Positions 1 through 64,000 of a DNA stretch of 64,000 nucleotides are shown one piece after another. Positions within the stretch are counted from its first letter, which is position 1, and every line of letters starts with the position of its first letter. Source of the stretch: Gemmatimonadaceae bacterium (GTDB taxonomy: Bacteria > Gemmatimonadota > Gemmatimonadetes > Gemmatimonadales > Gemmatimonadaceae); the NCBI GenBank assembly GCA_019637445.1, contig JAHBVS010000001.1, positions 965,586 to 1,029,585 on the forward strand, written 5' to 3'. The notes under the pieces were generated by a model, which was given only the letters and a program-made list of their open reading frames with translations, did no database searches and was not told the DNA's origin. The position numbers were made by a program, and so were the translations under genes.

Positions 1-1
1 G

Positions 2-331
2 TGGTTGCTGGCGCCGCTCGCCTTGGTGTGGGGCGCGTTTGTCATCGCCGACTCCGCACAGTTCTCCGTGCTGGTCACCGAGTCGGTGCCGGCGCACGCG
101 GTGGGCACGGCGCTGACCGTACAGGTCTGCCTCGGCTTCCTGTTGACGACGCTGACCATCCAGGCGATTCCGCCGTTGGTGGCGCGCGTCGGATGGAGCT
201 GGGCCTTTGCGATGCTTGCGATCGGTCCGGCCATCGGCATCCTTGCCCTGCGGCCGCTGATGGCCGTGGAGCGCGCGGCGCGCGGCCCGGGCGCCGGCCT
301 CTCCGCCCAAGGCCCCGCTCCCGGCCGATGA
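2..331 (+). CDS. MFS transporter, C-terminal fragment (5' end outside window)
   Basis: The reading frame is open from the window edge and ends at TGA 329-331, leaving 109 residues. These contain about three hydrophobic segments separated by short loops, with an Ala/Arg/Pro-rich cytoplasmic tail. The small-residue helix packing and the motif TALTVQVCLGFLLTT near the middle resemble the last helices of major facilitator superfamily transporters. The substrate cannot be judged from this piece. The stop overlaps the start of the next gene in an ATGA arrangement (328-331), so the two are probably translationally coupled. Family placement is fairly likely; function is unknown. Confidence 0.6.
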   Translation, partial: WLLAPLALVWGAFVIADSAQFSVLVTESVPAHAVGTALTVQVCLGFLLTTLTIQAIPPLVARVGWSWAFAMLAIGPAIGILALRPLMAVERAARGPGAGLSAQGPAPGR

Positions 332-1146
332 GCAGCGTTGCCGAGTTCCTGCGTGGCTTCGAGACGGGCCGTGAGCGTGCCGAGTTCTATCGCGGCTGGC
401 GCGCCGGGGTGTCCGCCGGACTGGCGCATCCAACCATCCTGTCCACCGTCGGTGCCTCGAGCGGCTCGACGCGCGACCTGCGGGCGCACCTGCTTGACGG
501 TACGAACCAGGGCCGCGACATCGCTTCGCTCGTGAAGTCCGGCCGACACTTGCTCGAGCCGTTTGAGTCGGCGCTGCTCACGCTCGGCGAGGAGAGCGGC
601 CAGCTCGACTTCATCCTCGGACAGCTCGCCGACTTCCATATGCGGCAGTACAAGCTGGTGCTCGCGGTGCGGAAGCAACTCTCGTATCCGATGTTCGTGT
701 CGTTGGTGGCCGCCGTGTTGCTGCCACTCCCGCTGGTCTTCGCCGGACAGGTCGCGGCCTACTTCGTCGCCGCGGGCCATGGACTCGCCTCGTGGTTTTT
801 TGTCGGGGGCAGCATCTTCGCGGCGCTCGCGCGCAGCTACCAGCGCCGCCCGGCCTTCGTGCGTGCACGCTTCGCCCGCTCGCTGACCCTGTCCATCTCC
901 TCAGGGCTCCCCATCGGGCGCTCGGCGCTGTTGGCGGCCGAGGCCAGCGGCGATCCGGCCCTCGTCGCCCACGTCCGACGCATTGGGGAGCGCACGCTGG
1001 TTTCCCAGCCGCTCACCACGTCGCTGGCTGGCGCCCCGCACATGACGGCGGAGCTGCAAAGCGCGCTGATCGTGGCCGAACAGACCGGTGACTTCGCCAC
1101 GACGCTGGGCCGCCTGGCCGACCTGTACGAGGACGGCTTCCGCTAG
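328..1146 (+). CDS. Orphan type II secretion system F-domain (GspF-like) membrane protein
   Basis: This 272-residue protein has two T2SSF-type helical domains (about residues 20-105 and 180-272) around a central hydrophobic hairpin (about 115-170). The second half of each domain carries the family pattern: LLTLGEESGQLDFILGQLAD in the first and LIVAEQTGDFATTLGRLAD in the second. GspF/PilC proteins are inner-membrane platform proteins of type II secretion and type IV pilus machines, usually near 400 residues with a third transmembrane helix after domain 2. Here the protein stops exactly where that helix should begin. No GspE, GspG or other secretion gene is nearby. The ATG at 328 overlaps the preceding stop, which supports the start. 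Family is clear; role in secretion is uncertain. Confidence 0.75.
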   Translation: MSSVAEFLRGFETGRERAEFYRGWRAGVSAGLAHPTILSTVGASSGSTRDLRAHLLDGTNQGRDIASLVKSGRHLLEPFESALLTLGEESGQLDFILGQLADFHMRQYKLVLAVRKQLSYPMFVSLVAAVLLPLPLVFAGQVAAYFVAAGHGLASWFFVGGSIFAALARSYQRRPAFVRARFARSLTLSISSGLPIGRSALLAAEASGDPALVAHVRRIGERTLVSQPLTTSLAGAPHMTAELQSALIVAEQTGDFATTLGRLADLYEDGFR

Positions 1147-1155
1147 ATTCCGGCC

Positions 1156-2973
1156 GTGCCACGAGAGACGAAGTTCTCCCCAGCCCTCGGCGCGATTGCG
1201 CTGGCGACGTTCCTGACGCTGGTGCCGATCACCCTGCTGGTGCCGGGGCTCACCGAGCTCGTGGTGGACCAACACGGGGGTTCGCGCTTCCAGGCGCATC
1301 TGTTCGTCTCGCTGAACCAGCTGACGGGAATCTTCGCGGTGCCCGTGGCCCTGGCCCTGCATCGCCGCTGGCCGGAGACGCGGTGGTGGATGATCGGGTT
1401 GCTGCTGCTCGACGCCGTCTCGTTCCTGGGCATGCGCAATGCGTCATCCCTCGGCGTGCTCTACGCCTGGCGCGCGCTGGACGGCATCGCGCACCTCCCG
1501 GCAGTGACGTTCCTGATGATCTCCGCCAACCGTGTCGGCGGCGCGCGACGCGGGGCGTCGCTGGGCATCGTGGCCAGTGCGCTGATGGTAGGCGTGGGCG
1601 TGGGTGCGCCGCTGGGCGGCGTGCTGATCGACCGCAGTCCGCTCTCGGTGTACAGCGTGGGTGCCGGACTACTGGTGGTTGCGGCGCTCGCATCTGCGAT
1701 GGTGCCCGAGCACGCGACGCCGGCGCGCGATTCGCACGCGCGCTATGCCTGGGATCGCAAGTCGCTGGCAAGCTGGATGCCGCTGGCGTATGGCTTCGCG
1801 GACCGATTCCTGATCGGCGTGTTCGTCTCGAGCTTCACGCTATTCCTGAGCGAGGTGCACGGCGTGGACGCGGCCGCGCGCGGGATGTTGATGTCGCTCT
1901 TCCTGCTGCCCTTCGCCCTGCTCTGCTGGCCCGCGGGCCGCTACGCCGACCGGGTGGGCTGGTACGGGCCGTTGATCTTCGCCAACATCACGTTCGGAAT
2001 CGTCTACGCCAGCTACGGTGTGCTGGAGTTCTCGTGGTTGCCTGCGGTGATGATTGTGTCGGGCGCACTGAGCGCGATGATGTTCGCGCCGAGCCTGGCG
2101 TTGGTCGGAGACTTGGCGCATCGCGGCGCCGGCGAGGGATTGTTCGGCAGCTTCCAGTTGGCGGGCTCGTTCGGCTTCCTGCTCGGGCCCTTGGTCGGCG
2201 GCACGTTGGTGGAGGTGCTGCGTGATGCCAGCGGCACGCCGCGTTGGGCCGCGATCTTCGCCGTGGTCGGGGTGTCGCTGTCGCTGCTGGGCATCGTGAG
2301 TGCGCGAATCCTCCGGCCCGTTGCGATGCAGATCAACGCAGACGACGGCCCGCCCATCGGCCCGCGCCGGGGCGGACGCGTGAACGTGCCAATCATCTCG
2401 CCGAACGTCGCGTCGCGCGGCAATGCACTGACGCGTTGGGGCGCCACGACGTTGATGCGGCTGTCGGGATGGCGTTTCGTCGGCGAGGGGTTTCCCGACC
2501 TGCGCAAGTTCGAGATCATCGTCGCGCCGCACACGTCCAACTGGGACTTCGTCGTCGGCATCATGGCCAAGTACGCGATTGGCCTGCGCGGCACCTTCCT
2601 CGGCAAGGACACGTTGTTCCGGTTCCCGATGGGCCTGTTGATGCGATGGCTGGGTGGCTTTCCGGTCGACCGGGCGAGCAAGAACGACGTGGTGACGCAG
2701 ACCGCCGAGCTGGTCGAGCGGCTCGACCGCGTGATCATCGCGCTGAGCCCGGAGGGCACGCGCAAGCGCATCGACCGCTGGCGCAGCGGATTCTGGTGGA
2801 TCGCCCAGAAGGCGCAGATGCCGATTGTGCCGGTGGCGTTCGACTTCTCGACGCGCACAATCCGAATCTTCGCGCCATTCTACACGACGGGTGACGTCGA
2901 GGCGGACATCACGGCGCTTCGGCAGCTGTACCGCGCGGAGATGGCGTACGACCCTGGGAAGTACGCGGCGTAG
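1156..2973 (+). CDS. MFS transporter fused to PlsC-type phospholipid acyltransferase
   Basis: The 605-residue product has two parts. Residues 1 to about 400 form a 12-helix MFS transporter. Residues from about 425 to the end form a lysophospholipid acyltransferase domain with the HX4D motif HTSNWD (459-464) and the acceptor-binding motif SPEGTR (531-536). The architecture recalls lysophospholipid flippase/acyltransferase pairs such as LplT and Aas, which re-import and re-acylate lysolipids at the inner membrane. A role in lipid recycling is therefore a reasonable inference, but the MFS half could carry something else. GTG at 1156 is the first start in frame after the previous stop, 9 nt downstream of it. 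No clear Shine-Dalgarno sequence is visible. There is no stop or frameshift at the junction, so the fusion is genuine in this sequence. Confidence 0.82.
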   Translation: MPRETKFSPALGAIALATFLTLVPITLLVPGLTELVVDQHGGSRFQAHLFVSLNQLTGIFAVPVALALHRRWPETRWWMIGLLLLDAVSFLGMRNASSLGVLYAWRALDGIAHLPAVTFLMISANRVGGARRGASLGIVASALMVGVGVGAPLGGVLIDRSPLSVYSVGAGLLVVAALASAMVPEHATPARDSHARYAWDRKSLASWMPLAYGFADRFLIGVFVSSFTLFLSEVHGVDAAARGMLMSLFLLPFALLCWPAGRYADRVGWYGPLIFANITFGIVYASYGVLEFSWLPAVMIVSGALSAMMFAPSLALVGDLAHRGAGEGLFGSFQLAGSFGFLLGPLVGGTLVEVLRDASGTPRWAAIFAVVGVSLSLLGIVSARILRPVAMQINADDGPPIGPRRGGRVNVPIISPNVASRGNALTRWGATTLMRLSGWRFVGEGFPDLRKFEIIVAPHTSNWDFVVGIMAKYAIGLRGTFLGKDTLFRFPMGLLMRWLGGFPVDRASKNDVVTQTAELVERLDRVIIALSPEGTRKRIDRWRSGFWWIAQKAQMPIVPVAFDFSTRTIRIFAPFYTTGDVEADITALRQLYRAEMAYDPGKYAA

Positions 2974-2985
2974 CGCCTTCGCCGC

Positions 2986-3015
2986 GGGGCGCGCACTGCC
3001 GGGGCGCGCGCTGCC
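2986..3015. repeat. 15-bp tandem duplication in intergenic DNA
   Basis: GGGGCGCGCACTGCC is followed immediately by GGGGCGCGCGCTGCC, two 15-base units differing at one position. They lie 12 nt after the acyltransferase fusion stop and upstream of the sugar isomerase gene. It may be simple slippage in GC-rich DNA. Confidence 0.7.
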
Positions 3016-3081
3016 GGCGTGCACGCTCCCCCAGGGTCCGCGCGCTGGCGCCGCTTCCCGCACGCGACGAAGTTTCGCGCC

Positions 3082-3954
3082 ATGACAACCCGTCGCTCCT
3101 TCATCTCCGCGTTCGGGGCCGCCGCTGCCGGCCTCACCCTGCCGCCGTCGCTGCTCGCCAGCTGCCGGCCTCGCTCTGACGCGCAGACGGGCGAAGCGTC
3201 CACCGCCCTCGGCGGCATTGGCGTGCAGCTCTACCTGCTGCGCGGGGCGATGCAACGCGACGTCGAGGGCACGCTGGCGCGCATCGCCGAACTCGGGTTC
3301 CGCGAGGTCGAGTGGTGGGGCAGCTACGGGCGCTCGGCGGAAGAGCTCAAGGGATTGCTCGACAAGAACGGCCTGACCTCACCCGCCGTGCACGTGGATT
3401 CGCGGGAGCTGGCGCCGGACCGCCTCGAGACCACCTTGGCGCGCGCCGAGGCGATGGGCCAGCGCTGGGTCATCGTGCCGTCGACGAATCCGCCGCAGCG
3501 CAACACGGAGGGCTACACGGCGCTCGCGCAGTTGCTCTCGGCCGCCGGTCGTGCCGGCGCCTCGCGCGGCATCCGCGCGGGCTTCCACAACCACGACTAC
3601 GACTTCGCCGCCCGCGACGGCGGCACGCTCTGGAGCGTGCTGGCTCGCGAGAGCGATCCGTCAGTGGTTGATCTTGAGCTCGACTGCTATTGGGCCTTCA
3701 AGTCCGGACACGACCCGTTGACGGTGCTGCGCGCCCACGGCAGTCGCATCGCGCACCTGCACATCAAGGACTCGATGGGTCCCCCCGCGCACACGATGGT
3801 CGACGCCGGCGCCGGCGTGCTCGACTGGAAGGCCATCATCGACGAGGGGACGGCCCGCGGCGTGCGGCACGTCTACGTCGAACACGACAGTCCCGCCGAC
3901 GCCTGGGACTCGGCGTCGGCGGGACTGGGGCACCTGAAGGCGCTGGGCTACTGA
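3082..3954 (+). CDS. Exported TIM-barrel sugar phosphate isomerase/epimerase-like protein
   Basis: The 290-residue protein starts with a twin-arginine type signal (RRSF at 4-7), a hydrophobic stretch and a possible lipobox ending at Cys28 (LASC). The rest is a xylose-isomerase-like TIM barrel (AP endonuclease 2 superfamily). It shows GVQLYLLR at strand 1, the metal/substrate motif HNHDYD starting at His169, VDLELDCYW, and HLHIKD. Such exported barrels act on keto-sugars or as epimerases and hydratases in glycoside oxidation clusters. That fits the Gfo/Idh/MocA and DUF1080 genes a few kb downstream. ATG 3082 is chosen because the export signal begins there; longer in-frame extensions add only low-complexity residues. 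Confidence 0.8.
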   Translation: MTTRRSFISAFGAAAAGLTLPPSLLASCRPRSDAQTGEASTALGGIGVQLYLLRGAMQRDVEGTLARIAELGFREVEWWGSYGRSAEELKGLLDKNGLTSPAVHVDSRELAPDRLETTLARAEAMGQRWVIVPSTNPPQRNTEGYTALAQLLSAAGRAGASRGIRAGFHNHDYDFAARDGGTLWSVLARESDPSVVDLELDCYWAFKSGHDPLTVLRAHGSRIAHLHIKDSMGPPAHTMVDAGAGVLDWKAIIDEGTARGVRHVYVEHDSPADAWDSASAGLGHLKALGY

Positions 3955-3957
3955 TCG

Positions 3958-4443
3958 CTACTTCTTGGCGATCGGCACGGTGCGCGCTTCCGGGCGCGCC
4001 ACCTTGGCCTTCGGCACACGGATGGTCAGCACGCCGTTCGTGAACTCGGCGGCCACCTTCGTGTCCTCGACCTCCAGCGGGAAACGGAAGATCCGCTCGA
4101 AGCGGCCGTACTCGCGCTCCCAGAGGTGCACGCTGCGGTCCTTCTCCTCGCTCTTCCGCTCCTCGTCCTTCGTGCCCTTCAACGTCAGTACGCCTTCCAC
4201 GACGTTGACCTCGATGTTCTCGGGCGAGATGCCCGGGAGCTCGGCCGTGATGACGTACTCCTTCTCGTTCTCGATGGCTTCCACCGCCGGCGACCAGATC
4301 ATCGTCTCCAGACGACGCTCGAGGTTCATCGGCAGGGCGAAGTCCATCGCAAACGGTTCCTCGAAGAACCGGCGCAGCCGGTTCCGCATCGTCGACAGCT
4401 CGCGGGCTGGCGATGCCGGGGCGTTCTTCATCAGCGATGTCAT
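3958..4443 (-). CDS. Small heat shock protein, Hsp20/alpha-crystallin family
   Basis: This 161-residue ATP-independent chaperone binds unfolding proteins in the cytoplasm. After an N-terminal arm it has a full alpha-crystallin domain (about residues 40-145) with AELPGISPENIEV, GRFERIFRFP and the C-terminal signature NGVLTIRVPK. ATG 4443 is preferred over upstream in-frame starts because GGAGGGG lies at good spacing before it. It converges with the sugar isomerase gene, with only 3 nt between the stop codons. No CIRCE-type inverted repeat is obvious upstream in 4444-4577. Confidence 0.92.
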   Translation of the reverse strand: MTSLMKNAPASPARELSTMRNRLRRFFEEPFAMDFALPMNLERRLETMIWSPAVEAIENEKEYVITAELPGISPENIEVNVVEGVLTLKGTKDEERKSEEKDRSVHLWEREYGRFERIFRFPLEVEDTKVAAEFTNGVLTIRVPKAKVARPEARTVPIAKK

Positions 4444-4577
4444 GGCGTTCCCCTCCATTGGGTGGCAGGGGCAGGATGCCACGTGCGGCGCCGCGGCGCA
4501 GTCGGGCGCGGCCGTGAAACGCTGTGCGGAATTGGATGAACCGCGGCCTTACGGCGAGTTGCCGTAGGGGATTGCCC

Positions 4578-5651
4578 TCAGGTGCCGTGTCGCATCGAGT
4601 GCACACCGAGCACGGCCACGCAGAGCACGACGACGCCAGTCAGCTGATGCAGCACACCCAACGTCACGGGCACGGCCCAGAGCAGCGTGACGATGCCGAG
4701 CGTCACTTGGGTGAACACGGCCGCCACGAGCCAAGTGATGGTGCGTCGCTGCGTCGCGCCGAGGTCCACCGAGTGCGAGCGCCACGCGTACGCGAGCGCG
4801 AGCAGCGCGGTGGCAATCGCCAGCACGCGATGGTGGAACTGCGCGGCGATGGGATTCTCGAACGCATTGCGCCACACCCCAACCATCGACGCGTAGCCCT
4901 CCGGCACCACCTGCCCGCCCATCAGCGGGAACTCGTTGAAGATGCGGCCGGCGCGGAGCCCGGCAACAAACGCACCCGACACGACCGTGATGCCCACCAG
5001 CACCGCGATGCCCAGCGACGCACGTTGCATCATCCGCGAAGACAGCCACTGACCAGGCCGCGGCTTCAGATCCGCCCAGGACCACAGCGCCACCACGAGA
5101 ATCGCCAGCGCCAGCGAGAGATGGGCGGCCAGCCGATATGCACTCACTTCCGTCCGCTCCGTGAGACCGCTCTGCACCATGTACCAGCCCAGCACGCCCT
5201 GACCCAGCGTCAGCAAGGGCAGCCACGCGAGCCGAAGGCGCAGCGGCGGCGGGAGCTGTCCCCGCACCAGGAACCACAGGAAGGGAATCGCGAAGACCAA
5301 GCCGACGCCGCGCGCCACCAAGCGGTGGAACCACTCCCACCAGTAGATCCACTTGAACGCCGACATCGTGATGCCCGCGTGCGTGGTCTCCGCCTGCGGA
5401 ATCTGTCGGAACTTCTCCAATGCCTCCGCCCAGCCCTGTTCGGAGAGCGGCGGCAACACGCCCGACACCGGCTTCCACTCGGTGATGCTCAGCCCGCTCT
5501 CCGTGAGCCGCGTGATCCCGCCAACTCCCACGGCGAGGAACACGGAGACGATGCAGGCCAACAACCATCGCCGCAGCCCACGCTCGTTGGGATAGAGAGG
5601 AACGAGGTTGGACTGCTCGGCCATGAATTCGGCGGGGGGCGGCGTGGTCAT
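4578..5651 (-). CDS. ctaA: Heme A synthase, COX15/CtaA family
   Basis: This 357-residue inner-membrane monooxygenase converts heme O to heme A for aa3-type cytochrome oxidase. It has about eight transmembrane helices in two four-helix halves. The family signature GGITRLTESGLSITEW lies near residues 44-59. The four heme-ligand histidine positions are present: His109 (EWFHR), His177 (AAHLS), His273/274 (QFHHR) and His335 (VLHQLT). The GLSITEWKPV motif and length match the COX15-like (alphaproteobacterial/mitochondrial) type. ATG 5651 is used; ATG at residue 10 is an alternative. A SURF1 gene for the same pathway lies at 40945-41661, but no oxidase subunit gene is in the window. It is divergent from the next gene across 120 bp. 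Confidence 0.92.
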   Translation of the reverse strand: MTTPPPAEFMAEQSNLVPLYPNERGLRRWLLACIVSVFLAVGVGGITRLTESGLSITEWKPVSGVLPPLSEQGWAEALEKFRQIPQAETTHAGITMSAFKWIYWWEWFHRLVARGVGLVFAIPFLWFLVRGQLPPPLRLRLAWLPLLTLGQGVLGWYMVQSGLTERTEVSAYRLAAHLSLALAILVVALWSWADLKPRPGQWLSSRMMQRASLGIAVLVGITVVSGAFVAGLRAGRIFNEFPLMGGQVVPEGYASMVGVWRNAFENPIAAQFHHRVLAIATALLALAYAWRSHSVDLGATQRRTITWLVAAVFTQVTLGIVTLLWAVPVTLGVLHQLTGVVVLCVAVLGVHSMRHGT

Positions 5652-5771
5652 TGTCGATGGGGATTCTGCTCTGGACGGTAGTCAGGACGCGATTCCGACG
5701 CTATCTCTAGGCGCGTTCTGCTTCGCACACTGCGACGCGTTCTCCGCAGCACCCACTGACTGGACGAGACT

Positions 5772-7016
5772 ATGACCGCCCCCGAACGACTTGGCGTTGG
5801 CTTCGTTGGCTCCGGCTTCAACACCCGCTTCCACATCCAGGGCTGGCGCGGCGTACGCGACGGCGATGTGCTCGGCGTGTGGAGCCCCAACGCCAAGAAC
5901 GCCGGCGCGGCCGCCAAGCTCGCGCGCAATCTCGATGTCGGCGCCGCCAAGGCGTACAAGAGCATCACGGCGATGGTCGCCGATCCGAAGATCCACGCCA
6001 TCTGGCTCAACGGTCCCAACCAGGCCCGCATCGAGAACGTCGAGGAGATCGTCCACGCCATCAAGACGGGCAAGGGTGAGCTCCGCGGGCTCGCCTGCGA
6101 GAAGCCACTCGCGCGCAATGTGGCCGAGGCCGAGGAGGTCGCGCGCCTGGTGAAGAGCGTGGGCCTCAAGACCGGCTACCTCGAGAACCAACTCTTCGCG
6201 CCGCACGTCGAGGCGGGCAAGCAACTGCTCTGGGCTCGCGGCGCGGCGACGACTGGCCGTCCGTATCTGGCGCGAGCAGCCGAGGAGCACAGCGGCCCGC
6301 ACGCACCCTGGTTCTGGCAGGGCACCCTGCAGGGCGGCGGCGTGCTCAACGACATGATGTGCCACTCGGCGCTTGTCGTGCGCTACCTGCTCACCGAGCC
6401 GGGCCAGCCGCTGTCCACCGTGAAGCCCTCGCGCATCACGGGCCACATCGCCTCGCTCAAGTGGTCGCGGCCGCACTACGCCAAGCAGCTCAAGCGCACG
6501 ATGAGCAACGCGCTCGACTACACGAAGCGGCCCAGCGAGGACTTCGCCAGCGTGATGATCGAGTTCAAGACCAAGGACGGCCACAAGGTCATCGGCGAGG
6601 CGACGACCAGCTGGAGCTTCGTCGGCGCCGGCCTGCGGCTGAGCGCCGAACTCTTGGGCCCCGAGTACTCGATGAAGTGGAACTCGCTGGACAGCGGCCT
6701 GCAGCTGTTCTTCTCCCGCGAGGTCACGGGCAAGGCCGGCGAGGACCTGGTGGAGAAGCAGAACGCCGAGCAGGGCGTGATGCCCGTGGTGCCCGAGGAG
6801 TACGCGGCCTACGGCTACACCGGCGAGGACCGCCACTTCGTCAGCGTGTTCCTCGGCAAGGAGAAGGCCAAGCTCGACTTCGACGACGGCGTGGAGGTCG
6901 TGAAGATGCTGATGACGGCGTATCGCTCGGCGGAGGAAGGGCGCACGCTGGCGTATCCAAACCGCGGGATTGACCGCTTTGTGCCGAAGGTGGCTAAGGG
7001 GACTTGGCGGCCATAG
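5772..7016 (+). CDS. Gfo/Idh/MocA family NAD(P)-dependent oxidoreductase (cytoplasmic)
   Basis: The 414-residue protein begins with a Rossmann motif (GFVGSGFNTRFH, about residues 10-21) and has the family motif CEKPLAR (catalytic Lys of EKP) near residue 113. A mixed alpha/beta substrate domain follows. Family members oxidise or reduce sugars, inositols and their glycosides with NAD(P). No export signal is seen, unlike the second family member at 7748-9091. The substrate is unknown; the DUF1080 hydrolase, sugar isomerase and NupG-type transporter nearby suggest glycoside or keto-sugar catabolism. Its 3' end overlaps the convergent cutC gene by 23 bp. The protein is unusually lysine-rich for this GC content. 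Confidence 0.85.
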   Translation: MTAPERLGVGFVGSGFNTRFHIQGWRGVRDGDVLGVWSPNAKNAGAAAKLARNLDVGAAKAYKSITAMVADPKIHAIWLNGPNQARIENVEEIVHAIKTGKGELRGLACEKPLARNVAEAEEVARLVKSVGLKTGYLENQLFAPHVEAGKQLLWARGAATTGRPYLARAAEEHSGPHAPWFWQGTLQGGGVLNDMMCHSALVVRYLLTEPGQPLSTVKPSRITGHIASLKWSRPHYAKQLKRTMSNALDYTKRPSEDFASVMIEFKTKDGHKVIGEATTSWSFVGAGLRLSAELLGPEYSMKWNSLDSGLQLFFSREVTGKAGEDLVEKQNAEQGVMPVVPEEYAAYGYTGEDRHFVSVFLGKEKAKLDFDDGVEVVKMLMTAYRSAEEGRTLAYPNRGIDRFVPKVAKGTWRP

Positions 7017-7647
7017 CCGCCGCGATCTCCGCAATCACCGACGCATCTCCGCCGCGGGCGTGCACCTCGCTCGCGCCCGTACGGGCGACGATCTCCCGCA
7101 CGTTCGACGCCCGCACGCTGCCCCCCGGCATCACGACCAGCCGGTTCCCGGCCGTAGCCACGAGGCGCGCCAAGGTCTCGCAGCCCTCAAGCGCCGTCGC
7201 CGCGTGCCCAGCCGTGAGAATCACGTCCACACCAAGCGCGAGACACTGCTCCAACGCCTCATCCGGATCCGGCGCCGCATCGAACGCCCGATGCACCCCG
7301 ACGCGCAGCGGCCGCGCAAGAGATACGAGCTCCCCCATCCGCGCCGCATCCAGCCGTCCATCACCCAACGAGATCCCAAACACGACGCCGTGAGCCCCAG
7401 CCGCCACCACGGCACGCACCTCCTCCCGCATCCGCGCAAATTCGGCATCCGAGTACCGAAAGTCCCCTTCCCGCGGCCGCACCATCGCGTGCACAGGCAC
7501 AGAGCAAGCGCGGAGCGTCGCGTCAATCAACGCAGGCGTGGCCGTGAGCCCTCCGTCCCCGGGCGCACAGAGCTCAATCCGCCCCGCCCCCGCCCGCTCC
7601 GCCGCCAGCGCCTCGGCAGCGGATGACACGTATGCCTCAATCAACAA
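6994..7647 (-). CDS. cutC: CutC family TIM-barrel protein
   Basis: This 217-residue protein matches the whole CutC family: GRIELCAPGDGGLTAT near the N-terminus, VHAMVRPREGDFRYSD, GAHGVVFGISLGDGRLD, GVHRAFDAAPDPDEAL and the glycine-rich GGSVRASNV. CutC was linked to copper homeostasis in E. coli, but that role is disputed and the fold is a phosphate-binding-type TIM barrel. TTG 7647 is chosen because GGGGGAA (7654-7660) lies 6 nt upstream; a TTG at 7662 has no such site. It is the last gene of a minus-strand series after the DUF1080, NupG-type and Gfo/Idh/MocA genes, so a sugar-related role is as plausible as copper. Confidence 0.88.
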   Translation of the reverse strand: MLIEAYVSSAAEALAAERAGAGRIELCAPGDGGLTATPALIDATLRACSVPVHAMVRPREGDFRYSDAEFARMREEVRAVVAAGAHGVVFGISLGDGRLDAARMGELVSLARPLRVGVHRAFDAAPDPDEALEQCLALGVDVILTAGHAATALEGCETLARLVATAGNRLVVMPGGSVRASNVREIVARTGASEVHARGGDASVIAEIAAAMAAKSP

Positions 7648-7667
7648 GAGCTGTTCCCCCAAAGAGA

Positions 7668-7719
7668 AGACACAGAGAGCAAGCCGCGCATCAGCATCGC
7701 AGCAAGACCCTCTGTGTCT
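7668..7719. repeat. 10-bp inverted repeat formed with an interspersed repeat copy
   Basis: AGACACAGAG (7668-7677) is the exact reverse complement of CTCTGTGTCT (7710-7719), with a 32-nt loop. The right arm is inside the 28-bp interspersed repeat at 7709-7736. It lies between the Gfo/Idh/MocA stop and the cutC ribosome binding site on the minus strand, so it could form an intercistronic stem. Confidence 0.7.
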
Positions 7720-7736
7720 CTGTGCCTCTGTGGCAA
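7709..7736 (-). repeat. 28-bp interspersed repeat, copy 1
   Basis: The 28-bp sequence, on the plus strand CCTCTGTGTCTCTGTG then CCTCTGTGGCAA, is identical at 50448-50475. Both copies lie just 3' of a minus-strand gene ending in TAA, here 11 nt beyond the stop at 7748-7750. Read with the gene it is a series of CACAGAG units. Short elements of this kind (CACAGAGRCACAGAG) occur scattered in genomes of several phyla; I know of no established function. Confidence 0.85.
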
Positions 7737-7747
7737 AGCAGTTGCGG

Positions 7748-9091
7748 TTAGAGACTCCACCCCGCCCGATAAGCCGGCATCACAAACTCAGAAGGCGGCG
7801 TGACATTGGTAATCGCGCCGGTGTTCGGATTGAGCTCCAACACCTCCCCCATCCGCGACGCCAAGCACCCAAGCAGGATCATCTCCGTCATCGGCGCCGC
7901 ATACGAGGCAAAGTCCGACCCCGCACGCCCGTTCGTCTTGCACGCCGAGATCCACTCCTGATAAACACCAGCAGTCCGCTCATACTTCTGCGGCAACGGC
8001 GTGGCACGCACTTCCGCATCCAACTTGGCGTCAAGCAGGCGCGGATTCTGCCCATAGGTGCTCGCCAGCATCATGCCCTTGGAGCCAACCCAGAGCTGCC
8101 CGCCTTCCGTGTCATGCGGCCAGGGATCATTCCCCCACCCAGCAGGCTTCGGCGGATACAGACTGCCATCGCGCCAGGTCAGCGTCACCGCGCGACGATT
8201 CCCAATCGCCGGGAACTCATACGTGATCCGCTCCACCGCCGGCGCCGTCTCCGTATACGGTGTCGTCACCTCGGGCGAGATGCGCGCCGGATACTTGAGC
8301 CCCAGCACCCAGTACGCCGCGTCCATGATGTGACAGGCCATGTCGCCCATCGCGCCCGTGCCGAAGTCCCACCAGCCGCGCCAGTTGAACGGCGCATAGC
8401 GCGGGTGGTACGGCCGCTCGGCGGCGGGTCCGAGCCAGAGGTCCCAATCCATCGTCGGCGGGATGTTGTGCATCTCCGTCGGACGATTGAGCGCCTGTGG
8501 CCAAATCGGACGGTTCGTCCAGAACTCGACGCGCTCCACTTCGCCGATCAACCCGGCCTCGACCCACTCGCGCATGAGGCGGATGCCCTCGCCGGCGTGG
8601 CCCTGGTTGCCCATCTGCGTCGTCTGCCGCGGCCGCCGTCCCGCCTCGGCCTGCAGCGCGCGGGCCTCGCCGATCGTGCGGGCCAACGGCTTCTGGCAGT
8701 ACACGTGCTTGCCCATCTTCAGCGCCATCATCGCCGCCACCGCGTGCGTGTGGTCCGGCGTCGAGACCGTGACCGCGTCGATGTTGTTGCGCTCCTTCTC
8801 CAGCATCTCGCGGAAGTCCTTGTAGCGCTTCACGTCGGGGAACTGCCGGAACGTGCGCTCGGCCTGGCGCCAATCGACGTCCGCGAAGGCCACCAACTGC
8901 TCGCCACTCACACCGCGCACATCGCTGTTGCCCATGCCACCCACGCCGATGCAGGCGATGCGCAGCTTCTGCGTCGGCTGGTTCACGGTGTCGGCCAATG
9001 CGTGCAGCGGCCGCGGGATGCTGGCGGCGGCGCCAGCCGCAGCCATCGTACCGACGAACGAGCGGCGATCAAAGTTGGGCTTACGTGACAT
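7748..9091 (-). CDS. Tat-exported Gfo/Idh/MocA family oxidoreductase
   Basis: The 447-residue protein starts with a twin-arginine signal (DRRSFVG, residues 8-14, then an Ala/Gly-rich hydrophobic region). A Rossmann motif follows (IACIGVGGMGNSD). The family motif reads YCQKPLART, with Gln for the usual Glu but the Lys kept. It belongs to the exported subgroup common in Planctomycetes, Bacteroidetes and Gemmatimonadota, which is thought to oxidise glycosides in the periplasm with a tightly bound cofactor. The start at ATG 9091 is set by the signal peptide. It lies 7 nt downstream of the NupG-type transporter gene in the same operon. A 28-bp repeat follows its stop. Confidence 0.88.
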   Translation of the reverse strand: MSRKPNFDRRSFVGTMAAAGAAASIPRPLHALADTVNQPTQKLRIACIGVGGMGNSDVRGVSGEQLVAFADVDWRQAERTFRQFPDVKRYKDFREMLEKERNNIDAVTVSTPDHTHAVAAMMALKMGKHVYCQKPLARTIGEARALQAEAGRRPRQTTQMGNQGHAGEGIRLMREWVEAGLIGEVERVEFWTNRPIWPQALNRPTEMHNIPPTMDWDLWLGPAAERPYHPRYAPFNWRGWWDFGTGAMGDMACHIMDAAYWVLGLKYPARISPEVTTPYTETAPAVERITYEFPAIGNRRAVTLTWRDGSLYPPKPAGWGNDPWPHDTEGGQLWVGSKGMMLASTYGQNPRLLDAKLDAEVRATPLPQKYERTAGVYQEWISACKTNGRAGSDFASYAAPMTEMILLGCLASRMGEVLELNPNTGAITNVTPPSEFVMPAYRAGWSL

Positions 9092-9098
9092 CAGGGTC

Positions 9099-10313
9099 TC
9101 AGGCCTCCGCAGATGACGGACCGTTCTTGGTCCGGAAGAGCACGAGGAACAGCACGAATACGGCAAGCGCGCCGTAGGCGGGGATTGGCCAGATCTTCGA
9201 CCAATCGTGCAACGTGACGCCGCTGGCGTCATCGATGGTGGCGTAGCGATTCACCACCCAGCCCGACGCGAACGCGCCGACGAAGTAGCCCAGCCCGTTG
9301 GTGACGAAGTTGATGAAGCCCTGCGCCGCCGCGCGGATGGACGCACCCGCGCGCTGGTCCGTGTAGATCTGGCCGGCCACGAAGAAGAAGTCGTAGCAGA
9401 CGCCGTGCAGCACGATGCCTGCGTAGATCATCCACATGCCGGGACCGGCATCTCCGCCGGCGAAGGCGAAATAGCGCGCGGCCCAAGCCGCCATTCCGAC
9501 AAGCAGCACGTTCTTGATGCCGAAGCGCATCAGGAAGGCCGGCAGCAGCACCAGGAACACCATCTCGCTCATCTGTCCGAAGGTCTGGATGAACGCCGGC
9601 TCCGGCGCGCCGATCTCGTTGAGGTAGAGGTTCGTGAACGTGTAGTAGAACTGCAGCGGGATGCAGAGCAGGAAGCTGCCCAGCGTGAAGATCAGGAAGT
9701 CCTTGTGGCGCAGCAGCCCGAGTGCGTCGAGGCCAAAGGCGTCACGTACGCTGAAGGGCCGGCCCGCGGCCCGCGGCGGCGTCGCCGGAAGCGCGAACGA
9801 GAAGAGGCCGAGCACAATCCCGGCACCGGCTGCCAGCTGCATCGGCAGGGCCAGCGCGTCAGCCTTCAACACCTTGCCCACCAGGATGCCCGCCACGATC
9901 CAGCCGAAGGTCCCCAGGACGCGGATCAGCGGGAACTCCTTCGCCGGATCCTTGATGTGGTGGAAGCTGATTGCATTCGACAGCGACAGCGTCGGCATGT
10001 AACAAAGCGCGTAAACAATCAGCAGCGGATAGAACGTGCCGAACGCATCCTGGCCGCTCACGATCCACATCACCACGCCGCCCGCGATGTGCAGGACGGC
10101 GAGCAGCTTCTCGGTGGCGAAGAATCGATCCGCCACCATGCCGATGAAGAACGGCGAGATCAGCGCGGCGATGGCCGTGGCGCCGTAGGCGGCGCCGATC
10201 TGCGGATCGGAGAAGCGCAGCGTCTGGCCGAGGTAGGTGCCCATGGTGACGAACCAGACGCCCCAGACGAAGTACTGCAGGAACATCAGGACCGCGAGGC
10301 GAGTCTTGATCAC
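9099..10313 (-). CDS. NupG/XapB-type MFS nucleoside:H+ symporter-like transporter
   Basis: This 404-residue membrane protein has 12 predicted helices. Its features fit the nucleoside:H+ symporter family: [20 protein letters not shown] at the start, then [26 protein letters not shown] (split across helices 2-3), and [11 protein letters not shown]. In sugar clusters of this kind such transporters may instead carry sugars or keto-sugars; that is inference. The GTG start at 10313 has GGGAG 8-9 nt upstream and overlaps the stop of the DUF1080 gene by 4 nt (GTGA), so the pair is translationally coupled. Confidence 0.85.
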
Positions 10314-10987
10314 CTTGAAAGCTCCCGGATGCGCATGCCGCGGAAGGCCACCTCGCCGGGATGTTCCTGCAGGGCGATGTGCCCGTAGGTCCCCCAGCCG
10401 TACGCGGGCCAGGCCGCGAACTTGGTGGTCGCGACCTTTGCCCTCCACTCCGGCGTCCAGAGCTCGTACTCCACGACCTTTACGCCATTCAGCCAGTGCT
10501 CGACGTGCGGGCCTCGCGCGATGATGCGTCCGTGGTTCCACTCGCCCACGGGCTTGGTCACATCGCGCACCGGGGCGTCCAGCCCGTAGTTCGCGGCGGC
10601 CGAGGTGAGCGTGCTGCGGCCGTCGGGCGCCCCGACGTTGTCGAGAATCTGGTACTCGGGCGCGTTCTCGTAGACGACGCGCGTCCCCTCGGTGGCGCGG
10701 TAGAACACGCCGCTGTTGCCCGTCTCGCTCACCCGCCACTCGAACTCAAGCTCGAAGTCCGAGAATTGCCGACGCGTGATGATGTCGCGGCGGCTCGCGC
10801 CGCGGAGGAGCACCCCAGTGGCGTCGTCGAACGTCCAGCCGCTCGGAAGTGTGTCGGAGCGATAGCCGCGCCAGGCGTCGGCGCGCTGGAGGGAGATCCA
10901 CTCGCCGGGCGCGGCCTGCGCGCGGCTCGCGCTGGGCAACAGGAAGGCGAGGACGGCGGCGAGCGCGAGAGCCGGATGAAATCGCAT
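10310..10987 (-). CDS. Exported DUF1080 protein (3-keto-disaccharide hydrolase family)
   Basis: This 225-residue protein has a Sec signal peptide (residues 1 to about 23, ending ASRAQA) and one DUF1080 beta-jelly-roll domain. The domain shows GDL-like [35 protein letters not shown], the late motif [10 protein letters not shown] and [10 protein letters not shown]. Members cleave 3-keto-glycosides or act as lectin-like modules in glycoside oxidation clusters. It is the first gene of the operon followed by the transporter, the exported oxidoreductase and cutC. The ATG at 10987 matches the signal peptide; no strong Shine-Dalgarno is seen. It is divergent from the lipoprotein gene at 11250 across 262 bp. 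Confidence 0.88.
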
Positions 10988-11249
10988 GGGTCGGGGGAAG
11001 AGGACGGCAATTGGGGCGAGCCGAGAGAACGTAGGCACTCAGGGGGCGAACCGTAAGGCGGAACGGGGGTCCGAAGAGGCGCCGAAGCGCATCTATTGAC
11101 CCTTCCTTGCACATCGCGGGAACTTGTACCAAGATTGTCCCAGTCGTCCGCCGCGCGTTCGCGTTGCGCGCTCGCGTCGGACCGCACGTTGCGCGGTGTC
11201 CTCTGCGGTGAGGCACCGTGTCCCTTCACCCCCGCACCGGTACAGCCTG

Positions 11250-12551
11250 ATGCCGAAGCACTTCCTTCGAGCGCCCTGGGGGCGCCGTCTCACCGCCCTC
11301 GCAGCGGTGCCACTTCTCACCTTGGCAGCGTGCTCGAGCGATGACGACGGGGTTGGCGGCAGTTCAATCGTCGAAGTCGAAATCGTCACGGTGCCGAACA
11401 ACCAGACGCTGACGCAGCTGATTCCTGGCAACACGCGTCAGATGCTCGGCGTGCCGACGAACTCGAGCGGCAACTTCGTGGATCGCGCGGTGACCTGGGT
11501 GTCGTCGAACCCGGCTGCGGCGACGATCGACGCGACCGGCCTCGTCTCGGCCGTTGCGGGCGGCACGACCTGGATCCGCGCCACCGCCGGTGGCCGCACG
11601 GACTCGATCTCCGTCGCGGTGCGCTACCCGGTGGGCACCATCACGATGGCGCCGGCCAACCCGACGATGCGTCGTGAGCAGGCGCAGCAGATGACGCTGA
11701 CGATCCTCGACACGCAGGGGAACCCGGTCACTGGCCGCACGATCACCTGGGCCTCGAACAACGCGGGCGTGACGGTCAACGCCACGGGCCTCGTGTCGGT
11801 CGGCGCCGCCACGGCGGATGCGCAGGTCGCCACGATCACGGCCACCGCGGCCAACGCGTCGGACGGCGGTGTCGCCGTCAACGGCACGACGAACGTGACG
11901 GTGATGGGTGATGCCGTCGTCGCCACGGTCACCATCACCGGTGGCACGGGCGTCGATGCGATCGGCTTCCGCGGCAACACCGGCACCAACACGACGCTGG
12001 TTGCCACTGCCCGCTCGGGCCTCGGCAACGTCATCGTGACGCCGATTACCTGGTCCGGCGGCAATGACGCCGTTGGCACGGTCGACGCCGGTACGGGCGC
12101 CGTGACTTTTGCCGGCGGGGTCGGCAACCTCACCGTGACGGCGAACGCCACCGGTGCTGGCGCCGACGGTGCCAACGTGCTCGGCACGGCCTCCTTCGAA
12201 GTCGCGGCCGCGCTGACCTCCGGTGCCCCGGTCACCGCGCCTGACATGGCGGGCGGCAACGGCTACAGCTACGCGTTCGACGCTGTCGGCGGTGGCTTCA
12301 CCAGCTTCACGGCCGTGGCTGCCAACGGCTCGGGTGACGGCGACCTGTACGTCTTCGACCCAGGCGTGACCAACTGGACGACCACGGACGGCGGTGGCTC
12401 GAACTTCCGCTGCCGCTCCTGGAACTCCGGCAACGGCGAGAACTGCGCCATCGGTACGGCCCTGCCGGGCTGGTACCGCGTCCGCCTCTACGCCTGGACC
12501 CCGGCTGGTGTGGTGTCCGGCATGCAGCTGACGGTGACCGGCGCGCCGTAA
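11250..12551 (+). CDS. Lipoprotein with Big2-type Ig-like repeats and a C-terminal PPC domain
   Basis: The 433-residue product has a lipoprotein signal ending LTLAAC, with Cys28 as the lipidated residue. Two to three bacterial Ig-like (Big2) domains follow at about residues 40-320, shown by VTWVSSNPAAATIDATGLVS and ITWASNNAGVTVNATGLVSV. The last 110 residues look like a PPC (pre-peptidase C-terminal) beta-sandwich, with GDGDLYVFDPG and RCRSWNSGNGENC. It is probably surface-displayed; no catalytic domain is present. ATG 11250 is selected by the signal sequence. The gene is monocistronic, with a strong hairpin right after it. A TTGACC at 11096-11101 could be a -35 box, but I see no convincing -10. 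Confidence 0.8.
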   Translation: MPKHFLRAPWGRRLTALAAVPLLTLAACSSDDDGVGGSSIVEVEIVTVPNNQTLTQLIPGNTRQMLGVPTNSSGNFVDRAVTWVSSNPAAATIDATGLVSAVAGGTTWIRATAGGRTDSISVAVRYPVGTITMAPANPTMRREQAQQMTLTILDTQGNPVTGRTITWASNNAGVTVNATGLVSVGAATADAQVATITATAANASDGGVAVNGTTNVTVMGDAVVATVTITGGTGVDAIGFRGNTGTNTTLVATARSGLGNVIVTPITWSGGNDAVGTVDAGTGAVTFAGGVGNLTVTANATGAGADGANVLGTASFEVAAALTSGAPVTAPDMAGGNGYSYAFDAVGGGFTSFTAVAANGSGDGDLYVFDPGVTNWTTTDGGGSNFRCRSWNSGNGENCAIGTALPGWYRVRLYAWTPAGVVSGMQLTVTGAP

Positions 12552-12573
12552 GCGCCCTCACCCGCAGTAGTGG

Positions 12574-12611
12574 AAGGGCGGCGTCTCCCCCAGCGGGAGG
12601 CGCCGCCCTTT
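12574..12611 (+). terminator. Hairpin terminator after the Big2/PPC lipoprotein
   Basis: AAGGGCGGCG TCTCCC pairs with GGGAG GCGCCGCCCTT across a short loop, followed by T-rich bases (CCCTTTCG). It begins 22 nt after the stop codon. Rho-independent in form, with a weak U tract. Confidence 0.75.
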
Positions 12612-12639
12612 CGCTGGCGCCGCAGTCCCACGAAACACA

Positions 12640-12671
12640 AAACGGCCACCCGCGTGAGCGGGTGGCCGTTT
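12640..12671 (-). terminator. Terminator of tRNA-Gln
   Basis: AAACGGCCACCCGC and GCGGGTGGCCGTTT form a perfect 14-bp stem with a 4-nt loop. It starts 13 nt beyond the tRNA 3' end on the minus strand and is followed on that strand by TGTGTTT, a usable U-rich tail. Confidence 0.85.
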
Positions 12672-12684
12672 GCTTGCTGCGCGA

Positions 12685-12757
12685 TTGCCCCTCCTGGGAT
12701 CGAACCAGGAACCTTCTGATCCAGAGTCAGACGCTCTGCCAGTTGAGCTAAGGGGCA
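12685..12757 (-). tRNA. tRNA-Gln (anticodon CUG)
   Basis: It folds as a full cloverleaf. The acceptor stem TGCCCCT pairs with AGGGGCA and the D stem GCTC with GAGC. The anticodon stem TCTGA/TCAGA holds the loop CTCTGGA, giving anticodon CTG. The T arm is CCTGG TTCGATC CCAGG, with discriminator A. CCA is not encoded. The 73-nt gene lies on the same strand as, and directly downstream of, glnS, whose product charges it. Confidence 0.95.
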
Positions 12758-12761
12758 GCGT

Positions 12762-12783
12762 TTCCCCGGACGCGTCCGGGGAA
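12762..12783. promoter_or_regulatory. 22-bp perfect palindrome in the tRNA-Gln leader
   Basis: TTCCCCGGACG is followed directly by its reverse complement, giving a self-complementary 22-bp sequence 4 nt upstream of the mature tRNA 5' end. It could end glnS transcription, be an operator, or form a leader stem removed by RNase P. It is too symmetric and well placed to ignore; function is unknown. Confidence 0.6.
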
Positions 12784-12790
12784 CCCTGAA

Positions 12791-12817
12791 ATTATCGGCA
12801 CCTGGAGCCCGGAGCAA
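12791..12817 (-). promoter_or_regulatory. Candidate sigma-70 promoter for tRNA-Gln
   Basis: On the minus strand GATAAT (12796-12791) resembles a -10 box, with TTGCTC (12817-12812) as a possible -35 at 15-nt spacing, or GGTTGC at 17. Initiation would fall at about 12784, right at the edge of the palindrome. Proposed from sequence only. Confidence 0.4.
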
Positions 12818-12883
12818 CCCTACGAGGCCTGCGTTCGCCAGCACGAGGCACCCGGGATGCTGCCCCATCCCGCCCCACGCCTC

Positions 12884-14593
12884 TCAGCCGCCCTTCTTCA
12901 GCTCCTTGGCCCAGCTGTCCCTGAGCCCCACGATCCGGTTGAACACGAGGCGCCCGGCCTTGCTGTCCTCCGGCTCGCTATAGAAGTAGCCCACCCGCTC
13001 GAACTGGTAGCGCGAGCCGATGGGGTCGGCCGCCACCGTGGGTTCGACCTTGGCGTCGGGAATCACCACTAGCGATTCCGGATTCAGCGAGACCATGAAG
13101 TCCTGGCCCTCCGGTACGTCGTCCGGGTCGGGCTGGGCAAAGAGCCGGTCGTAGAGGCGCACCTCGCAGCTCAAGGCCTGCGGCGCCGAGACCCAGTGGA
13201 TGGTGCCCTTCACCTTCTTGCCGGAATTGGCGCCACCGCTCTTGGTCTCTGGGTCGTAGCTGCAGCGCAGCTCGATGATCTCGCCCGCCGCGTCCTTCAC
13301 GACCTCCTCGCACTTGATGATGTAGCCGAAGCGCAGCCGCACCTCGTTCCCCGGCGAGAGCCGGAAGAACTTCTTCGGCGGGTCCTCCATGAAGTCATCG
13401 CGATCGATGTACAACTCGCGCGAGAACGGGATCTGCCGGGTGCCCGTCTTGGGCACGTCGTGCGGATAGTTCTGGGCCTCGAGCATCTCACCCGGGCCCT
13501 CGGGATAGTTCGTGAGCACGACCTTGAGCGGCTTGAGCACGGCCAGCACGCGCGGCACTTCCATGTTCAAGTCGTTGCGCACCGCGTGCTCGAAGATGGC
13601 GATCTCCACCCGCGCGTCCTTTCGCGCCACGCCGATCGTCTCGGCGAAGTCGCGGATGGCCTCGGGCCGCACGCCACGGCGGCGCAGCCCGGCAATCGTC
13701 GGCATCCGCGGGTCGTCCCAGCCGTTGACCTTCGCCTCGTTCACCAGACGCAGCAGCTTGCGCTTGCTGAGCACGGTGTAATCGAGCTCGAGCCGCGCGA
13801 ACTCGATCTGCGTCGGGGGATTCTTGAAGCCCGCCTCGCGCACCAGCCAATCGTAGATCTCGCGGTTGTCCTTGAACTCCAGCGTGCACAGCGAGCGCGT
13901 GATGCCCTCGATGGCGTCGCTCAGGCCGTGCGCGAAGTCGTACAGCGGGAAGATGTTCCAGCTCGTCCCGCGGCGATAATGCTCCGCCCCGCGGCGGATT
14001 CGCAGCAGCAGCGGGTCGCGCATGATCATGTTCGGGTGCGCCATGTCGATCTTGGCGCGCAGCACGCGCTCGCCGTCGGCGAACTCGCCGTCCTTCATGC
14101 GGCGCAGCAGGTCGAGGTTCTCGTCCGCGCTGCGGTCGCGCCAGGGGCTGCGCGTGCCGGCCGAGGTCACCGTGCCGCGGTTGGTGCGGATCTGCTCCTC
14201 GGTCTGGTCGTCCACATACGCCTTGCCCTTCCGCACCAGGTCCTCGGCGATGTCATACAGCTTCTCGAAATAATCCGAGGCGTAGAACTCACCATCCCAC
14301 TGGAAACCGAGCCACTGTACGTCGCGCTTGATGGCCTCGACGTACTTCATGTCCTCGGTAAACGGATTGGTGTCGTCGAAGCGCAGGTTGCAGCTGCCGG
14401 CGAACTCCTTGGCGATGCCGAAGTTGAGGCAGATGGACTTGGCGTGTCCCATGTGCAGGAACCCGTTGGGCTCCGGCGGGAAACGCGTGGCCGGGGGGCG
14501 GCCGAAGCGGCCGCTGGCCACGTCGTCGGCGACGAGCTCGCGGATGAAGTCGCGCGCGCGGGGCGCGTCGGGGCTGGGGCTGGTATCGGTCAC
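12884..14593 (-). CDS. glnS: Glutaminyl-tRNA synthetase
   Basis: This 569-residue class I enzyme attaches glutamine to tRNA-Gln. The HIGH-type motif is in PPEPNGFLHMGHAKS (His47 to His50). Other marks are CNLRFDDTNPFTED, the KMSKS equivalent VLSKRKL (274-280), and the two C-terminal anticodon-binding beta barrels with SYDPETKSG. Length is close to E. coli GlnRS (554). GTG 14593 is used because the recognisable protein begins within about 10 residues of it, and upstream codons look non-coding. A bacterial glnS means direct glutaminylation, an alternative to the GatCAB route. The cognate tRNA-Gln lies 126 nt downstream on the same strand. The gene is divergent from the LytTR regulator. Confidence 0.97.
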   Translation of the reverse strand: MTDTSPSPDAPRARDFIRELVADDVASGRFGRPPATRFPPEPNGFLHMGHAKSICLNFGIAKEFAGSCNLRFDDTNPFTEDMKYVEAIKRDVQWLGFQWDGEFYASDYFEKLYDIAEDLVRKGKAYVDDQTEEQIRTNRGTVTSAGTRSPWRDRSADENLDLLRRMKDGEFADGERVLRAKIDMAHPNMIMRDPLLLRIRRGAEHYRRGTSWNIFPLYDFAHGLSDAIEGITRSLCTLEFKDNREIYDWLVREAGFKNPPTQIEFARLELDYTVLSKRKLLRLVNEAKVNGWDDPRMPTIAGLRRRGVRPEAIRDFAETIGVARKDARVEIAIFEHAVRNDLNMEVPRVLAVLKPLKVVLTNYPEGPGEMLEAQNYPHDVPKTGTRQIPFSRELYIDRDDFMEDPPKKFFRLSPGNEVRLRFGYIIKCEEVVKDAAGEIIELRCSYDPETKSGGANSGKKVKGTIHWVSAPQALSCEVRLYDRLFAQPDPDDVPEGQDFMVSLNPESLVVIPDAKVEPTVAADPIGSRYQFERVGYFYSEPEDSKAGRLVFNRIVGLRDSWAKELKKGG

Positions 14594-14773
14594 GGAGATG
14601 CGGGCGCTGAGAGACGGGAAAGTTAACCACCGCCGCGCGCTGACGGCCGAGACTGCCGTCCAGGACTCCACCGCGCGGCCGACCCCGCCCGTCGCCACGA
14701 CGGCCTGTCCCTGCTGCGGCACGGCTCGTCACGCGCCGGCGACGGCCCCTGCCCGCCTTCCGTACATTCCGGG

Positions 14774-15553
14774 ATGCCCACGCGTGTGCTGATCGCCGAC
14801 GACGAGCCCTTGGCACGCGAACGTCTTCGTGACCTGGTGCTCGAAGCGGAGCCCTCCGCGGAGATTCGAGAGGCCGGCCACGGCGACGAAGCCATTGCCC
14901 ATGTGCGCGACTGGCGGCCGCAGGTGGTGTTCCTCGACATCCAGATGCCCGGCTGCGATGGTTTCGGCGTGGTTGAGCGCATCGGTCCGGAGCGCATGCC
15001 GCCCACCGCCTTCGTGACGGCCTATGACCAGCACGCGCTGCGCGCCTTCGAGGTCGCTGCCGTGGACTACCTGCTGAAGCCCTTCGACGACGCACGATTC
15101 CACGCAGCCTGGCGCCGGCTCACGGCGGGGCGGGCGACCAACGGCCTCGCGGATGAGGCCCGCCGGCTCGCCGAACTGCTCACTTCCGTGGCGCGGCCGG
15201 CCACCGACGCCGGGCGCTACCTCGAGCGCTTCCTGGTGCGCGTCGGCGAACGCACCCTGCTCGTGCCGGTGCAGGACGTGCGCTGGATCCAAAGCGATGG
15301 CAACTATGCCGACCTCTTCACCGCGACCGGCAAGCACAGCGTCCGCGAGACGCTGGCCACGCTGGAGGAGCAGCTGGATCCCGCCCGCTTCGTCCGGGTG
15401 CACCGACGCGTCATCGTGGCCATCGACGCCATCAGGGAACTCCAGCCGTGGTTTGCCGGCGACCAGGTACTGATCCTTCGCGACGGCACCAAGCTTCGCG
15501 TCTCGCGCACACGGCGCGAGGCCGTCGCGGCGCGGCTGGCGGGTCGCGCGTGA
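14774..15553 (+). CDS. LytTR-family response regulator
   Basis: The 259-residue protein has an N-terminal receiver domain: acidic pocket DDE at 9-11, phospho-acceptor Asp55 in FLDIQMP, and the late conserved Lys in LLKPFD. A short linker leads to a LytTR DNA-binding domain (about 155-257, with VRWIQSDGNYADL and FVRVHRRVIV). It is a transcription factor whose target is unknown. It overlaps the downstream histidine kinase gene by 4 nt (GTGA), so the two form a two-component pair. The start ATG 14774 sits at the natural receiver beginning MPTRVLIADDE. Confidence 0.95.
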   Translation: MPTRVLIADDEPLARERLRDLVLEAEPSAEIREAGHGDEAIAHVRDWRPQVVFLDIQMPGCDGFGVVERIGPERMPPTAFVTAYDQHALRAFEVAAVDYLLKPFDDARFHAAWRRLTAGRATNGLADEARRLAELLTSVARPATDAGRYLERFLVRVGERTLLVPVQDVRWIQSDGNYADLFTATGKHSVRETLATLEEQLDPARFVRVHRRVIVAIDAIRELQPWFAGDQVLILRDGTKLRVSRTRREAVAARLAGRA

Positions 15554-15585
15554 GCACGGCGCGCGAGGTGAGCACCGCGCGCGAC
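15550..15585 (+). repeat. 18-bp tandem duplication spanning the kinase start codon
   Basis: GTGAGCACGGCGCGCGAG is repeated as GTGAGCACCGCGCGCGAC with two differences. Each copy begins with an in-frame GTG, so the protein starts VSTAREVSTARD and either GTG may initiate. Confidence 0.85.
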
Positions 15586-16740
15586 GTGACCGCGCCGAGA
15601 TCGGGCGGCACTCGTCTCGGCCACGGGGTGATCAGCAGCAGGGCCCTGCTGATTGCGTTTTGGCTGCTGCCAGCCGCCGTGGCAACGCTGGGCCTTCGCC
15701 TCGTGCCCTCCCGCCTGAACCCCGACCTGACGCTTGTCGAGGTCTTTGCCTCGCAGTTGCTGATCTGGCTGCCCTGGGCGGGTTGGTCGGCGCTCATCGT
15801 CGCGGTCTGCGAGCGCGTGCCCTTTGAGCGCGGTCGCATCGGACGCGCGCTGGCGGCACACGCCATCCTCAGCCCGGCGGTGATCGTCGCGCAGATCCTC
15901 ATCATCTGGGAGGTCAGTCTCGCCTTCGGGATGAACGAACCCCGCGGCTTCGACAGCCGCGTACTCATCGGCATCCGGCAGTACGGCGACTTGTTGATGG
16001 TGGTGTACTGGGCCGTGGTCGGCGCCCAGGCAGGACTCGCCTGGCACGCGCGCTGGCAGGAGGAATCGCTGCGGGCCGCTCAACTGCGCGAGGACCTCGC
16101 CACGGCCAGCCTGCAGGCCCTGCGCGCGCAGCTCAACCCGCATTTCCTCTTCAACGCACTGAACTCGGTGGTCACGCTGATCGGGCGCGACGCCAGCACG
16201 GCGCGCGCGATGCTCGTGCGACTCTCGGACCTGCTGCGTGCGACGCTGGCCGCGGGCGACGCCCAGGAAACCACGGTGGCGCAGGAGATCGCGCTGGTGG
16301 CGCACTATCTCGAGATCGAGCAGGTGCGCTTCGCGGACCGGCTGAACGTGCAGTGGACGCTGGACCCGGGTGCGAATGAGCTCGCAGTCCCCGCGTTCAC
16401 ACTGCAGCCCTTGGTGGAAAACGCCCTCAAGCACGGGCTCGGCCGCCGGCAGGGACCGGGAAGCGTGGAGGTGATCACGCGCTGCGAAAACGGGACGCTC
16501 GAGCTCGTGGTGCGCGATGGGAGCGCGGCGAGCACGACGGCGGCGCCGGGCGTGCCGCAGCAGCGCTCGAATGGCGCCGGTATTGCGCTCGCCAACCTAC
16601 GGGCGCGCCTCGAGCGCCTGCACGGCGTCACCGCCTCGGTGGACCTGCAGCCCAACTCCGTCGGAGGCACCGACGCCGTCGTGCGACTGCCCGCGAGGGG
16701 CAGTGCCGCCGCGTCACCGGCGTCGGTCCGAAGCCGGTGA
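15550..16740 (+). CDS. LytS/YehU-type sensor histidine kinase
   Basis: This 396-residue inner-membrane kinase has four transmembrane helices (about residues 25-165) and a short coiled segment. A His_kinase domain with the phosphorylated residue follows in AQLNPHFLFNALNS (His198), and an HATPase_c domain with N-box PLVENALKHG (Asn291) and a late glycine box (GAGIALANLRARLE). No extracellular sensor domain is present, so it may sense membrane state or a small ligand. Its partner is the LytTR regulator that overlaps its start. GTG 15550 is coupled to the previous stop; GTG 15568 is a second possible start in a duplicated segment. It ends 4 nt from the convergent SGNH gene. Confidence 0.93.
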   Translation: MSTAREVSTARDVTAPRSGGTRLGHGVISSRALLIAFWLLPAAVATLGLRLVPSRLNPDLTLVEVFASQLLIWLPWAGWSALIVAVCERVPFERGRIGRALAAHAILSPAVIVAQILIIWEVSLAFGMNEPRGFDSRVLIGIRQYGDLLMVVYWAVVGAQAGLAWHARWQEESLRAAQLREDLATASLQALRAQLNPHFLFNALNSVVTLIGRDASTARAMLVRLSDLLRATLAAGDAQETTVAQEIALVAHYLEIEQVRFADRLNVQWTLDPGANELAVPAFTLQPLVENALKHGLGRRQGPGSVEVITRCENGTLELVVRDGSAASTTAAPGVPQQRSNGAGIALANLRARLERLHGVTASVDLQPNSVGGTDAVVRLPARGSAAASPASVRSR

Positions 16741-16744
16741 TCCG

Positions 16745-18445
16745 CTAGCGCTGCTTCGGCAAGGCCAGTTCGCGCAGGATCACCTGCGGCAACGGCCCTC
16801 GCTCGGACTTGCGCCCGCCCTGCTCGTCCCAGAAGGGCCAGGCACTCGACGACACGAAGAAATAGCGATCGCCCAGCAGGGCCCCGACGGTCGGCTCGCC
16901 TTCGTACGCGTCTCGCTCCTCGAGCACTCGAACGTCCTCGAGGCCGTCGCCCGTCGCGTTGAGCAGCAGCTGCAGGACCCGCGGACGGGAACCGCCGTTC
17001 TGCACGGCCACCAGGCTGCCATCCGCCGCGCGCAGCAGGCCGTCCATGCCGCCGATGCGCCCGCCGGCAGCCGTGGTCACTGGCGCGACGACATCGGAAC
17101 GCAGGTCCCAGCGGAACAGGCCGCGCGACCAGTCCGCCACCCAGGCCACCGCAGCATCCGGTGACACGGCGATGCCCTGCGGCGACCTGAGTCCTTCGGG
17201 GCGCAGCACCTCGATGGCCCTCGCACCAGGCCGCAGGCGATAGAGCTGCGCGCGCAGACCGTCACTGACCAGTACCGTTCCGTCGCTGGCCAACGCCAGC
17301 TCGCCGGGGGCACCGCTGCCATCGCCGAGCAGGTGGCGTTGCGCCACGCGTCCGCTGGCAAGGTCGAAGGCCACCAGTTCCGCACCCGGTGTTGGCGGCA
17401 GCCCGTCGCGCCGCATGTACGGCAGGTCGGCGGCCGTCACCCACAGCAAGTTGCGCCGCACATCGAGCCGGACACCCATCGCGGCCCCGAGGCCTTCGGC
17501 GCCCGACGCCAGCACGGGCTCGGCCGCTGCGCCGGGCCGTACCCGATAGACCGTGCGGTGCCGGATGCTCGTGACGTACATCGTGCCGTCGCGGGGATCG
17601 ACATCGAGGCCCTCGGGAAAGAAGGTCGTGTCATCGATGACGAGGCGCGGTGCGCTCAAGCTGTCGCGCAGCCCGGCCGTCGTGTCCTTCACCACCCGAC
17701 GCGCGGTCGGCCGTGCTGGCGAACGCGCCAGCGCCGTGCTGGCGGCCCGCTGCAAGGCGCGGACGGTCGCGCTGTCCACGCTGCCGGAGGGGAAAGTGGC
17801 CGGGAGGGATTCCGGCGACACGCCCGCCAGACGCGCGTAGATGACCGCCGCCGCGAGATAGGTGCCCAAAGGGGACGCGTGCAGACCGTCATCGTGGTAC
17901 ACGTTGATCGGTGGGTCGCTCTCCAAGGCCGCGGTGAAGGCATCACCGGCCGGCGCGAGGATGCCCTGCACCGCGAACGCCGCGTTCCAGTAGCTCGTGA
18001 GCGCGGCGTCCGCATCAAAGCGGCGCGACGCAAACGGCCAGATCTGGTAGAGGACGGGGTCGGCACCGGCCTCGCGGATCGCGGGCCCGAAGATTCGCGT
18101 GTAGTACTCGAGATTCGCCTGGCTCTCAGGCAGCGCACTGGTGCCTTGCTGCAGCACGACCCACTTCCATCGCGAGTCCTGCAGCGCCTTGGCCGCCTGC
18201 CCAATCGCGAGATGGTCCTCGAGCGCGAAGTTCGGCGCCGACACCTCACCCGTCCGCAGCCCCGTATCGCCGACCTGACGGGCCATCCACCGGACCATAC
18301 CCGGCAGGTCGTTCACATACGTGTGCGAGTTGCCGATGAAGAGCACGGCCCGGTCGCCGACCGCCCGGGGGATTTTTGGGTCGGGCAGTCCCAGCGGCAG
18401 GCAGCCGAGGACGCCGACGAGCAGGGAGGCAAGGGCGTATCGCAT
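16745..18445 (-). CDS. Lipoprotein: SGNH hydrolase domain fused to SMP-30/gluconolactonase-like propeller
   Basis: The 566-residue product begins with a lipoprotein signal (Cys15 in GVLGC). Residues about 30-225 form an SGNH/GDSL-type esterase: FIGNSHTY with nucleophile Ser40, and DGLH with catalytic Asp186 and His189. Residues about 260-560 look like a six-bladed SMP-30/NHL propeller, with FFPEGLDVDPRDGTMYVTS, LWVTAAD and SPQGIAVSPDAAVAWVADW repeated with variation. A hydrolase of acylated sugars or lactones at the cell surface is a fair guess, not shown. It lies downstream of the sugar dehydrogenase-like gene on the same strand with 73 nt between them. ATG 18445 is set by the signal. Confidence 0.82.
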   Translation of the reverse strand: MRYALASLLVGVLGCLPLGLPDPKIPRAVGDRAVLFIGNSHTYVNDLPGMVRWMARQVGDTGLRTGEVSAPNFALEDHLAIGQAAKALQDSRWKWVVLQQGTSALPESQANLEYYTRIFGPAIREAGADPVLYQIWPFASRRFDADAALTSYWNAAFAVQGILAPAGDAFTAALESDPPINVYHDDGLHASPLGTYLAAAVIYARLAGVSPESLPATFPSGSVDSATVRALQRAASTALARSPARPTARRVVKDTTAGLRDSLSAPRLVIDDTTFFPEGLDVDPRDGTMYVTSIRHRTVYRVRPGAAAEPVLASGAEGLGAAMGVRLDVRRNLLWVTAADLPYMRRDGLPPTPGAELVAFDLASGRVAQRHLLGDGSGAPGELALASDGTVLVSDGLRAQLYRLRPGARAIEVLRPEGLRSPQGIAVSPDAAVAWVADWSRGLFRWDLRSDVVAPVTTAAGGRIGGMDGLLRAADGSLVAVQNGGSRPRVLQLLLNATGDGLEDVRVLEERDAYEGEPTVGALLGDRYFFVSSSAWPFWDEQGGRKSERGPLPQVILRELALPKQR

Positions 18446-18518
18446 ACCGGACGATGGCGCGCGGGACGGCACCAGGCCTCGGCTGCGGGGCCAACCGTTC
18501 GCAGACCGTGGCGAACCG

Positions 18519-20807
18519 CTAGCGGGCGATACGAATGATGCTGGGCGCCGCCAGCACATAGAGCGCGCCATCCGGCCCCACGGCCAAGCCGGTGATGTAC
18601 TCCTTCAGCTGGGCGAACGCCGCCGGCCGCCATCCGTCGGCGGCGTCGAGGCGGTAGACCCAGCCGCGCCCGAAATCGGCAAAGAAATAGTCGCCCGCAA
18701 AGCGTTCGCCGAAGGAACCGCCGGCGGGATAGAAATCGCCGCCGATGACGGCGTCACCGTCAAAAAGCGTCGGTGATGCGCTGTGGCCGTAGGCCAGCAG
18801 CGGCGCATCCAGCAACGGCGTCTCGGTCACGCCTTCCGCCTGCGGCCAACCGAAGTTGGCGCCGGCCCGTCCGACGTTGATTTCCTCCCAGGCCGCCGCG
18901 CCCACGTCGTTGATGTGCATGCGGCCCGTGGCCGGCGAAATGCTGAACGTGAACGGGTTGCGCAGGCCGATGGCCCATATCGCGCGTGCCACGCCGGTGG
19001 TCTGCGCCAGGAACGGGTTGTCCGCCGGAATCGTCCCATTCCGGTTCAGGCGCAGGATCTTCCCGAATGGCGTACCCAGATCCTGCGCATTCAACGGCAT
19101 CGTCGCATCGCCGACGGCGATGTAGAGCTTGCCGTCCGCGCCGAAGTGCATCGCACCGCCATTGTGCTTGGCGACCTCGCCAAGTGGCGGCAGCTCGAGC
19201 AGGACCGTGGCGCTGCCGGGCAGCGCCACGTCGCCGTCGGCGGTGAAGCGCACGATGCGATTGTGCGCCGCCGCGCCGTCCTCCTCGCTTGTGTAGTAGA
19301 GGTAGACCCACCCCGTGGTCGCGAAGTCGGGATCGAAGGCGACGCCGAGCAGCCCGCGCTCGCCGTCGGCATTCGACGGCACCGTCACGAACGGCGTCGG
19401 CAGGAGCAGGCCGTCCTTGATCACCCGAAGCGCCCCGCCCTGCTCGGTGACGAACAGTCGGCCGTCCGGCGCGAAGGCCATCGCTGTCGGATAGCCGCTG
19501 AAGCCCGAAACCCAGACGCTGCTCCAGAAGCCGGCCTCGAGTTCAACCGCGCCGGAGAACTCCACCGGCGCGCGCGACCACTCGGACCAGTTCCCGGCGG
19601 CGTCGCGCGCGCGCGCGCGGAACGTGTGCCTTCCGGAGGCGTAGCTCGCCGTTGTGAGCAGTGTCGCGGTGTATGGCGGCGACCCGTCGACGGCGAACAC
19701 GGAATCGTCGATGGCGAACTGCACTTCGACGACACCCACGTCATCTGTGGCCGTCGCCGCGAGGTTGATGCTTCCGCTGAGTCCGCGGGTGTCCGCCGTC
19801 GGCGAGGTCAGCGTCGCGACGGGCGGCACCGCGTCCGATCCATCAGCGGCCTGCACCACGACCTCCACCGGTTCGGTCGAACGCGACTTGCCGCGTGCGT
19901 CCTCGGCACGGAGCGTGAGCTGCAGGCGGCCCGTGCCCAGGGGCGTGACGTTCATCGCGTAGCTGGATTGCCCGGGTTGCGATGCCACGCTCGCGACCAC
20001 GTCGCCATCAAGGAGGGCTTCGAGGGTGAATGCGTCCCCATCGGCGTCTGAGACCTGCGCGCTGACGGCGATTGCCTCGCCGAGGGTCACCGTCGCTCCG
20101 GCCCCTGGTCCGAGCAGCGCGACACTGGGTGCCGCGTTGGCCGCGCCGATCGAATCAAAGCGCGCCTCGACCGACAGCGCTGTCGCGGGCACGACGACCT
20201 CGCGCTCGAACACGCCTCCGTCCGACCACTCGCGGAAGGAAAACTCGCCTTCGCCGAACTCCTGCGGATCCACCGGGCGTAGGCTCCGCCGCATCCCGAC
20301 GATCGCGGTCTCCGTGTACGGCGTGGACCGCGGCTGGCCATCCAACGAGACCTGCAATCCGGAGGGCTCGGAAAGCAGCGTCAGCTCGGACAGCAGCGGC
20401 GCGATGTCGACGAAGGCGGTGTCTGCCGCGCCGTCCGCGTCGACCGCCCGCGCGTAGATGCGGAGAAACACCTCCGCCTCCGTGTGGCCGAGGCGCGGGA
20501 TTCCGAGCGCACCGGCAGACCCTGGGGTGACAGGGTGGAACGGATGCGTGTGCGTACCGTGGTGCAGTTCCACCCACCACGACAGCGCGGACGCCGGGAG
20601 CGAGCCCTGCTCCGGATCGCTGCCCGCGACGAGCACGCCGATGGTGTCACCGCCCGACCACTGGAGGGCCGGCAGCGGCCCGATAACCGCCGCCTCGGGC
20701 GCCAGGTTGGTGGGAGGTCCGGCGTCCTCGCCGCAGGCGAGCACGGCCAGGACGCAGAGGGCACCGAGTGGCCGAAGGACGCGAACTGCCCCAGGCATCG
20801 CAAACAT
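18519..20807 (-). CDS. PQQ-type sugar dehydrogenase (GSDH family) lipoprotein with Ig-like domains
   Basis: The 762-residue protein has a lipoprotein signal ending VLAC (Cys25). Two to three beta-sandwich regions follow: a PEGA-like stretch near 140-170, then Ig-like folds at about 225-325 and 330-420 ending in RARDAAGNWSEW. From about residue 430 comes a glucose/sorbosone dehydrogenase propeller, shown by GERGLLGVAFDPDF, KHNGGAMHFGADGKLYIAVG (His548, at the catalytic His position of the family), GLRNPFTFS and NFGWPQAEG. Members oxidise aldoses with PQQ in the periplasm. No PQQ biosynthesis genes are here. ATG 20807 is used; ATG 20798 is also possible. Confidence 0.87.
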   Translation of the reverse strand: MFAMPGAVRVLRPLGALCVLAVLACGEDAGPPTNLAPEAAVIGPLPALQWSGGDTIGVLVAGSDPEQGSLPASALSWWVELHHGTHTHPFHPVTPGSAGALGIPRLGHTEAEVFLRIYARAVDADGAADTAFVDIAPLLSELTLLSEPSGLQVSLDGQPRSTPYTETAIVGMRRSLRPVDPQEFGEGEFSFREWSDGGVFEREVVVPATALSVEARFDSIGAANAAPSVALLGPGAGATVTLGEAIAVSAQVSDADGDAFTLEALLDGDVVASVASQPGQSSYAMNVTPLGTGRLQLTLRAEDARGKSRSTEPVEVVVQAADGSDAVPPVATLTSPTADTRGLSGSINLAATATDDVGVVEVQFAIDDSVFAVDGSPPYTATLLTTASYASGRHTFRARARDAAGNWSEWSRAPVEFSGAVELEAGFWSSVWVSGFSGYPTAMAFAPDGRLFVTEQGGALRVIKDGLLLPTPFVTVPSNADGERGLLGVAFDPDFATTGWVYLYYTSEEDGAAAHNRIVRFTADGDVALPGSATVLLELPPLGEVAKHNGGAMHFGADGKLYIAVGDATMPLNAQDLGTPFGKILRLNRNGTIPADNPFLAQTTGVARAIWAIGLRNPFTFSISPATGRMHINDVGAAAWEEINVGRAGANFGWPQAEGVTETPLLDAPLLAYGHSASPTLFDGDAVIGGDFYPAGGSFGERFAGDYFFADFGRGWVYRLDAADGWRPAAFAQLKEYITGLAVGPDGALYVLAAPSIIRIAR

Positions 20808-20880
20808 GACGCAAACTTACTGCGATTGCGCGCTCCGCTGCTCCTGCGCAGGGTGCCGCGGCCCACGCTAGCTTCAGGTG

Positions 20881-21405
20881 ATGAGCACCGACCTCCGCTA
20901 CCCCATCGGCCCCTGGGAGCGTCCCACGGGCGTCACGGCCAGCCAGCGCGAGGAGTGGATCGCGGCCATCGGCAAGCATCCACAGGAGCTCTCCTCGGCC
21001 GTGGCCGGGCTCTCCGATGCCCAGCTCGACACGCCCTACCGTCCCGGCGGCTGGACCGTCCGGCAAGTCGTGCACCACGTCGCCGACTCGCACATCAACG
21101 CCATGGTCCGGTTCAAGCTGGCGCTGACCGAGGACAATCCGACCATCCGGCCGTACGACGAGGCGCGCTGGGCCGAGCTGGCGGATATGCGGATGCCCAT
21201 CGAGGTCTCGCTGCGGCTGCTCGAGCCGTTGCACGCGCGCTGGGTGTCGGTGCTGCGCTCACTCACACCCGCCGAGTTCGGGCGGCCGTTCCAGCACCCA
21301 GAGACCGGAGCGCAGACCATCGACACCGCGCTCTCGAACTATGCCTGGCACGGCCGGCACCACACGGCACACGTGACGGCGCTTCGGGCGCGTGAAGGCT
21401 GGTAG
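20881..21405 (+). CDS. DinB/YfiT-family putative metal-dependent hydrolase or transferase
   Basis: The 174-residue protein is a DinB-like four-helix bundle. It has the three-histidine metal set of the YfiT/BstA group: HHVADSH (about residues 60-66) and HGRHHTAH near the C-terminus. The N-terminal pattern DLRYPIGPWERP is typical of this subfamily. Known relatives include bacillithiol S-transferase of Bacillus and thiol-dependent enzymes of other bacteria; the substrate here is unknown. Start ATG 20881 follows a GTG at 20878 that could also serve. The gene stands alone, divergent from the sugar dehydrogenase-like gene. Confidence 0.88.
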   Translation: MSTDLRYPIGPWERPTGVTASQREEWIAAIGKHPQELSSAVAGLSDAQLDTPYRPGGWTVRQVVHHVADSHINAMVRFKLALTEDNPTIRPYDEARWAELADMRMPIEVSLRLLEPLHARWVSVLRSLTPAEFGRPFQHPETGAQTIDTALSNYAWHGRHHTAHVTALRAREGW

Positions 21406-21479
21406 GTCCACGGGAGGCGCGAGGGCTCGCCTTCCTCGCGCGGCGGCCAGGCGCGTGCAACCAGGCCCCAGAAACGCCA

Positions 21480-21507
21480 AACGGCGCGGACCTGAGTCCG
21501 CGCCGTT
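21480..21507. terminator. Bidirectional hairpin between dinB-like gene and tRNA-Ala
   Basis: AACGGCGCGGAC and GTCCGCGCCGTT form a perfect 12-bp stem with loop CTGA. It lies 74 nt after the DinB-like stop and about 110 nt beyond the tRNA-Ala 3' end on the other strand, so it may terminate both. Confidence 0.75.
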
Positions 21508-21617
21508 GCCATTTCAGCCGGTCCTGCAGGGAGCCACGCACGCCGTCATTGGAACTCTACGTCCTACCGATCGGCGGCGGGCATCTTGTCCTGCAAGGAA
21601 ACCAGCGAGACTACGTA

Positions 21618-21690
21618 TGGAGCTGAGGGGGATCGAACCCCTGACCTCTGCAGTGCGATTGCAGCGCTCTCCCAGCTGAGCTACAGCCCC
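21618..21690 (-). tRNA. tRNA-Ala (anticodon CGC)
   Basis: It folds as a full cloverleaf. The acceptor GGGGCTG pairs with CAGCTCC, including the G3:U70 pair that is the alanine identity element. The D arm is GCTC/GAGC. The anticodon stem CTGCA/TGCAG holds the loop ATCGCAC, giving CGC. The T stem pairs around TTCGATC, with discriminator A. CCA is not encoded. It reads GCG codons, which are common in this GC-rich DNA. Confidence 0.95.
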
Positions 21691-21855
21691 GGATCGCGCA
21701 CCGGTCAGGTCCCTGTCTGGCCAACATATCCCAGACGAACACCAAAGGTTCCGGTCACGCATACGGCCCCGCCCAGTACTGCGAGGACGAGGCCGCCAGT
21801 CCGTGAAGTCTAGCCGGAGCGGGAACCCAACGCCAGCCCCTAGCCTTTGGGGAAC

Positions 21856-23277
21856 GTGACCCGTCCTCACCCGCTCGAGAGCCAATTCGTCACCGACCAG
21901 CTGGCGCTGCGTATCACGCCTGCCAATAAGGTTCGGCTGGTCCCCGAAGGACTTTATATCCTCTACTGGATGCAGAGCACGCAGCGCTTCGAGGAGAACT
22001 GGGCGCTGCGACACGCCGTCCGCGAGGCGGACAGACTCGGCAAGCCGCTGCTCATCCACCACGGCGTGGATCCCACCTACGAGCACGCCAACGACCGCAT
22101 CCACACGGTCATCCTCGAGAATGCGCGTGCACTCCATCGCCGGGCGGACGCACTGGGCCTGCGCTACCAGTTCGTGCTGCGTCGCCGACGCGAGGACGAC
22201 CGCCGCGTGGTGGATCGGCTCGCGGCGCAGGCCGCGGTGGTGGTCACCGACCATTTCCCCACGGCGGGCATCGCGGAGCGTACGGCGCGATTCGCTGCGC
22301 GCGCGCCCTGTCGCGTGGAGATGGTGGAGTCACACGGCATCGTGCCAAGCGGAAGCTTCCAGCGCGAGGAGTACGCGGCGCGGACCATCAGGCCCAAGAT
22401 CGCCAAGCTGATTGAGTTGGCGATGGAGCCGGTTGAGGATCGGGCGCCGCGCGTCGCGTTGCCGGAACGCGTGTGGAAGTCGCTCGAGGCGGAGCGTCTC
22501 GATCTCGATCGCGTCGATGTCGCCGCGGAGGTGGCGTGCTGCGAGATCGACCACGGCGTCCCGCCCGTTCCGTTCGCCAGCGGCCTCGACGGCGCCCGCG
22601 CGCGGCTAGCCGCGTTTTGCCGCGATGGGCTCCGCGACTACGAGCTGCGTCGCAACGAACCCAGCGACACCGAAGGCACGTCGCGCCTCTCACCGTATCT
22701 GCACTTCGGCCAGATCAGCGCCGCCGAAGTGCTGCGCAGCGTCCGTGAGGCCGCCAGCGCCGCGGCCGCCGCCAAGTTCCAGGACGAACTCGTCACCTGG
22801 CGGGAGCTCGCGCTCAACTTCTGCCTGCGCAACCCGAACTACGGCAAACTCCGCGGCCTGCCCGACTGGGTGCACCGCTCGATGGAGAAGCACAAGGACG
22901 ACGAGCGCGAGGCCATCTACTCACTGCGACAGCTCGAAGACGCCGACACGCACGACGAGCTCTGGAACGCGGCGCAACGCGAGCTGCTGCGCACGGGCTA
23001 CATGCACAACGTCACGCGGATGCTCTGGGGCAAATCAGTACTGCTCTGGACCAAGCGCTACAAGCATGCCCTCGAGCACTTGATCCTGCTCAACAACAAG
23101 TACGGGCTCGACGGACGTGACCCGTCGAGCTACGGCGGCATCCAGTGGTGCTTCGGCAAGTTCGATCGGCCCTGGTTCGACAAGCCGGTATTCGGCGTCA
23201 TTCGCCCGATGTCGCTGGCCCGCGCGCGGGAGAAGTTCGATGCAACGGCGTACATGCGGATGTTTCCGCCGACGTGA
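21856..23277 (+). CDS. Class II deoxyribodipyrimidine photolyase
   Basis: This is a light-driven flavoenzyme that splits cyclobutane pyrimidine dimers, about 473 residues long. The class II pattern is clear: LYILYWMQSTQRFEENWAL in the N-terminal photolyase domain, LSPYLHFGQIS, ELVTWRELALNFC, and the FAD-binding C-terminus with LLNNKYGLDGRDPSSYGG (helical domain) and FGVIRPMSLARAREKF. Class II enzymes are typical of plants, archaea and scattered bacteria. The start is uncertain: GTG 21856 has GGGGA only 2 nt upstream, and TTG 21847 adds three residues. The gene is followed after 67 nt by the threonine dehydratase-like gene. Confidence 0.93.
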   Translation: MTRPHPLESQFVTDQLALRITPANKVRLVPEGLYILYWMQSTQRFEENWALRHAVREADRLGKPLLIHHGVDPTYEHANDRIHTVILENARALHRRADALGLRYQFVLRRRREDDRRVVDRLAAQAAVVVTDHFPTAGIAERTARFAARAPCRVEMVESHGIVPSGSFQREEYAARTIRPKIAKLIELAMEPVEDRAPRVALPERVWKSLEAERLDLDRVDVAAEVACCEIDHGVPPVPFASGLDGARARLAAFCRDGLRDYELRRNEPSDTEGTSRLSPYLHFGQISAAEVLRSVREAASAAAAAKFQDELVTWRELALNFCLRNPNYGKLRGLPDWVHRSMEKHKDDEREAIYSLRQLEDADTHDELWNAAQRELLRTGYMHNVTRMLWGKSVLLWTKRYKHALEHLILLNNKYGLDGRDPSSYGGIQWCFGKFDRPWFDKPVFGVIRPMSLARAREKFDATAYMRMFPPT

Positions 23278-23344
23278 GAGTGCGCATTGCGGCCCGCCGT
23301 GCCGCGGTCGTGACCGCGCGCCCCTTCGCGCTACATTCAGCCCC

Positions 23345-24313
23345 GTGACCCGCATCCTCCCCTCCGCCAACGAGGTGCGCGAGGCCTACTCGCGCATCGG
23401 CGCGCACATCATCCGTACGCCGTTGATTCCGTCGCCGGCGCTGACGGATGCGGTTGGTGGCGAGGTCTATCTCAAACTGGAGAACCGGCAGGAAGGCGGT
23501 TCGTTCAAGCTTCGCGGGGCACTCAACGCCTTGCTGTCCCTCAACGACGCCGAACGCGCCGCCGGCGTCGTCGCCAGCTCCGCCGGCAACCACGGCATCG
23601 GGGTTGCCATCGCCGCGGCAAAGCTTGGGATTCGCGCGACAATCTTCGTGCCGGCGTCCGCGCCTGACATCAAGCGCGAGAAGATCGCCGCACTCGGCGC
23701 CGCGGTTGACGCCAGCCAGCCGCACTACGACGCCGCCGAGGATGCGGCGCGCGCCTTCGCCGCCGAACACGGCGCTACCTTCGTGAGTCCCTGCACTGGC
23801 CGCGCGCTGCTCGCGGGCGCCGGGACCGTGGCCTTGGAGATCTTCGAGTCGCTGCCCATCGCCCGCACGGTGGTCGTCTGTGTCGGCGGTGGCGGGCTCG
23901 TCGGCGGCATCGGCGGCTTCGTCCAAGACGCGGCCGCCGGCGTACGCATCCTCGGCGCGCAAAGCGAACGTACGAACGCGATGTCGCTGGCCCTGCAGCG
24001 CAACGGCGCCGTGGACGTCCCCGACCTCCCCACGCTCTGCGACGGCCTGGCAGGCCGCGTGGACGCCGAGATGTTCGCGCAGGGCAAGGCGGCGCTCGAC
24101 GGCATCGCCACCGCGACCGAGGATGCGGTGGCCGCCGCGATCAAGTTCCTGCACGTAGCGCACGGCGAGACGGTTGAGGGCTCAGGAGCCGTCGGCGTGG
24201 CCGCTTTGCGCGAGGGCGCGCTCAAGCCGCAGGCGTTCCCGGTGGCCGTCACGGTGAGCGGCGCCAACATCCCGCCTTCACGCTGGCGCGACGTTGTGAG
24301 CGGCGCGGACTAG
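23345..24313 (+). CDS. PLP-dependent threonine/serine dehydratase family enzyme
   Basis: The 322-residue fold-type II PLP enzyme has the cofactor lysine in GGSFKLRGAL (Lys55), the substrate loop SSAGNHGIG and the phosphate-binding loop VCVGGGGLVGG. The length (no C-terminal ACT domain) matches catabolic threonine ammonia-lyase, serine dehydratase or serine racemase. It most likely deaminates threonine or serine to the keto acid. The domain begins within 12 residues of GTG 23345. Its stop overlaps the stop of the convergent OMP gene by 4 bp. Confidence 0.9.
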   Translation: MTRILPSANEVREAYSRIGAHIIRTPLIPSPALTDAVGGEVYLKLENRQEGGSFKLRGALNALLSLNDAERAAGVVASSAGNHGIGVAIAAAKLGIRATIFVPASAPDIKREKIAALGAAVDASQPHYDAAEDAARAFAAEHGATFVSPCTGRALLAGAGTVALEIFESLPIARTVVVCVGGGGLVGGIGGFVQDAAAGVRILGAQSERTNAMSLALQRNGAVDVPDLPTLCDGLAGRVDAEMFAQGKAALDGIATATEDAVAAAIKFLHVAHGETVEGSGAVGVAALREGALKPQAFPVAVTVSGANIPPSRWRDVVSGAD

Positions 24314-24930
24314 CGCTTGCCGAAGACGTAACTCACGGAGACGCCGATGGCATTGGCGCCAAACTCCGTGCCGTCCTCCGCGCGGTAGTTCATCGCGGTG
24401 TAGGTCAGCGCCGCCCACTTCCAAGCGAACTCGAGCGTGGCGCCGGTGGCCGGATCGAACGCGACGTTCGATGCCAGTCCGTCGAAGTCGAGGTTGATGC
24501 CCGCGTGGTGCGTCACGCCTGCACCCACTCGCCAATCGCTGTTCAGGGAATAGCTCGCTACCGCCTCGATCGGGAAGCGCGTGAACATGATATTCACGTT
24601 CTCGGCCGCCGAGGTGGAGAACTTCCAACCCACCAAGGTGCGCAGGCCGAGCTTTGGCATCGCGCGCGGATGCAGTTCGAAGCCGGCGGAGAAGGTCCCG
24701 CCGTTCCCGGCCGTGATCTTCTGTGAGTCGCCGCTGGTGAAAAACACCTCGGCGACCTCGTCGCCACCGAACTCGAAGGTGGCATCCACGACCCAGCCGA
24801 ACGTCCACGGAGTGGCTGGCTGGGCGGCACTGGCCTCTCGGGAGCTTGGCCGCGCCGACACACCTGCCTGCTGGGCGGCCAGCGGGACGCTGAGCAGGAG
24901 ACCGAGCAGGGCGGCAGCGAGGCGACGCAT
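24310..24930 (-). CDS. Outer-membrane beta-barrel-type protein, function unknown
   Basis: The 206-residue protein has a Sec signal (MRRLAAALLGLLLSVPLAAQ). Alternating polar/hydrophobic strands follow and end in SVSYVFGKR, close to the aromatic-terminated last strand of outer-membrane barrels. The strand patterns (TFGWVVDATFEF, FSAGFELHPRA, LRTLVGWKFST, WRVGAGVTHHAG, ALTYTAMNYRA) suggest about 8 strands. I do not recognise a named family. ATG 24930 is chosen by the signal peptide. It is divergent from RNase Z across 132 bp. Confidence 0.7.
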   Translation of the reverse strand: MRRLAAALLGLLLSVPLAAQQAGVSARPSSREASAAQPATPWTFGWVVDATFEFGGDEVAEVFFTSGDSQKITAGNGGTFSAGFELHPRAMPKLGLRTLVGWKFSTSAAENVNIMFTRFPIEAVASYSLNSDWRVGAGVTHHAGINLDFDGLASNVAFDPATGATLEFAWKWAALTYTAMNYRAEDGTEFGANAIGVSVSYVFGKR

Positions 24931-25062
24931 CGTTGTGTCCAAGGCGAGGGTGGTTTCCGGGGAGAGCGAGAGAAGCCTAGCGGTGCGCCGCTCGCAGAGG
25001 CAGGGAGGGGGGAGGGGGCAGCCTCCGCTTGGGTTATCTTCCCTGCGCACACGTCTGCCCCC

Positions 25063-26007
25063 ATGAGCCTCTCCGTCCACTTCCTCGGCACTTCCGCCTC
25101 GCGCCCCACCGTGGAGCGCGGGGTCTCGGCCGTCGCCCTCGTGCGCGAGGGTGAGACGATGCTCATCGACTGCGGCGAGGGCACCCAGCGCCAGATGATG
25201 CGCTGGGGCGTGGGCTTCACGCTCGGCGACATCCTCTTCACGCACTTCCACACCGACCATTTTCTCGGCGTGCTGGGCCTGCTGAAGACGATGGCGCTGC
25301 AGGGGCGTGAACAGCCGCTGAACATCTGGGGGCCGCGCGGCGCCCAGAACCTGCTCAAGCGCGCCGAGGGCCTGGGCAACGAGAAGCTCACGTTTCCGCT
25401 GACCGTGACGGATCTCGAGGACGGCGCGGTGATCAAGCGGAAGGAATACGACATCCACGCCTTCGCCGTGGAGCATCGGCAGGGCGCCGCGCTGGGCTTC
25501 GCGCTCAAGGAGCACGATCGGCTGGGTCGCTTCGACCCGGACCACGCGCGCGCCCTCGGCATTCCCGAAGGGCCGCTCTGGGGCCGCATCCACAAGGGCG
25601 AGTCGGTCACGCTCGACGATGGCCGCGTGGTCGCGCCCAGCGAGTTGGTTGGGCCCACGCGTCCTGGCCGCAGCGTGGTCTTCTCCGGCGACACGCGCCC
25701 CTGCAAGGCGACAATCGACGCCGCGCTCGGGGCCGACCTTCTCGTGCACGAGGCGACCTTCGGCGACGAGGAGGCAGCACGCGCTGCCGAGACGATGCAC
25801 GCCACCGCCCGCGAGGCGGCGCAGGTGGCGCGGATGGCCGGTGTGCGCCGACTGGCGCTCACGCACTTCTCCGCGCGCTACTCCCGCGACACGCGGGACC
25901 TCGAGCGCGAGGCGCGCGAGGAGTTCAACGGAGAACTGGTGATGGCCCGGGACGGGATGGAGTTGGAGCTGCCGTACCGCGATGCCCCGGTGACGACCGA
26001 CGGCTAG
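25063..26007 (+). CDS. rnz: Ribonuclease Z
   Basis: This 314-residue metallo-beta-lactamase-fold endonuclease trims tRNA 3' ends, needed here because neither tRNA in the window encodes CCA. The conserved features are LGTSASRPTVERGVSA near the start, DCGEGTQRQ, the zinc motif HFHTDH (61-66), the substrate-arm region in the middle, FSGDTRPC, HEATFGDEEA and LTHFSARY. Thr at the fourth motif position replaces the common Gly of HLHGDH, a conservative variation. ATG 25063 gives the standard N-terminus. Confidence 0.95.
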   Translation: MSLSVHFLGTSASRPTVERGVSAVALVREGETMLIDCGEGTQRQMMRWGVGFTLGDILFTHFHTDHFLGVLGLLKTMALQGREQPLNIWGPRGAQNLLKRAEGLGNEKLTFPLTVTDLEDGAVIKRKEYDIHAFAVEHRQGAALGFALKEHDRLGRFDPDHARALGIPEGPLWGRIHKGESVTLDDGRVVAPSELVGPTRPGRSVVFSGDTRPCKATIDAALGADLLVHEATFGDEEAARAAETMHATAREAAQVARMAGVRRLALTHFSARYSRDTRDLEREAREEFNGELVMARDGMELELPYRDAPVTTDG

Positions 26008-26021
26008 CCGATCCGAGCGGC

Positions 26022-26039
26022 CCAGCGCCGCGGCGCTGG
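26022..26039. terminator. 18-bp palindrome between convergent rnz and DUF2203 genes
   Basis: CCAGCGCCGCGGCGCTGG is perfectly self-complementary and sits 14 nt from the rnz stop and 13 nt from the DUF2203 stop. Its position suggests a bidirectional terminator, though no U tract follows. Confidence 0.55.
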
Positions 26040-26052
26040 CGACGCCTTGCGC

Positions 26053-26469
26053 CTAGAGCGGCTGCCGTCCCGCGAACCCCGCATCTCGCGCGTGCCAGTG
26101 CGCGACCTCAGGTTCGCCTCGCTGCCAGCAGTAGTACACAGGCTCGCCGTCGCGCTCGCCGGGAAAATCCACCAGGCCGAGTTCGTAACTCTTACACTCC
26201 ACGCCGAGCGACCCGAGCTCGGCCACGAAGCCCTGCACCTCACGCGCCGCCATCTGCACCTCTCGCTGCAGGCGTTCCGCCTCGGGATCCTGCGCGTCAG
26301 GCGTGCTGCGCAGCGACGCGAGCTCAAAACGCTCGACGAGTTCCTGCCACTTCCGGAACGCCATCACCACGTCGTCCGTGATGCGGCGCACGAGCGGCAG
26401 CGCCTTGTTGGCACGCTCCGGCGTCCACGGCTCGTCCGCAGTGATGGTGTGTGCGTCGCGATCGACCAT
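26053..26469 (-). CDS. DUF2203 family protein
   Basis: This small, mostly alpha-helical protein (138 residues) belongs to DUF2203. It shows [20 protein letters not shown], an extended helix with the [16 protein letters not shown] region, [27 protein letters not shown], and the end motif [20 protein letters not shown]. The function of the family is unknown. ATG 26469 has GGAGG upstream. The preceding lipoprotein gene stops one base before it (TGA G ATG), so translation is coupled. Confidence 0.88.
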
Positions 26470-26470
26470 C

Positions 26471-27691
26471 TCAAGGCCTCCCGCGTGCCGCTGCATGACG
26501 CCGCGGCACGCTGACAGGACGCGCTGGCCTGGCGGCCAACGAGTAGCGCACAGTGGGCGCCGCACGCGGGCGCGTGTTCCGCACGATGCGCGTATTCTGG
26601 GAATAGAACGCGGCCTCGTCGAAGGCGCGCACCAAGGCCTCGTGGGTGCCCGGCGCCACGACGCTGTCGTCGAGCCACATCACGCGAAGCACCGGCGCGG
26701 GCACGAAGCCGAGCCGCCATTCCTGCCCGCCCGCATCACGCAGCGCAAACGCCACGCGCGGCGACGGCTCGGTGACCGCGCGCCCTACCACCGTGTACGC
26801 ATCGCGCTCCCAGACGCGCTCGCCATTCTCCGCGGTCTCCGGGTGCTCATTGCGGACGCCGTCCCACCAGGCCGGCGGATCCACGGCGAGCGGCACCAGC
26901 GGCTGTGCCGCGGCCGGCAGGCGCGCCGCCGACTGTGCCAGTGCGAAGCGCACGCGCGGTTCGCGCCGCTCCACCTCCAACGAGTAGCTGCGGGGATCGA
27001 ACGACAGCCGCTCCAACTGCTCGCGCAGTTCAAGATCCTCCGGAGCCGCCGCCAGCGTCGAGTCCCGCTGCTGCCGCCACTGCCGCTGGCCCTCGCTGGC
27101 CAGTCGACGCGATTCACTGCGGCCGAACAACGCCTCGAGCGTGGCACCGACACCCGTGCGCGCGTCCACCACGCCACGGCGCAGGCCGTGTGAGGTCGAG
27201 CCGCCGACGACATCCACGTCCGTGCGGTACTCGTAGGACACCCAAGGACCCATCACATCCAGCACGAAGAGCTCGGCACTCGCGATGGTGCGCGGGTTCT
27301 CGCTGCCCTGTTCGTCGAAGGCCAGCGGGCGCTCGTCAGGGTTCGCCACCGCGTAGCCGCGCGCGAGGATACGCATCAAGGTGTCGCTCGCCAGCAGCAG
27401 CGAGTCGCCGCTGATCAGGTCGCGGCGATACAGCCGCTGGCCCACGTACACGGCGTCGTAGAACGAGTGGTCCTCGTCGGTGATGTAGAGCTCGGCGAAG
27501 CGCCCGCCGATCTGCGCTAGCACCATCGGGGCCCCGCGGACGCGAATGCCATCGGCGTCGGAGCGGATCCAGAACACCGAGTCCCCGGCCGCGACCACGA
27601 ACTCCGCCTGCGGCGCGGGCGGCGGCGTCTCCACGCGCTCACAGGCCAGGGCGGTGAGCAGGAGCGCGCAGACAGTCGCACGACGGAGCAT
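26471..27691 (-). CDS. Hypothetical lipoprotein
   Basis: The 406-residue protein has a lipoprotein signal ([17 protein letters not shown], Cys17). The mature region looks globular and mixed, with motifs such as [32 protein letters not shown] and [19 protein letters not shown] do not recognise a family. It is exported and probably membrane-anchored. It sits 17 nt downstream of the class V aminotransferase gene and is coupled to DUF2203, so it belongs to a four-gene operon whose other products look metabolic. Confidence 0.75.
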
Positions 27692-27708
27692 ACGGCGGAA
27701 TATAAGCG

Positions 27709-28926
27709 TCAGGCTGCGATCGCCCGTACGCCCTCGAGCAGGCGCTCGACCTCGTCCGCGCTCGTGTAGCAGGAGAGCCCGGCACGCACCAAGCCATCGT
27801 CGGCGTGGCCGAGGAGGCGCACGATGGTGGACGCGTAGAAGTCGCCGTGGCTGACGAACACCGCGCGCTCGGCCAGGCTCCGCGTCACGGACTCGCTGTC
27901 CACGCCCCTCACCACGAAGCCGACGGTCGGCGTGCGCGGCTGGTCCGGCGTCGGCCCGAAGCGCGTGACGCCAGGGATGTCGCCCAAACCGTCCCAGAGC
28001 CGCCGGAACAGCGCCATCGAATCCTCGTGGAGATGCGCGTATGCCGACGCCAGTCGCGCCCGGCGAGTCGCCCCCTGCCCCAACGAAGCGAGGAAATCGA
28101 CGGCCGCCGCCGAGCCCACGATGCCTTCGTGGTTCTGCGTGCCCGTCTCCAGACGGTCCGGCGCGTAGTCCGGAGCCGGCTCGAGTCGCGGCACGTCGAG
28201 CTCCACGAGCAGCGCCTCACGACCGTAGATCACGCCAACGTGCGGACCGTAGAACTTGTACGCCGAGCAGCCGAGGAAATCACAACCGATGGCACGCACG
28301 TCGACGAGGGCGTGCGGGGCGTAGTGCACGGCATCCACGTACACGAGCGCGCCGGCGCGATGCGCCAGCTCCGTGGCCCGCGCCACGTCGGTGATCGTGC
28401 CCAGCGCATTGGAGCCCGCCCCGATGGCCAGCAGCCGCGTGCGCGAGCTCAGCGACTCCTCGAGGGACGTCCAGTCGAGCACGCCGCGCTCGACATCCAC
28501 GCGCACGCTTCTCACGACCACACCCCGCTCGCGCTCCAACGCGCGCCAGGGCGCCACGTTCGCGTGGTGGTCGAGATCCGTGACCAGCACTTCATCGCCC
28601 GCACTCCAGCCACGGCCCAGCGCGCGGGCCAAGTGGAAGGTGCCCGTGGTCATGTTGTTGGCGAAGCTCACTTCGCGCGGCGATGCATTGAGGAAGTCCG
28701 CCAGCGCCGCGCGCGCCGCGTCGAGCATCGCGTCCGTCTCGGCACTGGTCGGATACGCCCAGTGCGTGTTCGCGTTGTGGCGCGTGAGGTAGTCGGCCAT
28801 CGCGTCCACGACCTGCCGCGGCACCTGCGTGCCGCCGGGGCCGTCGAAGTAGGCGATCGGCAGGCCGTTGTACCGGCGTTCGAGCGCCGGGAAGTGGGCA
28901 CGGATTCCTTCAGTGCGGGACGGCAC
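27709..28926 (-). CDS. Cysteine desulfurase-like class V aminotransferase
   Basis: The 405-residue PLP enzyme has the NifS/SufS-type fold. It shows YFDGPGGTQVPRQVVDAM at the start, DLDHHANVAPW, VDAVHYAPH and the cofactor lysine in CSAYKFYGPH (Lys224). It resembles the 'cysteine desulfurase-like' subgroup rather than IscS or SufS, and no Fe-S assembly gene is near, so the substrate may differ. GTG 28926 starts 1 nt after the TGA of the dehydrogenase gene (TGA C GTG), showing tight coupling. Confidence 0.87.
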   Translation of the reverse strand: MPSRTEGIRAHFPALERRYNGLPIAYFDGPGGTQVPRQVVDAMADYLTRHNANTHWAYPTSAETDAMLDAARAALADFLNASPREVSFANNMTTGTFHLARALGRGWSAGDEVLVTDLDHHANVAPWRALERERGVVVRSVRVDVERGVLDWTSLEESLSSRTRLLAIGAGSNALGTITDVARATELAHRAGALVYVDAVHYAPHALVDVRAIGCDFLGCSAYKFYGPHVGVIYGREALLVELDVPRLEPAPDYAPDRLETGTQNHEGIVGSAAAVDFLASLGQGATRRARLASAYAHLHEDSMALFRRLWDGLGDIPGVTRFGPTPDQPRTPTVGFVVRGVDSESVTRSLAERAVFVSHGDFYASTIVRLLGHADDGLVRAGLSCYTSADEVERLLEGVRAIAA

Positions 28927-28927
28927 G

Positions 28928-29842
28928 TCAGGCGTGGTTGGGGTCGCCGTGCAACTCGACGCCGGCGCGCTGCTCCAGCCAGCGCACGATCTCGACGTGG
29001 TCGGCCTCCTCGCCAAGCGCGCGCCGGGCCTCGCGGTAGAGTTGCGAGGCGAGCGCGAGCATCGGCGCCTCCACGCCCTGCTCGTCGGCCACGCCCGTGG
29101 CGATGCCGACGTCCTTGTCGAGCAGTGCGAGGCGGAACGTGCGCGGAAAGGCGCGGCTCAGCACACGCTCGGGGAAGAGGTTCATGCTGGCGTTCGAGCG
29201 GCCGCTGGAGGCGTTGATGACCTCGAGCGCGACGCTGGGTGAGACACCCGCCTTGGCCAGCGCCAATAACCCCTCGGCCGTGCCGATGATGTGCTGGGCA
29301 AGCAGCGCGTTGTTCACGGCCTTCACGGCATCTCCGGCGCCGATGGGGCCACAGGGCACGATGCGCGTGCCGAAGGCCTCGAGCACGGGCCGCACGCGTT
29401 CAAGGGTCGCGGCATCGCCACCGACCATCACGGTGAGCTTGCCCTGCTCCGCCCCGACTACGCCGCCGGAGACTGGCGCGTCGAGGAAGCCGATGCCGCG
29501 CTCAGCGAGTCGCGCCGCGATGCGGCGGGAGGTGGCCGGGTCGCCGGACGTGCAGTCCACGAGCACGGCAGCACTCGAGAGTCCCGCGAGGAGACCATCG
29601 GCGCCGTCGAGCAGGCCCTCGACATCCGCCGATACCGGAAAGCAGGTGACTACCACCTCGGCCCCACGCGCGGCATCGGCGGGCGTCTTGGCCTGCACGG
29701 CGCCTTGCGCCGAGTGCGCGGCGACGAAGTCCGCTGCCTTCTGCGCGCTGCGGTTCCACACGCGGAGCGCAAACGGCGGCTTGGCGAGGTGTCGCGCCAT
29801 CGGCGTTCCGATGGCGCCCAGTCCGAGAAAGGCGACGTTCAT
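28928..29842 (-). CDS. NAD(P)-dependent beta-hydroxyacid dehydrogenase (HIBADH family)
   Basis: The 304-residue enzyme has an N-terminal Rossmann fold (FLGLGAIGTPMARHLA) and the substrate motif DAPVSGGVVGAEQGKL. The catalytic lysine lies in GDAVKAVNNALL, with an all-helical C-terminal domain. Relatives reduce or oxidise 3-hydroxyisobutyrate, tartronate semialdehyde, succinic semialdehyde or glyoxylate. It is the first gene of the minus-strand operon that continues with the class V aminotransferase, a lipoprotein and DUF2203. ATG 29842 begins the Rossmann strand directly. Confidence 0.92.
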   Translation of the reverse strand: MNVAFLGLGAIGTPMARHLAKPPFALRVWNRSAQKAADFVAAHSAQGAVQAKTPADAARGAEVVVTCFPVSADVEGLLDGADGLLAGLSSAAVLVDCTSGDPATSRRIAARLAERGIGFLDAPVSGGVVGAEQGKLTVMVGGDAATLERVRPVLEAFGTRIVPCGPIGAGDAVKAVNNALLAQHIIGTAEGLLALAKAGVSPSVALEVINASSGRSNASMNLFPERVLSRAFPRTFRLALLDKDVGIATGVADEQGVEAPMLALASQLYREARRALGEEADHVEIVRWLEQRAGVELHGDPNHA

Positions 29843-29915
29843 AGTGAGGGTGAAGATGCGCCCACGGCCCTGCCTTGGGGTAGTGCGACGCGGTTCGTCG
29901 CGAGCAGATTGCGTG

Positions 29916-30233
29916 ATGCGGCTCGAGCTCACGATCGACGGGATGCTGGCGGTGCACGCGCGGCACGCGGTGTTCACCGCGCTCGCTGCCGTCGAGGGCC
30001 TCCGCGGGGCGGAGGTGGAGCTTGGGCGGGCCGTGGTCGAATTCGACGGCGTGGTGTCCGCTGGCGCGGAGGCCTCAGGCGCGAACCCCACAGGAATGGA
30101 GCCCGCCTCCGCCCCCGCCGCGGCACAGACGGCCCGTGTGCAGGCGCTTCGCGAGGCGCTCTCGGCCGCAGGCTTCTCACTGCAGCGAGTTCGCGAACTC
30201 CCGCGCCAGCTGCCGACGCTCGGCGAGCCCTAG
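29916..30233 (+). CDS. HMA-domain-like protein lacking the CXXC metal site
   Basis: The 105-residue protein resembles a heavy-metal-associated (copper chaperone) fold: RLELTIDGM strand, GMLAVHARHAVFTAL helix, EGLRGAEVELGRAVVEFDG strands, and REALSAAGFSL helix. In true HMA domains GM is followed by XCXXC; here the two Cys positions are Ala12 and Ala15. An Ala/Pro-rich insert (about 55-70) separates the last beta strand from helix 2. It is either a degenerate chaperone or a non-metal-binding derivative. ATG 29916 is chosen; GTG 29913 is also in frame. It is divergent from the dehydrogenase gene. Confidence 0.6.
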   Translation: MRLELTIDGMLAVHARHAVFTALAAVEGLRGAEVELGRAVVEFDGVVSAGAEASGANPTGMEPASAPAAAQTARVQALREALSAAGFSLQRVRELPRQLPTLGEP

Positions 30234-30254
30234 ACCAGGCCCCAGACGCACGAA

Positions 30255-30290
30255 CCGCCACGCACTGCCCTTCACCTCAGTGCGTGGCGG
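30255..30290 (+). terminator. Hairpin after the HMA-like gene
   Basis: CCGCCACGCACTG and CAGTGCGTGGCGG form a perfect 13-bp stem with a 10-nt loop, 22 nt past the stop. No strong U tract follows. It could also serve the convergent DUF5916 gene. Confidence 0.65.
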
Positions 30291-30340
30291 ATCGATGTTG
30301 GTGTTGCACCTGCGGTCAGTTCTACCCCGTTGGCCCGACA

Positions 30341-30358
30341 GGGGGCCGGCCGGCCCCC
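30341..30358. repeat. 18-bp all-G/C perfect palindrome
   Basis: GGGGGCCGGCCGGCCCCC is exactly self-complementary and lies 99 nt from the DUF5916 stop in a convergent intergenic region (30234-30457) that otherwise shows only the hairpin at 30255-30290. Confidence 0.7.
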
Positions 30359-30457
30359 CACCAGCACCGGCCTGCACCCACCTGCCGGCCAACGTCCTTC
30401 ACTCCTTCTGACACCCTGTACGGCCCGAGGGTTTACCGGGTTTCAGGACCCCCGCCG

Positions 30458-32989
30458 CTACATCGAGAACCAATACGAGGCCTTGATCAGGAACGTGTTG
30501 CTGGCCCGGGTCTGGAACAGGTCGCGGTAGTCGCGGCCGAAGTCGAAGGTGCCCGGATTCGAGAAGTCCTCGCGCCCCTGCTGCCAGACCAGGAAGAGCA
30601 CGGAGCCGGGCCGGTACTCCCAGCGCAGCACGGTATTGGAACGGAACTGCTTGAAGTTGAAGTCGTCCGGGGTGGTTGCCGTGTACGGCTGGAAGCGGTC
30701 CTCGTAGCGGTCCGCCGTCGGGTCGGCCATCTCGCGCAGGTTCGAGTAGTCGCCCGAGGTGATGAACGGCTGGGCGTACAGCTGCAGCGACAGCGTCGGC
30801 GTCATCGTGTAGTCCAGCCGTGCCGTCAACGAGGTGGTCCGCTGGTCCAGGCGGGCAAACGTGTAGGCCCGACCGGTCGGCGTATCGAAGTTGCCGTACC
30901 ACTGCTGGTCGTTCTTGCTCCAGTAGTAGCCGAGGCCCAGGCTGCCCTGCACGCTGCTGGCGATGCGGAAGGCAATCGACGGATCGACGCCCCACTCGCT
31001 GGTCTCGCTGGCGTCCGGCAGCACGAAGAATCCCTGGAGCACGAGGCTGATCGGCTTGCGACCGTCCGTCTCAAAGCCGAACCAGCCGTTCTGCCGGAGG
31101 TTGCGGCGTAGCGCCGGACCGCCGCGGGCGGAGCGGTCGTCGTAGACCTCGCCGATGCCATTCACGTTCCAGCCCGTCCAGAACCACCACTGGTTGGGCA
31201 GCTCGCCGTTGATATTGACGTTCGCACCGGAGTTGAGCCGCATCCCCTGCGTGTTCCAGTCGTTCCACTGGTTGAAGTTCACGAACATGCGGCGGTAGTA
31301 CTTGGTCGGCGTCTGGAACTGCAGGCCGTACCAGTTGCCGTTCTGCAGGATGTCGGCCCGCGACAGGAATCCGGCGTCGTTGACCTCGTAGCCGGCGCTG
31401 GTGCGCGTGGCCCCGAAGTTGAACCGCGTGATGCCGCCGCCCGTCTTGCTCACGCCGGCGTTGATGCGCGATCCCCCCATCGACGTCATCGCGGAGTCCA
31501 CGGTGAAGCGCGAGTCCGGCCGCTGGTACTGGTGCACCGAGGTGAGCTGCGTGCGCAGCATCGCCTCGGGACTACCAGTCACGTACGAGCCCACGGCGGA
31601 GCCGCTGACCTGATAGTTGTTGTTCCAGAAGCGATGCCGCGCGTCGATGCCGAACGCGTACGCGCCGTCACGCAGGTAGTCGCGCGAATCGTCGTCCAGC
31701 GACCGATTCGTGGCCGTGACCATCATGCCGACGCCGGAGTTGCCGCCGCGCAGGTCCTGCTGCAGGCGGGCGACCAGATAGTTGGTCTGCGGCTCGATCG
31801 TCCGGTTGCTGGCGCCCAGCTCGCGCTGGGTCACCGCATTGAGGAAGCCCACGTTCAGCCCACCGGCCGTGCGGCCCGTGATCTTGGCCGCGCCGAGGAT
31901 GGTGCTGTTCTGCGGGTTGTGCACGTCGTAGTAGGTGCCGCTGAGCTGCGGTGAACGGCCCACGCGACGCGAATAGAACAGGTTGTTGGCAAACGAGAAG
32001 ATGCCCGCACCTTCCAGGAAGAAGGGCCGCCGCTCCTCGAAGAACTGCTCGAAGGCCGACAGGTTGAGCACGCCAGGATCCGCCTCGACCTGGCCGAAGT
32101 CCGGGTTCACCGTGGCGTCGAGCGTGAGGTTCGAGGTGATACCGTACTTGAGGTCGGCACCCACGGTCGTCTGCTGGTAGCGCTCGAATCCTCCGCCGGC
32201 CCGCGGGCGCGGCGCGTTCGACGAGACCGTGTAGGGCAGCATCTCGAGACGGCGCGGCGAGGCGATGCCCGCAAAGCCGTCCACCTCGCCCCACTGCGAC
32301 ACGAGGCCGGTCTGGCTGCGGCGGTACAGCGGCCAGGACACGCGCTCGTTGTAGCGCGCCACATCGCGCCAGATCGCGAATCCGAACGTATGCTCGTCGG
32401 CCGCCGGGAAGCGCAGCTGGTTGAACGGCACGCGGAACTCCGCGGTCCAGCCCTGCTCATCCACCGCGGTCACCACGTCCCAGACACCGTCCCAGGACGC
32501 ATCCTCGTTGCTGTCGTTCGACAGGTAGAAGTCGCGCTTCACGCCGCGCGGGTTCACGGAGAAGCGGAAGCCCGTGCGCTTGTCGTTGTAGGCGTCCACC
32601 ATCAGGTGGATGTAGTCGCTCTGCGTGCGCTGGTCGCGCCGCGAGAGGAAGGCCATCACCGAGTCCGGCGACGGATCGAAGGCGCGCACGTACACGTAGA
32701 GGTACTTGGCGTCGTAGGCGACCTTCGCCTCCGTCCGGAAGCGCGGATCGCCATCCTCAACGGGATCGTGCTGGCGGAACTGCGTGATGGCCGGCGCAAC
32801 GCGCCAGATCTCATCCGTATCCTTGCCGTCGAGCACCGGAGGTGTCTCGGCGCGGGCCGCCGTGGCCGCGCGCGCGGTCGGCGCGGGGATCACGACGGGA
32901 TCGGGGCTGCTGACGACTCCAGTACGGGGCGGGGCGGTTGGGCCGGCGGCGACAGCCGACTGCAAGGCGAGAACGAGCGGCAGCAACAT
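30458..32989 (-). CDS. DUF5916/CBM9-like outer-membrane protein
   Basis: The 843-residue protein has a signal peptide (MLLPLVLALQSAVAAG) and then a CBM9-like beta-sandwich: PPVLDGKDTDEIWRVAPA, KVAYDAKYLYVYVRAFDPSP and the RTGFRFSVNPRGVKRD pattern. Its C-terminal DUF5916 region is about 550 residues of aromatic-rich beta strands, including NLTLDATVNPDFGQVEADP and FFEERRPFFLEGAGIFSF, ending IKASYWFSM. The end and strand content suggest an outer-membrane barrel. Such proteins are frequent in Bacteroidetes and Gemmatimonadota; their job is not established. ATG 32989 is set by the signal peptide; the frame stays open upstream but that part is arginine- and serine-rich and not protein-like. Confidence 0.85.
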   Translation of the reverse strand: MLLPLVLALQSAVAAGPTAPPRTGVVSSPDPVVIPAPTARAATAARAETPPVLDGKDTDEIWRVAPAITQFRQHDPVEDGDPRFRTEAKVAYDAKYLYVYVRAFDPSPDSVMAFLSRRDQRTQSDYIHLMVDAYNDKRTGFRFSVNPRGVKRDFYLSNDSNEDASWDGVWDVVTAVDEQGWTAEFRVPFNQLRFPAADEHTFGFAIWRDVARYNERVSWPLYRRSQTGLVSQWGEVDGFAGIASPRRLEMLPYTVSSNAPRPRAGGGFERYQQTTVGADLKYGITSNLTLDATVNPDFGQVEADPGVLNLSAFEQFFEERRPFFLEGAGIFSFANNLFYSRRVGRSPQLSGTYYDVHNPQNSTILGAAKITGRTAGGLNVGFLNAVTQRELGASNRTIEPQTNYLVARLQQDLRGGNSGVGMMVTATNRSLDDDSRDYLRDGAYAFGIDARHRFWNNNYQVSGSAVGSYVTGSPEAMLRTQLTSVHQYQRPDSRFTVDSAMTSMGGSRINAGVSKTGGGITRFNFGATRTSAGYEVNDAGFLSRADILQNGNWYGLQFQTPTKYYRRMFVNFNQWNDWNTQGMRLNSGANVNINGELPNQWWFWTGWNVNGIGEVYDDRSARGGPALRRNLRQNGWFGFETDGRKPISLVLQGFFVLPDASETSEWGVDPSIAFRIASSVQGSLGLGYYWSKNDQQWYGNFDTPTGRAYTFARLDQRTTSLTARLDYTMTPTLSLQLYAQPFITSGDYSNLREMADPTADRYEDRFQPYTATTPDDFNFKQFRSNTVLRWEYRPGSVLFLVWQQGREDFSNPGTFDFGRDYRDLFQTRASNTFLIKASYWFSM

Positions 32990-33091
32990 GAAAATGGTCC
33001 GGGATGGGGTCCCGGTGGGGGTCGGGCGCCGGTGGAGCGATGTACGCAGGCCTACGCCTGCGCGCGGTCTCGGGTTTCGTGGGGTTCGACA

Positions 33092-33106
33092 GTCCTTTCG
33101 ACGAAA
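33092..33106. promoter_or_regulatory. Operator-like inverted repeat in divergent region
   Basis: CCTTTCG and CGAAAGG flank a single A in the 274-bp region between the divergent DUF5916 and mgtE genes. The symmetry and position would suit a regulator site; no regulator can be named. Confidence 0.3.
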
Positions 33107-33263
33107 GGGTTGCGCCGGTTCTTCCCCCAGGCACGTTCTGGCCCGCCTGTGACCCGTCCGTGACGGCGGGTTCCACGCCTTCCGCGCCGCCGTTACCTTC
33201 GGGTGTCCCCTCCCGCCCCTATAAGGACTCGCGCGCGCGAGCCCGGCTTCCGGCGAGGTCCCC

Positions 33264-34679
33264 GTGCACCAAGACGAGCGCGATTCCGAGCGGTCTGTCG
33301 CCGCCCTGGTCGCCCCCGACATCCTCGACCTGCTCGAGACGGATCCGCGGGCCATCGCCGCGGAGACGGAGGAGCTGCACGCCGCCGACCTCGCCGACGT
33401 CGCCGAGCTGCTTGAGCCGGAGCTCGTCCCGCGCCTGCTCGGCGCGCTGCCGCTGCCGCGCGCCGCCCAGGTCCTCGAGTACCTCGACGACGAACTGCGC
33501 GCCGAACTGCTCGAGACGATGGAGCCGGAGCAGGCGGCGGCGCTGATCTCGCGGATGACGCCGGACGAGCGCGCCGACGCCCTCGAGGAGATGGACGAGG
33601 AGGTCGCCGACGAGATCCTAGAGGCAATCCCCGAGCGCGAACGCGCCGAGACCGAGCGGCTGCTGCAGTACGAGCCAGACACCGCCGGCGGCCTGATGAC
33701 CACGGAGTTCGTCTCGCTGCACGACCAACTCACCTCCGACGACGCGCTGGCCGCGGTGCGCACGATTGCCCGCGCGGGACGCCGCGAGGCGATGGGCACC
33801 ATCTACGCAGTGGACAGCCGCGGCGCCCTCACCGGCGTGCTCTCGCTGCGCGAACTGCTGGCGGCCTCGGCCGGCACCAAGCTCGCCGAGATCGCGTGGA
33901 CGGAAATCGTCACGGTGCACCCGGAGGCCGACCGCGAGGCCGTCGCACAGCTCACGTCCAACTACGACCTCGTCGCCGTGCCGGTGGTGGACGAGACGCG
34001 GCACTTGCTGGGTGTCGTCACGGTGGACGACGTCATCGACGTCATCCAGGAGGAGTCGACGGAGGACGCGCAGAAGTTCGGCGGCATGGAGGCGCTCGAG
34101 GAGCCCTACCTGCACGTGAGCTTCGTCCACCTGCTCAAGAAGCGCACGCCCTGGCTGCTGGTGCTCTTCGTCGGCCAGATGTTCACCGCCGCGGCGATGG
34201 GCTACTTCGAGGACGCCATCAACACGGCCACGGTGCTCGCGCTCTTCGTGCCGCTCATCATTTCCTCCGGCGGCAACTCCGGCTCGCAGGCCACGTCGTT
34301 GATCATCCGCGCGATGGCCCTGCAGGAACTCGGCGCCCGCGACTGGACGCGCGTGATGCTACGCGAGGCCGGGATGGGCTTGGTCCTCGGCCTGATGCTC
34401 GCCGCCGTCGGCGTGCTGCGCATCCTCATCTGGGAATGGGCGGGCCTCTACGGATTCGGCGAGCACTACACGCTGCTCGCCACCACCATCGGCGTGACCG
34501 TGGTCGGCGTGGTGCTCTTCGGCACCCTCACCGGCGCGATGCTGCCCTTCGTGCTCCGGCGACTCGGCTTCGACCCTGCCAGCGCCTCGGCGCCGCTGGT
34601 TGCCACGCTGGTGGACGTCACCGGCGTGGTGCTCTACTTCTCGACCGCCATCGCCATCCTGCGCGGGACGCTGCTCTGA
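33264..34679 (+). CDS. mgtE: Magnesium transporter MgtE
   Basis: This 471-residue inner-membrane Mg2+ channel/transporter has an N-terminal acidic MgtE_N helical domain (about 20-130). Paired CBS domains follow (about 140-260; YEPDTAGGLMTTEFV at the boundary, VPVVDETRHLLGVVTVDDV inside). Five transmembrane helices come last, with the pore signature SSGGNSGSQATSLIIR (about 335-350). Cytoplasmic Mg2+ binding normally closes the pore. The GTG at 33264 is preceded by GAGG. Its stop overlaps the putative start of the EamA gene. Confidence 0.95.
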   Translation: MHQDERDSERSVAALVAPDILDLLETDPRAIAAETEELHAADLADVAELLEPELVPRLLGALPLPRAAQVLEYLDDELRAELLETMEPEQAAALISRMTPDERADALEEMDEEVADEILEAIPERERAETERLLQYEPDTAGGLMTTEFVSLHDQLTSDDALAAVRTIARAGRREAMGTIYAVDSRGALTGVLSLRELLAASAGTKLAEIAWTEIVTVHPEADREAVAQLTSNYDLVAVPVVDETRHLLGVVTVDDVIDVIQEESTEDAQKFGGMEALEEPYLHVSFVHLLKKRTPWLLVLFVGQMFTAAAMGYFEDAINTATVLALFVPLIISSGGNSGSQATSLIIRAMALQELGARDWTRVMLREAGMGLVLGLMLAAVGVLRILIWEWAGLYGFGEHYTLLATTIGVTVVGVVLFGTLTGAMLPFVLRRLGFDPASASAPLVATLVDVTGVVLYFSTAIAILRGTLL

Positions 34680-35569
34680 TCACCACGCGGCGGGCCACGC
34701 TGTTGATCGTCATCTCGGCCAGCGCCTACGGGTCGCTGAGCATCGTGACGACGCTGGCGGGACAGGCTGGCATCACACTGTTGGCGCTGATGGCGTGGCG
34801 GTACGCGCTGGCGGCACCGGTGCTCGCTGGCATCGCCGGACCGAAGGCGGTGTTCTCGGTGCCGCTGCGGCGGATCCTCGCGCTGCTCGCTCTCGGCGGT
34901 GGCGGACAGGCAGTGGTCACCTACCTCTCGCTGTCCGCGCTGGAGTGGCTGCCGGCGGCATCGCTGGGTTTCCTCTTCTATACGTATCCAGCTTGGGTCG
35001 CGGTCTTTGCCGCCGTGACGGGGCTCGAGCGACTCACGCCCACACGCATTGGCGCGCTCACGCTTGCGTTGTTCGGCATCACCTTGATGGTTGGGGCGCC
35101 CTGGGATCTCGCACTGCCCTTCCCCGGCGTCATCCGCGCGCTCGGCGCCGCCGTGGTGTACGCGCTGTACATCCCGCTGTTGCATCGGCTGCGCGGCCCG
35201 CTGGATCCCGCCACGGCCTCCGCGTGGTTGATCGTCGGCGCGGCAGCGATCTTCATCGCGATGGCGCTGTACGAGAACGCGTTCGTGGTGCCGAGCACGC
35301 CTGCGGGTTGGGGCTTCGTGGCCTGGATAGCACTGTATTGCACCGTCGTGGCGTTCCTCACGTTCCTGCGTGGCCTCGAAGCGCTTGGGCCCGTGCGATC
35401 GGCGATCCTCTCGACGACCGAGCCGTTGTTCACGTCGGTGCTGGCACTGGCAATTCTCGCCCAGCCGCTCGGCATGCCAACCATCCTCGGCGGCACTTGC
35501 ATTGTGGCGGCGATCCTCGTCCTCGAGCGCGCCACCCCACCAACCGTGGACGCCCCAGCGCCCGCCTAA
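34676..35569 (+). CDS. EamA/DMT family transporter (first of a tandem pair)
   Basis: This protein of about 297 residues has ten hydrophobic helices in two EamA halves (GFLFYTYPAWVAVFAAVTGLE in the first, LGPVRSAILSTTEPLFTSVLA in the second). It resembles drug/metabolite exporters. The start is unclear. No ATG or GTG gives the first helix. CTG 34676 overlaps the mgtE stop (CTGA) with GGGACG 5 nt upstream, and TTG 34703 would shorten the N-terminus by nine residues. The next gene is a clear paralogue 12 nt downstream, indicating tandem duplication. Substrate unknown. Confidence 0.83.
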   Translation: MITTRRATLLIVISASAYGSLSIVTTLAGQAGITLLALMAWRYALAAPVLAGIAGPKAVFSVPLRRILALLALGGGGQAVVTYLSLSALEWLPAASLGFLFYTYPAWVAVFAAVTGLERLTPTRIGALTLALFGITLMVGAPWDLALPFPGVIRALGAAVVYALYIPLLHRLRGPLDPATASAWLIVGAAAIFIAMALYENAFVVPSTPAGWGFVAWIALYCTVVAFLTFLRGLEALGPVRSAILSTTEPLFTSVLALAILAQPLGMPTILGGTCIVAAILVLERATPPTVDAPAPA

Positions 35570-35581
35570 GCTGAGCCAGCG

Positions 35582-36490
35582 ATGACCACGTCCTCCCGCG
35601 AGTTGAAGATCGACCCGGCCGCCTTCGGCGCCGGCACCTTCTTCACACTGCTTGCGGCGGCCGGCTTTGCGGCGGTCGCCATCCTTACCTCGCTGGCCAC
35701 GGCCGCGGGGCTCTCGTTGGCCACGGTGCTGGCTTGGCGCTACACGCTCTCCGCCGTGGTGCTCACCGTGTGGGTGGGACTGCACAACTACAAGCGCATT
35801 CCTCCGCGTGAGATGTTGGTGCTACTCAGCGCGGGAGGCTTCGGCCAAGCGTTGCTCGTTGGGGTGGCCCTCAGCGCGCTTCGGTACATCCCCGCGGCAA
35901 CGCTGGCCTTTCTCTTCTATACGTATCCGGCGTGGGTGGCGCTCTTTCAGTCCATCCGCGGCGCAGAGAAGCTGGATGCGCGTCGTGCCACAGCGCTGGC
36001 ACTCAGCTTCGTCGGCATCGGCGTGATGGTCGGGATGCCGGGCACGGCGGGCATCGACTGGCGCGGTGTGGCACTGGCCCTCGGCGCGGCGCTGATCTAC
36101 GGTGCCTACATCCCGATGATGCGCGTGCTCACGAAGGACCATCCGGTTGCGCCCGTGTCTGCGTACACGAAGATCGGCTCGGCCGTGGCATTCCTCGTCG
36201 TCGCGTCTTTCACGCAGAGCTTCACCTACCAGATCCCACTTGAGACGTGGGGCGTGCTGCTGATCCTCACGATCTTCAGCACGGTGCTGCCGGGCGTGTT
36301 CTTCCTGATGGGCCTGATCCGCCTCGGCCCCGTACGCACGGCCATCGTCTCCACCGTTGAGCCCTTCCTCACGGCCCTGCTTGGCGTGGTGGTGCTCTCA
36401 CAGGCGCTCACGCTGCCGACGATGCTGGGCGGTGCGCTGATCGTGGCGGCGGTGGTGCTACTGCAGTTCCGCCGGGACCGCGTCGCCTAG
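35582..36490 (+). CDS. EamA/DMT family transporter (second of a tandem pair)
   Basis: The 302-residue protein has ten helices in two EamA repeats. It shares with the preceding gene the motifs AATLAFLFYTYPAWVALF and LGPVRTAIVSTVEPFLTALLG at equivalent places, and the overall length. It probably exports a metabolite; no substrate can be assigned. ATG 35582 is clear. The pair follows mgtE on the same strand and may be cotranscribed. Confidence 0.88.
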   Translation: MTTSSRELKIDPAAFGAGTFFTLLAAAGFAAVAILTSLATAAGLSLATVLAWRYTLSAVVLTVWVGLHNYKRIPPREMLVLLSAGGFGQALLVGVALSALRYIPAATLAFLFYTYPAWVALFQSIRGAEKLDARRATALALSFVGIGVMVGMPGTAGIDWRGVALALGAALIYGAYIPMMRVLTKDHPVAPVSAYTKIGSAVAFLVVASFTQSFTYQIPLETWGVLLILTIFSTVLPGVFFLMGLIRLGPVRTAIVSTVEPFLTALLGVVVLSQALTLPTMLGGALIVAAVVLLQFRRDRVA

Positions 36491-36581
36491 CCACGCGGCA
36501 TCCCGGGGCCTCACCGGGCGCGCGTAGGCGGCCTCGAAACGCCAGGGAAGGATTTGGGCGCATGGCACGTCCCATAGCCGG

Positions 36582-37142
36582 ATGACGACCCGCGGAGCGA
36601 CGGCGAGTGACGCCGAGGCAACGCTTGTGGCCGGCTGCCGCCGTGGCGAGCCGGACGCGCAGCGCGCGTGCTTCGACCGCTATCGCGACCGCGTGCACTC
36701 CATTGCGTTGCATTTCCTGCGCGGCGACCACGACGCCGCACAGGACGTGACCCAGGAGGTCTTCGTGCGCTTCTTCCGTGCCGCGCCAAACTTCCGCGCC
36801 GATGCGCGGCTGTCCACCTACTTGTACCGCGCGGTGGCCAATGCCTGTACGGACGAGCTGCGGCGACGGCGACGTTTCGTGTTTGGCGATGTCGCCGAGC
36901 ACCTGCATCCAGCGGTCGAACCGACGGACGACTCCGAGCGCTCGGCCGTGCTGGCCGCCGTGGCCAAACTTTCGCCCAAGCTGCGCCTGGTGGTGCTGAT
37001 GCGATACTTCGATGAACTGAGCTACGATGAGATTGCGGCGGCGTTGGAGACCACGAGCGGCACCGTGGCCTCGCGCCTAAGCCGCGCGCACGCAGCGTTG
37101 GCGGAACTACTCGCGCCGGAACCGGAGGCGGCCCGTGTCTGA
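36582..37142 (+). CDS. ECF-type RNA polymerase sigma factor
   Basis: The 186-residue protein has sigma region 2 (about 30-95: FLRGDHDAAQDVTQEVFVRFF with the core-binding pattern and STYLYRAVANACTDELRRRRR) and region 4 (about 125-180: LSPKLRLVVLMRYFDELSYDEIA and TSGTVASRLSRAH, a helix-turn-helix). It lacks regions 1 and 3, as ECF sigmas do. Its stop overlaps the start of the FecR-type gene by 8 nt, so the sigma factor is coupled to its likely regulator. Confidence 0.93.
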   Translation: MTTRGATASDAEATLVAGCRRGEPDAQRACFDRYRDRVHSIALHFLRGDHDAAQDVTQEVFVRFFRAAPNFRADARLSTYLYRAVANACTDELRRRRRFVFGDVAEHLHPAVEPTDDSERSAVLAAVAKLSPKLRLVVLMRYFDELSYDEIAAALETTSGTVASRLSRAHAALAELLAPEPEAARV

Positions 37143-38214
37143 TCTCGAGCGCAACCAGCGCCTGGTGACCGGCGACAGCAACGACGCTGTGCGCCGCATC
37201 GAGGCCCGACTCTCCGAAGCCACTCGGCGTCACGATGCCCTGCCAGACCCCGAGGCCCGCTGGCGCGACATCCAGGCCGAACTGCAGCGGCCTTCTCGCG
37301 CGGACGATGGTTTCGCACGCCGACGCGTACCGCGTTCGCTGGCAGTAGCCGCTGGACTTGCTGCGCTGATGCTCGGCGGCCTCGCGGGTGCCGTGCGACA
37401 ATACGCGGCACCAGACGCTTGGCGGGTCGTGTCGTTCGGCAGCGATGCGGCACCCTCCGCGCTCACGGCAGGCGAGTGGCTGGAGACCGACTCGGACCAG
37501 CGCCTGCGTTTGCAGGTCGGACGCATCGGCACGGCCGATGTGGGACCCGACAGCCGGCTGCGACTCGAGCGCGGCAAGTGGAGCGAGCATCGGCTGTCGC
37601 TCGAGCGCGGAAGCCTCGACGTCATCATTGAGGCACCGCCGCGGTTGTTCTTCGTGCAGACGCCTCGGGTGCTTGCCACCGATCTTGGTTGCGCGTACAC
37701 GTTGGAGGTCGCCGAGGGCGGCGCGACTCGCCTCGCCGTCACTGCCGGTTGGGTAGAGCTCGGCGAGAACGGCCGGCGCTCACTCGTGCCGGCTGGTATG
37801 GAAGCATCCGTTGCAGCCGATGGCGTGCCGGGCACTCCTGTAGTTGCCGAGCTTCCAGCCGGCGCGCGAGACGCCCTGGCGCGCATCGATCGCTCGCAGG
37901 GCACGGCGGACGATGTCGCACTGCTCGTTGCGGCGATGCCCGCGCCCGAGGCCGCCGTGGTGACGCGGCAACTCGCGGGGATCACGCTGTGGCACGCGCT
38001 GCAGCGCGTCGAAGCCGACCTGCGGGCGCCGCTGGTGCAGGCCCTCGCGCAGCTCAACCCGGCCCCGACCGGCGTGACCACGGAAGGAATCGTCGCCCTG
38101 GACCGTCGTATGCTCGACGACTGGCGCCGGAGTCTGAACCCGATGTGGGGGGAGGAGGACGCACCGGTCTGGGTCGCCCTCGGTCGCAAACTCTGGCTCT
38201 GGGCGATGGACTGA
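37135..38214 (+). CDS. FecR-domain membrane protein (putative anti-sigma regulator)
   Basis: The 359-residue protein has a cytoplasmic N-terminus of about 60 residues and one transmembrane helix (SLAVAAGLAALMLGGLAGAV, about 64-83). A periplasmic FecR beta domain follows (about 100-235; LTAGEWLETDSDQRLRLQVG, RLERGSLDVII, RVLATDLGCAYTLEV, VTAGWVELG). A helical C-terminal part of about 110 residues is not typical. FecR proteins relay surface signals to ECF sigmas; here no TonB receptor is present. GTG 37135 overlaps the sigma gene. Confidence 0.85.
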   Translation: MSDLERNQRLVTGDSNDAVRRIEARLSEATRRHDALPDPEARWRDIQAELQRPSRADDGFARRRVPRSLAVAAGLAALMLGGLAGAVRQYAAPDAWRVVSFGSDAAPSALTAGEWLETDSDQRLRLQVGRIGTADVGPDSRLRLERGKWSEHRLSLERGSLDVIIEAPPRLFFVQTPRVLATDLGCAYTLEVAEGGATRLAVTAGWVELGENGRRSLVPAGMEASVAADGVPGTPVVAELPAGARDALARIDRSQGTADDVALLVAAMPAPEAAVVTRQLAGITLWHALQRVEADLRAPLVQALAQLNPAPTGVTTEGIVALDRRMLDDWRRSLNPMWGEEDAPVWVALGRKLWLWAMD

Positions 38215-38235
38215 CTTCATCCCCGGAGGTGTGTG

Positions 38236-38973
38236 ATGCGACGCTGGAGAACGCGGGTGCTCGTGCCGATGGCGGCAGCGATGGCGATGGCGATGGCGGC
38301 AGTACCGTACCACGGCGGCTGGGTGATCGTGACGATGCACGAATGGCCCGAGGCGCTCGAGGCCGGCAAGGCGACCACATTGACGTTCTCGATGCGGCAG
38401 CACGGCGAGGAACTGCTCGCCGGCCGCGAACCCGTGCTGCAATTGAAGGCCCCTGGCCTGCTCGGCAGCCGGGAGAAGCTGCGCACCCAGCGTACCGAGC
38501 AGCCGGGGGTGTACCGCGCGACCTTCACGCCTGAGGAGGCCGGCGAGCTGCGGGTCAGTGTGGATACCGATTTCTACGGGTGGACGGCGCCGATGCTGCC
38601 GCTGGCGGTGCGCGCGAACGGAGCCGTGACGAATGGCTCGTCTGCCACCGCGACCCTGGCTGGCGCAGCGCACGGCCCGTTGTCGCGCGGCCAGCAGTTG
38701 TTCGTTGCGAAGGGCTGCGCCGGCTGCCACGCCAAGACCGACGACAATGCGCTTGAAGAGATCCGCGTCGTGCAAGTCGGTCCCAACCTCACGGGGCGCA
38801 CGTATCCCGCCGGCTGGGTGGAGCGGAAAATCCTCGACCCAGCGTCGCAGCGCAGTGTCGGCATCAGCGCGAATGCGACGATGCCGCAGCTCGAGGTGAC
38901 GGCCCCCGAGGCTGCGGCAATCGCGGCCTACGTGAATGCGCGGCAGATAGCCGCGGGATCAGCTAGACACTAG
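38236..38973 (+). CDS. Exported protein with YtkA/FixH-like domain and cytochrome c domain
   Basis: The 245-residue product has a signal peptide and then a beta-sandwich of the YtkA/FixH type (about 28-130: WVIVTMHEWPEALEAGKATT and GVYRATFTPEEAGELRVSVD). The C-terminal mono-heme cytochrome c domain carries CAGCH (Cys161, Cys164, His165), with the distal Met probably in NATMPQLEVT. It is a periplasmic electron carrier or sensor of unknown partner. GGAGGT lies 5 nt before ATG 38236. It follows the ECF sigma/FecR pair by 21 nt and is probably in their operon. It overlaps the convergent acyl-CoA dehydrogenase gene by 11 bp. Confidence 0.85.
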   Translation: MRRWRTRVLVPMAAAMAMAMAAVPYHGGWVIVTMHEWPEALEAGKATTLTFSMRQHGEELLAGREPVLQLKAPGLLGSREKLRTQRTEQPGVYRATFTPEEAGELRVSVDTDFYGWTAPMLPLAVRANGAVTNGSSATATLAGAAHGPLSRGQQLFVAKGCAGCHAKTDDNALEEIRVVQVGPNLTGRTYPAGWVERKILDPASQRSVGISANATMPQLEVTAPEAAAIAAYVNARQIAAGSARH

Positions 38974-40876
38974 CCACTTCACGCGCAGGTTCAGCCGACG
39001 CCGGCACGGGCTCCAGCATCTGCTCGTACGGCGTCGGCTCGACCACGCCCCGCTCCAACCAGGCGTGCTCGCCGCGCACGATGGCCTGCGCAAGCTTGTA
39101 CAGCGTGGGATCGTGCTTGCCGAACAGGTTGCGGAACGACGCCTCGATGCGGTCGCGGGACTCGCGGCAGAAGGCATCGGCGAGCGCCAAGGCTTCCTTG
39201 TTGCCCTCTTTGGCCAGCATCTGCGCGCGCGAGAGCGTCGCGCTCATCGCATACAGCTCGGCGCCGATGTCCACCGCGCGGAAGAGCACCATCTGTCGCT
39301 TCTCCAGCGCGGGACCGAAACGCAGCATCGCGTGGAACAATGCGCGGCCGAGCCGGTTCGTGGCGCGCGCCACGTAGCGCGCGTGCTTGGCATTGCGGCC
39401 GAACTCACCGTAGAGCCCGAGCGAGGGGATCCAGCGCGCCGGATACCAGGTGGCGTAGAATGGCGCCGCCTTCAGCAGGTACTTCACCCGCGTGCCGAAG
39501 GAGCTCTTCGGGTCCACAATCGGGAAGGCGATCGAGAAGTGCGCGTCCACTGCCTCGCGGGCGATGAACAGCCGCATGATCTCGCTCGAGCCCTCGAAGA
39601 TCAGGTTGATGCGCGAGTCGCGCATCGCGCGCTCGACCGGGAACGGCGTCTCGCCGCGCGCACGGAGTGAATCGGCGGTCTCGTAACCGCGGCCGCCGCG
39701 GATCTGCAGCGCGTCATCCACGCTGTGCCAGGCCAGCTCCGTGTTGAACATCTTGGCGATCGCCGCCTCGAGCCGGATGTCCGTCCCGCCACGCTCGTAG
39801 AGCGCGGTGGAGAGGTAGGCCACGGATTCCATCGCGAAGGCACTGGCCCCGAGCCGCGCAATCTTCTGCGCAATCGCCTCGTGCTTGGCGATCGGCTGGC
39901 CCCACTGCACTCGTTCGTTGGCCCACTGCCGTACGCCGTTGAGCAGCGCCTTGGTGGCGCCCGCCACGCTGGCGGGAATCGTCAGGCGTCCGGTGTTGAG
40001 CGTGATGAGCGCGAGCTTGAGTCCCTTGCCCTCGCCCCAGAGGATGTTCTTGCTCGGCACCTTGACGTTCTCGAAGGACAGCCAGCCGTTCTCGATCGCC
40101 TTGAGGCCCATGAAGCGGCAGCGGTGCTTGATGGAGATGCCCGCCGACTTGGCATCTACGATGAACGCCGTGATCTGCTTCTTGCGCAGCCTGCCGTTCA
40201 CCATGCGGTCCGGCGTGCGCGCCATCACGACGAAGAGGTCGGCCCGCGTGCCGTTCGTGCACCAGAGCTTCTCGCCGTTGAGCACCCAGTGCGTGCCATC
40301 CTCGCTGGGCGTGGCGGTGGTGCTCATGTTGGCGGGATCCGAACCCGCGTTCACTTCGGTCAGCGCGAAGGCCGTGATGCCGCCCTTGGCGATGCGCGGG
40401 AAGAATTCCTTCTTCTGTTCGTCCGTGCCGAAGAGCTTGAGCGGCTGCGGCACGCCGATGGACTGCGAGGCGGAGAGCAACGCGCAGAGCGAGCCGCACT
40501 TGGCGGTGACCAGCTCCATTGCCTTCACGTAGGTCATCTGCGAGAGGCCGAGTCCGCCGTACTCCTTCGGGATCTTGATGCCGAAGGCGCCAATCTCGCG
40601 CAGTTCCTGCACGTAGGCTTCGGGAATGTCGCCGGTGCGGTCCACCATATCCGCGTCGTAACGCCCCAGAAACTCGGCGAGCTTGCCGAGGAAGACCTTG
40701 GCGTCGGCGGCGTCGGCGTTGTCGCTGGCCGGGAATGGATGGATGAGCTCAGGCCGGAATCGGCCGAGGAAGAGCTCCTTCACGAAGCTCGGGTGCGCCC
40801 ATTCGGATTCGCGCGCGTCTTCGGCGACGTCGCGGGCCTCCTGCTCGGAGGCGAGGGCGTGGGATTGGTCGGCCAC
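38963..40876 (-). CDS. Acyl-CoA dehydrogenase (long form)
   Basis: The 637-residue flavoenzyme performs the first oxidation of fatty-acid beta-oxidation. FAD and substrate motifs are present: KIPKEYGGLGLSQM, FALTEVNAGSDPANM, WVLNGEKLWCTNG, QIRGGRGYETADSL and INLIFEGSSEIMRLF with the catalytic base at Glu428. About 170 residues follow the core, like the very-long-chain (ACADVL/ACAD9) type, which suggests long-chain substrates. GTG 40876 has GGAGGTG at 7-nt spacing. No other fat-oxidation gene is adjacent. It ends inside the end of the cytochrome gene. Confidence 0.93.
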   Translation of the reverse strand: MADQSHALASEQEARDVAEDARESEWAHPSFVKELFLGRFRPELIHPFPASDNADAADAKVFLGKLAEFLGRYDADMVDRTGDIPEAYVQELREIGAFGIKIPKEYGGLGLSQMTYVKAMELVTAKCGSLCALLSASQSIGVPQPLKLFGTDEQKKEFFPRIAKGGITAFALTEVNAGSDPANMSTTATPSEDGTHWVLNGEKLWCTNGTRADLFVVMARTPDRMVNGRLRKKQITAFIVDAKSAGISIKHRCRFMGLKAIENGWLSFENVKVPSKNILWGEGKGLKLALITLNTGRLTIPASVAGATKALLNGVRQWANERVQWGQPIAKHEAIAQKIARLGASAFAMESVAYLSTALYERGGTDIRLEAAIAKMFNTELAWHSVDDALQIRGGRGYETADSLRARGETPFPVERAMRDSRINLIFEGSSEIMRLFIAREAVDAHFSIAFPIVDPKSSFGTRVKYLLKAAPFYATWYPARWIPSLGLYGEFGRNAKHARYVARATNRLGRALFHAMLRFGPALEKRQMVLFRAVDIGAELYAMSATLSRAQMLAKEGNKEALALADAFCRESRDRIEASFRNLFGKHDPTLYKLAQAIVRGEHAWLERGVVEPTPYEQMLEPVPASAEPAREVASV

Positions 40877-40944
40877 GGGGGCCACCTCCAGGATTGTGGG
40901 TCCAGCAATGGCGGGTCGCAGGGCTTCCCGCAGCGTATCTATAG

Positions 40945-41661
40945 CTACCCGTCGGCGCCCGGCCGCACAACGGCACTGCGCCGGAACAGCACGATGCCGC
41001 CAATGAGGGCGATGAGGGCGAAGGAGAACCACTGGATCGCGTACGAGCGATGCGGGCCGTTGTCGAGTACCGGGGGTTCGAGGCGTCTCGGCACCGAGTC
41101 GGCGCGGGCGGCGGAGTCCGAGGTCATCATGAGCAGGACGGGCGCGACGGGTCGGCGAATCCTGGACTCGAGTGCGGCCCGATTGAGACTACGGAGAGGC
41201 GCTGATCGTTCGGTAGGTGCCGGAGGGCCGCTGTCTAGCAACGGCAGCAAGTAGCCGCGCAGGCTCACTGAGTCTGGCTCTCGCCACCGTGCGAGATCGA
41301 CGGTGGACGCATCGGGTGAATAGACCCATCCACGAGCCACCATAACAACAGTATCAGTACCTTCAAACTCCAACGGTGTAATCAAGTGCACACCTGGAGA
41401 TCCGTTGTTTGCGCGGCTTGCGTGCACCTGCTCTAGGTCAAATCGGAATAGACCTTCGGCTGCGACCTGTCTCCAGCGAGCCAGTGCCGTATCCGACCAC
41501 ACCGACCGCACCGCCACAGGAGCAGTTGCTAGCCGTTCGGTCAATCCACTATTGAACGCCGCCTTTTCGGCGTGCCGATCCAGCTGCCAGACGCCAAGCC
41601 GGACAAAGAGGGCCGAGCAGGCCAGCGGGATGACGAGGGCGAGCGCGGACTTGATTCGCAT
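40945..41661 (-). CDS. SURF1 family protein
   Basis: This 238-residue inner-membrane protein is needed for assembly of cytochrome c oxidase, probably heme a insertion. It has one helix at each end, the motif RLGVWQLDRHAEK after the first helix, MVARGWVYSPD in the middle, and NGPHRSYAIQWFSFALIALIGG (split at the second helix). It complements the heme A synthase gene at 4578-5651. ATG 41661 is clear. The middle of the gene (about 41210-41480) is visibly richer in A and T than its neighbours, though no transfer signature is seen. Confidence 0.9.
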   Translation of the reverse strand: MRIKSALALVIPLACSALFVRLGVWQLDRHAEKAAFNSGLTERLATAPVAVRSVWSDTALARWRQVAAEGLFRFDLEQVHASRANNGSPGVHLITPLEFEGTDTVVMVARGWVYSPDASTVDLARWREPDSVSLRGYLLPLLDSGPPAPTERSAPLRSLNRAALESRIRRPVAPVLLMMTSDSAARADSVPRRLEPPVLDNGPHRSYAIQWFSFALIALIGGIVLFRRSAVVRPGADG

Positions 41662-41774
41662 CCGCCAAAGCTAGCGACTCGGTGACCAGAGTCACCCCAG
41701 AAAGCGCATCCGTAATACTGTCGGCGAGGGGGCAGCGCGCCTAGTTTTGTCGCTCACCTCCAGCCCCACCTTCC

Positions 41775-44700
41775 TTGCGCGCCACGGCCCCCGGCCGCCT
41801 CGCGATTCCCGCGGCGGTGTTCCTGCTCTCGCTCCTTTCCTGCGGCCGTGAGGTGACGGGCCCGGAGAACGGCGTCTTCAGCGGCGGGCGTCGCGTCGGT
41901 GCCCTGGCGGTGGCCCCCGAGTATCCGTCGTTGATGGCCTCCGTACTCGGCGGGAGCCAAGTGGTGCCCTTCGAGCGTGTGCGGCTGGTGCTGCGCCGCA
42001 CGGACGGTGCCGTGGCGCTGGACACCCTGATTGCCTTCCCCGCCACCGTGGATTCACTCACGTTGGCGTTCCTGGTTCCACTGCCGGTCAACGCGCCCGC
42101 TGAGGGCGTGTCGATGGCGCTCGCGATGGCGTACATCAATGCGGCGGGCGACACCGTCTTCAGGGCCGGGCCGCAGTCGGTGCTTGTCCCTCCCGTCCGC
42201 GACGGGGTGACCCAGCCGCCCGTGAGCACGCCGATTCGCTATACCGGTGTTGGCGCCGGTGCCGCGTCGGTGCAGATCACGCCGGACACCGGAACGCGAG
42301 TGGCCGGGAGCTCCAGCGGATTCACGGCGACCGCACTCGACGGCCAAAGCCAGCCGATCGCGGGTACGCCGCTGCTGTTCTACACGCTCGACTCCACGCG
42401 AGCGTCCGTCACCAACCCCTCGACCGGCGCCACGACCTGGCTGCCGTCGCGCGGGACGGCACGCATCGTCGCCGCGCTGCCGGACGGTTCGCGGGCAGAC
42501 ACCGCGAGCATCAGCGTCACGCTGCCCGCCTCGCAGTTGGTCCTCGGCTCTGGCGACCTCCAGACTGCGCCACTCGGCAACCCACTCGGCGCGCCGATTG
42601 TCCTTCGCACACTAGCGAGCGACGCGGTCCCCGTCTCCGGCGTGATCGTCAGCTTCGCCGTGAGCACGGGCGGCGGCTCGCTGACGGTCACGACCGACAC
42701 GTCCGACACCAACGGCGAGGTCTCCACCGGATGGACACTGGGCAGCGCCTTCGGTGTGCAGACCATCACCGCAACGGCCGCGGGCCTCAGCGGCTCACCG
42801 CTCACTGTCAGTGCCACTGCGAGCGCAGGAGCGCCCGCACAGCTCGCCGTCGTCTCGCAGCCGGTCGCAGGTGTGGCCGGCGAGACCCTGGCGCCCGCCA
42901 TCGTCATTGCCGTCGAGGACGAGCAGGGCAACCTCGTCGAGACCTTCACGGGTGCCGTGACGCTCGCGTTGCCGCCCGCTGCCGACGCCACGCTCGGCGG
43001 CACGACGACGGTGAATGCCGTCGCCGGCCTCGCGACGTTCAACGACCTCAACCTCGACATCGTCGGCGCGTACGGCCTCATCGCCACGAGCGGCGCGCTG
43101 ACGCCCGACACCACGGCGGCCATCACCGTCACCGCGGCGGCCGCCGCCCGGCTGACCTTCATCACCTGGCCGTCCGGTGGAGTCGCCGGCACGACGCTGG
43201 CGCCCACCACGACCGTGCGGGCGCTCGATGCGTTCGGAAACGACGCGACAGGCTTCACGGGCAGCATCTCGCTGCAGTTGCTGGATGGCACGGGCACGCT
43301 GGGTGGCACGACGAGCGTGGCTGCAGTGGCCGGCGTCGCGACCTTCGCTGACCTCAGCGTCGACCTGATCGGCGATGCGTATACCCTGCGCGCGTTCAGC
43401 GGCGCGCTGCAGCCAGACACCACAACCGCGTTCACGATCACGCCGGCAGCCGTTGCCGGACTGACCTTGCTCGGCGGCGACGGACAGACTGCCGTGGCCG
43501 CGACGCTGCTGCCCGATGTGATTGCGCTGCGCACCGTGGACGCCTTTGGCAATCGTGTGCCGGGCGCTGGTGTCACGTTCAGCATCCTGACGGGCGGCGG
43601 TGATGTCGTCCCGCCGACGACAACCGCCGACACCTCCGGGCGCGCCGTCGCCAACTGGACGCTGGGCGCAACGCTCGGCACGCAGACACTGCGGGTCTCG
43701 CTCACGGGAGTGCCGGCAGTGACGCTCGATGTGTCCGCCACGGCGACCGTGGGCCCGGCTTCGCAGTTGGTCGTCACGCAGCAGCCCGCCGACACGGTGG
43801 AGGCCGGCGCGACCATCCCGATCCTGGTCGAAGCGCGCGACGCGCTCGGCAACCTCGTCCCGACGTACGTCGGGACGGCGAACATCACGCTGCTGGTCAA
43901 TCCCACGCTCACTACGCTCGGCGGTACGACGAGCGCTGCGTTCGTCGGCGGCGTGGCCAGCCTGGCGCCGACGATTCCCGCGAGCGGCGCCGGTTACCAG
44001 TTTGAGCTGAGCGCCGGCGCGCTGAGCAACGCCACATCGGCGGTGTTCGTCGTTGGCGCGGCGGCGGCCGCAACCTTCGAGATCGTCTCCGGAACACCAC
44101 AATCGGGCCAGGTGGGCACGGCCTTCCCGACACCGATGGTCGTGCGCGTCCTCGACGGCTTCGGCAATCCTGTGCCAGGGCACACGACGACGTGGACGTC
44201 GCTGGCGGGGGCAAGCGCCGTCGACGCCGTCACGGTGCTCACTGATGCCGCGGGCGAGGCGCAGAATGGCGCGACCTTCGGCACGACGGCCGGCGACGGC
44301 CAGCCCGGCGTGGGCGTCACCACCGCCGGCCTGGCCACCGTGCTGCAGTTCGACGTTGATGTTGCCCCAGGCGCACCCGCATCGATCGTGCTGGTCGATG
44401 GCAACACGCAGACGGAGACCGTGGACCTCCCGCTGCCGACGCCGCTGTCGGTGCGCGTCACGGACGGCTTCGGCAACGGCATCGCCGGCGTCACGGTGCT
44501 CTGGGGCGTGAGCGCCGGACAGGGACAGTTCACGGACACCACAAGCACCACGGACGCTGCCGGCGTCGCGAGCACCGTCGCCATTCTCGGGACGGTCGCC
44601 GGCGCCGTGCAGTTCGAGGCCTTGGTGGACGGCGTGGCCGGATCACCGGTGCTCTTCGATGCCACCGCGACGCCAGACATCCCGGTGGTGGTGCAGGCGC

Positions 44701-47700
44701 TGACCGGCGATGAACAGACGGCGACGGCGGGCGCGGCGTATGCGAATCCGTTTGTCGTACGCGTCGAGGACATCCACGGCAATCCGGTGCCCGGCGTGAG
44801 CGTCACGTTCGACGTACAGACAGGTGCGGCCAGCTTCAGCGACACCACGGTGGTGACCGACCTCAACGGCGAGGCGCAGACGACCGCCGTCGCATCGTCC
44901 ACGGCGGGGGCGGGCACCATCGGTGCCGACGCTGCCGGTGCGACGCCGGCGACGTTCAACGTCACGATCACGGCGGCCACGGCATTCAGCCTGGAGTACC
45001 TGCTCGGCGATGCACAGCAGGATACGGTCGGTGTGGAGCTTGCCGACTCGCTGCGCGTGCTTGTGCGTGACTCCTTTGGCAATCCAGTACCGAACGTGTC
45101 CGTCGATTGGGCGGCGACAGGCGGCTCGGTGTCCGCCGCGACCGCGCTGACGTCTGCAAGTGGTGAGGCCGCGATCGCGTACACGTTGGGTACGGTAGCC
45201 GGCGCCCAGAGCGCCACAGCCAGCGTCGCCGGACTGAGTGGGTCGCCGGTGCCGTTCACGATGACGGCCATTGCCGGCGCGCCGTCGGCGCTCGTGGTCG
45301 TGAGTGCACCTGACACCGTTGTCAGCGGCGTCGTGCCGCCGCCACTCGAGGTCGAGGCGCGTGACATCCACGGCAACCTTGTCACCTGGTTCGTGGACGA
45401 CGTCACGGTCACACCGACGGACGCGCCTGACGGCGCCTTCACCGCCGGCACGACGACGCGCGCCGCGGTCGGAGGCGTCGCGAGCTTCGATGATCTCGTC
45501 TTCGGCACACCGGGCCCCTGGCTCATCGAGTTTGCGAGCGGTGATCTGACCATCGGCGCGAGCCTCGAGGTCATCCCGGGTCCGCCGGCCAGCTTCACGA
45601 TCGAGTCGGGCAACGGCCAGGCCGGTCCCACCTCTGCGCTGCTTCCGGCACCGCTGGTGGTGCGACTGCTCGATGCCCTGACGAACCCCGTCGTCGGTGA
45701 CACGGTGATTTTCACCGTGACCAGTGGCGCCGGCGTGCTCGGCAACGGATTCGTCGTGGACACCGCCCTGACCGATGCCAACGGCGATGCGCAAGTGACG
45801 TGGACGCTGGGCCCCGACACGTTGGCGACGCAGACCGTCGAGGCGGCATACCCGGGCTTCACGGCGCTGGCGTTCACGGCCACGCCGCTGCCAAACGTCG
45901 CGAACCGCAGCTGGACCGGCGACGCGCTCAACGGCGCCTGGTTCGACACGGGCAACTGGGCTGGCGGCGTGATCCCTGCCGCCACCGACTCTGTGCTGAT
46001 CCCAGCGGGCCGGCCGAGTTATCCGGACTTTGGCGATCTGTCGGGCAGCGATGTCACTATCGGCGGCCTCACGGTGCGCAGTGGTGCCAATATCGCGATG
46101 GACATCGGCGATCTGTACGTCGGCGGCAATGTCACCGTGGAATCGCCAGGCGGCATCACATCGCCAGGCGGGCGCGTGATCGCCAACGGCGCCGGGGCGC
46201 ACAGCATTCGTGGCAACATCCCGCTGGTGGTCATCGCCGACGGCGGCTACGCACTCAACGGCGCGCTGATCACGACGCTTGATCTCTCGATCACCGGCGG
46301 TGTGCTCGACGTCGGACTGTGGACGCTTGGGGTGGGTCGAGACCTGTTCACGTCAGGTGTGGGCGCACTTGTGATGCCGGCGTTCTCCGACGTACAGGTC
46401 ACGCGCAATGCCTCGCTGCAGGGTGACGGCAGCGCGGGGCGCCTGCAGGGCGGCACCATGACCGTGCAGGGAGACTTCTCTGCCGGCACCACCTTCGCGG
46501 CAGCCGTCGACCACACGGTCAACCTGGTGGGCGTCGGGTTGCAGACCGTGGCCATCACCGACGCAGACACCACCTACAGCGCGACCTGTTCGGCGGCCTG
46601 CTTCGGGCGGCTCACGTCGCTCAAGGGGATCGGCGACGGTGGCTTGGTGTTCGCGAGCCACGCGAAGGCGATCAACGGCATGCAGATCTCGGGCGACACC
46701 ATCGGCGCGAGTGGGCACACGCTGATCGGTGCCGTCACGATGGACCTGAACACCACGGTTGTCTCCGCGCAGCGCGTGGCGTACTCGGACAACCTGCTGC
46801 TCGGCAGCACGCGCATTGTGGACACGTTGGTGGCATTCAACGCCGGCACGCCGTGGCCGGTGGTCAGTGTGGACGCGATCCCGACATTGGTGGCGGGTGC
46901 GCGCGAGCTGAACGCCGTGCACAGCGGCGCGATCATCGTGGGGGCTGGTGGCGCGCTCGATATCGTCGGGGCCACTGAGGTCGGCGCCGGCTTCTACACG
47001 CGCGACAATGGCGTGCTGCAGATGTCGGATGCCGCAGACACGCTCGTGGTGGCCGGCAGTGTGGAGTTTGCCGGCGGACCGTCGCTGCTGACCAACGGCG
47101 CGTTGATCGTGCAGGGTGACTTCGCGCAGCACACAAATGCGGACGCGTTCCGCGCTGCGCCGGCGCATGAGACGGTGTTTGCCGGCAATGCGAGCTTCAC
47201 CGTGACGTTCGCGAACCCCGGGTTCGCACCGACGGAATCGCAGTTCGGAACCTTCGTGTTCGAGCACCCGATCTCGTCGAGCATGGACATCGGGAGCGAC
47301 ATCTACGCATCGGGCGCGCTCGAGACCCGCGGCAACAACCCATACTGGATCAACGGCTCGAACAACCGGCTGCTCACCCGCGGCGCCATCAATGTCGCCG
47401 ACGTGACGTTTGCGGCGGTCCAATGGGAGTTGCAGGACACGCAGCCGGTCGTTGGCGCACTGTTCAACCTCGTCTTCTCGGGCATGGATCCGGCGATCTC
47501 GCAGATGCGGATCCTGCGCGCGGGCGGGACCATTCTGTTGCAGTCGCCGACCTTCGATCCCGTGTTGAGCGGTGGTGCGTACCTGGAGGTCGAGGATGGC
47601 AACCCCGGTGACCTGGATACGCTGACCGTCGCCATCTCGAACCCAGCCCCTCAGCTGCACGGGGGTGGCATCATCGAGGCCAATGGAGCGCGGATCACCG

Positions 47701-50414
47701 GCTGGCCGGGCTTCGCAGAGATTGTGTGGAACGGCTCGGTCAGCGTGGACTGGTTTGATCCCGACAACTGGGTGCAGGGTGTGGTGCCGACCGCGGCGGA
47801 CTCGGTAGTCATCCCGCAAGTCGCGACGATGCCGACCATCTCGGCGCCGGCCACGGTGCGCGTGCTGCTGCACCAGGCGAACCCGGGCGTGGTCGGGGTC
47901 AACGATGTTCTCACGATCCTCGAGCGCGTCTCGGCAGGCTCAGACGGCGCCGGGCTGCAGTGCGGCCCCGCCGGCCGCATTGTGTTCGCCCCCACGGACA
48001 CCCTGCTCTTCACCGGCGACTTGCTGGGTTGCGATGTGCGCGTGACATCCGGCGTCGCGGCTCCCGCTGGCTACAGCAGCGTGGGCGACAGCCTCGAGAT
48101 CACCGGCACGGCGCAGCTGGATCTGCGCAACCAGGAGCTCTTCGTTTCCGGCGACTTGGTCACGGATCAGCAGGGCACGCTGCGGATGACGGATCCAGCC
48201 GCCACGCTCTACGCCAACGGCGGCGCGTTCTTCCACGGCGGGTCGACGGCCGGCCTGCTCACCGCTGGCACGATCTTCCTCAGCGGGGAGTTCCAGCAGC
48301 TCGCCACATACAGCGCAGAGGCGTTTGCCGCTGACCCTGGCCACCTCACACAGCTTACGGCGAGTGTCCTGCAGCCGAACTTCTTCGCCACCCCGGAGCT
48401 CGGCGCCGGCAGCTCGCACTTCGGCGACCTGCAGCTCGAGACCCCGGAGTGGTACCTGCAGTCCCCGACCGCCGTCAGCGGTTCGCTGATCCAGCCCGTC
48501 GGCGGGCCGAATGCCGTGGTGTCCTCGGCGTCGTCGCAGGTACTGGCGGTCCAGGGCCTCAGCGTCGAGCGCGACCTCACGTTCCGCGGCGTGCACCTCC
48601 AGATCGCCGGCGCGGCGCCGATGACCCTCACCGGCAACCTCACCTTCGAGCAGATGGTGGGGACAATGCCGCAACTCGACCTTGAGCGCGCGGGCGACAC
48701 GCTCACGGTCGGCATCCTGACCTTCGATACGACTGCGTCACACACGGGGCCGTTCGTCGACGTGCAGGACATCTCCGTCGATGGTGACTCGCTGACCTTG
48801 CTCGCCAGTGCCATCACGCCACTGTACCACGGCGGGCGTCTCGCGGTGCTTGGCGAAGGTCGCGTTCCCGGGTGGGACGCCGCGGAGCCCGGCGCCTTCA
48901 CGCCGAACTATTGGACAGGCGGCGGCGCGGACGGCCTCTGGGCCACGGCCGCCAACTGGAGCGAAGGGCGTGCGCCCCTGGCAATGGACAGCGTAGTCAT
49001 CAATCCCGGCGGGCCGGTGACGGTCACGCTCGACGCCAACGCGGACGTGGCCTACCTCCACGTCGGGGAGTCATCGGCCGTGGAGTTCCTGCACACGGCC
49101 GGGTTCGTCCTACAAATCGACAGCCTGTCGTTCTTCGGGACAACGTCCACCCTGCGCATTGGCGGCGGCGCCGAACTCACGGGCGACGGCAGCTTGGTGG
49201 TGTTTGGCAACCTGGACTGGCAGGACGGCTGGATGACGGGCTTCGGGAGCACCAGCGTGGCAGCAGGTGGGACGGCGACGCTGGGCTCGGTGGACGACAT
49301 CGTGCTCGACGACCGCGTGCTGTTGATCGGCGGCACGGCGACGATGGGTTCGGCCCAGCTGTTCGTGGAGAACTTCCCCACGCTCTACGTGATGGCGGGC
49401 GGCGAGCTCACGATCCCCGACACGCGCACGCTGACCGTGGGCACGGGCGATCCGTCGCTGTACGTGGACGGCACACTGCGCATCGCCGGCGCGCCGGCGG
49501 ACACGGTGCAGATCCACTGGTTCACCACCATTGGCCTCGATGGCGTCCTCGACGTGCAGAGCGGTACGCTGATCATGGTGTCGCCCTCATTGCTCTATGA
49601 CACCAACATCGCGGACGGGGCGGCGCTGAACCTGCGCGGCGCGGCCGAGTCGTACGGCACGATGAGCGTTTCCACGGGCGGGCGACTGCAGCTCGAATCC
49701 GGCGGCCTCGGCCCGGACACCGGTATCCACGCGTTCTATGGAAGCCTGACGGGCACCGGAGCGGTGCACGCCGTCAACGCGGTTTCGGTGAACGTCGAGG
49801 CGGGGATGGAAATCGACTCGTTGGTCGTGCAGAACGTGACGATGGAGTTCAATTCGCCGGTGGACACGATGTTCGTGGGACGAGGTGTGTACCTAGGCGG
49901 CGGGGTCTTCAGCGGAACGGGCGTGGTCGGCGTGCGGGAGTCGTTCGTCGGTCAGATCGGAAACATGGACGGCAGCGGGACGCTTGCGGTGTTGTCGGGG
50001 GCAACGGCAAGCCTGCAGGGCCCCGTGCGCGGATGGTTGCTGGACGTGGCGGGCACACTGGAGTGGGGCGACTGGAACTTGACCTTCTCGACAGATCCCA
50101 GCAGCGGGCAGTACACGTCGATGCTCGTCCGCAGCGGCGGCGTGTTCGACATCCTGCACGGCGCGACGGCCCGAGATCTCTCCGGCACGGGCACCGACAC
50201 CGCGCCAGACGCCAACGTAATTCAGGTGCTGGCTGGTGGTACTATCCGAAAGTCGAGCGGGACGGGAACCAGCACCATTCACGCGCGCGTGGAGATGGCC
50301 GGCACGTTCGAGTTCGTCTCGGGCACCATCAACGTACAAGGCACCTGCGACAACCCCATTCCAAGCGCGACCGGGTCCGGCACATTAACCGGTAGCTGCG
50401 GAGCGTACCCGTAA
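41775..50414 (+). CDS. Giant lipoprotein with ~11 invasin-like Ig repeats and beta-solenoid-like C-terminal modules
   Basis: The 2879-residue protein starts at TTG 41775 with a lipoprotein signal ending LLSLLSC (Cys23). Residues about 250-1375 hold 11 Big_1/invasin-type Ig repeats of about 100 residues, with lines such as VRVLDGFGNPVPGHTTTW. From 1377 three sections each begin with a WxG...W...NW..G..P..DSV.I motif (about 1377, 1985, 2377), followed by long stretches of short beta strands with glycine and aspartate, like a right-handed solenoid. No autotransporter barrel, LPXTG or T9SS-type C-terminus is present, so lipidation is the only visible anchor. It is probably a long surface filament or adhesin. 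It converges with the DUF72 gene. Confidence 0.85.
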   Translation: MRATAPGRLAIPAAVFLLSLLSCGREVTGPENGVFSGGRRVGALAVAPEYPSLMASVLGGSQVVPFERVRLVLRRTDGAVALDTLIAFPATVDSLTLAFLVPLPVNAPAEGVSMALAMAYINAAGDTVFRAGPQSVLVPPVRDGVTQPPVSTPIRYTGVGAGAASVQITPDTGTRVAGSSSGFTATALDGQSQPIAGTPLLFYTLDSTRASVTNPSTGATTWLPSRGTARIVAALPDGSRADTASISVTLPASQLVLGSGDLQTAPLGNPLGAPIVLRTLASDAVPVSGVIVSFAVSTGGGSLTVTTDTSDTNGEVSTGWTLGSAFGVQTITATAAGLSGSPLTVSATASAGAPAQLAVVSQPVAGVAGETLAPAIVIAVEDEQGNLVETFTGAVTLALPPAADATLGGTTTVNAVAGLATFNDLNLDIVGAYGLIATSGALTPDTTAAITVTAAAAARLTFITWPSGGVAGTTLAPTTTVRALDAFGNDATGFTGSISLQLLDGTGTLGGTTSVAAVAGVATFADLSVDLIGDAYTLRAFSGALQPDTTTAFTITPAAVAGLTLLGGDGQTAVAATLLPDVIALRTVDAFGNRVPGAGVTFSILTGGGDVVPPTTTADTSGRAVANWTLGATLGTQTLRVSLTGVPAVTLDVSATATVGPASQLVVTQQPADTVEAGATIPILVEARDALGNLVPTYVGTANITLLVNPTLTTLGGTTSAAFVGGVASLAPTIPASGAGYQFELSAGALSNATSAVFVVGAAAAATFEIVSGTPQSGQVGTAFPTPMVVRVLDGFGNPVPGHTTTWTSLAGASAVDAVTVLTDAAGEAQNGATFGTTAGDGQPGVGVTTAGLATVLQFDVDVAPGAPASIVLVDGNTQTETVDLPLPTPLSVRVTDGFGNGIAGVTVLWGVSAGQGQFTDTTSTTDAAGVASTVAILGTVAGAVQFEALVDGVAGSPVLFDATATPDIPVVVQALTGDEQTATAGAAYANPFVVRVEDIHGNPVPGVSVTFDVQTGAASFSDTTVVTDLNGEAQTTAVASSTAGAGTIGADAAGATPATFNVTITAATAFSLEYLLGDAQQDTVGVELADSLRVLVRDSFGNPVPNVSVDWAATGGSVSAATALTSASGEAAIAYTLGTVAGAQSATASVAGLSGSPVPFTMTAIAGAPSALVVVSAPDTVVSGVVPPPLEVEARDIHGNLVTWFVDDVTVTPTDAPDGAFTAGTTTRAAVGGVASFDDLVFGTPGPWLIEFASGDLTIGASLEVIPGPPASFTIESGNGQAGPTSALLPAPLVVRLLDALTNPVVGDTVIFTVTSGAGVLGNGFVVDTALTDANGDAQVTWTLGPDTLATQTVEAAYPGFTALAFTATPLPNVANRSWTGDALNGAWFDTGNWAGGVIPAATDSVLIPAGRPSYPDFGDLSGSDVTIGGLTVRSGANIAMDIGDLYVGGNVTVESPGGITSPGGRVIANGAGAHSIRGNIPLVVIADGGYALNGALITTLDLSITGGVLDVGLWTLGVGRDLFTSGVGALVMPAFSDVQVTRNASLQGDGSAGRLQGGTMTVQGDFSAGTTFAAAVDHTVNLVGVGLQTVAITDADTTYSATCSAACFGRLTSLKGIGDGGLVFASHAKAINGMQISGDTIGASGHTLIGAVTMDLNTTVVSAQRVAYSDNLLLGSTRIVDTLVAFNAGTPWPVVSVDAIPTLVAGARELNAVHSGAIIVGAGGALDIVGATEVGAGFYTRDNGVLQMSDAADTLVVAGSVEFAGGPSLLTNGALIVQGDFAQHTNADAFRAAPAHETVFAGNASFTVTFANPGFAPTESQFGTFVFEHPISSSMDIGSDIYASGALETRGNNPYWINGSNNRLLTRGAINVADVTFAAVQWELQDTQPVVGALFNLVFSGMDPAISQMRILRAGGTILLQSPTFDPVLSGGAYLEVEDGNPGDLDTLTVAISNPAPQLHGGGIIEANGARITGWPGFAEIVWNGSVSVDWFDPDNWVQGVVPTAADSVVIPQVATMPTISAPATVRVLLHQANPGVVGVNDVLTILERVSAGSDGAGLQCGPAGRIVFAPTDTLLFTGDLLGCDVRVTSGVAAPAGYSSVGDSLEITGTAQLDLRNQELFVSGDLVTDQQGTLRMTDPAATLYANGGAFFHGGSTAGLLTAGTIFLSGEFQQLATYSAEAFAADPGHLTQLTASVLQPNFFATPELGAGSSHFGDLQLETPEWYLQSPTAVSGSLIQPVGGPNAVVSSASSQVLAVQGLSVERDLTFRGVHLQIAGAAPMTLTGNLTFEQMVGTMPQLDLERAGDTLTVGILTFDTTASHTGPFVDVQDISVDGDSLTLLASAITPLYHGGRLAVLGEGRVPGWDAAEPGAFTPNYWTGGGADGLWATAANWSEGRAPLAMDSVVINPGGPVTVTLDANADVAYLHVGESSAVEFLHTAGFVLQIDSLSFFGTTSTLRIGGGAELTGDGSLVVFGNLDWQDGWMTGFGSTSVAAGGTATLGSVDDIVLDDRVLLIGGTATMGSAQLFVENFPTLYVMAGGELTIPDTRTLTVGTGDPSLYVDGTLRIAGAPADTVQIHWFTTIGLDGVLDVQSGTLIMVSPSLLYDTNIADGAALNLRGAAESYGTMSVSTGGRLQLESGGLGPDTGIHAFYGSLTGTGAVHAVNAVSVNVEAGMEIDSLVVQNVTMEFNSPVDTMFVGRGVYLGGGVFSGTGVVGVRESFVGQIGNMDGSGTLAVLSGATASLQGPVRGWLLDVAGTLEWGDWNLTFSTDPSSGQYTSMLVRSGGVFDILHGATARDLSGTGTDTAPDANVIQVLAGGTIRKSSGTGTSTIHARVEMAGTFEFVSGTINVQGTCDNPIPSATGSGTLTGSCGAYP
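42535..45900 (+). repeat. Array of ~11 Ig-like repeats within the 2879-aa lipoprotein gene
   Basis: Units of roughly 300 nt begin near 42535, 42835, 43140, 43455, 43755, 44065, 44380, 44680, 44975, 45280 and 45590. Each encodes a hydrophobic strand, a pattern like VRVxDxxGNPV and a small-residue strand. They differ enough to be individually recognisable. Confidence 0.75.
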
Positions 50415-50447
50415 CGCCCTCGCACGCTGACGCTCACCCGTAGCAGT

Positions 50448-50475
50448 CCTCTGTGTCTCTGTGCCTCTGTGGCAA
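50448..50475 (-). repeat. 28-bp interspersed repeat, copy 2
   Basis: Identical to 7709-7736. It lies 5 nt beyond the TAA (50483-50481) of the minus-strand DUF72 gene, in the 66-bp convergent gap after the plus-strand giant gene. No partner arm for a stem is seen at this copy. Confidence 0.85.
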
Positions 50476-50480
50476 TGCAG

Positions 50481-51287
50481 TTAGAACAGCCCGAGCTGCT
50501 CGCCAAGCTGGGCAGGGTCCGTCGGCACCTGCCCCAGTGCCGCCTGCAGCCAGCGCACATTCGCCGGCGAATGCCCACTGAAGTGGTTGTTCACATACCC
50601 GTACACAGGCACGCGAACCGATAGCGCGGGCAGCACCTCGGCCCAGGCCTCCAACTCCGCCGTGCGATCCACCTGCACGTGTGAGTAGTCCGTGATCTTC
50701 CGGTCGGGTCCCATCCAGCGCACATAGGCGTGTGTCGTGCTCGTCGGCCGCGTAGCGAGCTCGAGCATCCACTTCCGCGGGATCCAGCGCGCATCGACCA
50801 AGGCCAGCGCCACGTTGCGCTGCGAGAGCAGTTCGTGCGTTCGCTCGTTGATCCAGCCCTTTTGCCGGAACTCGATGGCGAAACGGAGGTCGTCCGGCAA
50901 CGCGTGCAGGAAGTCCTCGAGCGGGTCAATCTCGTGCGGCGCGAAGTCAGGCCCGCACTGGATCAGGATGGGGCCGAGCTTGGGCCCGAGCTCCCGCGCC
51001 ACGTCGAAGAACCGCTGCGCAACCTCTAGCGCGCTCTCGTCGAAGCGCCGCTCGTGCGTGATCTCCTGCGGCAGCTTGAGCGCAAAGACGAAGTGCTCGG
51101 GCGTGCGGTCGCGCCATCCGCGCACGTTCTTGACCGCTGGGATGGCGTAGAAGGTGGAGTCAACCTCTACGGTATCGAAGGCCCGCGCGTAGGTGGCCAG
51201 AAAGTCCACCGCGCGGGTGCGGGCCGGATACATCGGCCCGACCCACGCGGGGTAGTTCCAACCCTGGCAACCGAGGTGCAGCGACAA
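50481..51287 (-). CDS. DUF72 family protein
   Basis: The 268-residue TIM-barrel-like protein matches DUF72: LHLGCQGWNYPAWVGPMYP at the start, EVDSTFYAIP, FALKLPQEITHE, LPDDLRFAIEFRQKGW, YVRWMGPDRK and VYGYVNNHFSGHSPANV. The family's function is unproven. TTG 51287 gives the normal family N-terminus and lies 4 nt after the TAA of the FN3 giant. An ATG at 51347 would overlap that gene by 56 nt and add unlike residues. It is last in the minus-strand operon and has no obvious link to the surface protein. Confidence 0.88.
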   Translation of the reverse strand: MSLHLGCQGWNYPAWVGPMYPARTRAVDFLATYARAFDTVEVDSTFYAIPAVKNVRGWRDRTPEHFVFALKLPQEITHERRFDESALEVAQRFFDVARELGPKLGPILIQCGPDFAPHEIDPLEDFLHALPDDLRFAIEFRQKGWINERTHELLSQRNVALALVDARWIPRKWMLELATRPTSTTHAYVRWMGPDRKITDYSHVQVDRTAELEAWAEVLPALSVRVPVYGYVNNHFSGHSPANVRWLQAALGQVPTDPAQLGEQLGLF

Positions 51288-51291
51288 CGCC

Positions 51292-54200
51292 TTACGGGAC
51301 GACCGGGCCGAGGTAGCGGATGATGATCTGGCCGTTCCCAACGCCAACCGCGGCGGTGTTCACCTGGTTGGTGCCGGTGTTGAGCGAGCCGCCGCCGCCG
51401 GCGACCCAACCGCCGTCGCCGCCGGAGTAGCCACCGCCACCGCCGCCGCCGTAGTCACCGTTGCCCGCGCCGCCGGCACCGAAGCCGCCCTGGGCGTCAT
51501 TCCCGCTGACGAGGGCCTGGGTGCCGCCGAGCAGTCCGTTGGCCCAGGAGCGGCCACCGAAGCCGACGAACGCGGCCCACCAGTCGGCGTAGTCATCGGC
51601 ACCATTGCCGAAGAACCCGCCGCCACCCGAGCCGTACGCATACGGCGACGTGAGCAGGCCGCCCAACCCGAGCTCGGTGGTCTTGACCGCGCAGACGTTG
51701 GACGGCGATTCGCCGCTGCCCACGCCGCCGTAGCCAACCGTGGTGGCATCGCAGCCATTCTGCGACGAACTCGCGCGCGCGCCAGCACCACCGCCGCCGA
51801 CAAGCAGCGGGGTGTTCGACATGTCGACGACGAAGCTGCCGCCGCCGCCACCGCCGTTCTGGTTACTGCCCTGACCCACGCCGGCCTGGCCCACCGCCAG
51901 CTGCAACTGCGTGCCCTGGCTGAACTCGAACTCACCGCGCATCGACGCGCCGCGTCCACCGACGAACAATGGATTGCCGTTCGCACCCTGCGCACCGACC
52001 GCGGTGATCTCATACCGCCCGGTGAACGGCAGCGTAAAGGTCTGGATGCCGCCGGCCACCGTGACACCGCCCGCCAGCGCGGTGCCCGTGTACGCCGTGT
52101 TGCACTGGGCCTGCGACGGCCCCGTCGCGCCGGCCTGCGTGCAGTTCGTGAAGGTGAACTCCGTATTGCCGACAATCACCGCAAAGGTGACGTTCGTGTA
52201 GGCCGAGAAGCCCTGGAGCATCACGTACCAGTCGCCCGCACCCGGGTTGGCGATCGTACAGGTCTCGACCGTCCCACCGATGTACGGGGCGCAGAGGGTA
52301 TCGCTCTCGAAGTAGTCGAGCACCTGCGGGCTCTGCCCGATCCGCAGGTACAGGTCCGGATCGCCGCTGCCGCCGAGCATCATCACGCGGAGCTGCGGCT
52401 GGCCGCCCGGAATCGAGAACACATAGTGGCGCTCCCCGCCGCCAACGTCGGAGATGCCGTTCACCACCGCGTCGTTCGCCACCTCGATCGGCGTGCGCGC
52501 CAGGCGCGCCGGCGAGTAGTCGCCGTTGCCGTCGGGGCTGACCGCACGCACGCGGAAGCGATACTCGGATGCCGGGTTGAGACCCGTCGCCGTGTACTCG
52601 CTAGCATTGGCCGCCGTTGTGCCGAGCAGCGCGAAGTCCGTGCAGGCCGCGCCTTCGCAGCCCTCGACCTCGAAGCCGCTCTCGAACGGCGCGTTGTCGG
52701 TCCAACGCAGCGTCACCGAGGTGCGGTCCGCCGTCTTGGCCACCGACGAGGCCGGAACCGGCAGGCCGGTCGACACCGCCGAGGCGTTCGACGGCAGCGA
52801 CGGACCCGCAATGTTGAAGGCTCGCACCACATACGTGTACGACGTCCCGTAGGTCAGGCCGGTGTCGTCATACGTCACGCTGTTCGGCGCGATATCCGCC
52901 ACCTGCGTGAAGTTGAGCGGGTCACCGCATCCGGTCTCGCAGCGGAAGACGCGGTATCCCGTCTCCGTGATGGCGTTATCGGTCCAGGTCAGGCGCACGC
53001 TGGTCCCCGACAGCGCCTGCGTCGCCAGGGCGGTGGCTGCCAGCGGCACGTTGGTGTTGGCCGCGGCGATGTTCGTGTAGCCCGCCGCCGGACCAATGTT
53101 GTTGAAGGACCGCACCCGGTACCGGTACGTCGTGTTGAGGCTGAGGCCCGTGTTGTTGTTGAAGGTCGTGATGTTCGGTCCAACCGTCGCCACCGGCGAG
53201 AAGTCGAGGCAGGCGGCACCGGCGCAGCGCTCGATCGAGAAGCCGCGCTCGTTGTCCGAGTTGTCGGTCCAGCTCAGTCCGATCGACGATCCGCTGAGCG
53301 TCGTGGCAGAAAGTCCGCTGGCGGCGGTGGGCACCACCATCGTCAGGTAGAACGTCGCCGATGGCGTCGAGTTGCCGATGGCGTTCGACGCCATCACGCG
53401 GTAGCCATAAGTCTGCCCCGGCGCGAGGCCGGCGTCATCGATGCGCAGCGTATCCGCGCCCGTCGTGCCGACCGTCACGTCAAAGACCACGCAGCCCACG
53501 CCGGCGCAGCGCTGCACCGTGAAGCCCGTCTCGTCAGTCGAGTTGTCCGTCCAGCCCAGGCGCGACTGCGTGCCCGAGAGCGCGAAGCCATCGAGAGCCG
53601 AGGGCGGGATCGGCACAATCAGCCCGACCGCGACCGCCGCCGAGTAGTTGCTCGTCCCGGCCGCGTTCACGTGCCGGACGCGGTACTCATAGGTCTCGCC
53701 CGGCGTCAGCGACTCGTCCAGATAGGTCACCGTCGGGCTGGTGACCGTCGTGACGGGCGCAAAGGCGCCGCAGGGGATGCCTTGGCAACGCTCAATCTCG
53801 GTGTCCGTCGCCAAGGTGTCGGCCGTCCAGGCAATCTGGATCGAGGTCGTGGACATCGCCTGCGAGGTCGTGATCAGCGGATCGCCAGGCAGGATGGTGT
53901 TCGCATACGCCACGTTGGTAAACGTGGTCACGCCGGCCAGGTTGCTGGCCTGCACGCGATAACGATACTCGTTGCCCACCGAGACGTCCGTATCGGAGTA
54001 GCCCGTGCCATCGGCGGCCACGGTCGCCACCTGCACGAAGTCAATGTCGTCCACGCAGGGCGAGCCGACGCAGCGCTGGACGATGAACTCGTCCTCGTTG
54101 CCCGAGTTGTCCGTCCAACTGATGTCGATCTGCGTGCCGCTGGTCGTCACGGCACTCAAGGCCGTCGGCGGCAGCGGGAAGTCCGTGCTGGCCGGGACCT

Positions 54201-57200
54201 CGGCCGAGAAGGCCGAGACGCCCGCCGCATTCGCGGCGTAGATGCGGTACTGGTAGTCCTCTCCGTCGGCGAGGCCCATATCCTGGTAGCTCGTCGCGTC
54301 GGCGCCGAGCGTGGCGACGAGCGCGTAGCTGCTGCAGCCAGCGCCCAAGCAGCGCTCGACGCGGTACTCGGCTTCATTGTCGGCGTTGTCCGTCCACGCC
54401 AGGTCGATCTGCGTCGCGGAGATGGTTGTGGCCGCCAGGTCCGTCGGCGCCGCCGGCGTGATGGTCGTGGCCGTGGCTTCCGCCGACACCGGCGAGTCGC
54501 CCGCGTCGTTGGAGGCGTAGACCCGATACGTGAACGACTCCTCGGGATCGAGCCCGGTGTCGCTGTACGCCTGGCTACCGGCGGGTAGCGCCGTCAGCAG
54601 CGAGAAGCTGCTGCACGCCGCCCCCACGCAACGTTCCACGGTATAGCCCGTCTCGTTGTCCGCCGCGTCGACCCAGGTCAACGCAATCTGCGAACCCGAG
54701 ACCGTAGTCGCGACCAAGCTCGTCGGCTGCGCCGGCACTGACGTGCTGATGGTCACCACCTCCGAGGGGTTCGAGACGCCATTCGCGTTCTCGGCCCGGA
54801 TGCGGAAGCGATACGTTGTCGCGGCCGCCAGTGAAGCGTCGGCATACACCGTCGCGTCGGCGGCGGTGGTCGCCGCCGGCGCGAAGTCCGTGCAGGCCAA
54901 GCCCGTGCAGCGCTCGACGACAAAGCCCGTCTCGTCACCGCTGTTGTCCGTCCAGCTCAGCGAGATCTGCGTGTCCGAATCCGTGTTGGCCATCAGGGCC
55001 GACGGAATCGACGGCACGTTGGTGATTGCCTGCTGCGGCGGCTCGGAGTACGCCGACGTGCCGGCACCGTTGATGGCGCGCACGCGGTACGCATACGTCT
55101 CACCCGGCGTCAGCGCCTCATCGAGATAGCTCGTGACATTGGCCCCGACTGTCGCGACGACAGCCGTCGGCGTGCACCCATCGCCCGCGCAGCGGGCGAT
55201 CTCGAAGCCCGACTCGTTGTCCGAGAGGTCCGTCCAGGCCAGCTCGATCTCCGACGGAGACGCCGACGTGGCGGTGAGCGCACTCGGCGCGGCCGGCAGC
55301 AGCGTCGACACGGTCACCTCGGTCGAATAGAACGAGGATCCGTTGCCGATCGCACGGACGCGGTAGCGATACTGCTCCTCGCCCGGCAGCCCGGCGTCGT
55401 CATACGACGTCGCGTCGGCGCCAAGCGTGGCGATCTCCGTGTAGTCCGAGCAGCCAGCGCCCGCGCAGCGCTCGACGCGATAGCCCGTCTCATCCGTCGC
55501 GTCGTCCGTCCATGAGAGGCTCGTCGAGGTTGTCGACGTGGCCACACCCGCAAGGCCGGTGGGCGTGGCGGGCACGGCGGTGGAGGCCTGGCCGGTGTTG
55601 CTGTAGCCGGAGGCACTCACGCCGTTGTAGGCGCGCACGCGATACCGGTACACGGTCCCCACCGAGAGATCGAGGTCAGAGTAGCTGACGGAGTTCTCAC
55701 CCGTCGTCGCCACCTCAACGAAGTCCGAGCAGGCTGCACCCGCGCAGCGCTCGATGCGGTAGCCCGACTCGTTGCCCGCGACGTCCGTCCAGGCGAGGTC
55801 GATCCGGTCGCCAAACACCGTCGTCGCGCCGAGGCCCGAGGGCGCCACCGGCGAGAAGGTGTTCGCCAGCACCGTCGGCGCGTAGGCCGACGCACCGGCG
55901 GCGTTGTAGGCGCGCACGCGGAACGAGTAGAAGGTGCTCAACGCCAAGCCGGTGCTCGAGAAGAAGGTCTCGTCCGGCCCGACCGTGCCCACTTCAATGA
56001 AGGACGAGCAGCCCGCGCCCGAGCACTGCTCGATACGGTAGCCGTCCTCGTTGTCGGCCGCGTCGGCCCAGGAGATGTCGATCTGCGAGCCGGAGATCAC
56101 CGCGGCGGTGACGCTCGCCGGCACGCCCGGCAGCAGCGTCGTCGCCTCGACCTCGGGAATCGCGTCCGAGGCGCCCGACACGTTGATGCCGAAGATACGG
56201 TAGCGATACGCCGTCTCCTCGGAGACCGAGAGGTCTTCGTAGATGTTCGTGTTGGGCGGGAGATCGATCAGCGTTGTGAAGTCCGTGCAAGACACGCCTT
56301 CGCAGCGCTCAATCCGGTACAGGTCCTCGTTCGGGGCGTTGTCGTCCCAGGCGAGGTTGATCTGCGTCGCCGAGACCGTGGTCGCGACGAAGTTCGACGG
56401 TGAGAACGGACGCAGCGTGTTCGCGCTGGCCTCCGCGGTGTAGGCCGAGTTCGCGACGTTGTTGATGGCGCGCACGCGGTAGCGGTACTCGCCATCCACC
56501 GGGACGCTCGTGTCCTCGTAGCTGGCGCTGTTCGGCGGCAGCGACACGATCTCCGCGAAGTCGGAGCAGGCCGCGCCCGTGCAGCGCTCGACCGAGATCG
56601 AGAGCTCGTTGTTTGCGTTCTCCGTCCAGGCCAGGTCGATCTGCGTGCCGTTGATGGTCGTCGCCGACAGCGCGGTCGGGGCCGCCGGGGCGAAGGTGTT
56701 CGTCGACGAGACGTTGCTGTAGCCCGAGATGCCGTTGCCGTTCAGCGCCTGGACCCGATAGCTGTAGCTCTGGTCGGCCAGCGCGGTCCCGTCGGGATAC
56801 GACGTATTGTTGGGGCCGAGCAGCGCGATCTGGGCAAAGCTCACGCAACCGGCGCCGACGCAGCGCTCGATGATGTACTGCGTCTCGTTGTTCGCGTTGT
56901 CCGTCCACGCGAGGTTGACCTGCGTGGCCGAGGCCGCGACGGCCGTCAGGTCCGACGGATCGGCGGGCAGGTTCGTCTCGGCCTGGGCGGTGCCGGAGTA
57001 CGCCGACATGCCGACCGCATTCACGGCACGTAGGCGGTAGCGGTACAACACGCCGGCCGTGAGGCCCGCATCCGTGTACGCCACGGCGCTGGCCCCGGTG
57101 GTGCCGACGAGCACGAAGTCCGAGCAGGCGGCGCCTTCGCAGCGCTCGACCTCGAACGCGGTCTCAAACGGCCCGTTGTCCGTCCACGCGAGGTCGATCC

Positions 57201-60200
57201 GCGTCGACGAGAACGTCGTGGCAACCAGGGCGCTCGGCGCGTCCGGCAGGAAGGTGTTCGCCGAGGTCACGTTCGAGACCGGCGACCAGCCCACCGCGTT
57301 GTTCGACAGCACGCGGTACGCGTAGTAGAGATCCGGCGCGACCGTATCATCAGTGTACGAGGTCGAGTCGCGCGGCACGGCCCCGATCTGCGCGAAGTCC
57401 ACGCAGGCCTGGCCCGTACAGCGCTCGATCACGAACTCGTTCTCGTTGTCCGAGGGGTCCGTCCAGCTGATCCCGATGGACGTCCCGGACAGCGTCGTGG
57501 CGATGGCGTTCGACGGCGCCGCGGGCGCGGCCACGAGGATCGACACCGGGGCCGTGTAGGCGGAAAGATCGGCGAAGTTCGAGTGCGCGACGCGGTACCG
57601 GTAGGTCAGGCCCGGCGTGATGGTCGCATCCTCGAAGACCTGCGGATCGGTGGCCAAGACAGCCCCGACCTGGGCGAACGACAGGCAATCGACGCCCTCG
57701 CAGCGCTCGATGATCGTGGAGACGACCGGTCCCACAGCCGGATCCACGCCGACGGTCCAGTAGACCTGGACGGTGGCCGGGTTCGCGACCAGCGTGAGCT
57801 CCGTCGGCACCGGCGGATCCTGCGTGCTCACCGTCGACAGGGCGGAGAACCCGGAGAAGCCCGAGGCGTTGAACGCGCGCACGCGATACGTGAAGCGCGT
57901 GTCCGCCGACAGGGTGAGGTCGGAGTAGACCACGACATCCGCACCGACCGTCGCGATCTCCGTGAAGTCCGTGCAGTCCACGCCGTCGCAGCGCTCGATG
58001 CTGAAGCCCGCTTCGTTGTTGGACTCGTCCGTCCAGACCAGGTCGGCCGAGGTCTCCGTCGTGGTCGTGGCCGCGAGGCCACTCGGCGCCGTCGGCACGA
58101 AGGTCGTCGAGGTGGCCTCGTTGGTCGGCGCCGAGCGGCCGAACAACGTTGCCGCGCTCACGCGATACGTGTAGGACTCGTCCGCCGAGAGGCCGGTGTC
58201 GTTGTACGCCACCACATCGGCCGGCAGCGAGTCGAGCACGGTGAAGTCCGCGCAGGCCGCACCGACGCAGCGCTCGATGACGAAGCCGTTCTCGTCACCC
58301 GAGTTGTCCAACCAGGCCAGTGCGATCTCCGTCTGGCTCTGGGTCGTCGTCACCAAGGCCGTCGGCGCGTTGGCGACGATCGTCGCCAGGGCCGCGGCCG
58401 CCGTGTAGTTCGACGGCCCGACGTTGTTGACGGCCCGGACGCGGAAGAAGTAGAGGGTGTTCGCCACGACTGAGGCGTCCACGAAGGCCGTGGAATCCGC
58501 CGCCGGGATGGCGTACGACTCCACGATGTTCGAGCAGTCGGACAGGTCGCAGCGCTCGAGCGTGAAGCCCGTCTCGTTGTCGGCGTTGTCCGTCCAGGTG
58601 ACGAGCACCTGGCCCGTGGTGACCGAGTAGCTCAGGCCCGTCGGGTCGGCCGGCGTGCGCGTGTTGGCCGCCACCGTGTCCGACGGCGCACCCGTGCCCG
58701 ACACGTTCAGCGCGCGAATGACATAGCGATAGTCGTTGCCCGGCGTGACGGTGATGTCCGAGTAGACGCCGTCCGCCGGGTCTGCCGTGTCGATGACCGT
58801 GAGGTTCGTGCAGCCGACGCCCGTGCAGCGCAGGATCTCCTGCGAGGTCACGTTCGGGCCTGTGGAGAGCGTCCAGAAGAGGTTGATCTCGGTGCCCGAG
58901 GTGACCCCAGAGAACAAGGTCGCCGGCGCGGTCGGGACCTGCGTCGTCGCCGTGGCCGGACCGGCGTAGGCCGACGATCCAGATGAGTTGGTCGCGCGGA
59001 TCTGATACTGGTAGACGTTGCCCTGCGTCACCGTGCCGTCCGAGAACGCGGTGATCCCCGGCGGCAGCGTCTGCAGAGGCGCGAAGTCCGCGCAGCCTGC
59101 GCCGGTGCAGCGCTCAATCTCGATCTGCGTTGCGTTCGTGGTGTTGTTCGTCCACGCCAGGTCCACCTGCGTGGCTGAGACCGCGACTGCCGTCAGCGTG
59201 CTCGGCGCAGCAGGCAGCTGGGTGTTGGCCGACGCCGTGTTCGAGAAGCCGGAGTTGCCGGCCAGGTTGAACGCGCGGAGACGGTACTCGTAGTCCGCGC
59301 CGGCGGTGGCACCGACATCGGAGTAGTTGAAGACATCGGCCGCGACCGTGTCGTAGGGCGTGAAGCCCACGCAGCCCACGCCGGTGCAGCGCTGGATCTC
59401 GAAGCCGTTCTCGTTGTTCGAGGCGTCCACCCAGGCCAGGTCGATGCGCGTGGCGCTGATGGTCGTCGCCGACAAGGTCGTCGGCGCATCCGGCAGCAGC
59501 GTGTTCGCCGTGGCGATGTTGGTGTAGGCCGAGTTGCCGGCCACGCCCGTGGCCCGCACCTGGTAGCGGTACGTCACGCCGACAACGACCGTCAGGTCGG
59601 AGAACGACACCGGGGTCGTCGCCACCGTGTCGATCGCCGCGAAGCCCGTGCAACCGCCGCCTGAGCAGCGTTCGATGATGAAGCCGGTCGACGGCGCGTC
59701 AGCGATCGACGCATCCGTCCAGGCGAGATCGATCCGCGTGCCGTTTACGAGCGTAGCTGTCAGCGTCGTCGGGGCCAGCGGCGCGCGCGTGTTTCCCGCG
59801 ACGATGGTCGAGGTCGCCGTGGACACCACCGCATTGAAGGCGCGGATACGGTAGCCGTAGTCGTTGCCGAAAGTGACGCCCGTGTCCTGGAAGCTGGTGA
59901 CGTTGGACGCGACGTCGGCGACCTGCGCGAAGCCCGTGGTGCAGCCCGCGCCGGTGCAACGCTCGATGCGATAGCCGGTTTCCGTTGTGGCGTTGTCGGT
60001 CCAGCTGAGGTCGATCCGCGTGCCGCTGACCGTCGTGGCCGTGACACCCGTGGCGGTGGCCGGCGGGATGGTGTTGGCCTCCTCCTCCGTGGAGTAGGCC
60101 GAGGCCATCACGTTGTTGATGGCGCGGACGCGATAGCGATAGGTCTGGTTGTAGACGATGCCCGTGGTGTTGCTGTAGCTCGTCGCGCCGGCCGGTAGCG

Positions 60201-61644
60201 TCGCGATGTTCGTGAACGTGTCGCAACCCGCGCCGGCGCAGCGCTCGACTTCGTAGCCCGTCTCGTTCGTCGCGATGTCGTTCCACGCGAGGTCGATCTG
60301 CGTGACGGACACGGTCGTGGCGGCCAGCCCCGTGGGCGCCGCCGGACCGAAGGTGTTTGCGGCGACCACGGCGGTCGCGTTCGACGTGCCCACCGCGTTG
60401 AGCGCGCGCACGCGCCAGCGGTAGTTGTTGTCTTGCGTCAGCGCGTCGTCGCTGTAGGCGACGGTGTTCGCCGGGACCGTGTCAACGGGCGCCGGCGTGC
60501 AGGTGGTGCCCAGGCAGCGCTCGATAATGAAGCCCGTCTCGTTGTCCGAGTTGTCGGTCCAGGTGAGGTCCACCTGCGTACCCGAGGCGACCGTCGCGCC
60601 CAGCGCGCTCGGCGCCAGCGGTAGGCGACGGATCTCGACCGTCAGTTCATAGTGGCCAACGGTACTCGGCGCGACGCCGTCCACGCGGAGCTTGTGCACC
60701 TCCGTGTTGGTCGGGACAAACACGAGCCGCGAGTCGCTACCCGCGCCGTTGTCGTCCTGCGCCACCTGCGTGACTGAGTCATTGCGGAACAGCGTGACGC
60801 GCGTGTCGAGCGGCGACGGGTTCTCGGTGAGCCGACGCGCCCGCGTCTCCACGAAGAGCGAGTCGCCAGCGCGGAGATCGACGTTGTACCAATCAGACGG
60901 CTTGGCACCGGTGAGATTGCGACCCGTGACGACTTCCGGCTGCTCCGGGACCAGCGGCGGCAGCGGCACTGGCGCTGCCTCCACCACGTTCCATTGCCGG
61001 GTATTCGACCACGGCACGTCATCCGCGTTGAGGCGCGGGAACGTCGCACGACCACGTACGAACCAGGTGCCGGGCCCCGTGACTTGGATCAGGGCCGGCA
61101 ACTCGCTGGGAGCGAACAAGCGCGTCGTGCCGGGATCAGTCGCAAAGGTCGCGTCCGTGGAGTACTGCAGGGTGTATCCCGTCGCGGCCGGCAACGTGGC
61201 GAACGGAATCCGCTGCGTGAAGCTCGACACGTCCGGAATGGCGGGAATGTCGAGCGCGGGCGCCGCCTCGGCGTACGGCACCGTCGGCGTGGACGTCTGG
61301 CCGCGCTGTACCTGCACGCCTGCCACCCGCCCGTAGTACTGCACCTGGCCGAGTGCCCGGCCCTCGATGATCAGCTCATAGCTGCCCTCGGGCAGCCCGT
61401 TGATTCGGCCCGTCCAGTTGCCTCCCGACTGCGTGAGGTCCACGCTCCGCGTCTCGGTGCCGAACACGCGCGCCGTGACCGAGGTCGGCTGTACGACGTT
61501 TGCGACCTTGCTGGTGTCCAACCGCACCAATTCGATGCGCGGTGCGATGTGGCCCTCCGTCGGTGCGCGCAGCGGCGCATCGCAGGAGACCAGGAGGAGA
61601 GCCGCGACGGACCCAGCGGCGAAGCCAAGATGACGGCGATTCAT
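51292..61644 (-). CDS. Giant lipoprotein: 29 fibronectin type III modules, PPC domains, ALK/LTK-like glycine-rich C-terminus
   Basis: The 3450-residue protein has a lipoprotein signal (LLLVSC, Cys21). A PEGA-like beta domain (about 40-105) and a second sandwich lead to a PPC-like domain (about 235-335). Then come 29 FN3 modules of about 94 residues (about 338-3055), nearly all reading IDLAWTDN..E.G..IERCxGxxCxxF with a CX4C pair. A second PPC domain (about 3055-3165; GDPDLYLRIGQSP, TIANPGAGDWYVML) is followed by a glycine-rich domain (about 3165-3450) with GRYEITAVGAQGANG, QLQLAVGQAG, PLLVGGGGAGA and long Gly runs, like the glycine-rich domain of ALK/LTK. It is probably surface-exposed. It starts 15 nt after the pseudoprotease-like gene, in the same operon. 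Confidence 0.9.
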   Translation of the reverse strand: MNRRHLGFAAGSVAALLLVSCDAPLRAPTEGHIAPRIELVRLDTSKVANVVQPTSVTARVFGTETRSVDLTQSGGNWTGRINGLPEGSYELIIEGRALGQVQYYGRVAGVQVQRGQTSTPTVPYAEAAPALDIPAIPDVSSFTQRIPFATLPAATGYTLQYSTDATFATDPGTTRLFAPSELPALIQVTGPGTWFVRGRATFPRLNADDVPWSNTRQWNVVEAAPVPLPPLVPEQPEVVTGRNLTGAKPSDWYNVDLRAGDSLFVETRARRLTENPSPLDTRVTLFRNDSVTQVAQDDNGAGSDSRLVFVPTNTEVHKLRVDGVAPSTVGHYELTVEIRRLPLAPSALGATVASGTQVDLTWTDNSDNETGFIIERCLGTTCTPAPVDTVPANTVAYSDDALTQDNNYRWRVRALNAVGTSNATAVVAANTFGPAAPTGLAATTVSVTQIDLAWNDIATNETGYEVERCAGAGCDTFTNIATLPAGATSYSNTTGIVYNQTYRYRVRAINNVMASAYSTEEEANTIPPATATGVTATTVSGTRIDLSWTDNATTETGYRIERCTGAGCTTGFAQVADVASNVTSFQDTGVTFGNDYGYRIRAFNAVVSTATSTIVAGNTRAPLAPTTLTATLVNGTRIDLAWTDASIADAPSTGFIIERCSGGGCTGFAAIDTVATTPVSFSDLTVVVGVTYRYQVRATGVAGNSAYTNIATANTLLPDAPTTLSATTISATRIDLAWVDASNNENGFEIQRCTGVGCVGFTPYDTVAADVFNYSDVGATAGADYEYRLRAFNLAGNSGFSNTASANTQLPAAPSTLTAVAVSATQVDLAWTNNTTNATQIEIERCTGAGCADFAPLQTLPPGITAFSDGTVTQGNVYQYQIRATNSSGSSAYAGPATATTQVPTAPATLFSGVTSGTEINLFWTLSTGPNVTSQEILRCTGVGCTNLTVIDTADPADGVYSDITVTPGNDYRYVIRALNVSGTGAPSDTVAANTRTPADPTGLSYSVTTGQVLVTWTDNADNETGFTLERCDLSDCSNIVESYAIPAADSTAFVDASVVANTLYFFRVRAVNNVGPSNYTAAAALATIVANAPTALVTTTQSQTEIALAWLDNSGDENGFVIERCVGAACADFTVLDSLPADVVAYNDTGLSADESYTYRVSAATLFGRSAPTNEATSTTFVPTAPSGLAATTTTETSADLVWTDESNNEAGFSIERCDGVDCTDFTEIATVGADVVVYSDLTLSADTRFTYRVRAFNASGFSGFSALSTVSTQDPPVPTELTLVANPATVQVYWTVGVDPAVGPVVSTIIERCEGVDCLSFAQVGAVLATDPQVFEDATITPGLTYRYRVAHSNFADLSAYTAPVSILVAAPAAPSNAIATTLSGTSIGISWTDPSDNENEFVIERCTGQACVDFAQIGAVPRDSTSYTDDTVAPDLYYAYRVLSNNAVGWSPVSNVTSANTFLPDAPSALVATTFSSTRIDLAWTDNGPFETAFEVERCEGAACSDFVLVGTTGASAVAYTDAGLTAGVLYRYRLRAVNAVGMSAYSGTAQAETNLPADPSDLTAVAASATQVNLAWTDNANNETQYIIERCVGAGCVSFAQIALLGPNNTSYPDGTALADQSYSYRVQALNGNGISGYSNVSSTNTFAPAAPTALSATTINGTQIDLAWTENANNELSISVERCTGAACSDFAEIVSLPPNSASYEDTSVPVDGEYRYRVRAINNVANSAYTAEASANTLRPFSPSNFVATTVSATQINLAWDDNAPNEDLYRIERCEGVSCTDFTTLIDLPPNTNIYEDLSVSEETAYRYRIFGINVSGASDAIPEVEATTLLPGVPASVTAAVISGSQIDISWADAADNEDGYRIEQCSGAGCSSFIEVGTVGPDETFFSSTGLALSTFYSFRVRAYNAAGASAYAPTVLANTFSPVAPSGLGATTVFGDRIDLAWTDVAGNESGYRIERCAGAACSDFVEVATTGENSVSYSDLDLSVGTVYRYRVRAYNGVSASGYSNTGQASTAVPATPTGLAGVATSTTSTSLSWTDDATDETGYRVERCAGAGCSDYTEIATLGADATSYDDAGLPGEEQYRYRVRAIGNGSSFYSTEVTVSTLLPAAPSALTATSASPSEIELAWTDLSDNESGFEIARCAGDGCTPTAVVATVGANVTSYLDEALTPGETYAYRVRAINGAGTSAYSEPPQQAITNVPSIPSALMANTDSDTQISLSWTDNSGDETGFVVERCTGLACTDFAPAATTAADATVYADASLAAATTYRFRIRAENANGVSNPSEVVTISTSVPAQPTSLVATTVSGSQIALTWVDAADNETGYTVERCVGAACSSFSLLTALPAGSQAYSDTGLDPEESFTYRVYASNDAGDSPVSAEATATTITPAAPTDLAATTISATQIDLAWTDNADNEAEYRVERCLGAGCSSYALVATLGADATSYQDMGLADGEDYQYRIYAANAAGVSAFSAEVPASTDFPLPPTALSAVTTSGTQIDISWTDNSGNEDEFIVQRCVGSPCVDDIDFVQVATVAADGTGYSDTDVSVGNEYRYRVQASNLAGVTTFTNVAYANTILPGDPLITTSQAMSTTSIQIAWTADTLATDTEIERCQGIPCGAFAPVTTVTSPTVTYLDESLTPGETYEYRVRHVNAAGTSNYSAAVAVGLIVPIPPSALDGFALSGTQSRLGWTDNSTDETGFTVQRCAGVGCVVFDVTVGTTGADTLRIDDAGLAPGQTYGYRVMASNAIGNSTPSATFYLTMVVPTAASGLSATTLSGSSIGLSWTDNSDNERGFSIERCAGAACLDFSPVATVGPNITTFNNNTGLSLNTTYRYRVRSFNNIGPAAGYTNIAAANTNVPLAATALATQALSGTSVRLTWTDNAITETGYRVFRCETGCGDPLNFTQVADIAPNSVTYDDTGLTYGTSYTYVVRAFNIAGPSLPSNASAVSTGLPVPASSVAKTADRTSVTLRWTDNAPFESGFEVEGCEGAACTDFALLGTTAANASEYTATGLNPASEYRFRVRAVSPDGNGDYSPARLARTPIEVANDAVVNGISDVGGGERHYVFSIPGGQPQLRVMMLGGSGDPDLYLRIGQSPQVLDYFESDTLCAPYIGGTVETCTIANPGAGDWYVMLQGFSAYTNVTFAVIVGNTEFTFTNCTQAGATGPSQAQCNTAYTGTALAGGVTVAGGIQTFTLPFTGRYEITAVGAQGANGNPLFVGGRGASMRGEFEFSQGTQLQLAVGQAGVGQGSNQNGGGGGGSFVVDMSNTPLLVGGGGAGARASSSQNGCDATTVGYGGVGSGESPSNVCAVKTTELGLGGLLTSPYAYGSGGGGFFGNGADDYADWWAAFVGFGGRSWANGLLGGTQALVSGNDAQGGFGAGGAGNGDYGGGGGGGYSGGDGGWVAGGGGSLNTGTNQVNTAAVGVGNGQIIIRYLGPVVP
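52485..60630 (-). repeat. FN3 repeat array (29 units)
   Basis: Units of about 270-290 nt encode the FN3 modules of the 3450-aa lipoprotein. Each unit carries a codon run for ERCxGxxC that on the plus strand appears as recurring GCAGCGCTCGA-type sequences. Neighbouring units share protein motifs but are diverged at the DNA level. Confidence 0.85.
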
Positions 61645-61659
61645 ATAGGTGTCGTCGAC

Positions 61660-63270
61660 TTACGGTGTGACCGGCACGGAAATCGTGATCGAACCGCCTG
61701 AACTGCCACTGCCACCACCACCGCCACCGAGTGCGAGCGCGGCCGCGGCCCCTCCACCGATGATGGCCGCCCAGGCCCAGCGCGGCATCCCGCGCCGTTG
61801 CGGCTGCGCGGCGGCCTGCGCCACGACGAGCGGAACGGCCGCGCGGGTGGTCTGGCCCGCCACCACGGTGATCTCCTGCGTGCGCGACGGCACACCCGGT
61901 GCGGTCACTTCCATCCGATAGCGTCCACTCGCCGCGCGGAAGGTGAACGGTGCCGGCCCGTTGGCAGCCAGTTCCTCCCACTGCCAGGCCTCAAGCGGCG
62001 TCATCCGCACCGAGGCGTTCTGCGCGCCGGTGACGGTCACGACCACCGTGCCATAGCGGTGATTCTCCTGCGTGGCGACTTCCTGCGGCGTGCGCGTGTT
62101 CTGCGCGATGATGTTCTCTCGTGCGCGCGCGAGCAGGGGGCCGATCACCGTCGCGGGCGCGGCGCGCAGCCCGCCGCTCCACGTGCCGGCGTAGCGGCCC
62201 TGGAAGTCCACGAAGGGCGAACCGATGATCAGCGGCGGCAATGTGTCGAGCACCAGCGCGCCCTGCGGGCGGCCTTCCCAGCTTGCCAGCGAGGTCTGCA
62301 CGGCGCTCGGCGTGCTGCAGTTGGCGAGTTGCACGCCCCACAGGGCCTGCCCGTCGAGCAACATCTGCGCGTCGCCCGCGAGCGTGTCGGGGCGCGCGGA
62401 AGGCAGCATCAACACGGCGAGGTTTGCCGTGGCATCCCAGGCGGCGACGCGCACGGCGCCGTCGGCGTCCACGGCGTCGGCGCCGCGGATGGCGTGGTAC
62501 GAGGTGATGACGAGACGACCGCCATCGGCGGTGACGCCGGCCACGCAGGCCTGCGGCATGCCGAAGCGCGTGACATTGAGCGGCACGGTGGCGCGGAAGA
62601 GGCGGTCGCGCACGTCGTCGGCGATGACGTTGGATGCCGAGGAGACGAGCGTGAACGAGAACTCCGTGGTCACGCCCGGCAGGGCCTCACGACGAATGCG
62701 AAGCGGGAGGAAGCCCGTCGCACTGACTTCGAGGTCGTAGGAACCAGGCGGCAGCGAGCGGCCTGCGGCGCCGACCAGACCCACGCCCGTGACGAGCACC
62801 GTCACCGGTGTGCCCGACGCTGCGACCTGAAAGCGCGCCTCCGTCACCGTCGACGTCGCGTTCGGCCAGGTGTAGCGCGACTGTGAGAATGCATCGCCCG
62901 CTTCCGGCGTCACTTCGGTGCGCGCCTGCGCGAAGAGCGCGGGCAACGACGTGAGGAAGCCCTCGGTGAAGATCTGCATCTGCGGGTTCTGCCGGAGGGC
63001 CCAGCGCGCCCACAGCCCGGCCTGCTGCTGCTGCCCATCATCGACCAGTGTCTGCGTCAGCACGTGCACCGCGACTGACCAGGTACTGTCGAGCGGCCCG
63101 AGCGCGGGGTCGAGCGCCGCGCGCGCCAAGCGAATCGCGCGTTGTGTGTCGAACTCGTCGGTCGCGGCACGCGACTGGCTGATCAGGGTGGCGCGGTCCT
63201 GCGCCGCCGCGGACTGCGGTAGCAGGCAGGCAGCGACGAGAGCAAGCGCAGCAAGACGGAACGATCGCAT
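61660..63270 (-). CDS. Exported PEGA/trypsin-like protein, probably catalytically inactive
   Basis: The 536-residue product has a signal peptide (ending QSAAAQ), a helical TPR-like stretch (about 25-120) and a PEGA-like beta domain (about 145-210, LPPGSYDLEVSATGFLPLRI). The middle part resembles HtrA/trypsin: LVITSYHAIRG with His259 at the catalytic His, DATANLAVLML with Asn283 where Asp is expected, and LIIGSPFVDFQG with Ile349 at the usual Ser. A second PEGA-like domain (about 425-490), a transmembrane helix (WAWAAIIGGGAAAALAL) and a Gly/Ser tail follow. It is likely a periplasmic scaffold or binding protein. Its ATG overlaps the previous stop (TGATG). Confidence 0.72.
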   Translation of the reverse strand: MRSFRLAALALVAACLLPQSAAAQDRATLISQSRAATDEFDTQRAIRLARAALDPALGPLDSTWSVAVHVLTQTLVDDGQQQQAGLWARWALRQNPQMQIFTEGFLTSLPALFAQARTEVTPEAGDAFSQSRYTWPNATSTVTEARFQVAASGTPVTVLVTGVGLVGAAGRSLPPGSYDLEVSATGFLPLRIRREALPGVTTEFSFTLVSSASNVIADDVRDRLFRATVPLNVTRFGMPQACVAGVTADGGRLVITSYHAIRGADAVDADGAVRVAAWDATANLAVLMLPSARPDTLAGDAQMLLDGQALWGVQLANCSTPSAVQTSLASWEGRPQGALVLDTLPPLIIGSPFVDFQGRYAGTWSGGLRAAPATVIGPLLARARENIIAQNTRTPQEVATQENHRYGTVVVTVTGAQNASVRMTPLEAWQWEELAANGPAPFTFRAASGRYRMEVTAPGVPSRTQEITVVAGQTTRAAVPLVVAQAAAQPQRRGMPRWAWAAIIGGGAAAALALGGGGGGSGSSGGSITISVPVTP

Positions 63271-64000
63271 CAGGGTCGGGGCTGAAGCGTGATGTTGACG
63301 CGTTGTGGCGGGCCTGCGCGCAGCGTGACGGCCGTGTCCACCGTGACAAAGCCCTCGCGCTGGATCTTGATCAGGTGATCACCAGGCGTGAGCTGTTCCT
63401 GCAGCGTACGGCGCTCTCCCTTCGAGACGCCGTCGATGAAGATCGTGGCTGGCGTGGAAAGCACCAGCTGCAGCGTGGCCGGACCCGTTGGCGCTGCCTC
63501 GGCAGGCGGCGTGGCAGGCGTGGTCGCTGGCGTCGAGGCGGGTGTACTCGCCGGATTGCCCGTCGACGTATTCGCCGTGGTGTTCGGCTGCGTCTGCGGC
63601 GTCGTGGTTGGCCGATTCGGCGTGGTCGCCGGATTTCGAGTCGGCGAGTTCGTTGGATTGCGCGTCGGGTTCGTCGGCGGCGCTGACTTCTGGTTGCTCG
63701 GCGCCGGATTGTCAGCAGGCGGCGTCTGCGCCGCCGGTGCATTCACCGTCGTATCCGGCACGACAGGCGGCGGCGTCACCGTGGGATTCGCCTGCGTGCC
63801 CGTCGCAGAGTTCGGCTCACCATTCGCCACCTGCCCTGACGGCGCAGCCGACGCCCCACCACCAATCAACCCCATCTTCCACGCACCGAACCCACCACCG
63901 CCCAGCACAACCACAAGCGCCGCCGCCGCCAACGGCATCTTGCTCGACTTCGCCGGCGTCGGCGCCGTACGCGGCGCGGCCTTCCCAGCCGCCACCGGCG
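63270..64000 (-). CDS. Membrane protein with PEGA domain, C-terminal part (possible Ser/Thr kinase; continues beyond window)
   Basis: The frame is open to the window edge and encodes 242 residues, ending in a PEGA domain (about the last 75: LQLVLSTPATIFIDGVSKGE, LTPGDHLIKIQREGF). Before it are a proline/threonine/asparagine-rich linker of about 110 residues, one transmembrane helix (PLAAAALVVVLGGGGFGAWK) and a basic, Pro/Ala-rich juxtamembrane stretch. This layout (cytoplasmic part, single helix, disordered linker, PEGA) is common at the C-terminus of bacterial Ser/Thr protein kinases, but no kinase domain is inside the window, so this is only a proposal. It is the promoter-proximal visible gene of the giant-FN3 operon. 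Confidence 0.65.
   Translation of the reverse strand, partial: PVAAGKAAPRTAPTPAKSSKMPLAAAALVVVLGGGGFGAWKMGLIGGGASAAPSGQVANGEPNSATGTQANPTVTPPPVVPDTTVNAPAAQTPPADNPAPSNQKSAPPTNPTRNPTNSPTRNPATTPNRPTTTPQTQPNTTANTSTGNPASTPASTPATTPATPPAEAAPTGPATLQLVLSTPATIFIDGVSKGERRTLQEQLTPGDHLIKIQREGFVTVDTAVTLRAGPPQRVNITLQPRP

Follow-up and report, generated by a model that had tools for sequence, protein, structure and literature searches.

In the CnrYXH system of Cupriavidus, a single operon encodes a sigma factor, a membrane anti-sigma factor with a short cytosolic part, and a periplasmic sensor, CnrX. For the FecR-type anti-sigma factor PupR, the excerpts of the study available to us (PMC7186176) describe a juxta-membrane subdomain (110-238) that is followed by an STN subdomain (250-324) composed of beta-alpha-beta repeats, both of which are required for transducer binding. 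The available portion of a FoxR report (PMC11637429) similarly describes the TonB transducer FoxA as shielding FoxR from proteolysis in the absence of signal.

The locus considered here is located within a 64,000-nt stretch of DNA (hereafter the window, meaning the whole stretch that was analyzed) from the 3.35 Mb genome of a Gemmatimonadaceae bacterium, and the coordinates of its features are listed in Table 1. A first-pass annotation had described a sigma factor gene and a FecR gene overlapping by 8 nt and followed by a cytochrome gene instead of a TonB receptor gene. Inspection of the open reading frames (ORFs) bears this out: the reading frames of SIG and FECR share 8 nt, the third gene is CYT, and the next gene is a convergent acyl-CoA dehydrogenase on the opposite strand, leaving no TonB-dependent transducer gene beside SIG/FECR. 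The trio observation is correct and is not a product of chance. SIG contains sigma regions 2 and 4 only according to Pfam, which is the composition of an ECF sigma factor. For CYT, the ATG at 38236 is six bases 3’ of a GGAGG and is a likelier start than the GTG at 38233; its gap to the end of FECR is 21 nt. Located 5’ of the trio on the same strand are MgtE and two EamA genes, while the convergent dehydrogenase on the 3’ side is followed by SURF1. The window also includes two genes tied to cytochrome oxidase assembly, namely SURF1 itself (PF02104, 40948-41661) and one encoding a protein that is CtaA-like by eye (4578-5651), as well as two giant ORFs (41775-50414, 2879 aa; 51292-61644, 3450 aa) whose starts are of the export type; by eye, the former contains repeated Ig-like segments. 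Overall, we consider it fairly probable that SIG-FECR-CYT is one transcription unit and a heritable cassette, which functions as a TonB-independent autoregulated switch with CYT as its main output.

Table 1. Features of the SIG-FECR-CYT locus and its probable second target (window coordinates).
Feature	Coordinates	Strand	Basis or details
CBM9_1 + DUF5916 protein	30458..32989	-	PF19313 2e-79, PF06452 1.6e-08
Probable second target promoter, GGAA-N18-CGTC	33100..33125	-	upstream of DUF5916 gene
Predicted ECF-type autoregulated promoter, GGAAGGAT-N14-CGTCCCAT	36546..36575	+	pattern match, orthologue spacing, enrichment
SIG, ECF sigma factor	36582..37142	+	186 aa; Sigma70_r2 1.7e-17, Sigma70_r4_2 6.6e-16 (Pfam)
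FECR, predicted FecR-like transmembrane anti-sigma factor	37135..38214	+	359 aa, GTG start
FECR residues 3-51, short cytosolic helices, putative sigma-binding part	37141..37287	+	model; role inferred
FECR residues 67-90, transmembrane helix	37333..37404	+	model; hydropathy peak at residue 69
FECR residues 93-238, periplasmic FecR/CJM beta-domain	37411..37848	+	strands 95-226 in model
FECR residues 242-359, conserved helical domain at STN place	37858..38211	+	model, family alignment
CYT, exported YtkA-like + cytochrome c protein	38233..38973	+	246 aa from GTG
CYT residues 30-127, YtkA/FixH-like Ig-type domain	38320..38613	+	family Pfam matches, model
CYT residues 150-236, cytochrome c domain	38680..38940	+	CAGCH heme motif 162-166, candidate distal ligand Met217

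Seven genomes carry the trio (complete in 4, truncated at contig ends in 2, and with an inserted ORF in 1), also in unrelated surroundings, which answers in its favor the first-pass question of whether the three genes co-occur elsewhere. FECR was matched in 19 of the 249 genomes of a phylum sample and CYT in 53, many of the latter via the cytochrome part alone. The neighborhoods of 16 FECR places and 20 CYT places revealed the trio in G072 and G128 in addition to the window, and the rest contained either FECR relatives with other third genes or CYT relatives lacking the pair. A sigma search of 395 genomes identified the entire trio amid unrelated neighbors in G310, which belongs to another family and exhibits 65% (sigma), 50% (FecR), and 39% (CYT) identity to the window proteins. 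Scanning species genomes with the FECR alignment yielded 134 confirmed relatives, the best 80 of which were kept (loci L122-L201). These include the trios of JACQHC010000171 (L123), with CYT cut at the contig end, and CAMYLY010000009 (L124), with a 159-aa ORF between FECR and CYT. G395, a member of the same genus as the window, also holds the operon, with SIG cut by the contig start; both G310 and G395 recur in the alignment scan (as L122 and L131). Gene calls in the other genomes come from a simple in-house caller and are not annotation. It should be noted that the FecR-CYT gap of G310 contains a long inverted repeat (L116 5836-5929) that may act as an attenuator or be a mobile repeat. In G117, a sigma gene is truncated past region 2 and continues into a CYT gene whose two domains are separated by a stop (L080 2100-3171), and a second partial sigma copy is present at a contig end (L117 1-361); this is either a decayed cassette or an assembly fault.

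Within the genus of the window, FECR and CYT occur together in 4 of 17 genomes and are both absent from the other 13. The left-neighbor EamA gene is kept in 12 of these 13 operon-less genomes, and 6 of the 12 have an empty site in which the EamA gene and the acyl-CoA dehydrogenase are immediate convergent neighbors (gaps of 4, 39, 42, 64, 373, and 384 nt). The same interval in the window is 2472 nt and contains exactly the three cassette genes. With this all-or-none presence and the empty sites, the cassette is gained or lost as a unit. Phylogenetic trees agree with a single origin of the trio, as the 7 operon-linked rows of the SIG tree (quick method) form one clade (SH-aLRT 100), as do the 6 operon-linked rows of the CYT tree (100/98). 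An improbable alternative is that the sigma/FecR pair alone is the unit, with its downstream genes being swapped, and that CYT is a passenger that performs a housekeeping role in electron transfer or CuA/oxidase assembly and is merely expressed by SIG. Solo CYT relatives do outnumber the operon-linked ones in the phylum sample, but the operon-linked CYT proteins are a single clade, and CYT is all-or-none with the pair in the genus and is kept in other surroundings. From sequence comparisons, we regard the trio as a unit, its promoter, and its heredity as well supported.

All six SIG upstream regions compared (window, G072, G128, G310, L123, and L124) contain GGAAGRA-N15-CGTCY at identical spacing; G395 falls outside this comparison due to its cut SIG. 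With ≤2 mismatches, the pattern matches once in the window, compared to 0.05 expected matches, and in the entire window genome it matches the operon site plus one poor site inside genes, while a second tight pattern matches the operon site alone. The shorter GGAA-N18-CGTC is present in 11 of 66 sigma-FecR upstream regions vs. 0.2 in single-letter shuffles, and none of the 66 regions contains GGAA/CGTC at spacings of 16, 17, 19, or 20. One of the 11 (L166) is probably a chance match, as it is 165 nt upstream and has unlike flanks; the hits outside the CYT clade include four in Acidobacteria-type loci (L125, L133, L134, and L151), whose sigma factors adjoin the CYT clade in the tree. A separate promoter for the cytochrome gene, which the first-pass annotation had named as a point that would count against the three-gene unit, was not seen: the single predicted promoter is 5’ of SIG, and a search of 36300-39200 revealed neither a sigma-70-like promoter nor a terminator (averages of 0.2 and 1.0, respectively, in shuffles). 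The predicted -10 ends ~6 nt 5’ of the annotated SIG start (window 36546-36582), and the transcript would therefore be nearly leaderless, or the true SIG start is further downstream.

The tight patterns miss degenerate sites, such as that of G128, which is matched only by the looser GGAAGR-N16-CGTCY, and this leaves room for a wider regulon. The looser pattern identified 54 sites in 4 genomes (G000 6, G072 17, G128 21, and G310 10), whereas the reversed-pattern control identified more (18, 26, 24, and 13, respectively), suggesting that most of these sites are due to chance. Among the 30 of the 54 sites inspected as loci, 8 are intergenic. Three of these belong to the operons of the window, G072, and G310, and one to the DUF5916 gene of G072; two more, both in G310, are located 36 nt before a permease-like gene (L258) and 129 nt before an exported protein (L242, by eye), and the last two are on the minus strand (L240 and L246). 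The G310 sites L258/L210 and L242 are possibly extra targets or chance. A probable second SIG target, judging from its upstream sequence, is the DUF5916 gene; our literature search found no paper on DUF5916. Its site is present at the same spacing in G072, G128, and the window, with shifted flanking bases in the window, and is absent from all five operon-less genomes that have DUF5916 beside MgtE. In the operon-bearing G395, the CGTC is kept and GGAAGG has become GGATCG, a degraded -35. The site is thus present in 3 of 4 genomes with the operon and 0 of 5 without it (an exact test calculated by hand, which takes no account of relatedness, gives ~0.05). In the G395, G310, L123, and L124 genomes, GGAA-N16..20-CGTC was absent from the 450 nt 5’ of the gene at all 16 DUF5916-like loci, including 2 that stop short of the gene start.

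The window FECR alone has no match in Pfam or NCBIfam, and 11 of the 14 aligned members of its family match PF04773 FecR. Its model (57 sequences, mean pLDDT 89.4) predicts a cytosolic N-terminus followed by one transmembrane helix, as is characteristic of FecR-type proteins. The modeled residues 93-238 match PupR (6ovk; Z 16.1, rmsd 2.2, 125 aligned residues) and BDI_1681 (4m0n; Z 15.4), with the next unrelated row at 5.6, and we regard this predicted beta-domain as a genuine FecR domain. The C-terminus (residues 242-358) is predicted with high confidence to be composed of helices only, with no STN subdomain in the model, and it contains the motif TLWHLLxRV. Compared to known folds, it yields only weak alpha-solenoid matches (Z ≤4.5). 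The first-pass annotation had called this region an extra 110-residue helical tail. It is indeed helical, but it is not extra, as it is a conserved family domain at the STN place that aligns in all 14 members collected without a motif filter, with W286 and H287 invariant in every one. The beta-domain likewise contains an invariant Cys186 (DLGCAY) in 14/14 of the members collected without a motif filter, which is the sole conserved cysteine; a classical FecR of the phylum (L064) has GTRF at this position. That DLGC[AV]Y is also invariant among the 80 loci is an artefact, since the scan itself selected for this pattern, and the claim rests upon the 14 members. DUF4880/FecR_N was matched in 0/14 members at E 0.1, a search in which short divergent domains can be missed. 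A genuine FecR beta-domain would be compatible with ordinary cell-surface signaling through a TonB-dependent transducer whose gene lies in another part of the genome, but we find this highly unlikely, since the modeled FECR C-terminus is entirely helical and PupR is described as needing its STN to bind the transducer (PMC7186176, in excerpt).

The C-terminal part of CYT matches Cytochrom_C in Pfam, and C162, C165, H166, and M217 are invariant in all 21 aligned family members, as expected for a cytochrome c. The N-terminal domain of the window protein has no PF13115 match itself and only a weak Filamin match; in the family, YtkA (PF13115) is matched by 11/21 members and FixH by 4/21. The FixH/YtkA-like domain proposed in the first pass is probable at the level of the family, and the cytochrome c is evident in the window protein itself. 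A PDB sequence search with CYT returned nothing meaningful, and its model (6 sequences, mean pLDDT 62.8, with a poor cytochrome part) gave generic Ig/filamin fold matches. Work on YtkA/CtaK of Bacillus, which serves CuA assembly according to the available excerpts (PMC13344008), suggests by analogy that copper or oxidase assembly is a possible role for CYT. This precedent, the SURF1 gene nearby, and the varied third genes of the FecR family would also favor CYT as a passenger, the alternative that we ranked above as improbable.

FecR-like proteins with the DLGC[AV]Y and TLWHLLxRV motifs are paired with ECF sigma factors from no fewer than three deep clades across many phyla, and the groups that have them include Acidobacteria, Opitutaceae, Ignavibacteria, Planctomycetes, and Eisenbacteria. 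They have the FecR domain and helical C-terminus in common with the window protein, whereas their sigma factors mostly belong to other ECF clades. The sigma gene mostly overlaps the FecR gene, often by 4 nt. Among the best 80 of the 134 relatives, 55 loci have a same-strand gene ≤400 nt 3’ of FECR. Their other third genes encode a PLICH-type exported protein, Haem_bd, YtkA-like alone, a GTAEG-type small exported protein, an endonuclease-like protein (by eye), or a HEWGTF protein. CXXCH is present in 6 of the 55 (L122, L131, L139, L150, L195, and L182), which are not independent rows and of which L182 is probably incidental, vs. 4 of the remaining 458 genes called at these loci. Haem_bd third genes occur in Acidobacteria at L139 5979-6437 (1.7e-38) and L150 5978-6442 (1.1e-40), with a third gene alike in sequence at L195 5942-6448; these loci occupy two places on the sigma tree, apart from the CYT clade. 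In Eisenbacteria, L197 and L173 encode a small protein matching the CYT profile (the second gene in L173), with YtkA weakly matched in L197 only (0.017). The commonest recognized third gene encodes a protein that looks exported and has PLIC close to its N-terminal end (a text pattern identified 13, and a few more were seen by eye), and it occurs in all three deep sigma clades. Thus, the domain set of the FecR family itself stays constant as its partners change, with heme proteins recurring as a minority.

The same comparison bears upon whether CYT might itself be the sensor. It is conceivable, though we doubt it, that CYT acts in place of the TonB transducer and shields FECR from proteolysis under normal heme, copper, or redox conditions, such that CYT loss, immaturity, or redox change would free SIG, which would in turn restore CYT. 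By analogy, FoxA offers a precedent for a periplasmic partner that does the shielding, which lends appeal to the idea of CYT as a sensor. Likewise consistent are the loss of STN from FECR, a CYT clade that is always operon-linked, a Cys186 that is invariant in 14/14 members with no other conserved cysteine and is replaced in the classical L064 protein, and the recurrence of heme proteins as third genes in Acidobacteria. However, most FECR relatives have a non-heme third gene despite a conserved periplasmic part, and CYT therefore cannot be the general partner. In a slightly more speculative version, FECR would have abandoned outer-membrane signaling, and CYT would dock onto its helical domain or its Cys186 face and relay periplasmic heme, copper, or redox state in a near one-output homeostatic loop, with some Acidobacteria doing likewise with Haem_bd. 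The redox or heme signal raised in the first pass is something we infer from association, namely CXXCH third genes in two phyla plus an invariant periplasmic cysteine.

In the autoregulated switch that we favor, FECR would reside in the inner membrane and hold SIG, its presumed cognate sigma factor, via the short cytosolic N-terminus, while reading the periplasm via the FecR beta-domain and the helical domain that replaces STN. Since FECR is without the receptor-docking part, it probably senses something else. An envelope signal would inactivate FECR, probably by the kind of regulated proteolysis that acts on other membrane anti-sigma factors, and the freed SIG would transcribe its own operon, yielding CYT as the main output, with the DUF5916 gene probably being a second target. 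Since SIG is predicted to act on its operon and perhaps on the DUF5916 gene, the simplest reading is that CYT is the output; it would serve as the effector of the circuit and, being the main product, could also be a natural feedback reporter. Several observations do count against this switch: third genes vary so widely in the FecR family that the third gene need not belong to the mechanism, the tight promoter patterns miss degenerate sites and a wider regulon may exist, the -35 of the DUF5916 site is degraded in G395 despite its operon, and 13 of the 17 genus genomes live without the cassette.

Our literature search, which included an excerpt of PMC7406223, did not find a description of such a trio. 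FECR belongs to a large FecR-type family that is distributed among many poorly cultured phyla and has a helical domain at the receptor-docking place. As a small cassette with a predictable promoter and few likely targets, the locus makes sensing by a FecR without a TonB receptor directly testable, and if the cytochrome does prove to be the cue, it would constitute a new way to couple transcription to the periplasmic heme/redox state. Like classical FecR/PupR systems, it has an ECF sigma factor beside a predicted one-TM anti-sigma factor with a periplasmic FecR (CJM) beta-domain, but it differs in the helical domain in place of STN and the lack of an adjacent TonB transducer gene, and no DUF4880-type N-terminal match was obtained among the 14 FECR members. 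In comparison with CnrYXH, the periplasmic domains are unrelated and the third protein here is a cytochrome. Lastly, CYT resembles CtaK (YtkA) and the YtkA domain of YcnJ from Bacillus subtilis in having a YtkA-type domain in an extracytoplasmic protein, as described in the available excerpts (PMC13344008), whereas its own YtkA-type domain is fused to a monoheme cytochrome c.

Follow-up and report, generated by a model that had tools for sequence, protein, structure and literature searches.

How events at the outer surface of a diderm bacterium are signalled to a Ser/Thr kinase in its inner membrane is mostly unknown. The locus described here raises this question in a concrete form, and does so in a phylum, the Gemmatimonadota, that is abundant but little studied. 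In the window, by which is meant the entire stretch of 64,000 nucleotides that was analyzed (C1:965586-1029585, from a genome of 3.35 Mb), a gene for a receptor-type kinase is followed by one for an apparently dead protease, and this by one for a giant lipoprotein. Do these three products work together at the cell envelope, and do they signal? The features needed for an answer are these.

63270..64000, minus strand: gene 1, receptor-type Ser/Thr kinase, the part inside the window; the gene continues to 65117 (L009:13856-15703) (genome sequence, Pfam)
61660..63270, minus strand: gene 2, predicted exported pseudoprotease, 536 aa (ORF, Pfam, AlphaFold, alignment)
62887..63195, minus strand: gene 2, N-terminal helical domain, putatively TPR-like, residues ~26-128 (AlphaFold, pLDDT mostly >90)
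62110..62637, minus strand: gene 2, S1C/HtrA-type domain, predicted pseudoprotease, residues 212-387 (fold and profile matches)
61828..62049, minus strand: gene 2, CarboxypepD_reg/PEGA-like domain, residues 408-481 (Pfam)
61720..61776, minus strand: gene 2, C-terminal hydrophobic segment, residues 499-517, then a Gly-rich tail (sequence, alignment)
51292..61644, minus strand: gene 3, predicted giant FN3 lipoprotein, 3450 aa (ORF, Pfam, lipobox)
60610..61584, minus strand: gene 3, lipobox Cys21 and conserved N-terminal module of beta-domain, FN3-like domain, and PPC (ortholog alignment)
52480..60609, minus strand: gene 3, array of about 29 FN3 repeats (Pfam, Cys-pair spacing)
51295..52428, minus strand: gene 3, second PPC domain (3073-3145) and Gly-rich C-terminal domain (Pfam, comparison)
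50481..51287, minus strand: DUF72 gene, a neighbour outside the conserved unit (Pfam E 6.8e-58)

Thus, four minus-strand genes stand in the order kinase, pseudoprotease, lipoprotein, DUF72 gene, and the tight junctions reported for them in the initial annotation were all borne out. At 63270, TGATG joins the TGA of the kinase gene to the overlapping ATG of gene 2; 15 nt separate the stop codon of gene 2 (61660) from the ATG of gene 3 (61644); and 4 nt lie between the TAA of gene 3 (51292) and a possible TTG start (51287) of the DUF72 gene. A scan for promoter consensus sequences, whose matches are weak evidence, gave a promoter-like site upstream of the kinase, a weak match inside the kinase gene, and no promoter-like site at the internal junctions.

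The fourth gene had been counted in the same coupled operon. It is, however, a DUF72 gene that is not conserved with the other three, and was rejected as an operon member because this flank is not kept with the triad among relatives; the flanking genes (SPFH, beta-lactamase-like, DUF72) are common at most to the two closest of these. Convergent with the DUF72 gene, and ending 66 nt from it, is an ORF of 2879 amino acids (41775-50414, plus strand) whose start resembles a lipobox (LLSC) and which carries Big_1 repeats and a weak match of G8 type, apparently a second giant surface protein.

Gene 1 is cut by the edge of the window, and only its tail had been available to suggest a receptor-type Ser/Thr kinase. 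The upstream genome sequence supplies the kinase domain and completes the gene (window positions 63270-65117). In its 615 amino acids, Pfam recognizes an N-terminal Zn_Ribbon_1, Pkinase at residues 69-313 (E 5.7e-46), and PEGA at residues 557-614 (E 1.7e-6). A hydrophobic segment at about residues 394-412 is predicted to cross the membrane; a Pro/Thr linker then leads to the PEGA domain. The catalytic motifs (VALK95, HRD189, DFG209) are intact, and VAxK, HRD, and DFG are likewise intact in all 11 kinases that were checked. With these motifs, a single transmembrane segment, and an extracytoplasmic sensor-type domain, gene 1 is, judged by its sequence, a bacterial receptor-type (Hanks) Ser/Thr kinase. 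Membership in the PASTA kinases (PknB/StkP) was considered and rejected, the protein scoring 295 bits against a family cut-off of 450 and carrying PEGA and no PASTA.

The gene 2 protein was modeled with AlphaFold on ten relatives (mean pLDDT 81.5). From N- to C-terminus, the model has a signal peptide, a helical domain, a beta-domain, the S1C domain, the CarboxypepD_reg/PEGA-like domain, the hydrophobic segment, and the Gly-rich tail. The helical domain, which has no Pfam match, would be TPR-like from its helix pattern. In a fold search, the S1C domain came closest to that of RsgI9 (7sjy; Z 21.5; 182 residues at rmsd 2.8), followed by DegS, DegQ, and AlgW (Z ~20-21, rmsd mostly 2.2-2.9 over about 170 residues); the lead of RsgI9 over several HtrA proteases is within 1 Z, and is to be read as a tie. 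Sequence profiles match Deg1 (1.5e-11) and RsgI9 (1.8e-8).

This protein had been described as exported and HtrA-like, with lost catalytic residues and PEGA domains. The S1C fold is indeed there, and so is the loss of two triad residues, Ser being replaced by Ile and Asp by Asn. The His, however, is present, and the C-terminal domain is a CarboxypepD_reg above the Pfam cut-off, with PEGA just below it. Among the ten family members aligned, the position of the catalytic Ser holds I, V, A, P, D, or a gap in every one; the His is kept in three and lost in seven, and the Asp is kept in four and is Asn in six. Because the Ser is absent from all ten, this is, by alignment, a family of pseudoproteases rather than a single decayed copy. 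The Pfam scan gave no PDZ in gene 2, and neither an RsgI-type anti-sigma domain nor an autocleaving periplasmic domain in any of the three products.

Past its hydrophobic segment, the gene 2 protein ends (L064-L079) in a short, beta-like motif of alternating hydrophobic residues terminated by Pro (GxIxIxVPNP, GxIxIxVPxP, and variants), which is kept even in distant members. A reading of this conserved tail as a phosphorylation site was abandoned, the Ser/Thr being kept in closer members and lost in distant ones.

Gene 3 fits its first description as a lipoprotein of 3450 residues with FN3 domains. It has a signal peptide with lipobox LLVS-C21, and is therefore classed as a lipoprotein, for which lipidation at the Cys and surface exposure are predicted. 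Pfam marks 25 fn3 stretches; the spacing of the Cys pairs, one of which is found in most repeats, gives about 29 units of ~93 aa. PPC domains lie near both ends; the C-terminal domain, rich in Gly, persists in one close relative, and other relatives have something else in its place. Modules of PEGA or PPC type had been said to be shared among the products; this holds for PEGA-like domains in the kinase and the gene 2 protein, while PPC occurs only in the lipoprotein. The composition of the protein is lopsided, with only 5 Lys in 3450 residues as against 342 Asp+Glu.

Only part of this lipoprotein is constant among relatives. The first ~345 residues (lipobox, a beta-domain, an FN3-like domain, and PPC) can be aligned between lipoproteins of FN3 type and RCC1 type, and many loci retain this module although their distal repeats differ. 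These repeats are FN3 at the window locus and in close relatives, RCC1 and Big_2 in L027 and L030, RCC1 in L032, L065, and L069, Big_2 and RCC1 in L070, and propellers in L071 and L072. Such a pattern would be expected of a protein that binds its conserved partners through a constant part and meets the environment with a variable one. A fold search with the N-terminal module returned only generic FN3 matches and domains of the PPC/collagen-binding type, and simple tblastn did not detect the module in the most distant loci. In L072, the third-gene protein (L072:9191-13432) has PD40 propeller repeats and also a Peptidase_M8 match of leishmanolysin type; there may therefore be enzymes among the surface modules.

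Has evolution kept these genes together? Among 61 relatives searched, the gene 2 protein was found in 9 of the 17 genomes of the genus and in three others from the order. Of 394 genomes of the class searched with a profile, 37 had the family, patchily distributed, about half of them with strong matches; in 395 genomes drawn from the phylum, strong matches lay only within the class. A locus was called strong at E < 1e-30 (n = 24), and the weakest profile matches (E about 1e-5 to 1e-12), mostly to the N-terminal helical part only, were left out as members. The relatives are mostly MAGs in which contigs may break, gene starts come from simple ORF calls, and locus counts are not counts of independent events.

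Read in this way, a kinase lies directly upstream on the same strand in 19 of the 24 strong loci, in most with overlapping stop and start codons. The other five comprise a contig end with a kinase tail still visible (L026), a locus adjoined by a divergent kinase (L072), and three with no kinase nearby (L066, L067, L069), which means that gene 2 and the lipoprotein can exist locally without it. Downstream of gene 2, a lipobox-type start was found at 17 loci in all, L067 among them and some by eye, and L065 has a homolog of the lipoprotein module whose start is masked; L075, which has the kinase, has no lipoprotein there. In L034, with a kinase directly upstream, a fusion joins the N-terminal module of gene 2 to gene 3-like repeats (RCC1 and Big_2). 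One genome (G290) has three copies of gene 2 (L066, L067, L068), with a kinase adjoining only one.

Thus, the order kinase-pseudoprotease-lipoprotein, which the initial annotation had asked to see in relatives, recurs across the class, including other families of the order, and cannot be set down to chance. Of the 17 genomes of the genus, nine have both gene 2 and the orthologous kinase (E < 1e-160), and the other eight have neither (Fisher p 4e-5, not corrected for phylogeny). The distance matrices of kinase and pseudoprotease are correlated (Mantel r 0.87, 0/5000 permutations), which shared descent alone would, of course, also give.

Three distant relatives without S1C (L077, L078, L079) encode a TPR-like membrane protein and then an exported protein of ~220 aa that looks beta-barrel-like by eye, two of these small proteins having no Pfam match. 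As L077 has a kinase directly upstream, and therefore the same order, the arrangement is possibly a simpler version of the triad theme.

A kinase domain upstream and a conserved gene order strengthen the idea that the products meet in an envelope apparatus. That idea is now partly supported; the products may interact physically, and may serve in adhesion or sensing. The conserved three-gene unit is probably a previously undescribed link between cell surface and intracellular signalling.

The form of that link that we favor, crediting it about as much as we doubt it, is a single trans-envelope signalling module running from the lipoprotein through the periplasmic pseudoprotease to the kinase, whose localization, contacts, direction, and ligand we infer. 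Here, the lipid at its N-terminus and the conserved N-terminal module would hold the lipoprotein at the outer surface, with the long exchangeable repeat region contacting what lies outside, be it a surface, a polymer, or another cell. Exported and tethered by its C-terminal helix to the inner membrane, the gene 2 protein would be a non-catalytic periplasmic adaptor, its dead HtrA-type and TPR-like domains binding the lipoprotein or the ligand without cutting. The PEGA domain of the kinase, on the periplasmic side, would receive the state of this adaptor, the kinase would phosphorylate cytoplasmic targets, and the signal would run from outside to inside.

In favor of such a module, we count the conserved order with its overlapping codons, the co-occurrence in the genus, the fusion in L034, the lack of conservation in the flanks, the precedent of the RsgI9 fold, and the order in L077. 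Against it, we count the three strong loci with no kinase nearby, the divergent kinase of L072 and the contig end of L026, L075 without a lipoprotein, and the basic residues preceding the C-terminal helix of gene 2, which in genus members fit the positive-inside rule poorly. Moreover, the genome encodes about 32 kinases, and the gene 1 kinase could simply co-regulate.

The main rival, which we consider unlikely, runs from the inside out: the HtrA-derived, TPR-like gene 2 protein would escort the lipoprotein and help to fold or export it, the kinase regulating its production or export. Members of the HtrA family do, of course, also act as chaperones, and the client is of extreme size, with Cys pairs in most repeats; moreover, gene 2 stays with the lipoprotein in the three loci where the kinase is missing. 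However, the distal repeats of this client change completely, from FN3 to RCC1, Big_2, or propellers, while the gene 2 partner is kept, gene 2 has neither PDZ nor a known chaperone domain beside its dead S1C, and this reading does not account for a kinase with a PEGA ectodomain of receptor type.

It is more doubtful still that an adhesin-like lipoprotein, an envelope protein, and a kinase share a transcription unit simply for joint expression, each acting on its own. Tight operon packing occurs also for proteins that never touch. Yet the overlapping junctions are conserved across families, genes 1 and 2 are present or absent jointly in the genus, and parts of the gene 2 and gene 3 kinds are fused in L034.

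An anti-phage or inter-bacterial conflict system, in which trypsin-like proteins and kinases also occur, is very improbable: patchy distribution and a match of the kinase domain to PD-T4-6 models (which ordinary Ser/Thr kinases would also give) speak for it, but the PADLOC search had no match for gene 2 or the lipoprotein N-terminal module, on which ground a defence role was rejected, each of the three products is either exported or in the membrane, the triad yielded no domain of NTPase, nuclease, or toxin type, and the described kinase/trypsin conflict systems are built on NTPases and effectors (PMC7159879) that the triad does not have.

A bolder reading is that of a new class of trans-envelope receptors, so far only in the Gemmatimonadota (beyond which the scans barely reached), in which a dead HtrA-type protein would have been recruited to the periplasm to couple a eukaryotic-like receptor kinase to an interchangeable surface receptor lipoprotein, one signalling core serving a variety of repeat ectodomains. 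This we offer tentatively. A conserved three-gene cassette whose surface modules can be exchanged and whose likely coupler is a dead protease is a concrete and testable system.

How does this compare with what is known? Each type of component is familiar; their combination and recurrent pairing appear not to have been described. No family in NCBIfam or PADLOC covers gene 2 or the lipoprotein N-terminal module, and searches of open-access papers turned up no system of kinase-pseudoprotease-lipoprotein composition. Gene 3 resembles other large surface lipoproteins with FN3, Big, or RCC1 repeats in its lipobox and long beta-repeat arrays, but its family differs in having a shared N-terminal module and a recurrent genetic partnership with gene 2. 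Residues 212-387 of gene 2 are like the HtrA/Deg (S1C) proteases in fold and sequence; however, the Ser is absent in all ten members and the His and Asp often, and TPR-like and PEGA-like domains are found in place of PDZ. Gene 1 shares with the PASTA-type kinases (PknB, PrkC, StkP) a Hanks-type kinase domain, a single transmembrane segment, and an extracytoplasmic domain of ligand type, but PEGA replaces PASTA, and dedicated envelope partners are encoded alongside.

A further parallel is offered by the SigI-RsgI biomass-sensing anti-sigma factors of Clostridium thermocellum. RsgI9, a membrane anti-sigma factor, has, like gene 2, an outer S1C protease-like domain, which is reported to bind polysaccharide (PMC12203970). 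RsgI9, however, is a single polypeptide that works through regulated proteolysis and a sigma factor, whereas the S1C domain of the triad is on a separate protein encoded beside kinase and lipoprotein genes, in the company of TPR-like and PEGA-like domains and no NTF2. If the proposed signalling module is correct, the triad would be a second case, beside RsgI9, in which an S1C protease-like domain serves in sensing.

Follow-up and report, generated by a model that had tools for sequence, protein, structure and literature searches.

A bacterial FN3-rod lipoprotein, predicted from sequence, that ends in a domain homologous to the ligand-binding region of ALK and LTK

In the 64,000-nucleotide window of a Gemmatimonadaceae genome considered here (that is, the whole stretch of DNA that was analyzed), a predicted lipoprotein of 3,450 amino acids ends in a tip that is homologous over its whole length to the TNF-like plus glycine-rich domain of the animal receptors ALK and LTK; fold and ancestry both appear to be shared. 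The lipoprotein is encoded beside a Ser/Thr kinase in an operon that has the same gene order in seven genomes of the genus, and among the orthologues the heads vary while base and operon stay constant. We think there is a good chance that the tip is an interchangeable, distal binding head of ALK/LTK fold, carried on a stalk of FN3 and PPC domains and directed at an extracellular partner. As a family, the domain has been described before (Pfam PF12810); what is new is the kinase operon with its swapped heads.

Results

The lipoprotein gene occupies positions 51292-61644 of the minus strand, and every motif that the first-pass annotation of this DNA had quoted is in frame within it. Residues 1-337 (60634..61644, minus strand) comprise a signal sequence with a lipobox and an N-terminal base; the lipobox (MNRRHLGFAAGSVAALLLVSC; LLLVSC, Cys21) was seen by eye, and it is on this that the protein is predicted to be a lipoprotein. 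A rod of 29 FN3 units (counted at i-E<=0.01) follows at residues 338-3051 (52492..60633, minus strand; Pfam fn3 E=1.7e-156), so that both marks of an FN3-rod lipoprotein, lipobox (by eye) and FN3 array, are present. The "long FN3 rod" of the annotation is therefore real, as is the terminal tip; what had been missed was a PPC (pre-peptidase C-terminal) region between the two, at residues 3061-3159 (52168..52464, minus strand; Pfam stretch 3073-3145, PF04151 E=3.7e-10), and likewise the upstream operon. The tip, earlier placed at 51292-52150, is present there and begins slightly further upstream: it covers residues 3160-3450 (51295..52167, minus strand, plus the stop). It forms the free C-terminal end, with the stop codon directly after residue 3450, a few residues past its last strand. 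Glycine makes up 81 of its 291 residues (28%), with runs of G6, G4, G4, G7 and G4. For the 3,450-residue protein as a whole, Pfam returned FN3-like/Ig-like families and PPC only.

A single-sequence phmmer search of the PDB with the tip retrieved human ALK (7mzy, E=9.3e-11) by way of the N-terminal, least glycine-rich part. The aligned segment (FTNCTQAGATGPSQAQCNTAY) was matched to a 21-residue stretch of ALK, and the signature FTxCgasGxxGPxQAQCNxAY...GIQxWxVP is common to the two. When a profile built from 23 bacterial and phage sequences (alignment A4) was run against 177,635 distinct PDB sequences, nine were found at E<=0.1, all of them ALK, LTK or worm SCD-2; the best match, to ALK (E=3e-38), spanned profile positions 2-277 of 279. 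Tip and human ALK are 33% identical over 249 aligned columns, and 17% identical once Gly-Gly columns are left out.

Because a high glycine content can by itself produce spurious matches, each comparison was accompanied by 500 full shuffles and 500 shuffles in which every Gly was held fixed. A prokaryote-only profile of 25 rows scored 136.5 bits against human ALK (best full shuffle -6.0, best Gly-fixed shuffle 24.3) and 128.8 bits against LTK (-2.5 and 21.7, respectively). The window tip scored 218.1 bits with a profile from which it and locus L040 had been removed (-19.0 and 42.0), and 43.8 bits with a profile of ALK and LTK (-24.5 and -17.8). For the glycine-rich part taken by itself, the scores were 97.7 bits for the window (best shuffle 28.5) and 51.2 bits for ALK (best shuffle 22.9). 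Since the match is lost in the Gly-fixed shuffles, the similarity to ALK/LTK is not a matter of glycine bias.

The annotation had expected a Pfam match over the whole domain, and in this it was disappointed: PF12810 (ALK_LTK_GRD) does not match the full tip, and with the tip's N-terminal 120 residues alone it reaches 24.4 bits, just below the cut-off of 24.5. By strict Pfam rule the window tip is thus not a listed member of PF12810; we claim it as a homologue with a shared fold. Among the 23 members of A4, PF12810 matches nine at E<=0.01, and phrog_22713 (function unknown in PHROGs) matches all 23. A PF12810 search of the bacterium's own genome likewise gave no match although the domain is there, which means that the curated model misses the window domain.

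AlphaFold2, run on A4, returned a model with a pLDDT of 90.0, a pTM of 0.91 and zero residues below 50, and all 21 Foldseek matches at E<=0.001 were to ALK, LTK or SCD-2. VIA-align superposed the model on LTK (7nx0_B) with a Z of 34.2, at 1.9 Å over 242 residues and 36% identity; ALK (7mzy_B) gave a Z of 33.7, and worm SCD-2 (7lir_B) a Z of 23.1 with 22% identity, as against 34-36% for the human receptors. The Pam3 phage fibre reached a Z of 8-8.9 over 131-133 residues and TNF-family proteins about 5; VIA-align covers the Foldseek-ranked chains, and as phage S16 gp38 is not among the chains listed, its absence is uninformative. The predicted model accordingly has the fold of the ALK/LTK TNF-like plus glycine-rich domain, and its superposition on LTK at 1.9 Å would imply polyglycine-II geometry, with putative polyglycine-II helices for the modeled glycine strands. 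Phmmer, profile, predicted structure and structure comparison all agree with the earlier proposal of an ALK/LTK-like domain across the whole of some 280 residues, and the model is as ordered as that proposal had anticipated. A likeness to the domain was also seen in the tail tip protein of mycobacteriophage Bxb1 (PDB 9d93 chain Qa; Z 8.7).

What the tip has in common with the ligand-binding domain of human LTK/ALK (7NX0, 7NX1, 7MZY, 7LRZ and 7N00) is the whole TNF-like plus glycine-rich domain, including the N-terminal signature and the Cys pair C688/C701, which is aligned and kept and which forms a disulfide in ALK. By contrast, E859, Y966, E974 and E978, presumably the residues through which ALK contacts its ligand (ALKAL), align with G, Q, V and Q in the tip and so are not conserved, and the tip lacks an ALK-specific insert (about 30-35 residues). 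Moreover, while ALK combines an EGF-like domain, a transmembrane segment and a tyrosine kinase in one protein, the bacterial lipoprotein is without all three. Given these missing parts and the unconserved ligand contacts, it is not an ALK-family receptor tyrosine kinase; it has the domain of ALK and is not the receptor. Caenorhabditis elegans SCD-2 (7LIR) has the same fold as the tip but is more distant from it than are the human receptors.

The lipoprotein is encoded by the third gene of an operon whose members lie on one strand in the order Ser/Thr kinase with PEGA, DegP-like/PEGA membrane protein, lipoprotein. The C-terminal part of the 615-residue kinase is found at 63270..64000 (minus strand), the remainder lying beyond the window (L048:2356-4203); the protein has a Pkinase domain (E=5.7e-46), a PEGA domain and, by eye, a transmembrane segment. 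Its stop overlaps by 1 nucleotide the start of the gene for the 536-residue membrane protein (61660..63270, minus strand), which ends 15 nucleotides ahead of the lipoprotein start. This second protein has a signal peptide and a C-terminal transmembrane segment (by eye), a CarboxypepD_reg domain, a PEGA match below cut-off and a degenerate DegP-like segment; its profile found Deg1 (E=1.3e-5) and the anti-sigma factor RsgI9 (E=6.8e-4) in the PDB. Where the DegP-like part would have its catalytic His, the residue is not conserved among the seven orthologues. Of 148 family genomes, seven encode the protein, and these are exactly the same-genus genomes with matches to the N terminus of the lipoprotein. 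In all seven the gene order is held and the kinase motifs HRDIKPAN and DFG are intact.

The N-terminal base of the lipoprotein finds matches in 10 of the 148 family genomes: seven belong to the bacterium's own genus, its own genome included (E<=1.4e-8), while the three in other genera are weak (E between 8e-5 and 6e-4). Long FN3 rods are present in five of the seven same-genus genomes, in open frames of 2940-3484 residues, with 42-44% identity to the window rod in the best alignments. Two of the five (G000 and G415) bear the ALK-like head, their tips being 53% identical over 292 positions. In the other three (G049, G070 and G227), base, rod and PPC are retained and lead to an unrelated tip of ~150 residues (25-38% mutual identity); Pfam gave no match for these C-terminal tips (L041, L042 and L043), the first of the three being searched as a 110-residue C-terminal part. 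The last two proteins, L044 (G245) and L045 (G232), are shorter; in them a similar base leads into RCC1-like repeats in place of the FN3 rod (Pfam, run on G245: RCC1 E=2.2e-51, plus Big_2). The base is thus kept even where the heads differ, with ALK-like heads in two of seven, the ~150-residue tip in three and RCC1-like repeats in two. At E<=1e-6, the A4 profile detects the domain in 2 of 17 genus genomes and 3 of 395 sampled phylum genomes. The domain profile also matches, less strongly, at two further loci (L063 and L064), both in G031, of the same family.

More distant relatives come from bacteria and phages. Of 12 viral loci from IMG/VR, nine were used in A4, the others being cut off (L007), without the N-terminal part (L011) or broken in frame (L014). 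All 13 bacterial loci, from one scan of GTDB genomes, were used; they are mainly from Bacteroidota, with single ones from Deltaproteobacteria, Marinimicrobia, Rhodoferax and an unclassified bacterium. L004 and L040 stood outside A4 and the structure prediction and were included in the human ALK comparison, the shuffle controls and the tree. Neither tblastn with the first 120 residues of the tip, against phages and plasmids, nor a single-sequence viral scan with the tip found anything. A family-level match, L002, was rejected; it overlaps ordinary genes. The domain is C-terminal in 4 of the 13 bacterial relatives and placed elsewhere in nine, so the "tip" position is not universal; full-length Pfam searches of six of the 13 gave Por_Secre_tail in three (one below cut-off), IPTL-CTERM in one, PKD in one and none in one. 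Among the nine phage members of A4, it is C-terminal in six. The phage relatives adjoin genes matching tail-fibre/baseplate PHROGs (10 neighbor proteins, six loci scanned). At two loci (L012:2833-5508 and L005:6901-7947), the protein adjoining the one found also matches phrog_22713, which gives two such glycine-rich domains in adjoining phage genes.

In the tree, ALK and LTK form a long branch of their own with a deviating letter make-up, and the backbone is open. The window groups with L040, L024 (Bacteroidota) and L017 (Myxococcota) with support of 99/99, which suggests that the domain may have been transferred between phyla. Among 50 listed viral matches in BFVD/UniProt, eight are named "receptor protein-tyrosine kinase"; these names are probably automatic, passed on from the ALK-like glycine-rich domain.

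Discussion

How might such a protein work? The last 291 residues would form a TNF-like beta sandwich whose long loops enter a packed bundle of glycine-rich strands, as in ALK/LTK. This head would stand at the far end of the predicted lipoprotein, past 29 FN3 units and the PPC domain, and its variable loop ends may be presented to an extracellular partner, be it another cell, a glycan or a secreted molecule. Most likely, the protein either serves as an adhesin or forms the outer portion of a kinase-linked sensor. A ligand- or surface-binding tip was also what the first-pass annotation had in mind; we infer the same, and more firmly, from the swapping of heads and from the phage relatives in tail-fibre/baseplate regions. 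The protein is presumably displayed on the outer surface. In E. coli, Asp at position +2 favors retention of a lipoprotein in the inner membrane; as the orthologues inspected all have Asp at +2 from the lipobox Cys, surface exposure is, by this rule, in some doubt.

Two known systems offer partial parallels. The distal head of cyanophage Pam3 gp24 (7YFW and 7YPX) is TNF-like and glycine-rich, has been assigned a role in host recognition and has been likened to worm ALK (PMC9608196); gp24 is not among the A4 profile matches at E<=0.1. TasL of Vibrio, an adhesin of heterotypic cell-cell contact, resembles the window protein in being a large predicted lipoprotein with FN3 repeats (C-terminal in TasL), but it has five of them and belongs to a type VI secretion genomic island, and the available part of its description mentions no ALK-like head (PMC9040878).

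One alternative, possible though rather unlikely, is that the operon encodes a split receptor kinase: once the head had sensed a ligand or surface, the signal would travel by way of the lipoprotein base and DegP-like/PEGA protein to the PEGA Ser/Thr kinase, making a two- or three-gene analogue of ALK. Gene order is the whole basis of this proposal. The three genes stay together in the same order, with kinase motifs intact, in seven of seven genomes, the 536-residue protein is restricted among 148 genomes to the seven with the lipoprotein base, and an anti-sigma factor (RsgI9) is one of that protein's nearest PDB matches. However, gene order indicates co-regulation and not contact, and the same kinase is paired with quite different heads. 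Were the idea true, such a receptor would use the ectodomain fold of an animal receptor tyrosine kinase. The broader notion of a modular, kinase-linked bacterial surface sensor, with heads exchanged between species, one of them truly homologous to ALK/LTK, and with the domain circulating among bacteria and phages, is one that we advance tentatively and would not, on balance, expect to hold.

It is somewhat less probable again that the head has no ligand-binding site and serves a structural purpose in a surface layer or fibre, as a cap or as a self-assembling unit. TNF-like folds often trimerise, which would suit such a role. Pam3 gp24, TNF-like and glycine-rich as the tip is, forms a trimer, on an alpha-helical shaft (PMC9608196). 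The unrelated heads in orthologues and the variable loop lengths nonetheless fit recognition better.

Convergence on a glycine-rich fold, as in S16 gp38, with no homology to ALK, seems very improbable. Glycine-rich helical bundles do occur in phage S16 gp38 and ALK/LTK alike (PMC13243192), but the match is carried by non-Gly positions, the N-terminal signature is shared with ALK, and phage fibre folds reach a Z of about 9 versus 34 for LTK. A disordered, low-complexity glycine tail, to which the 28% Gly and the blank Pfam result for the full tip might point, can hardly be squared with a pLDDT of 90, a pTM of 0.91, no residue below 50 and a Z of 34.

We return, then, to an interchangeable binding head on a long stalk. 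In the CC-licensed papers searched we found none that describes an ALK-like domain terminating an FN3 rod in bacteria, and none on such a PEGA kinase operon. The domain family is not in itself new, as PF12810 already matches several of the bacterial and phage relatives and the BFVD/UniProt names cover some of the listed viral matches. The ligand-binding domain of ALK/LTK has an unusual fold linked to animal signalling and cancer, and a bacterial copy so close to it (Z 34; worm 23) is simple material for studying what the fold itself recognizes and by what route it came to animals. A kinase operon that stays the same while its heads are swapped amounts to a natural experiment, in which base and kinase are constant and the head is varied.

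The window also encodes a second giant predicted lipoprotein, of 2879 residues (41775-50414, plus strand), with Big_1 domains and a borderline G8 match. It and the FN3 lipoprotein are convergent, and a DUF72 gene separates the two. Of the six other loci, G415 alone shares this DUF72 gene, which is downstream of the FN3 lipoprotein (82% identity); L041 has a short, weak match.
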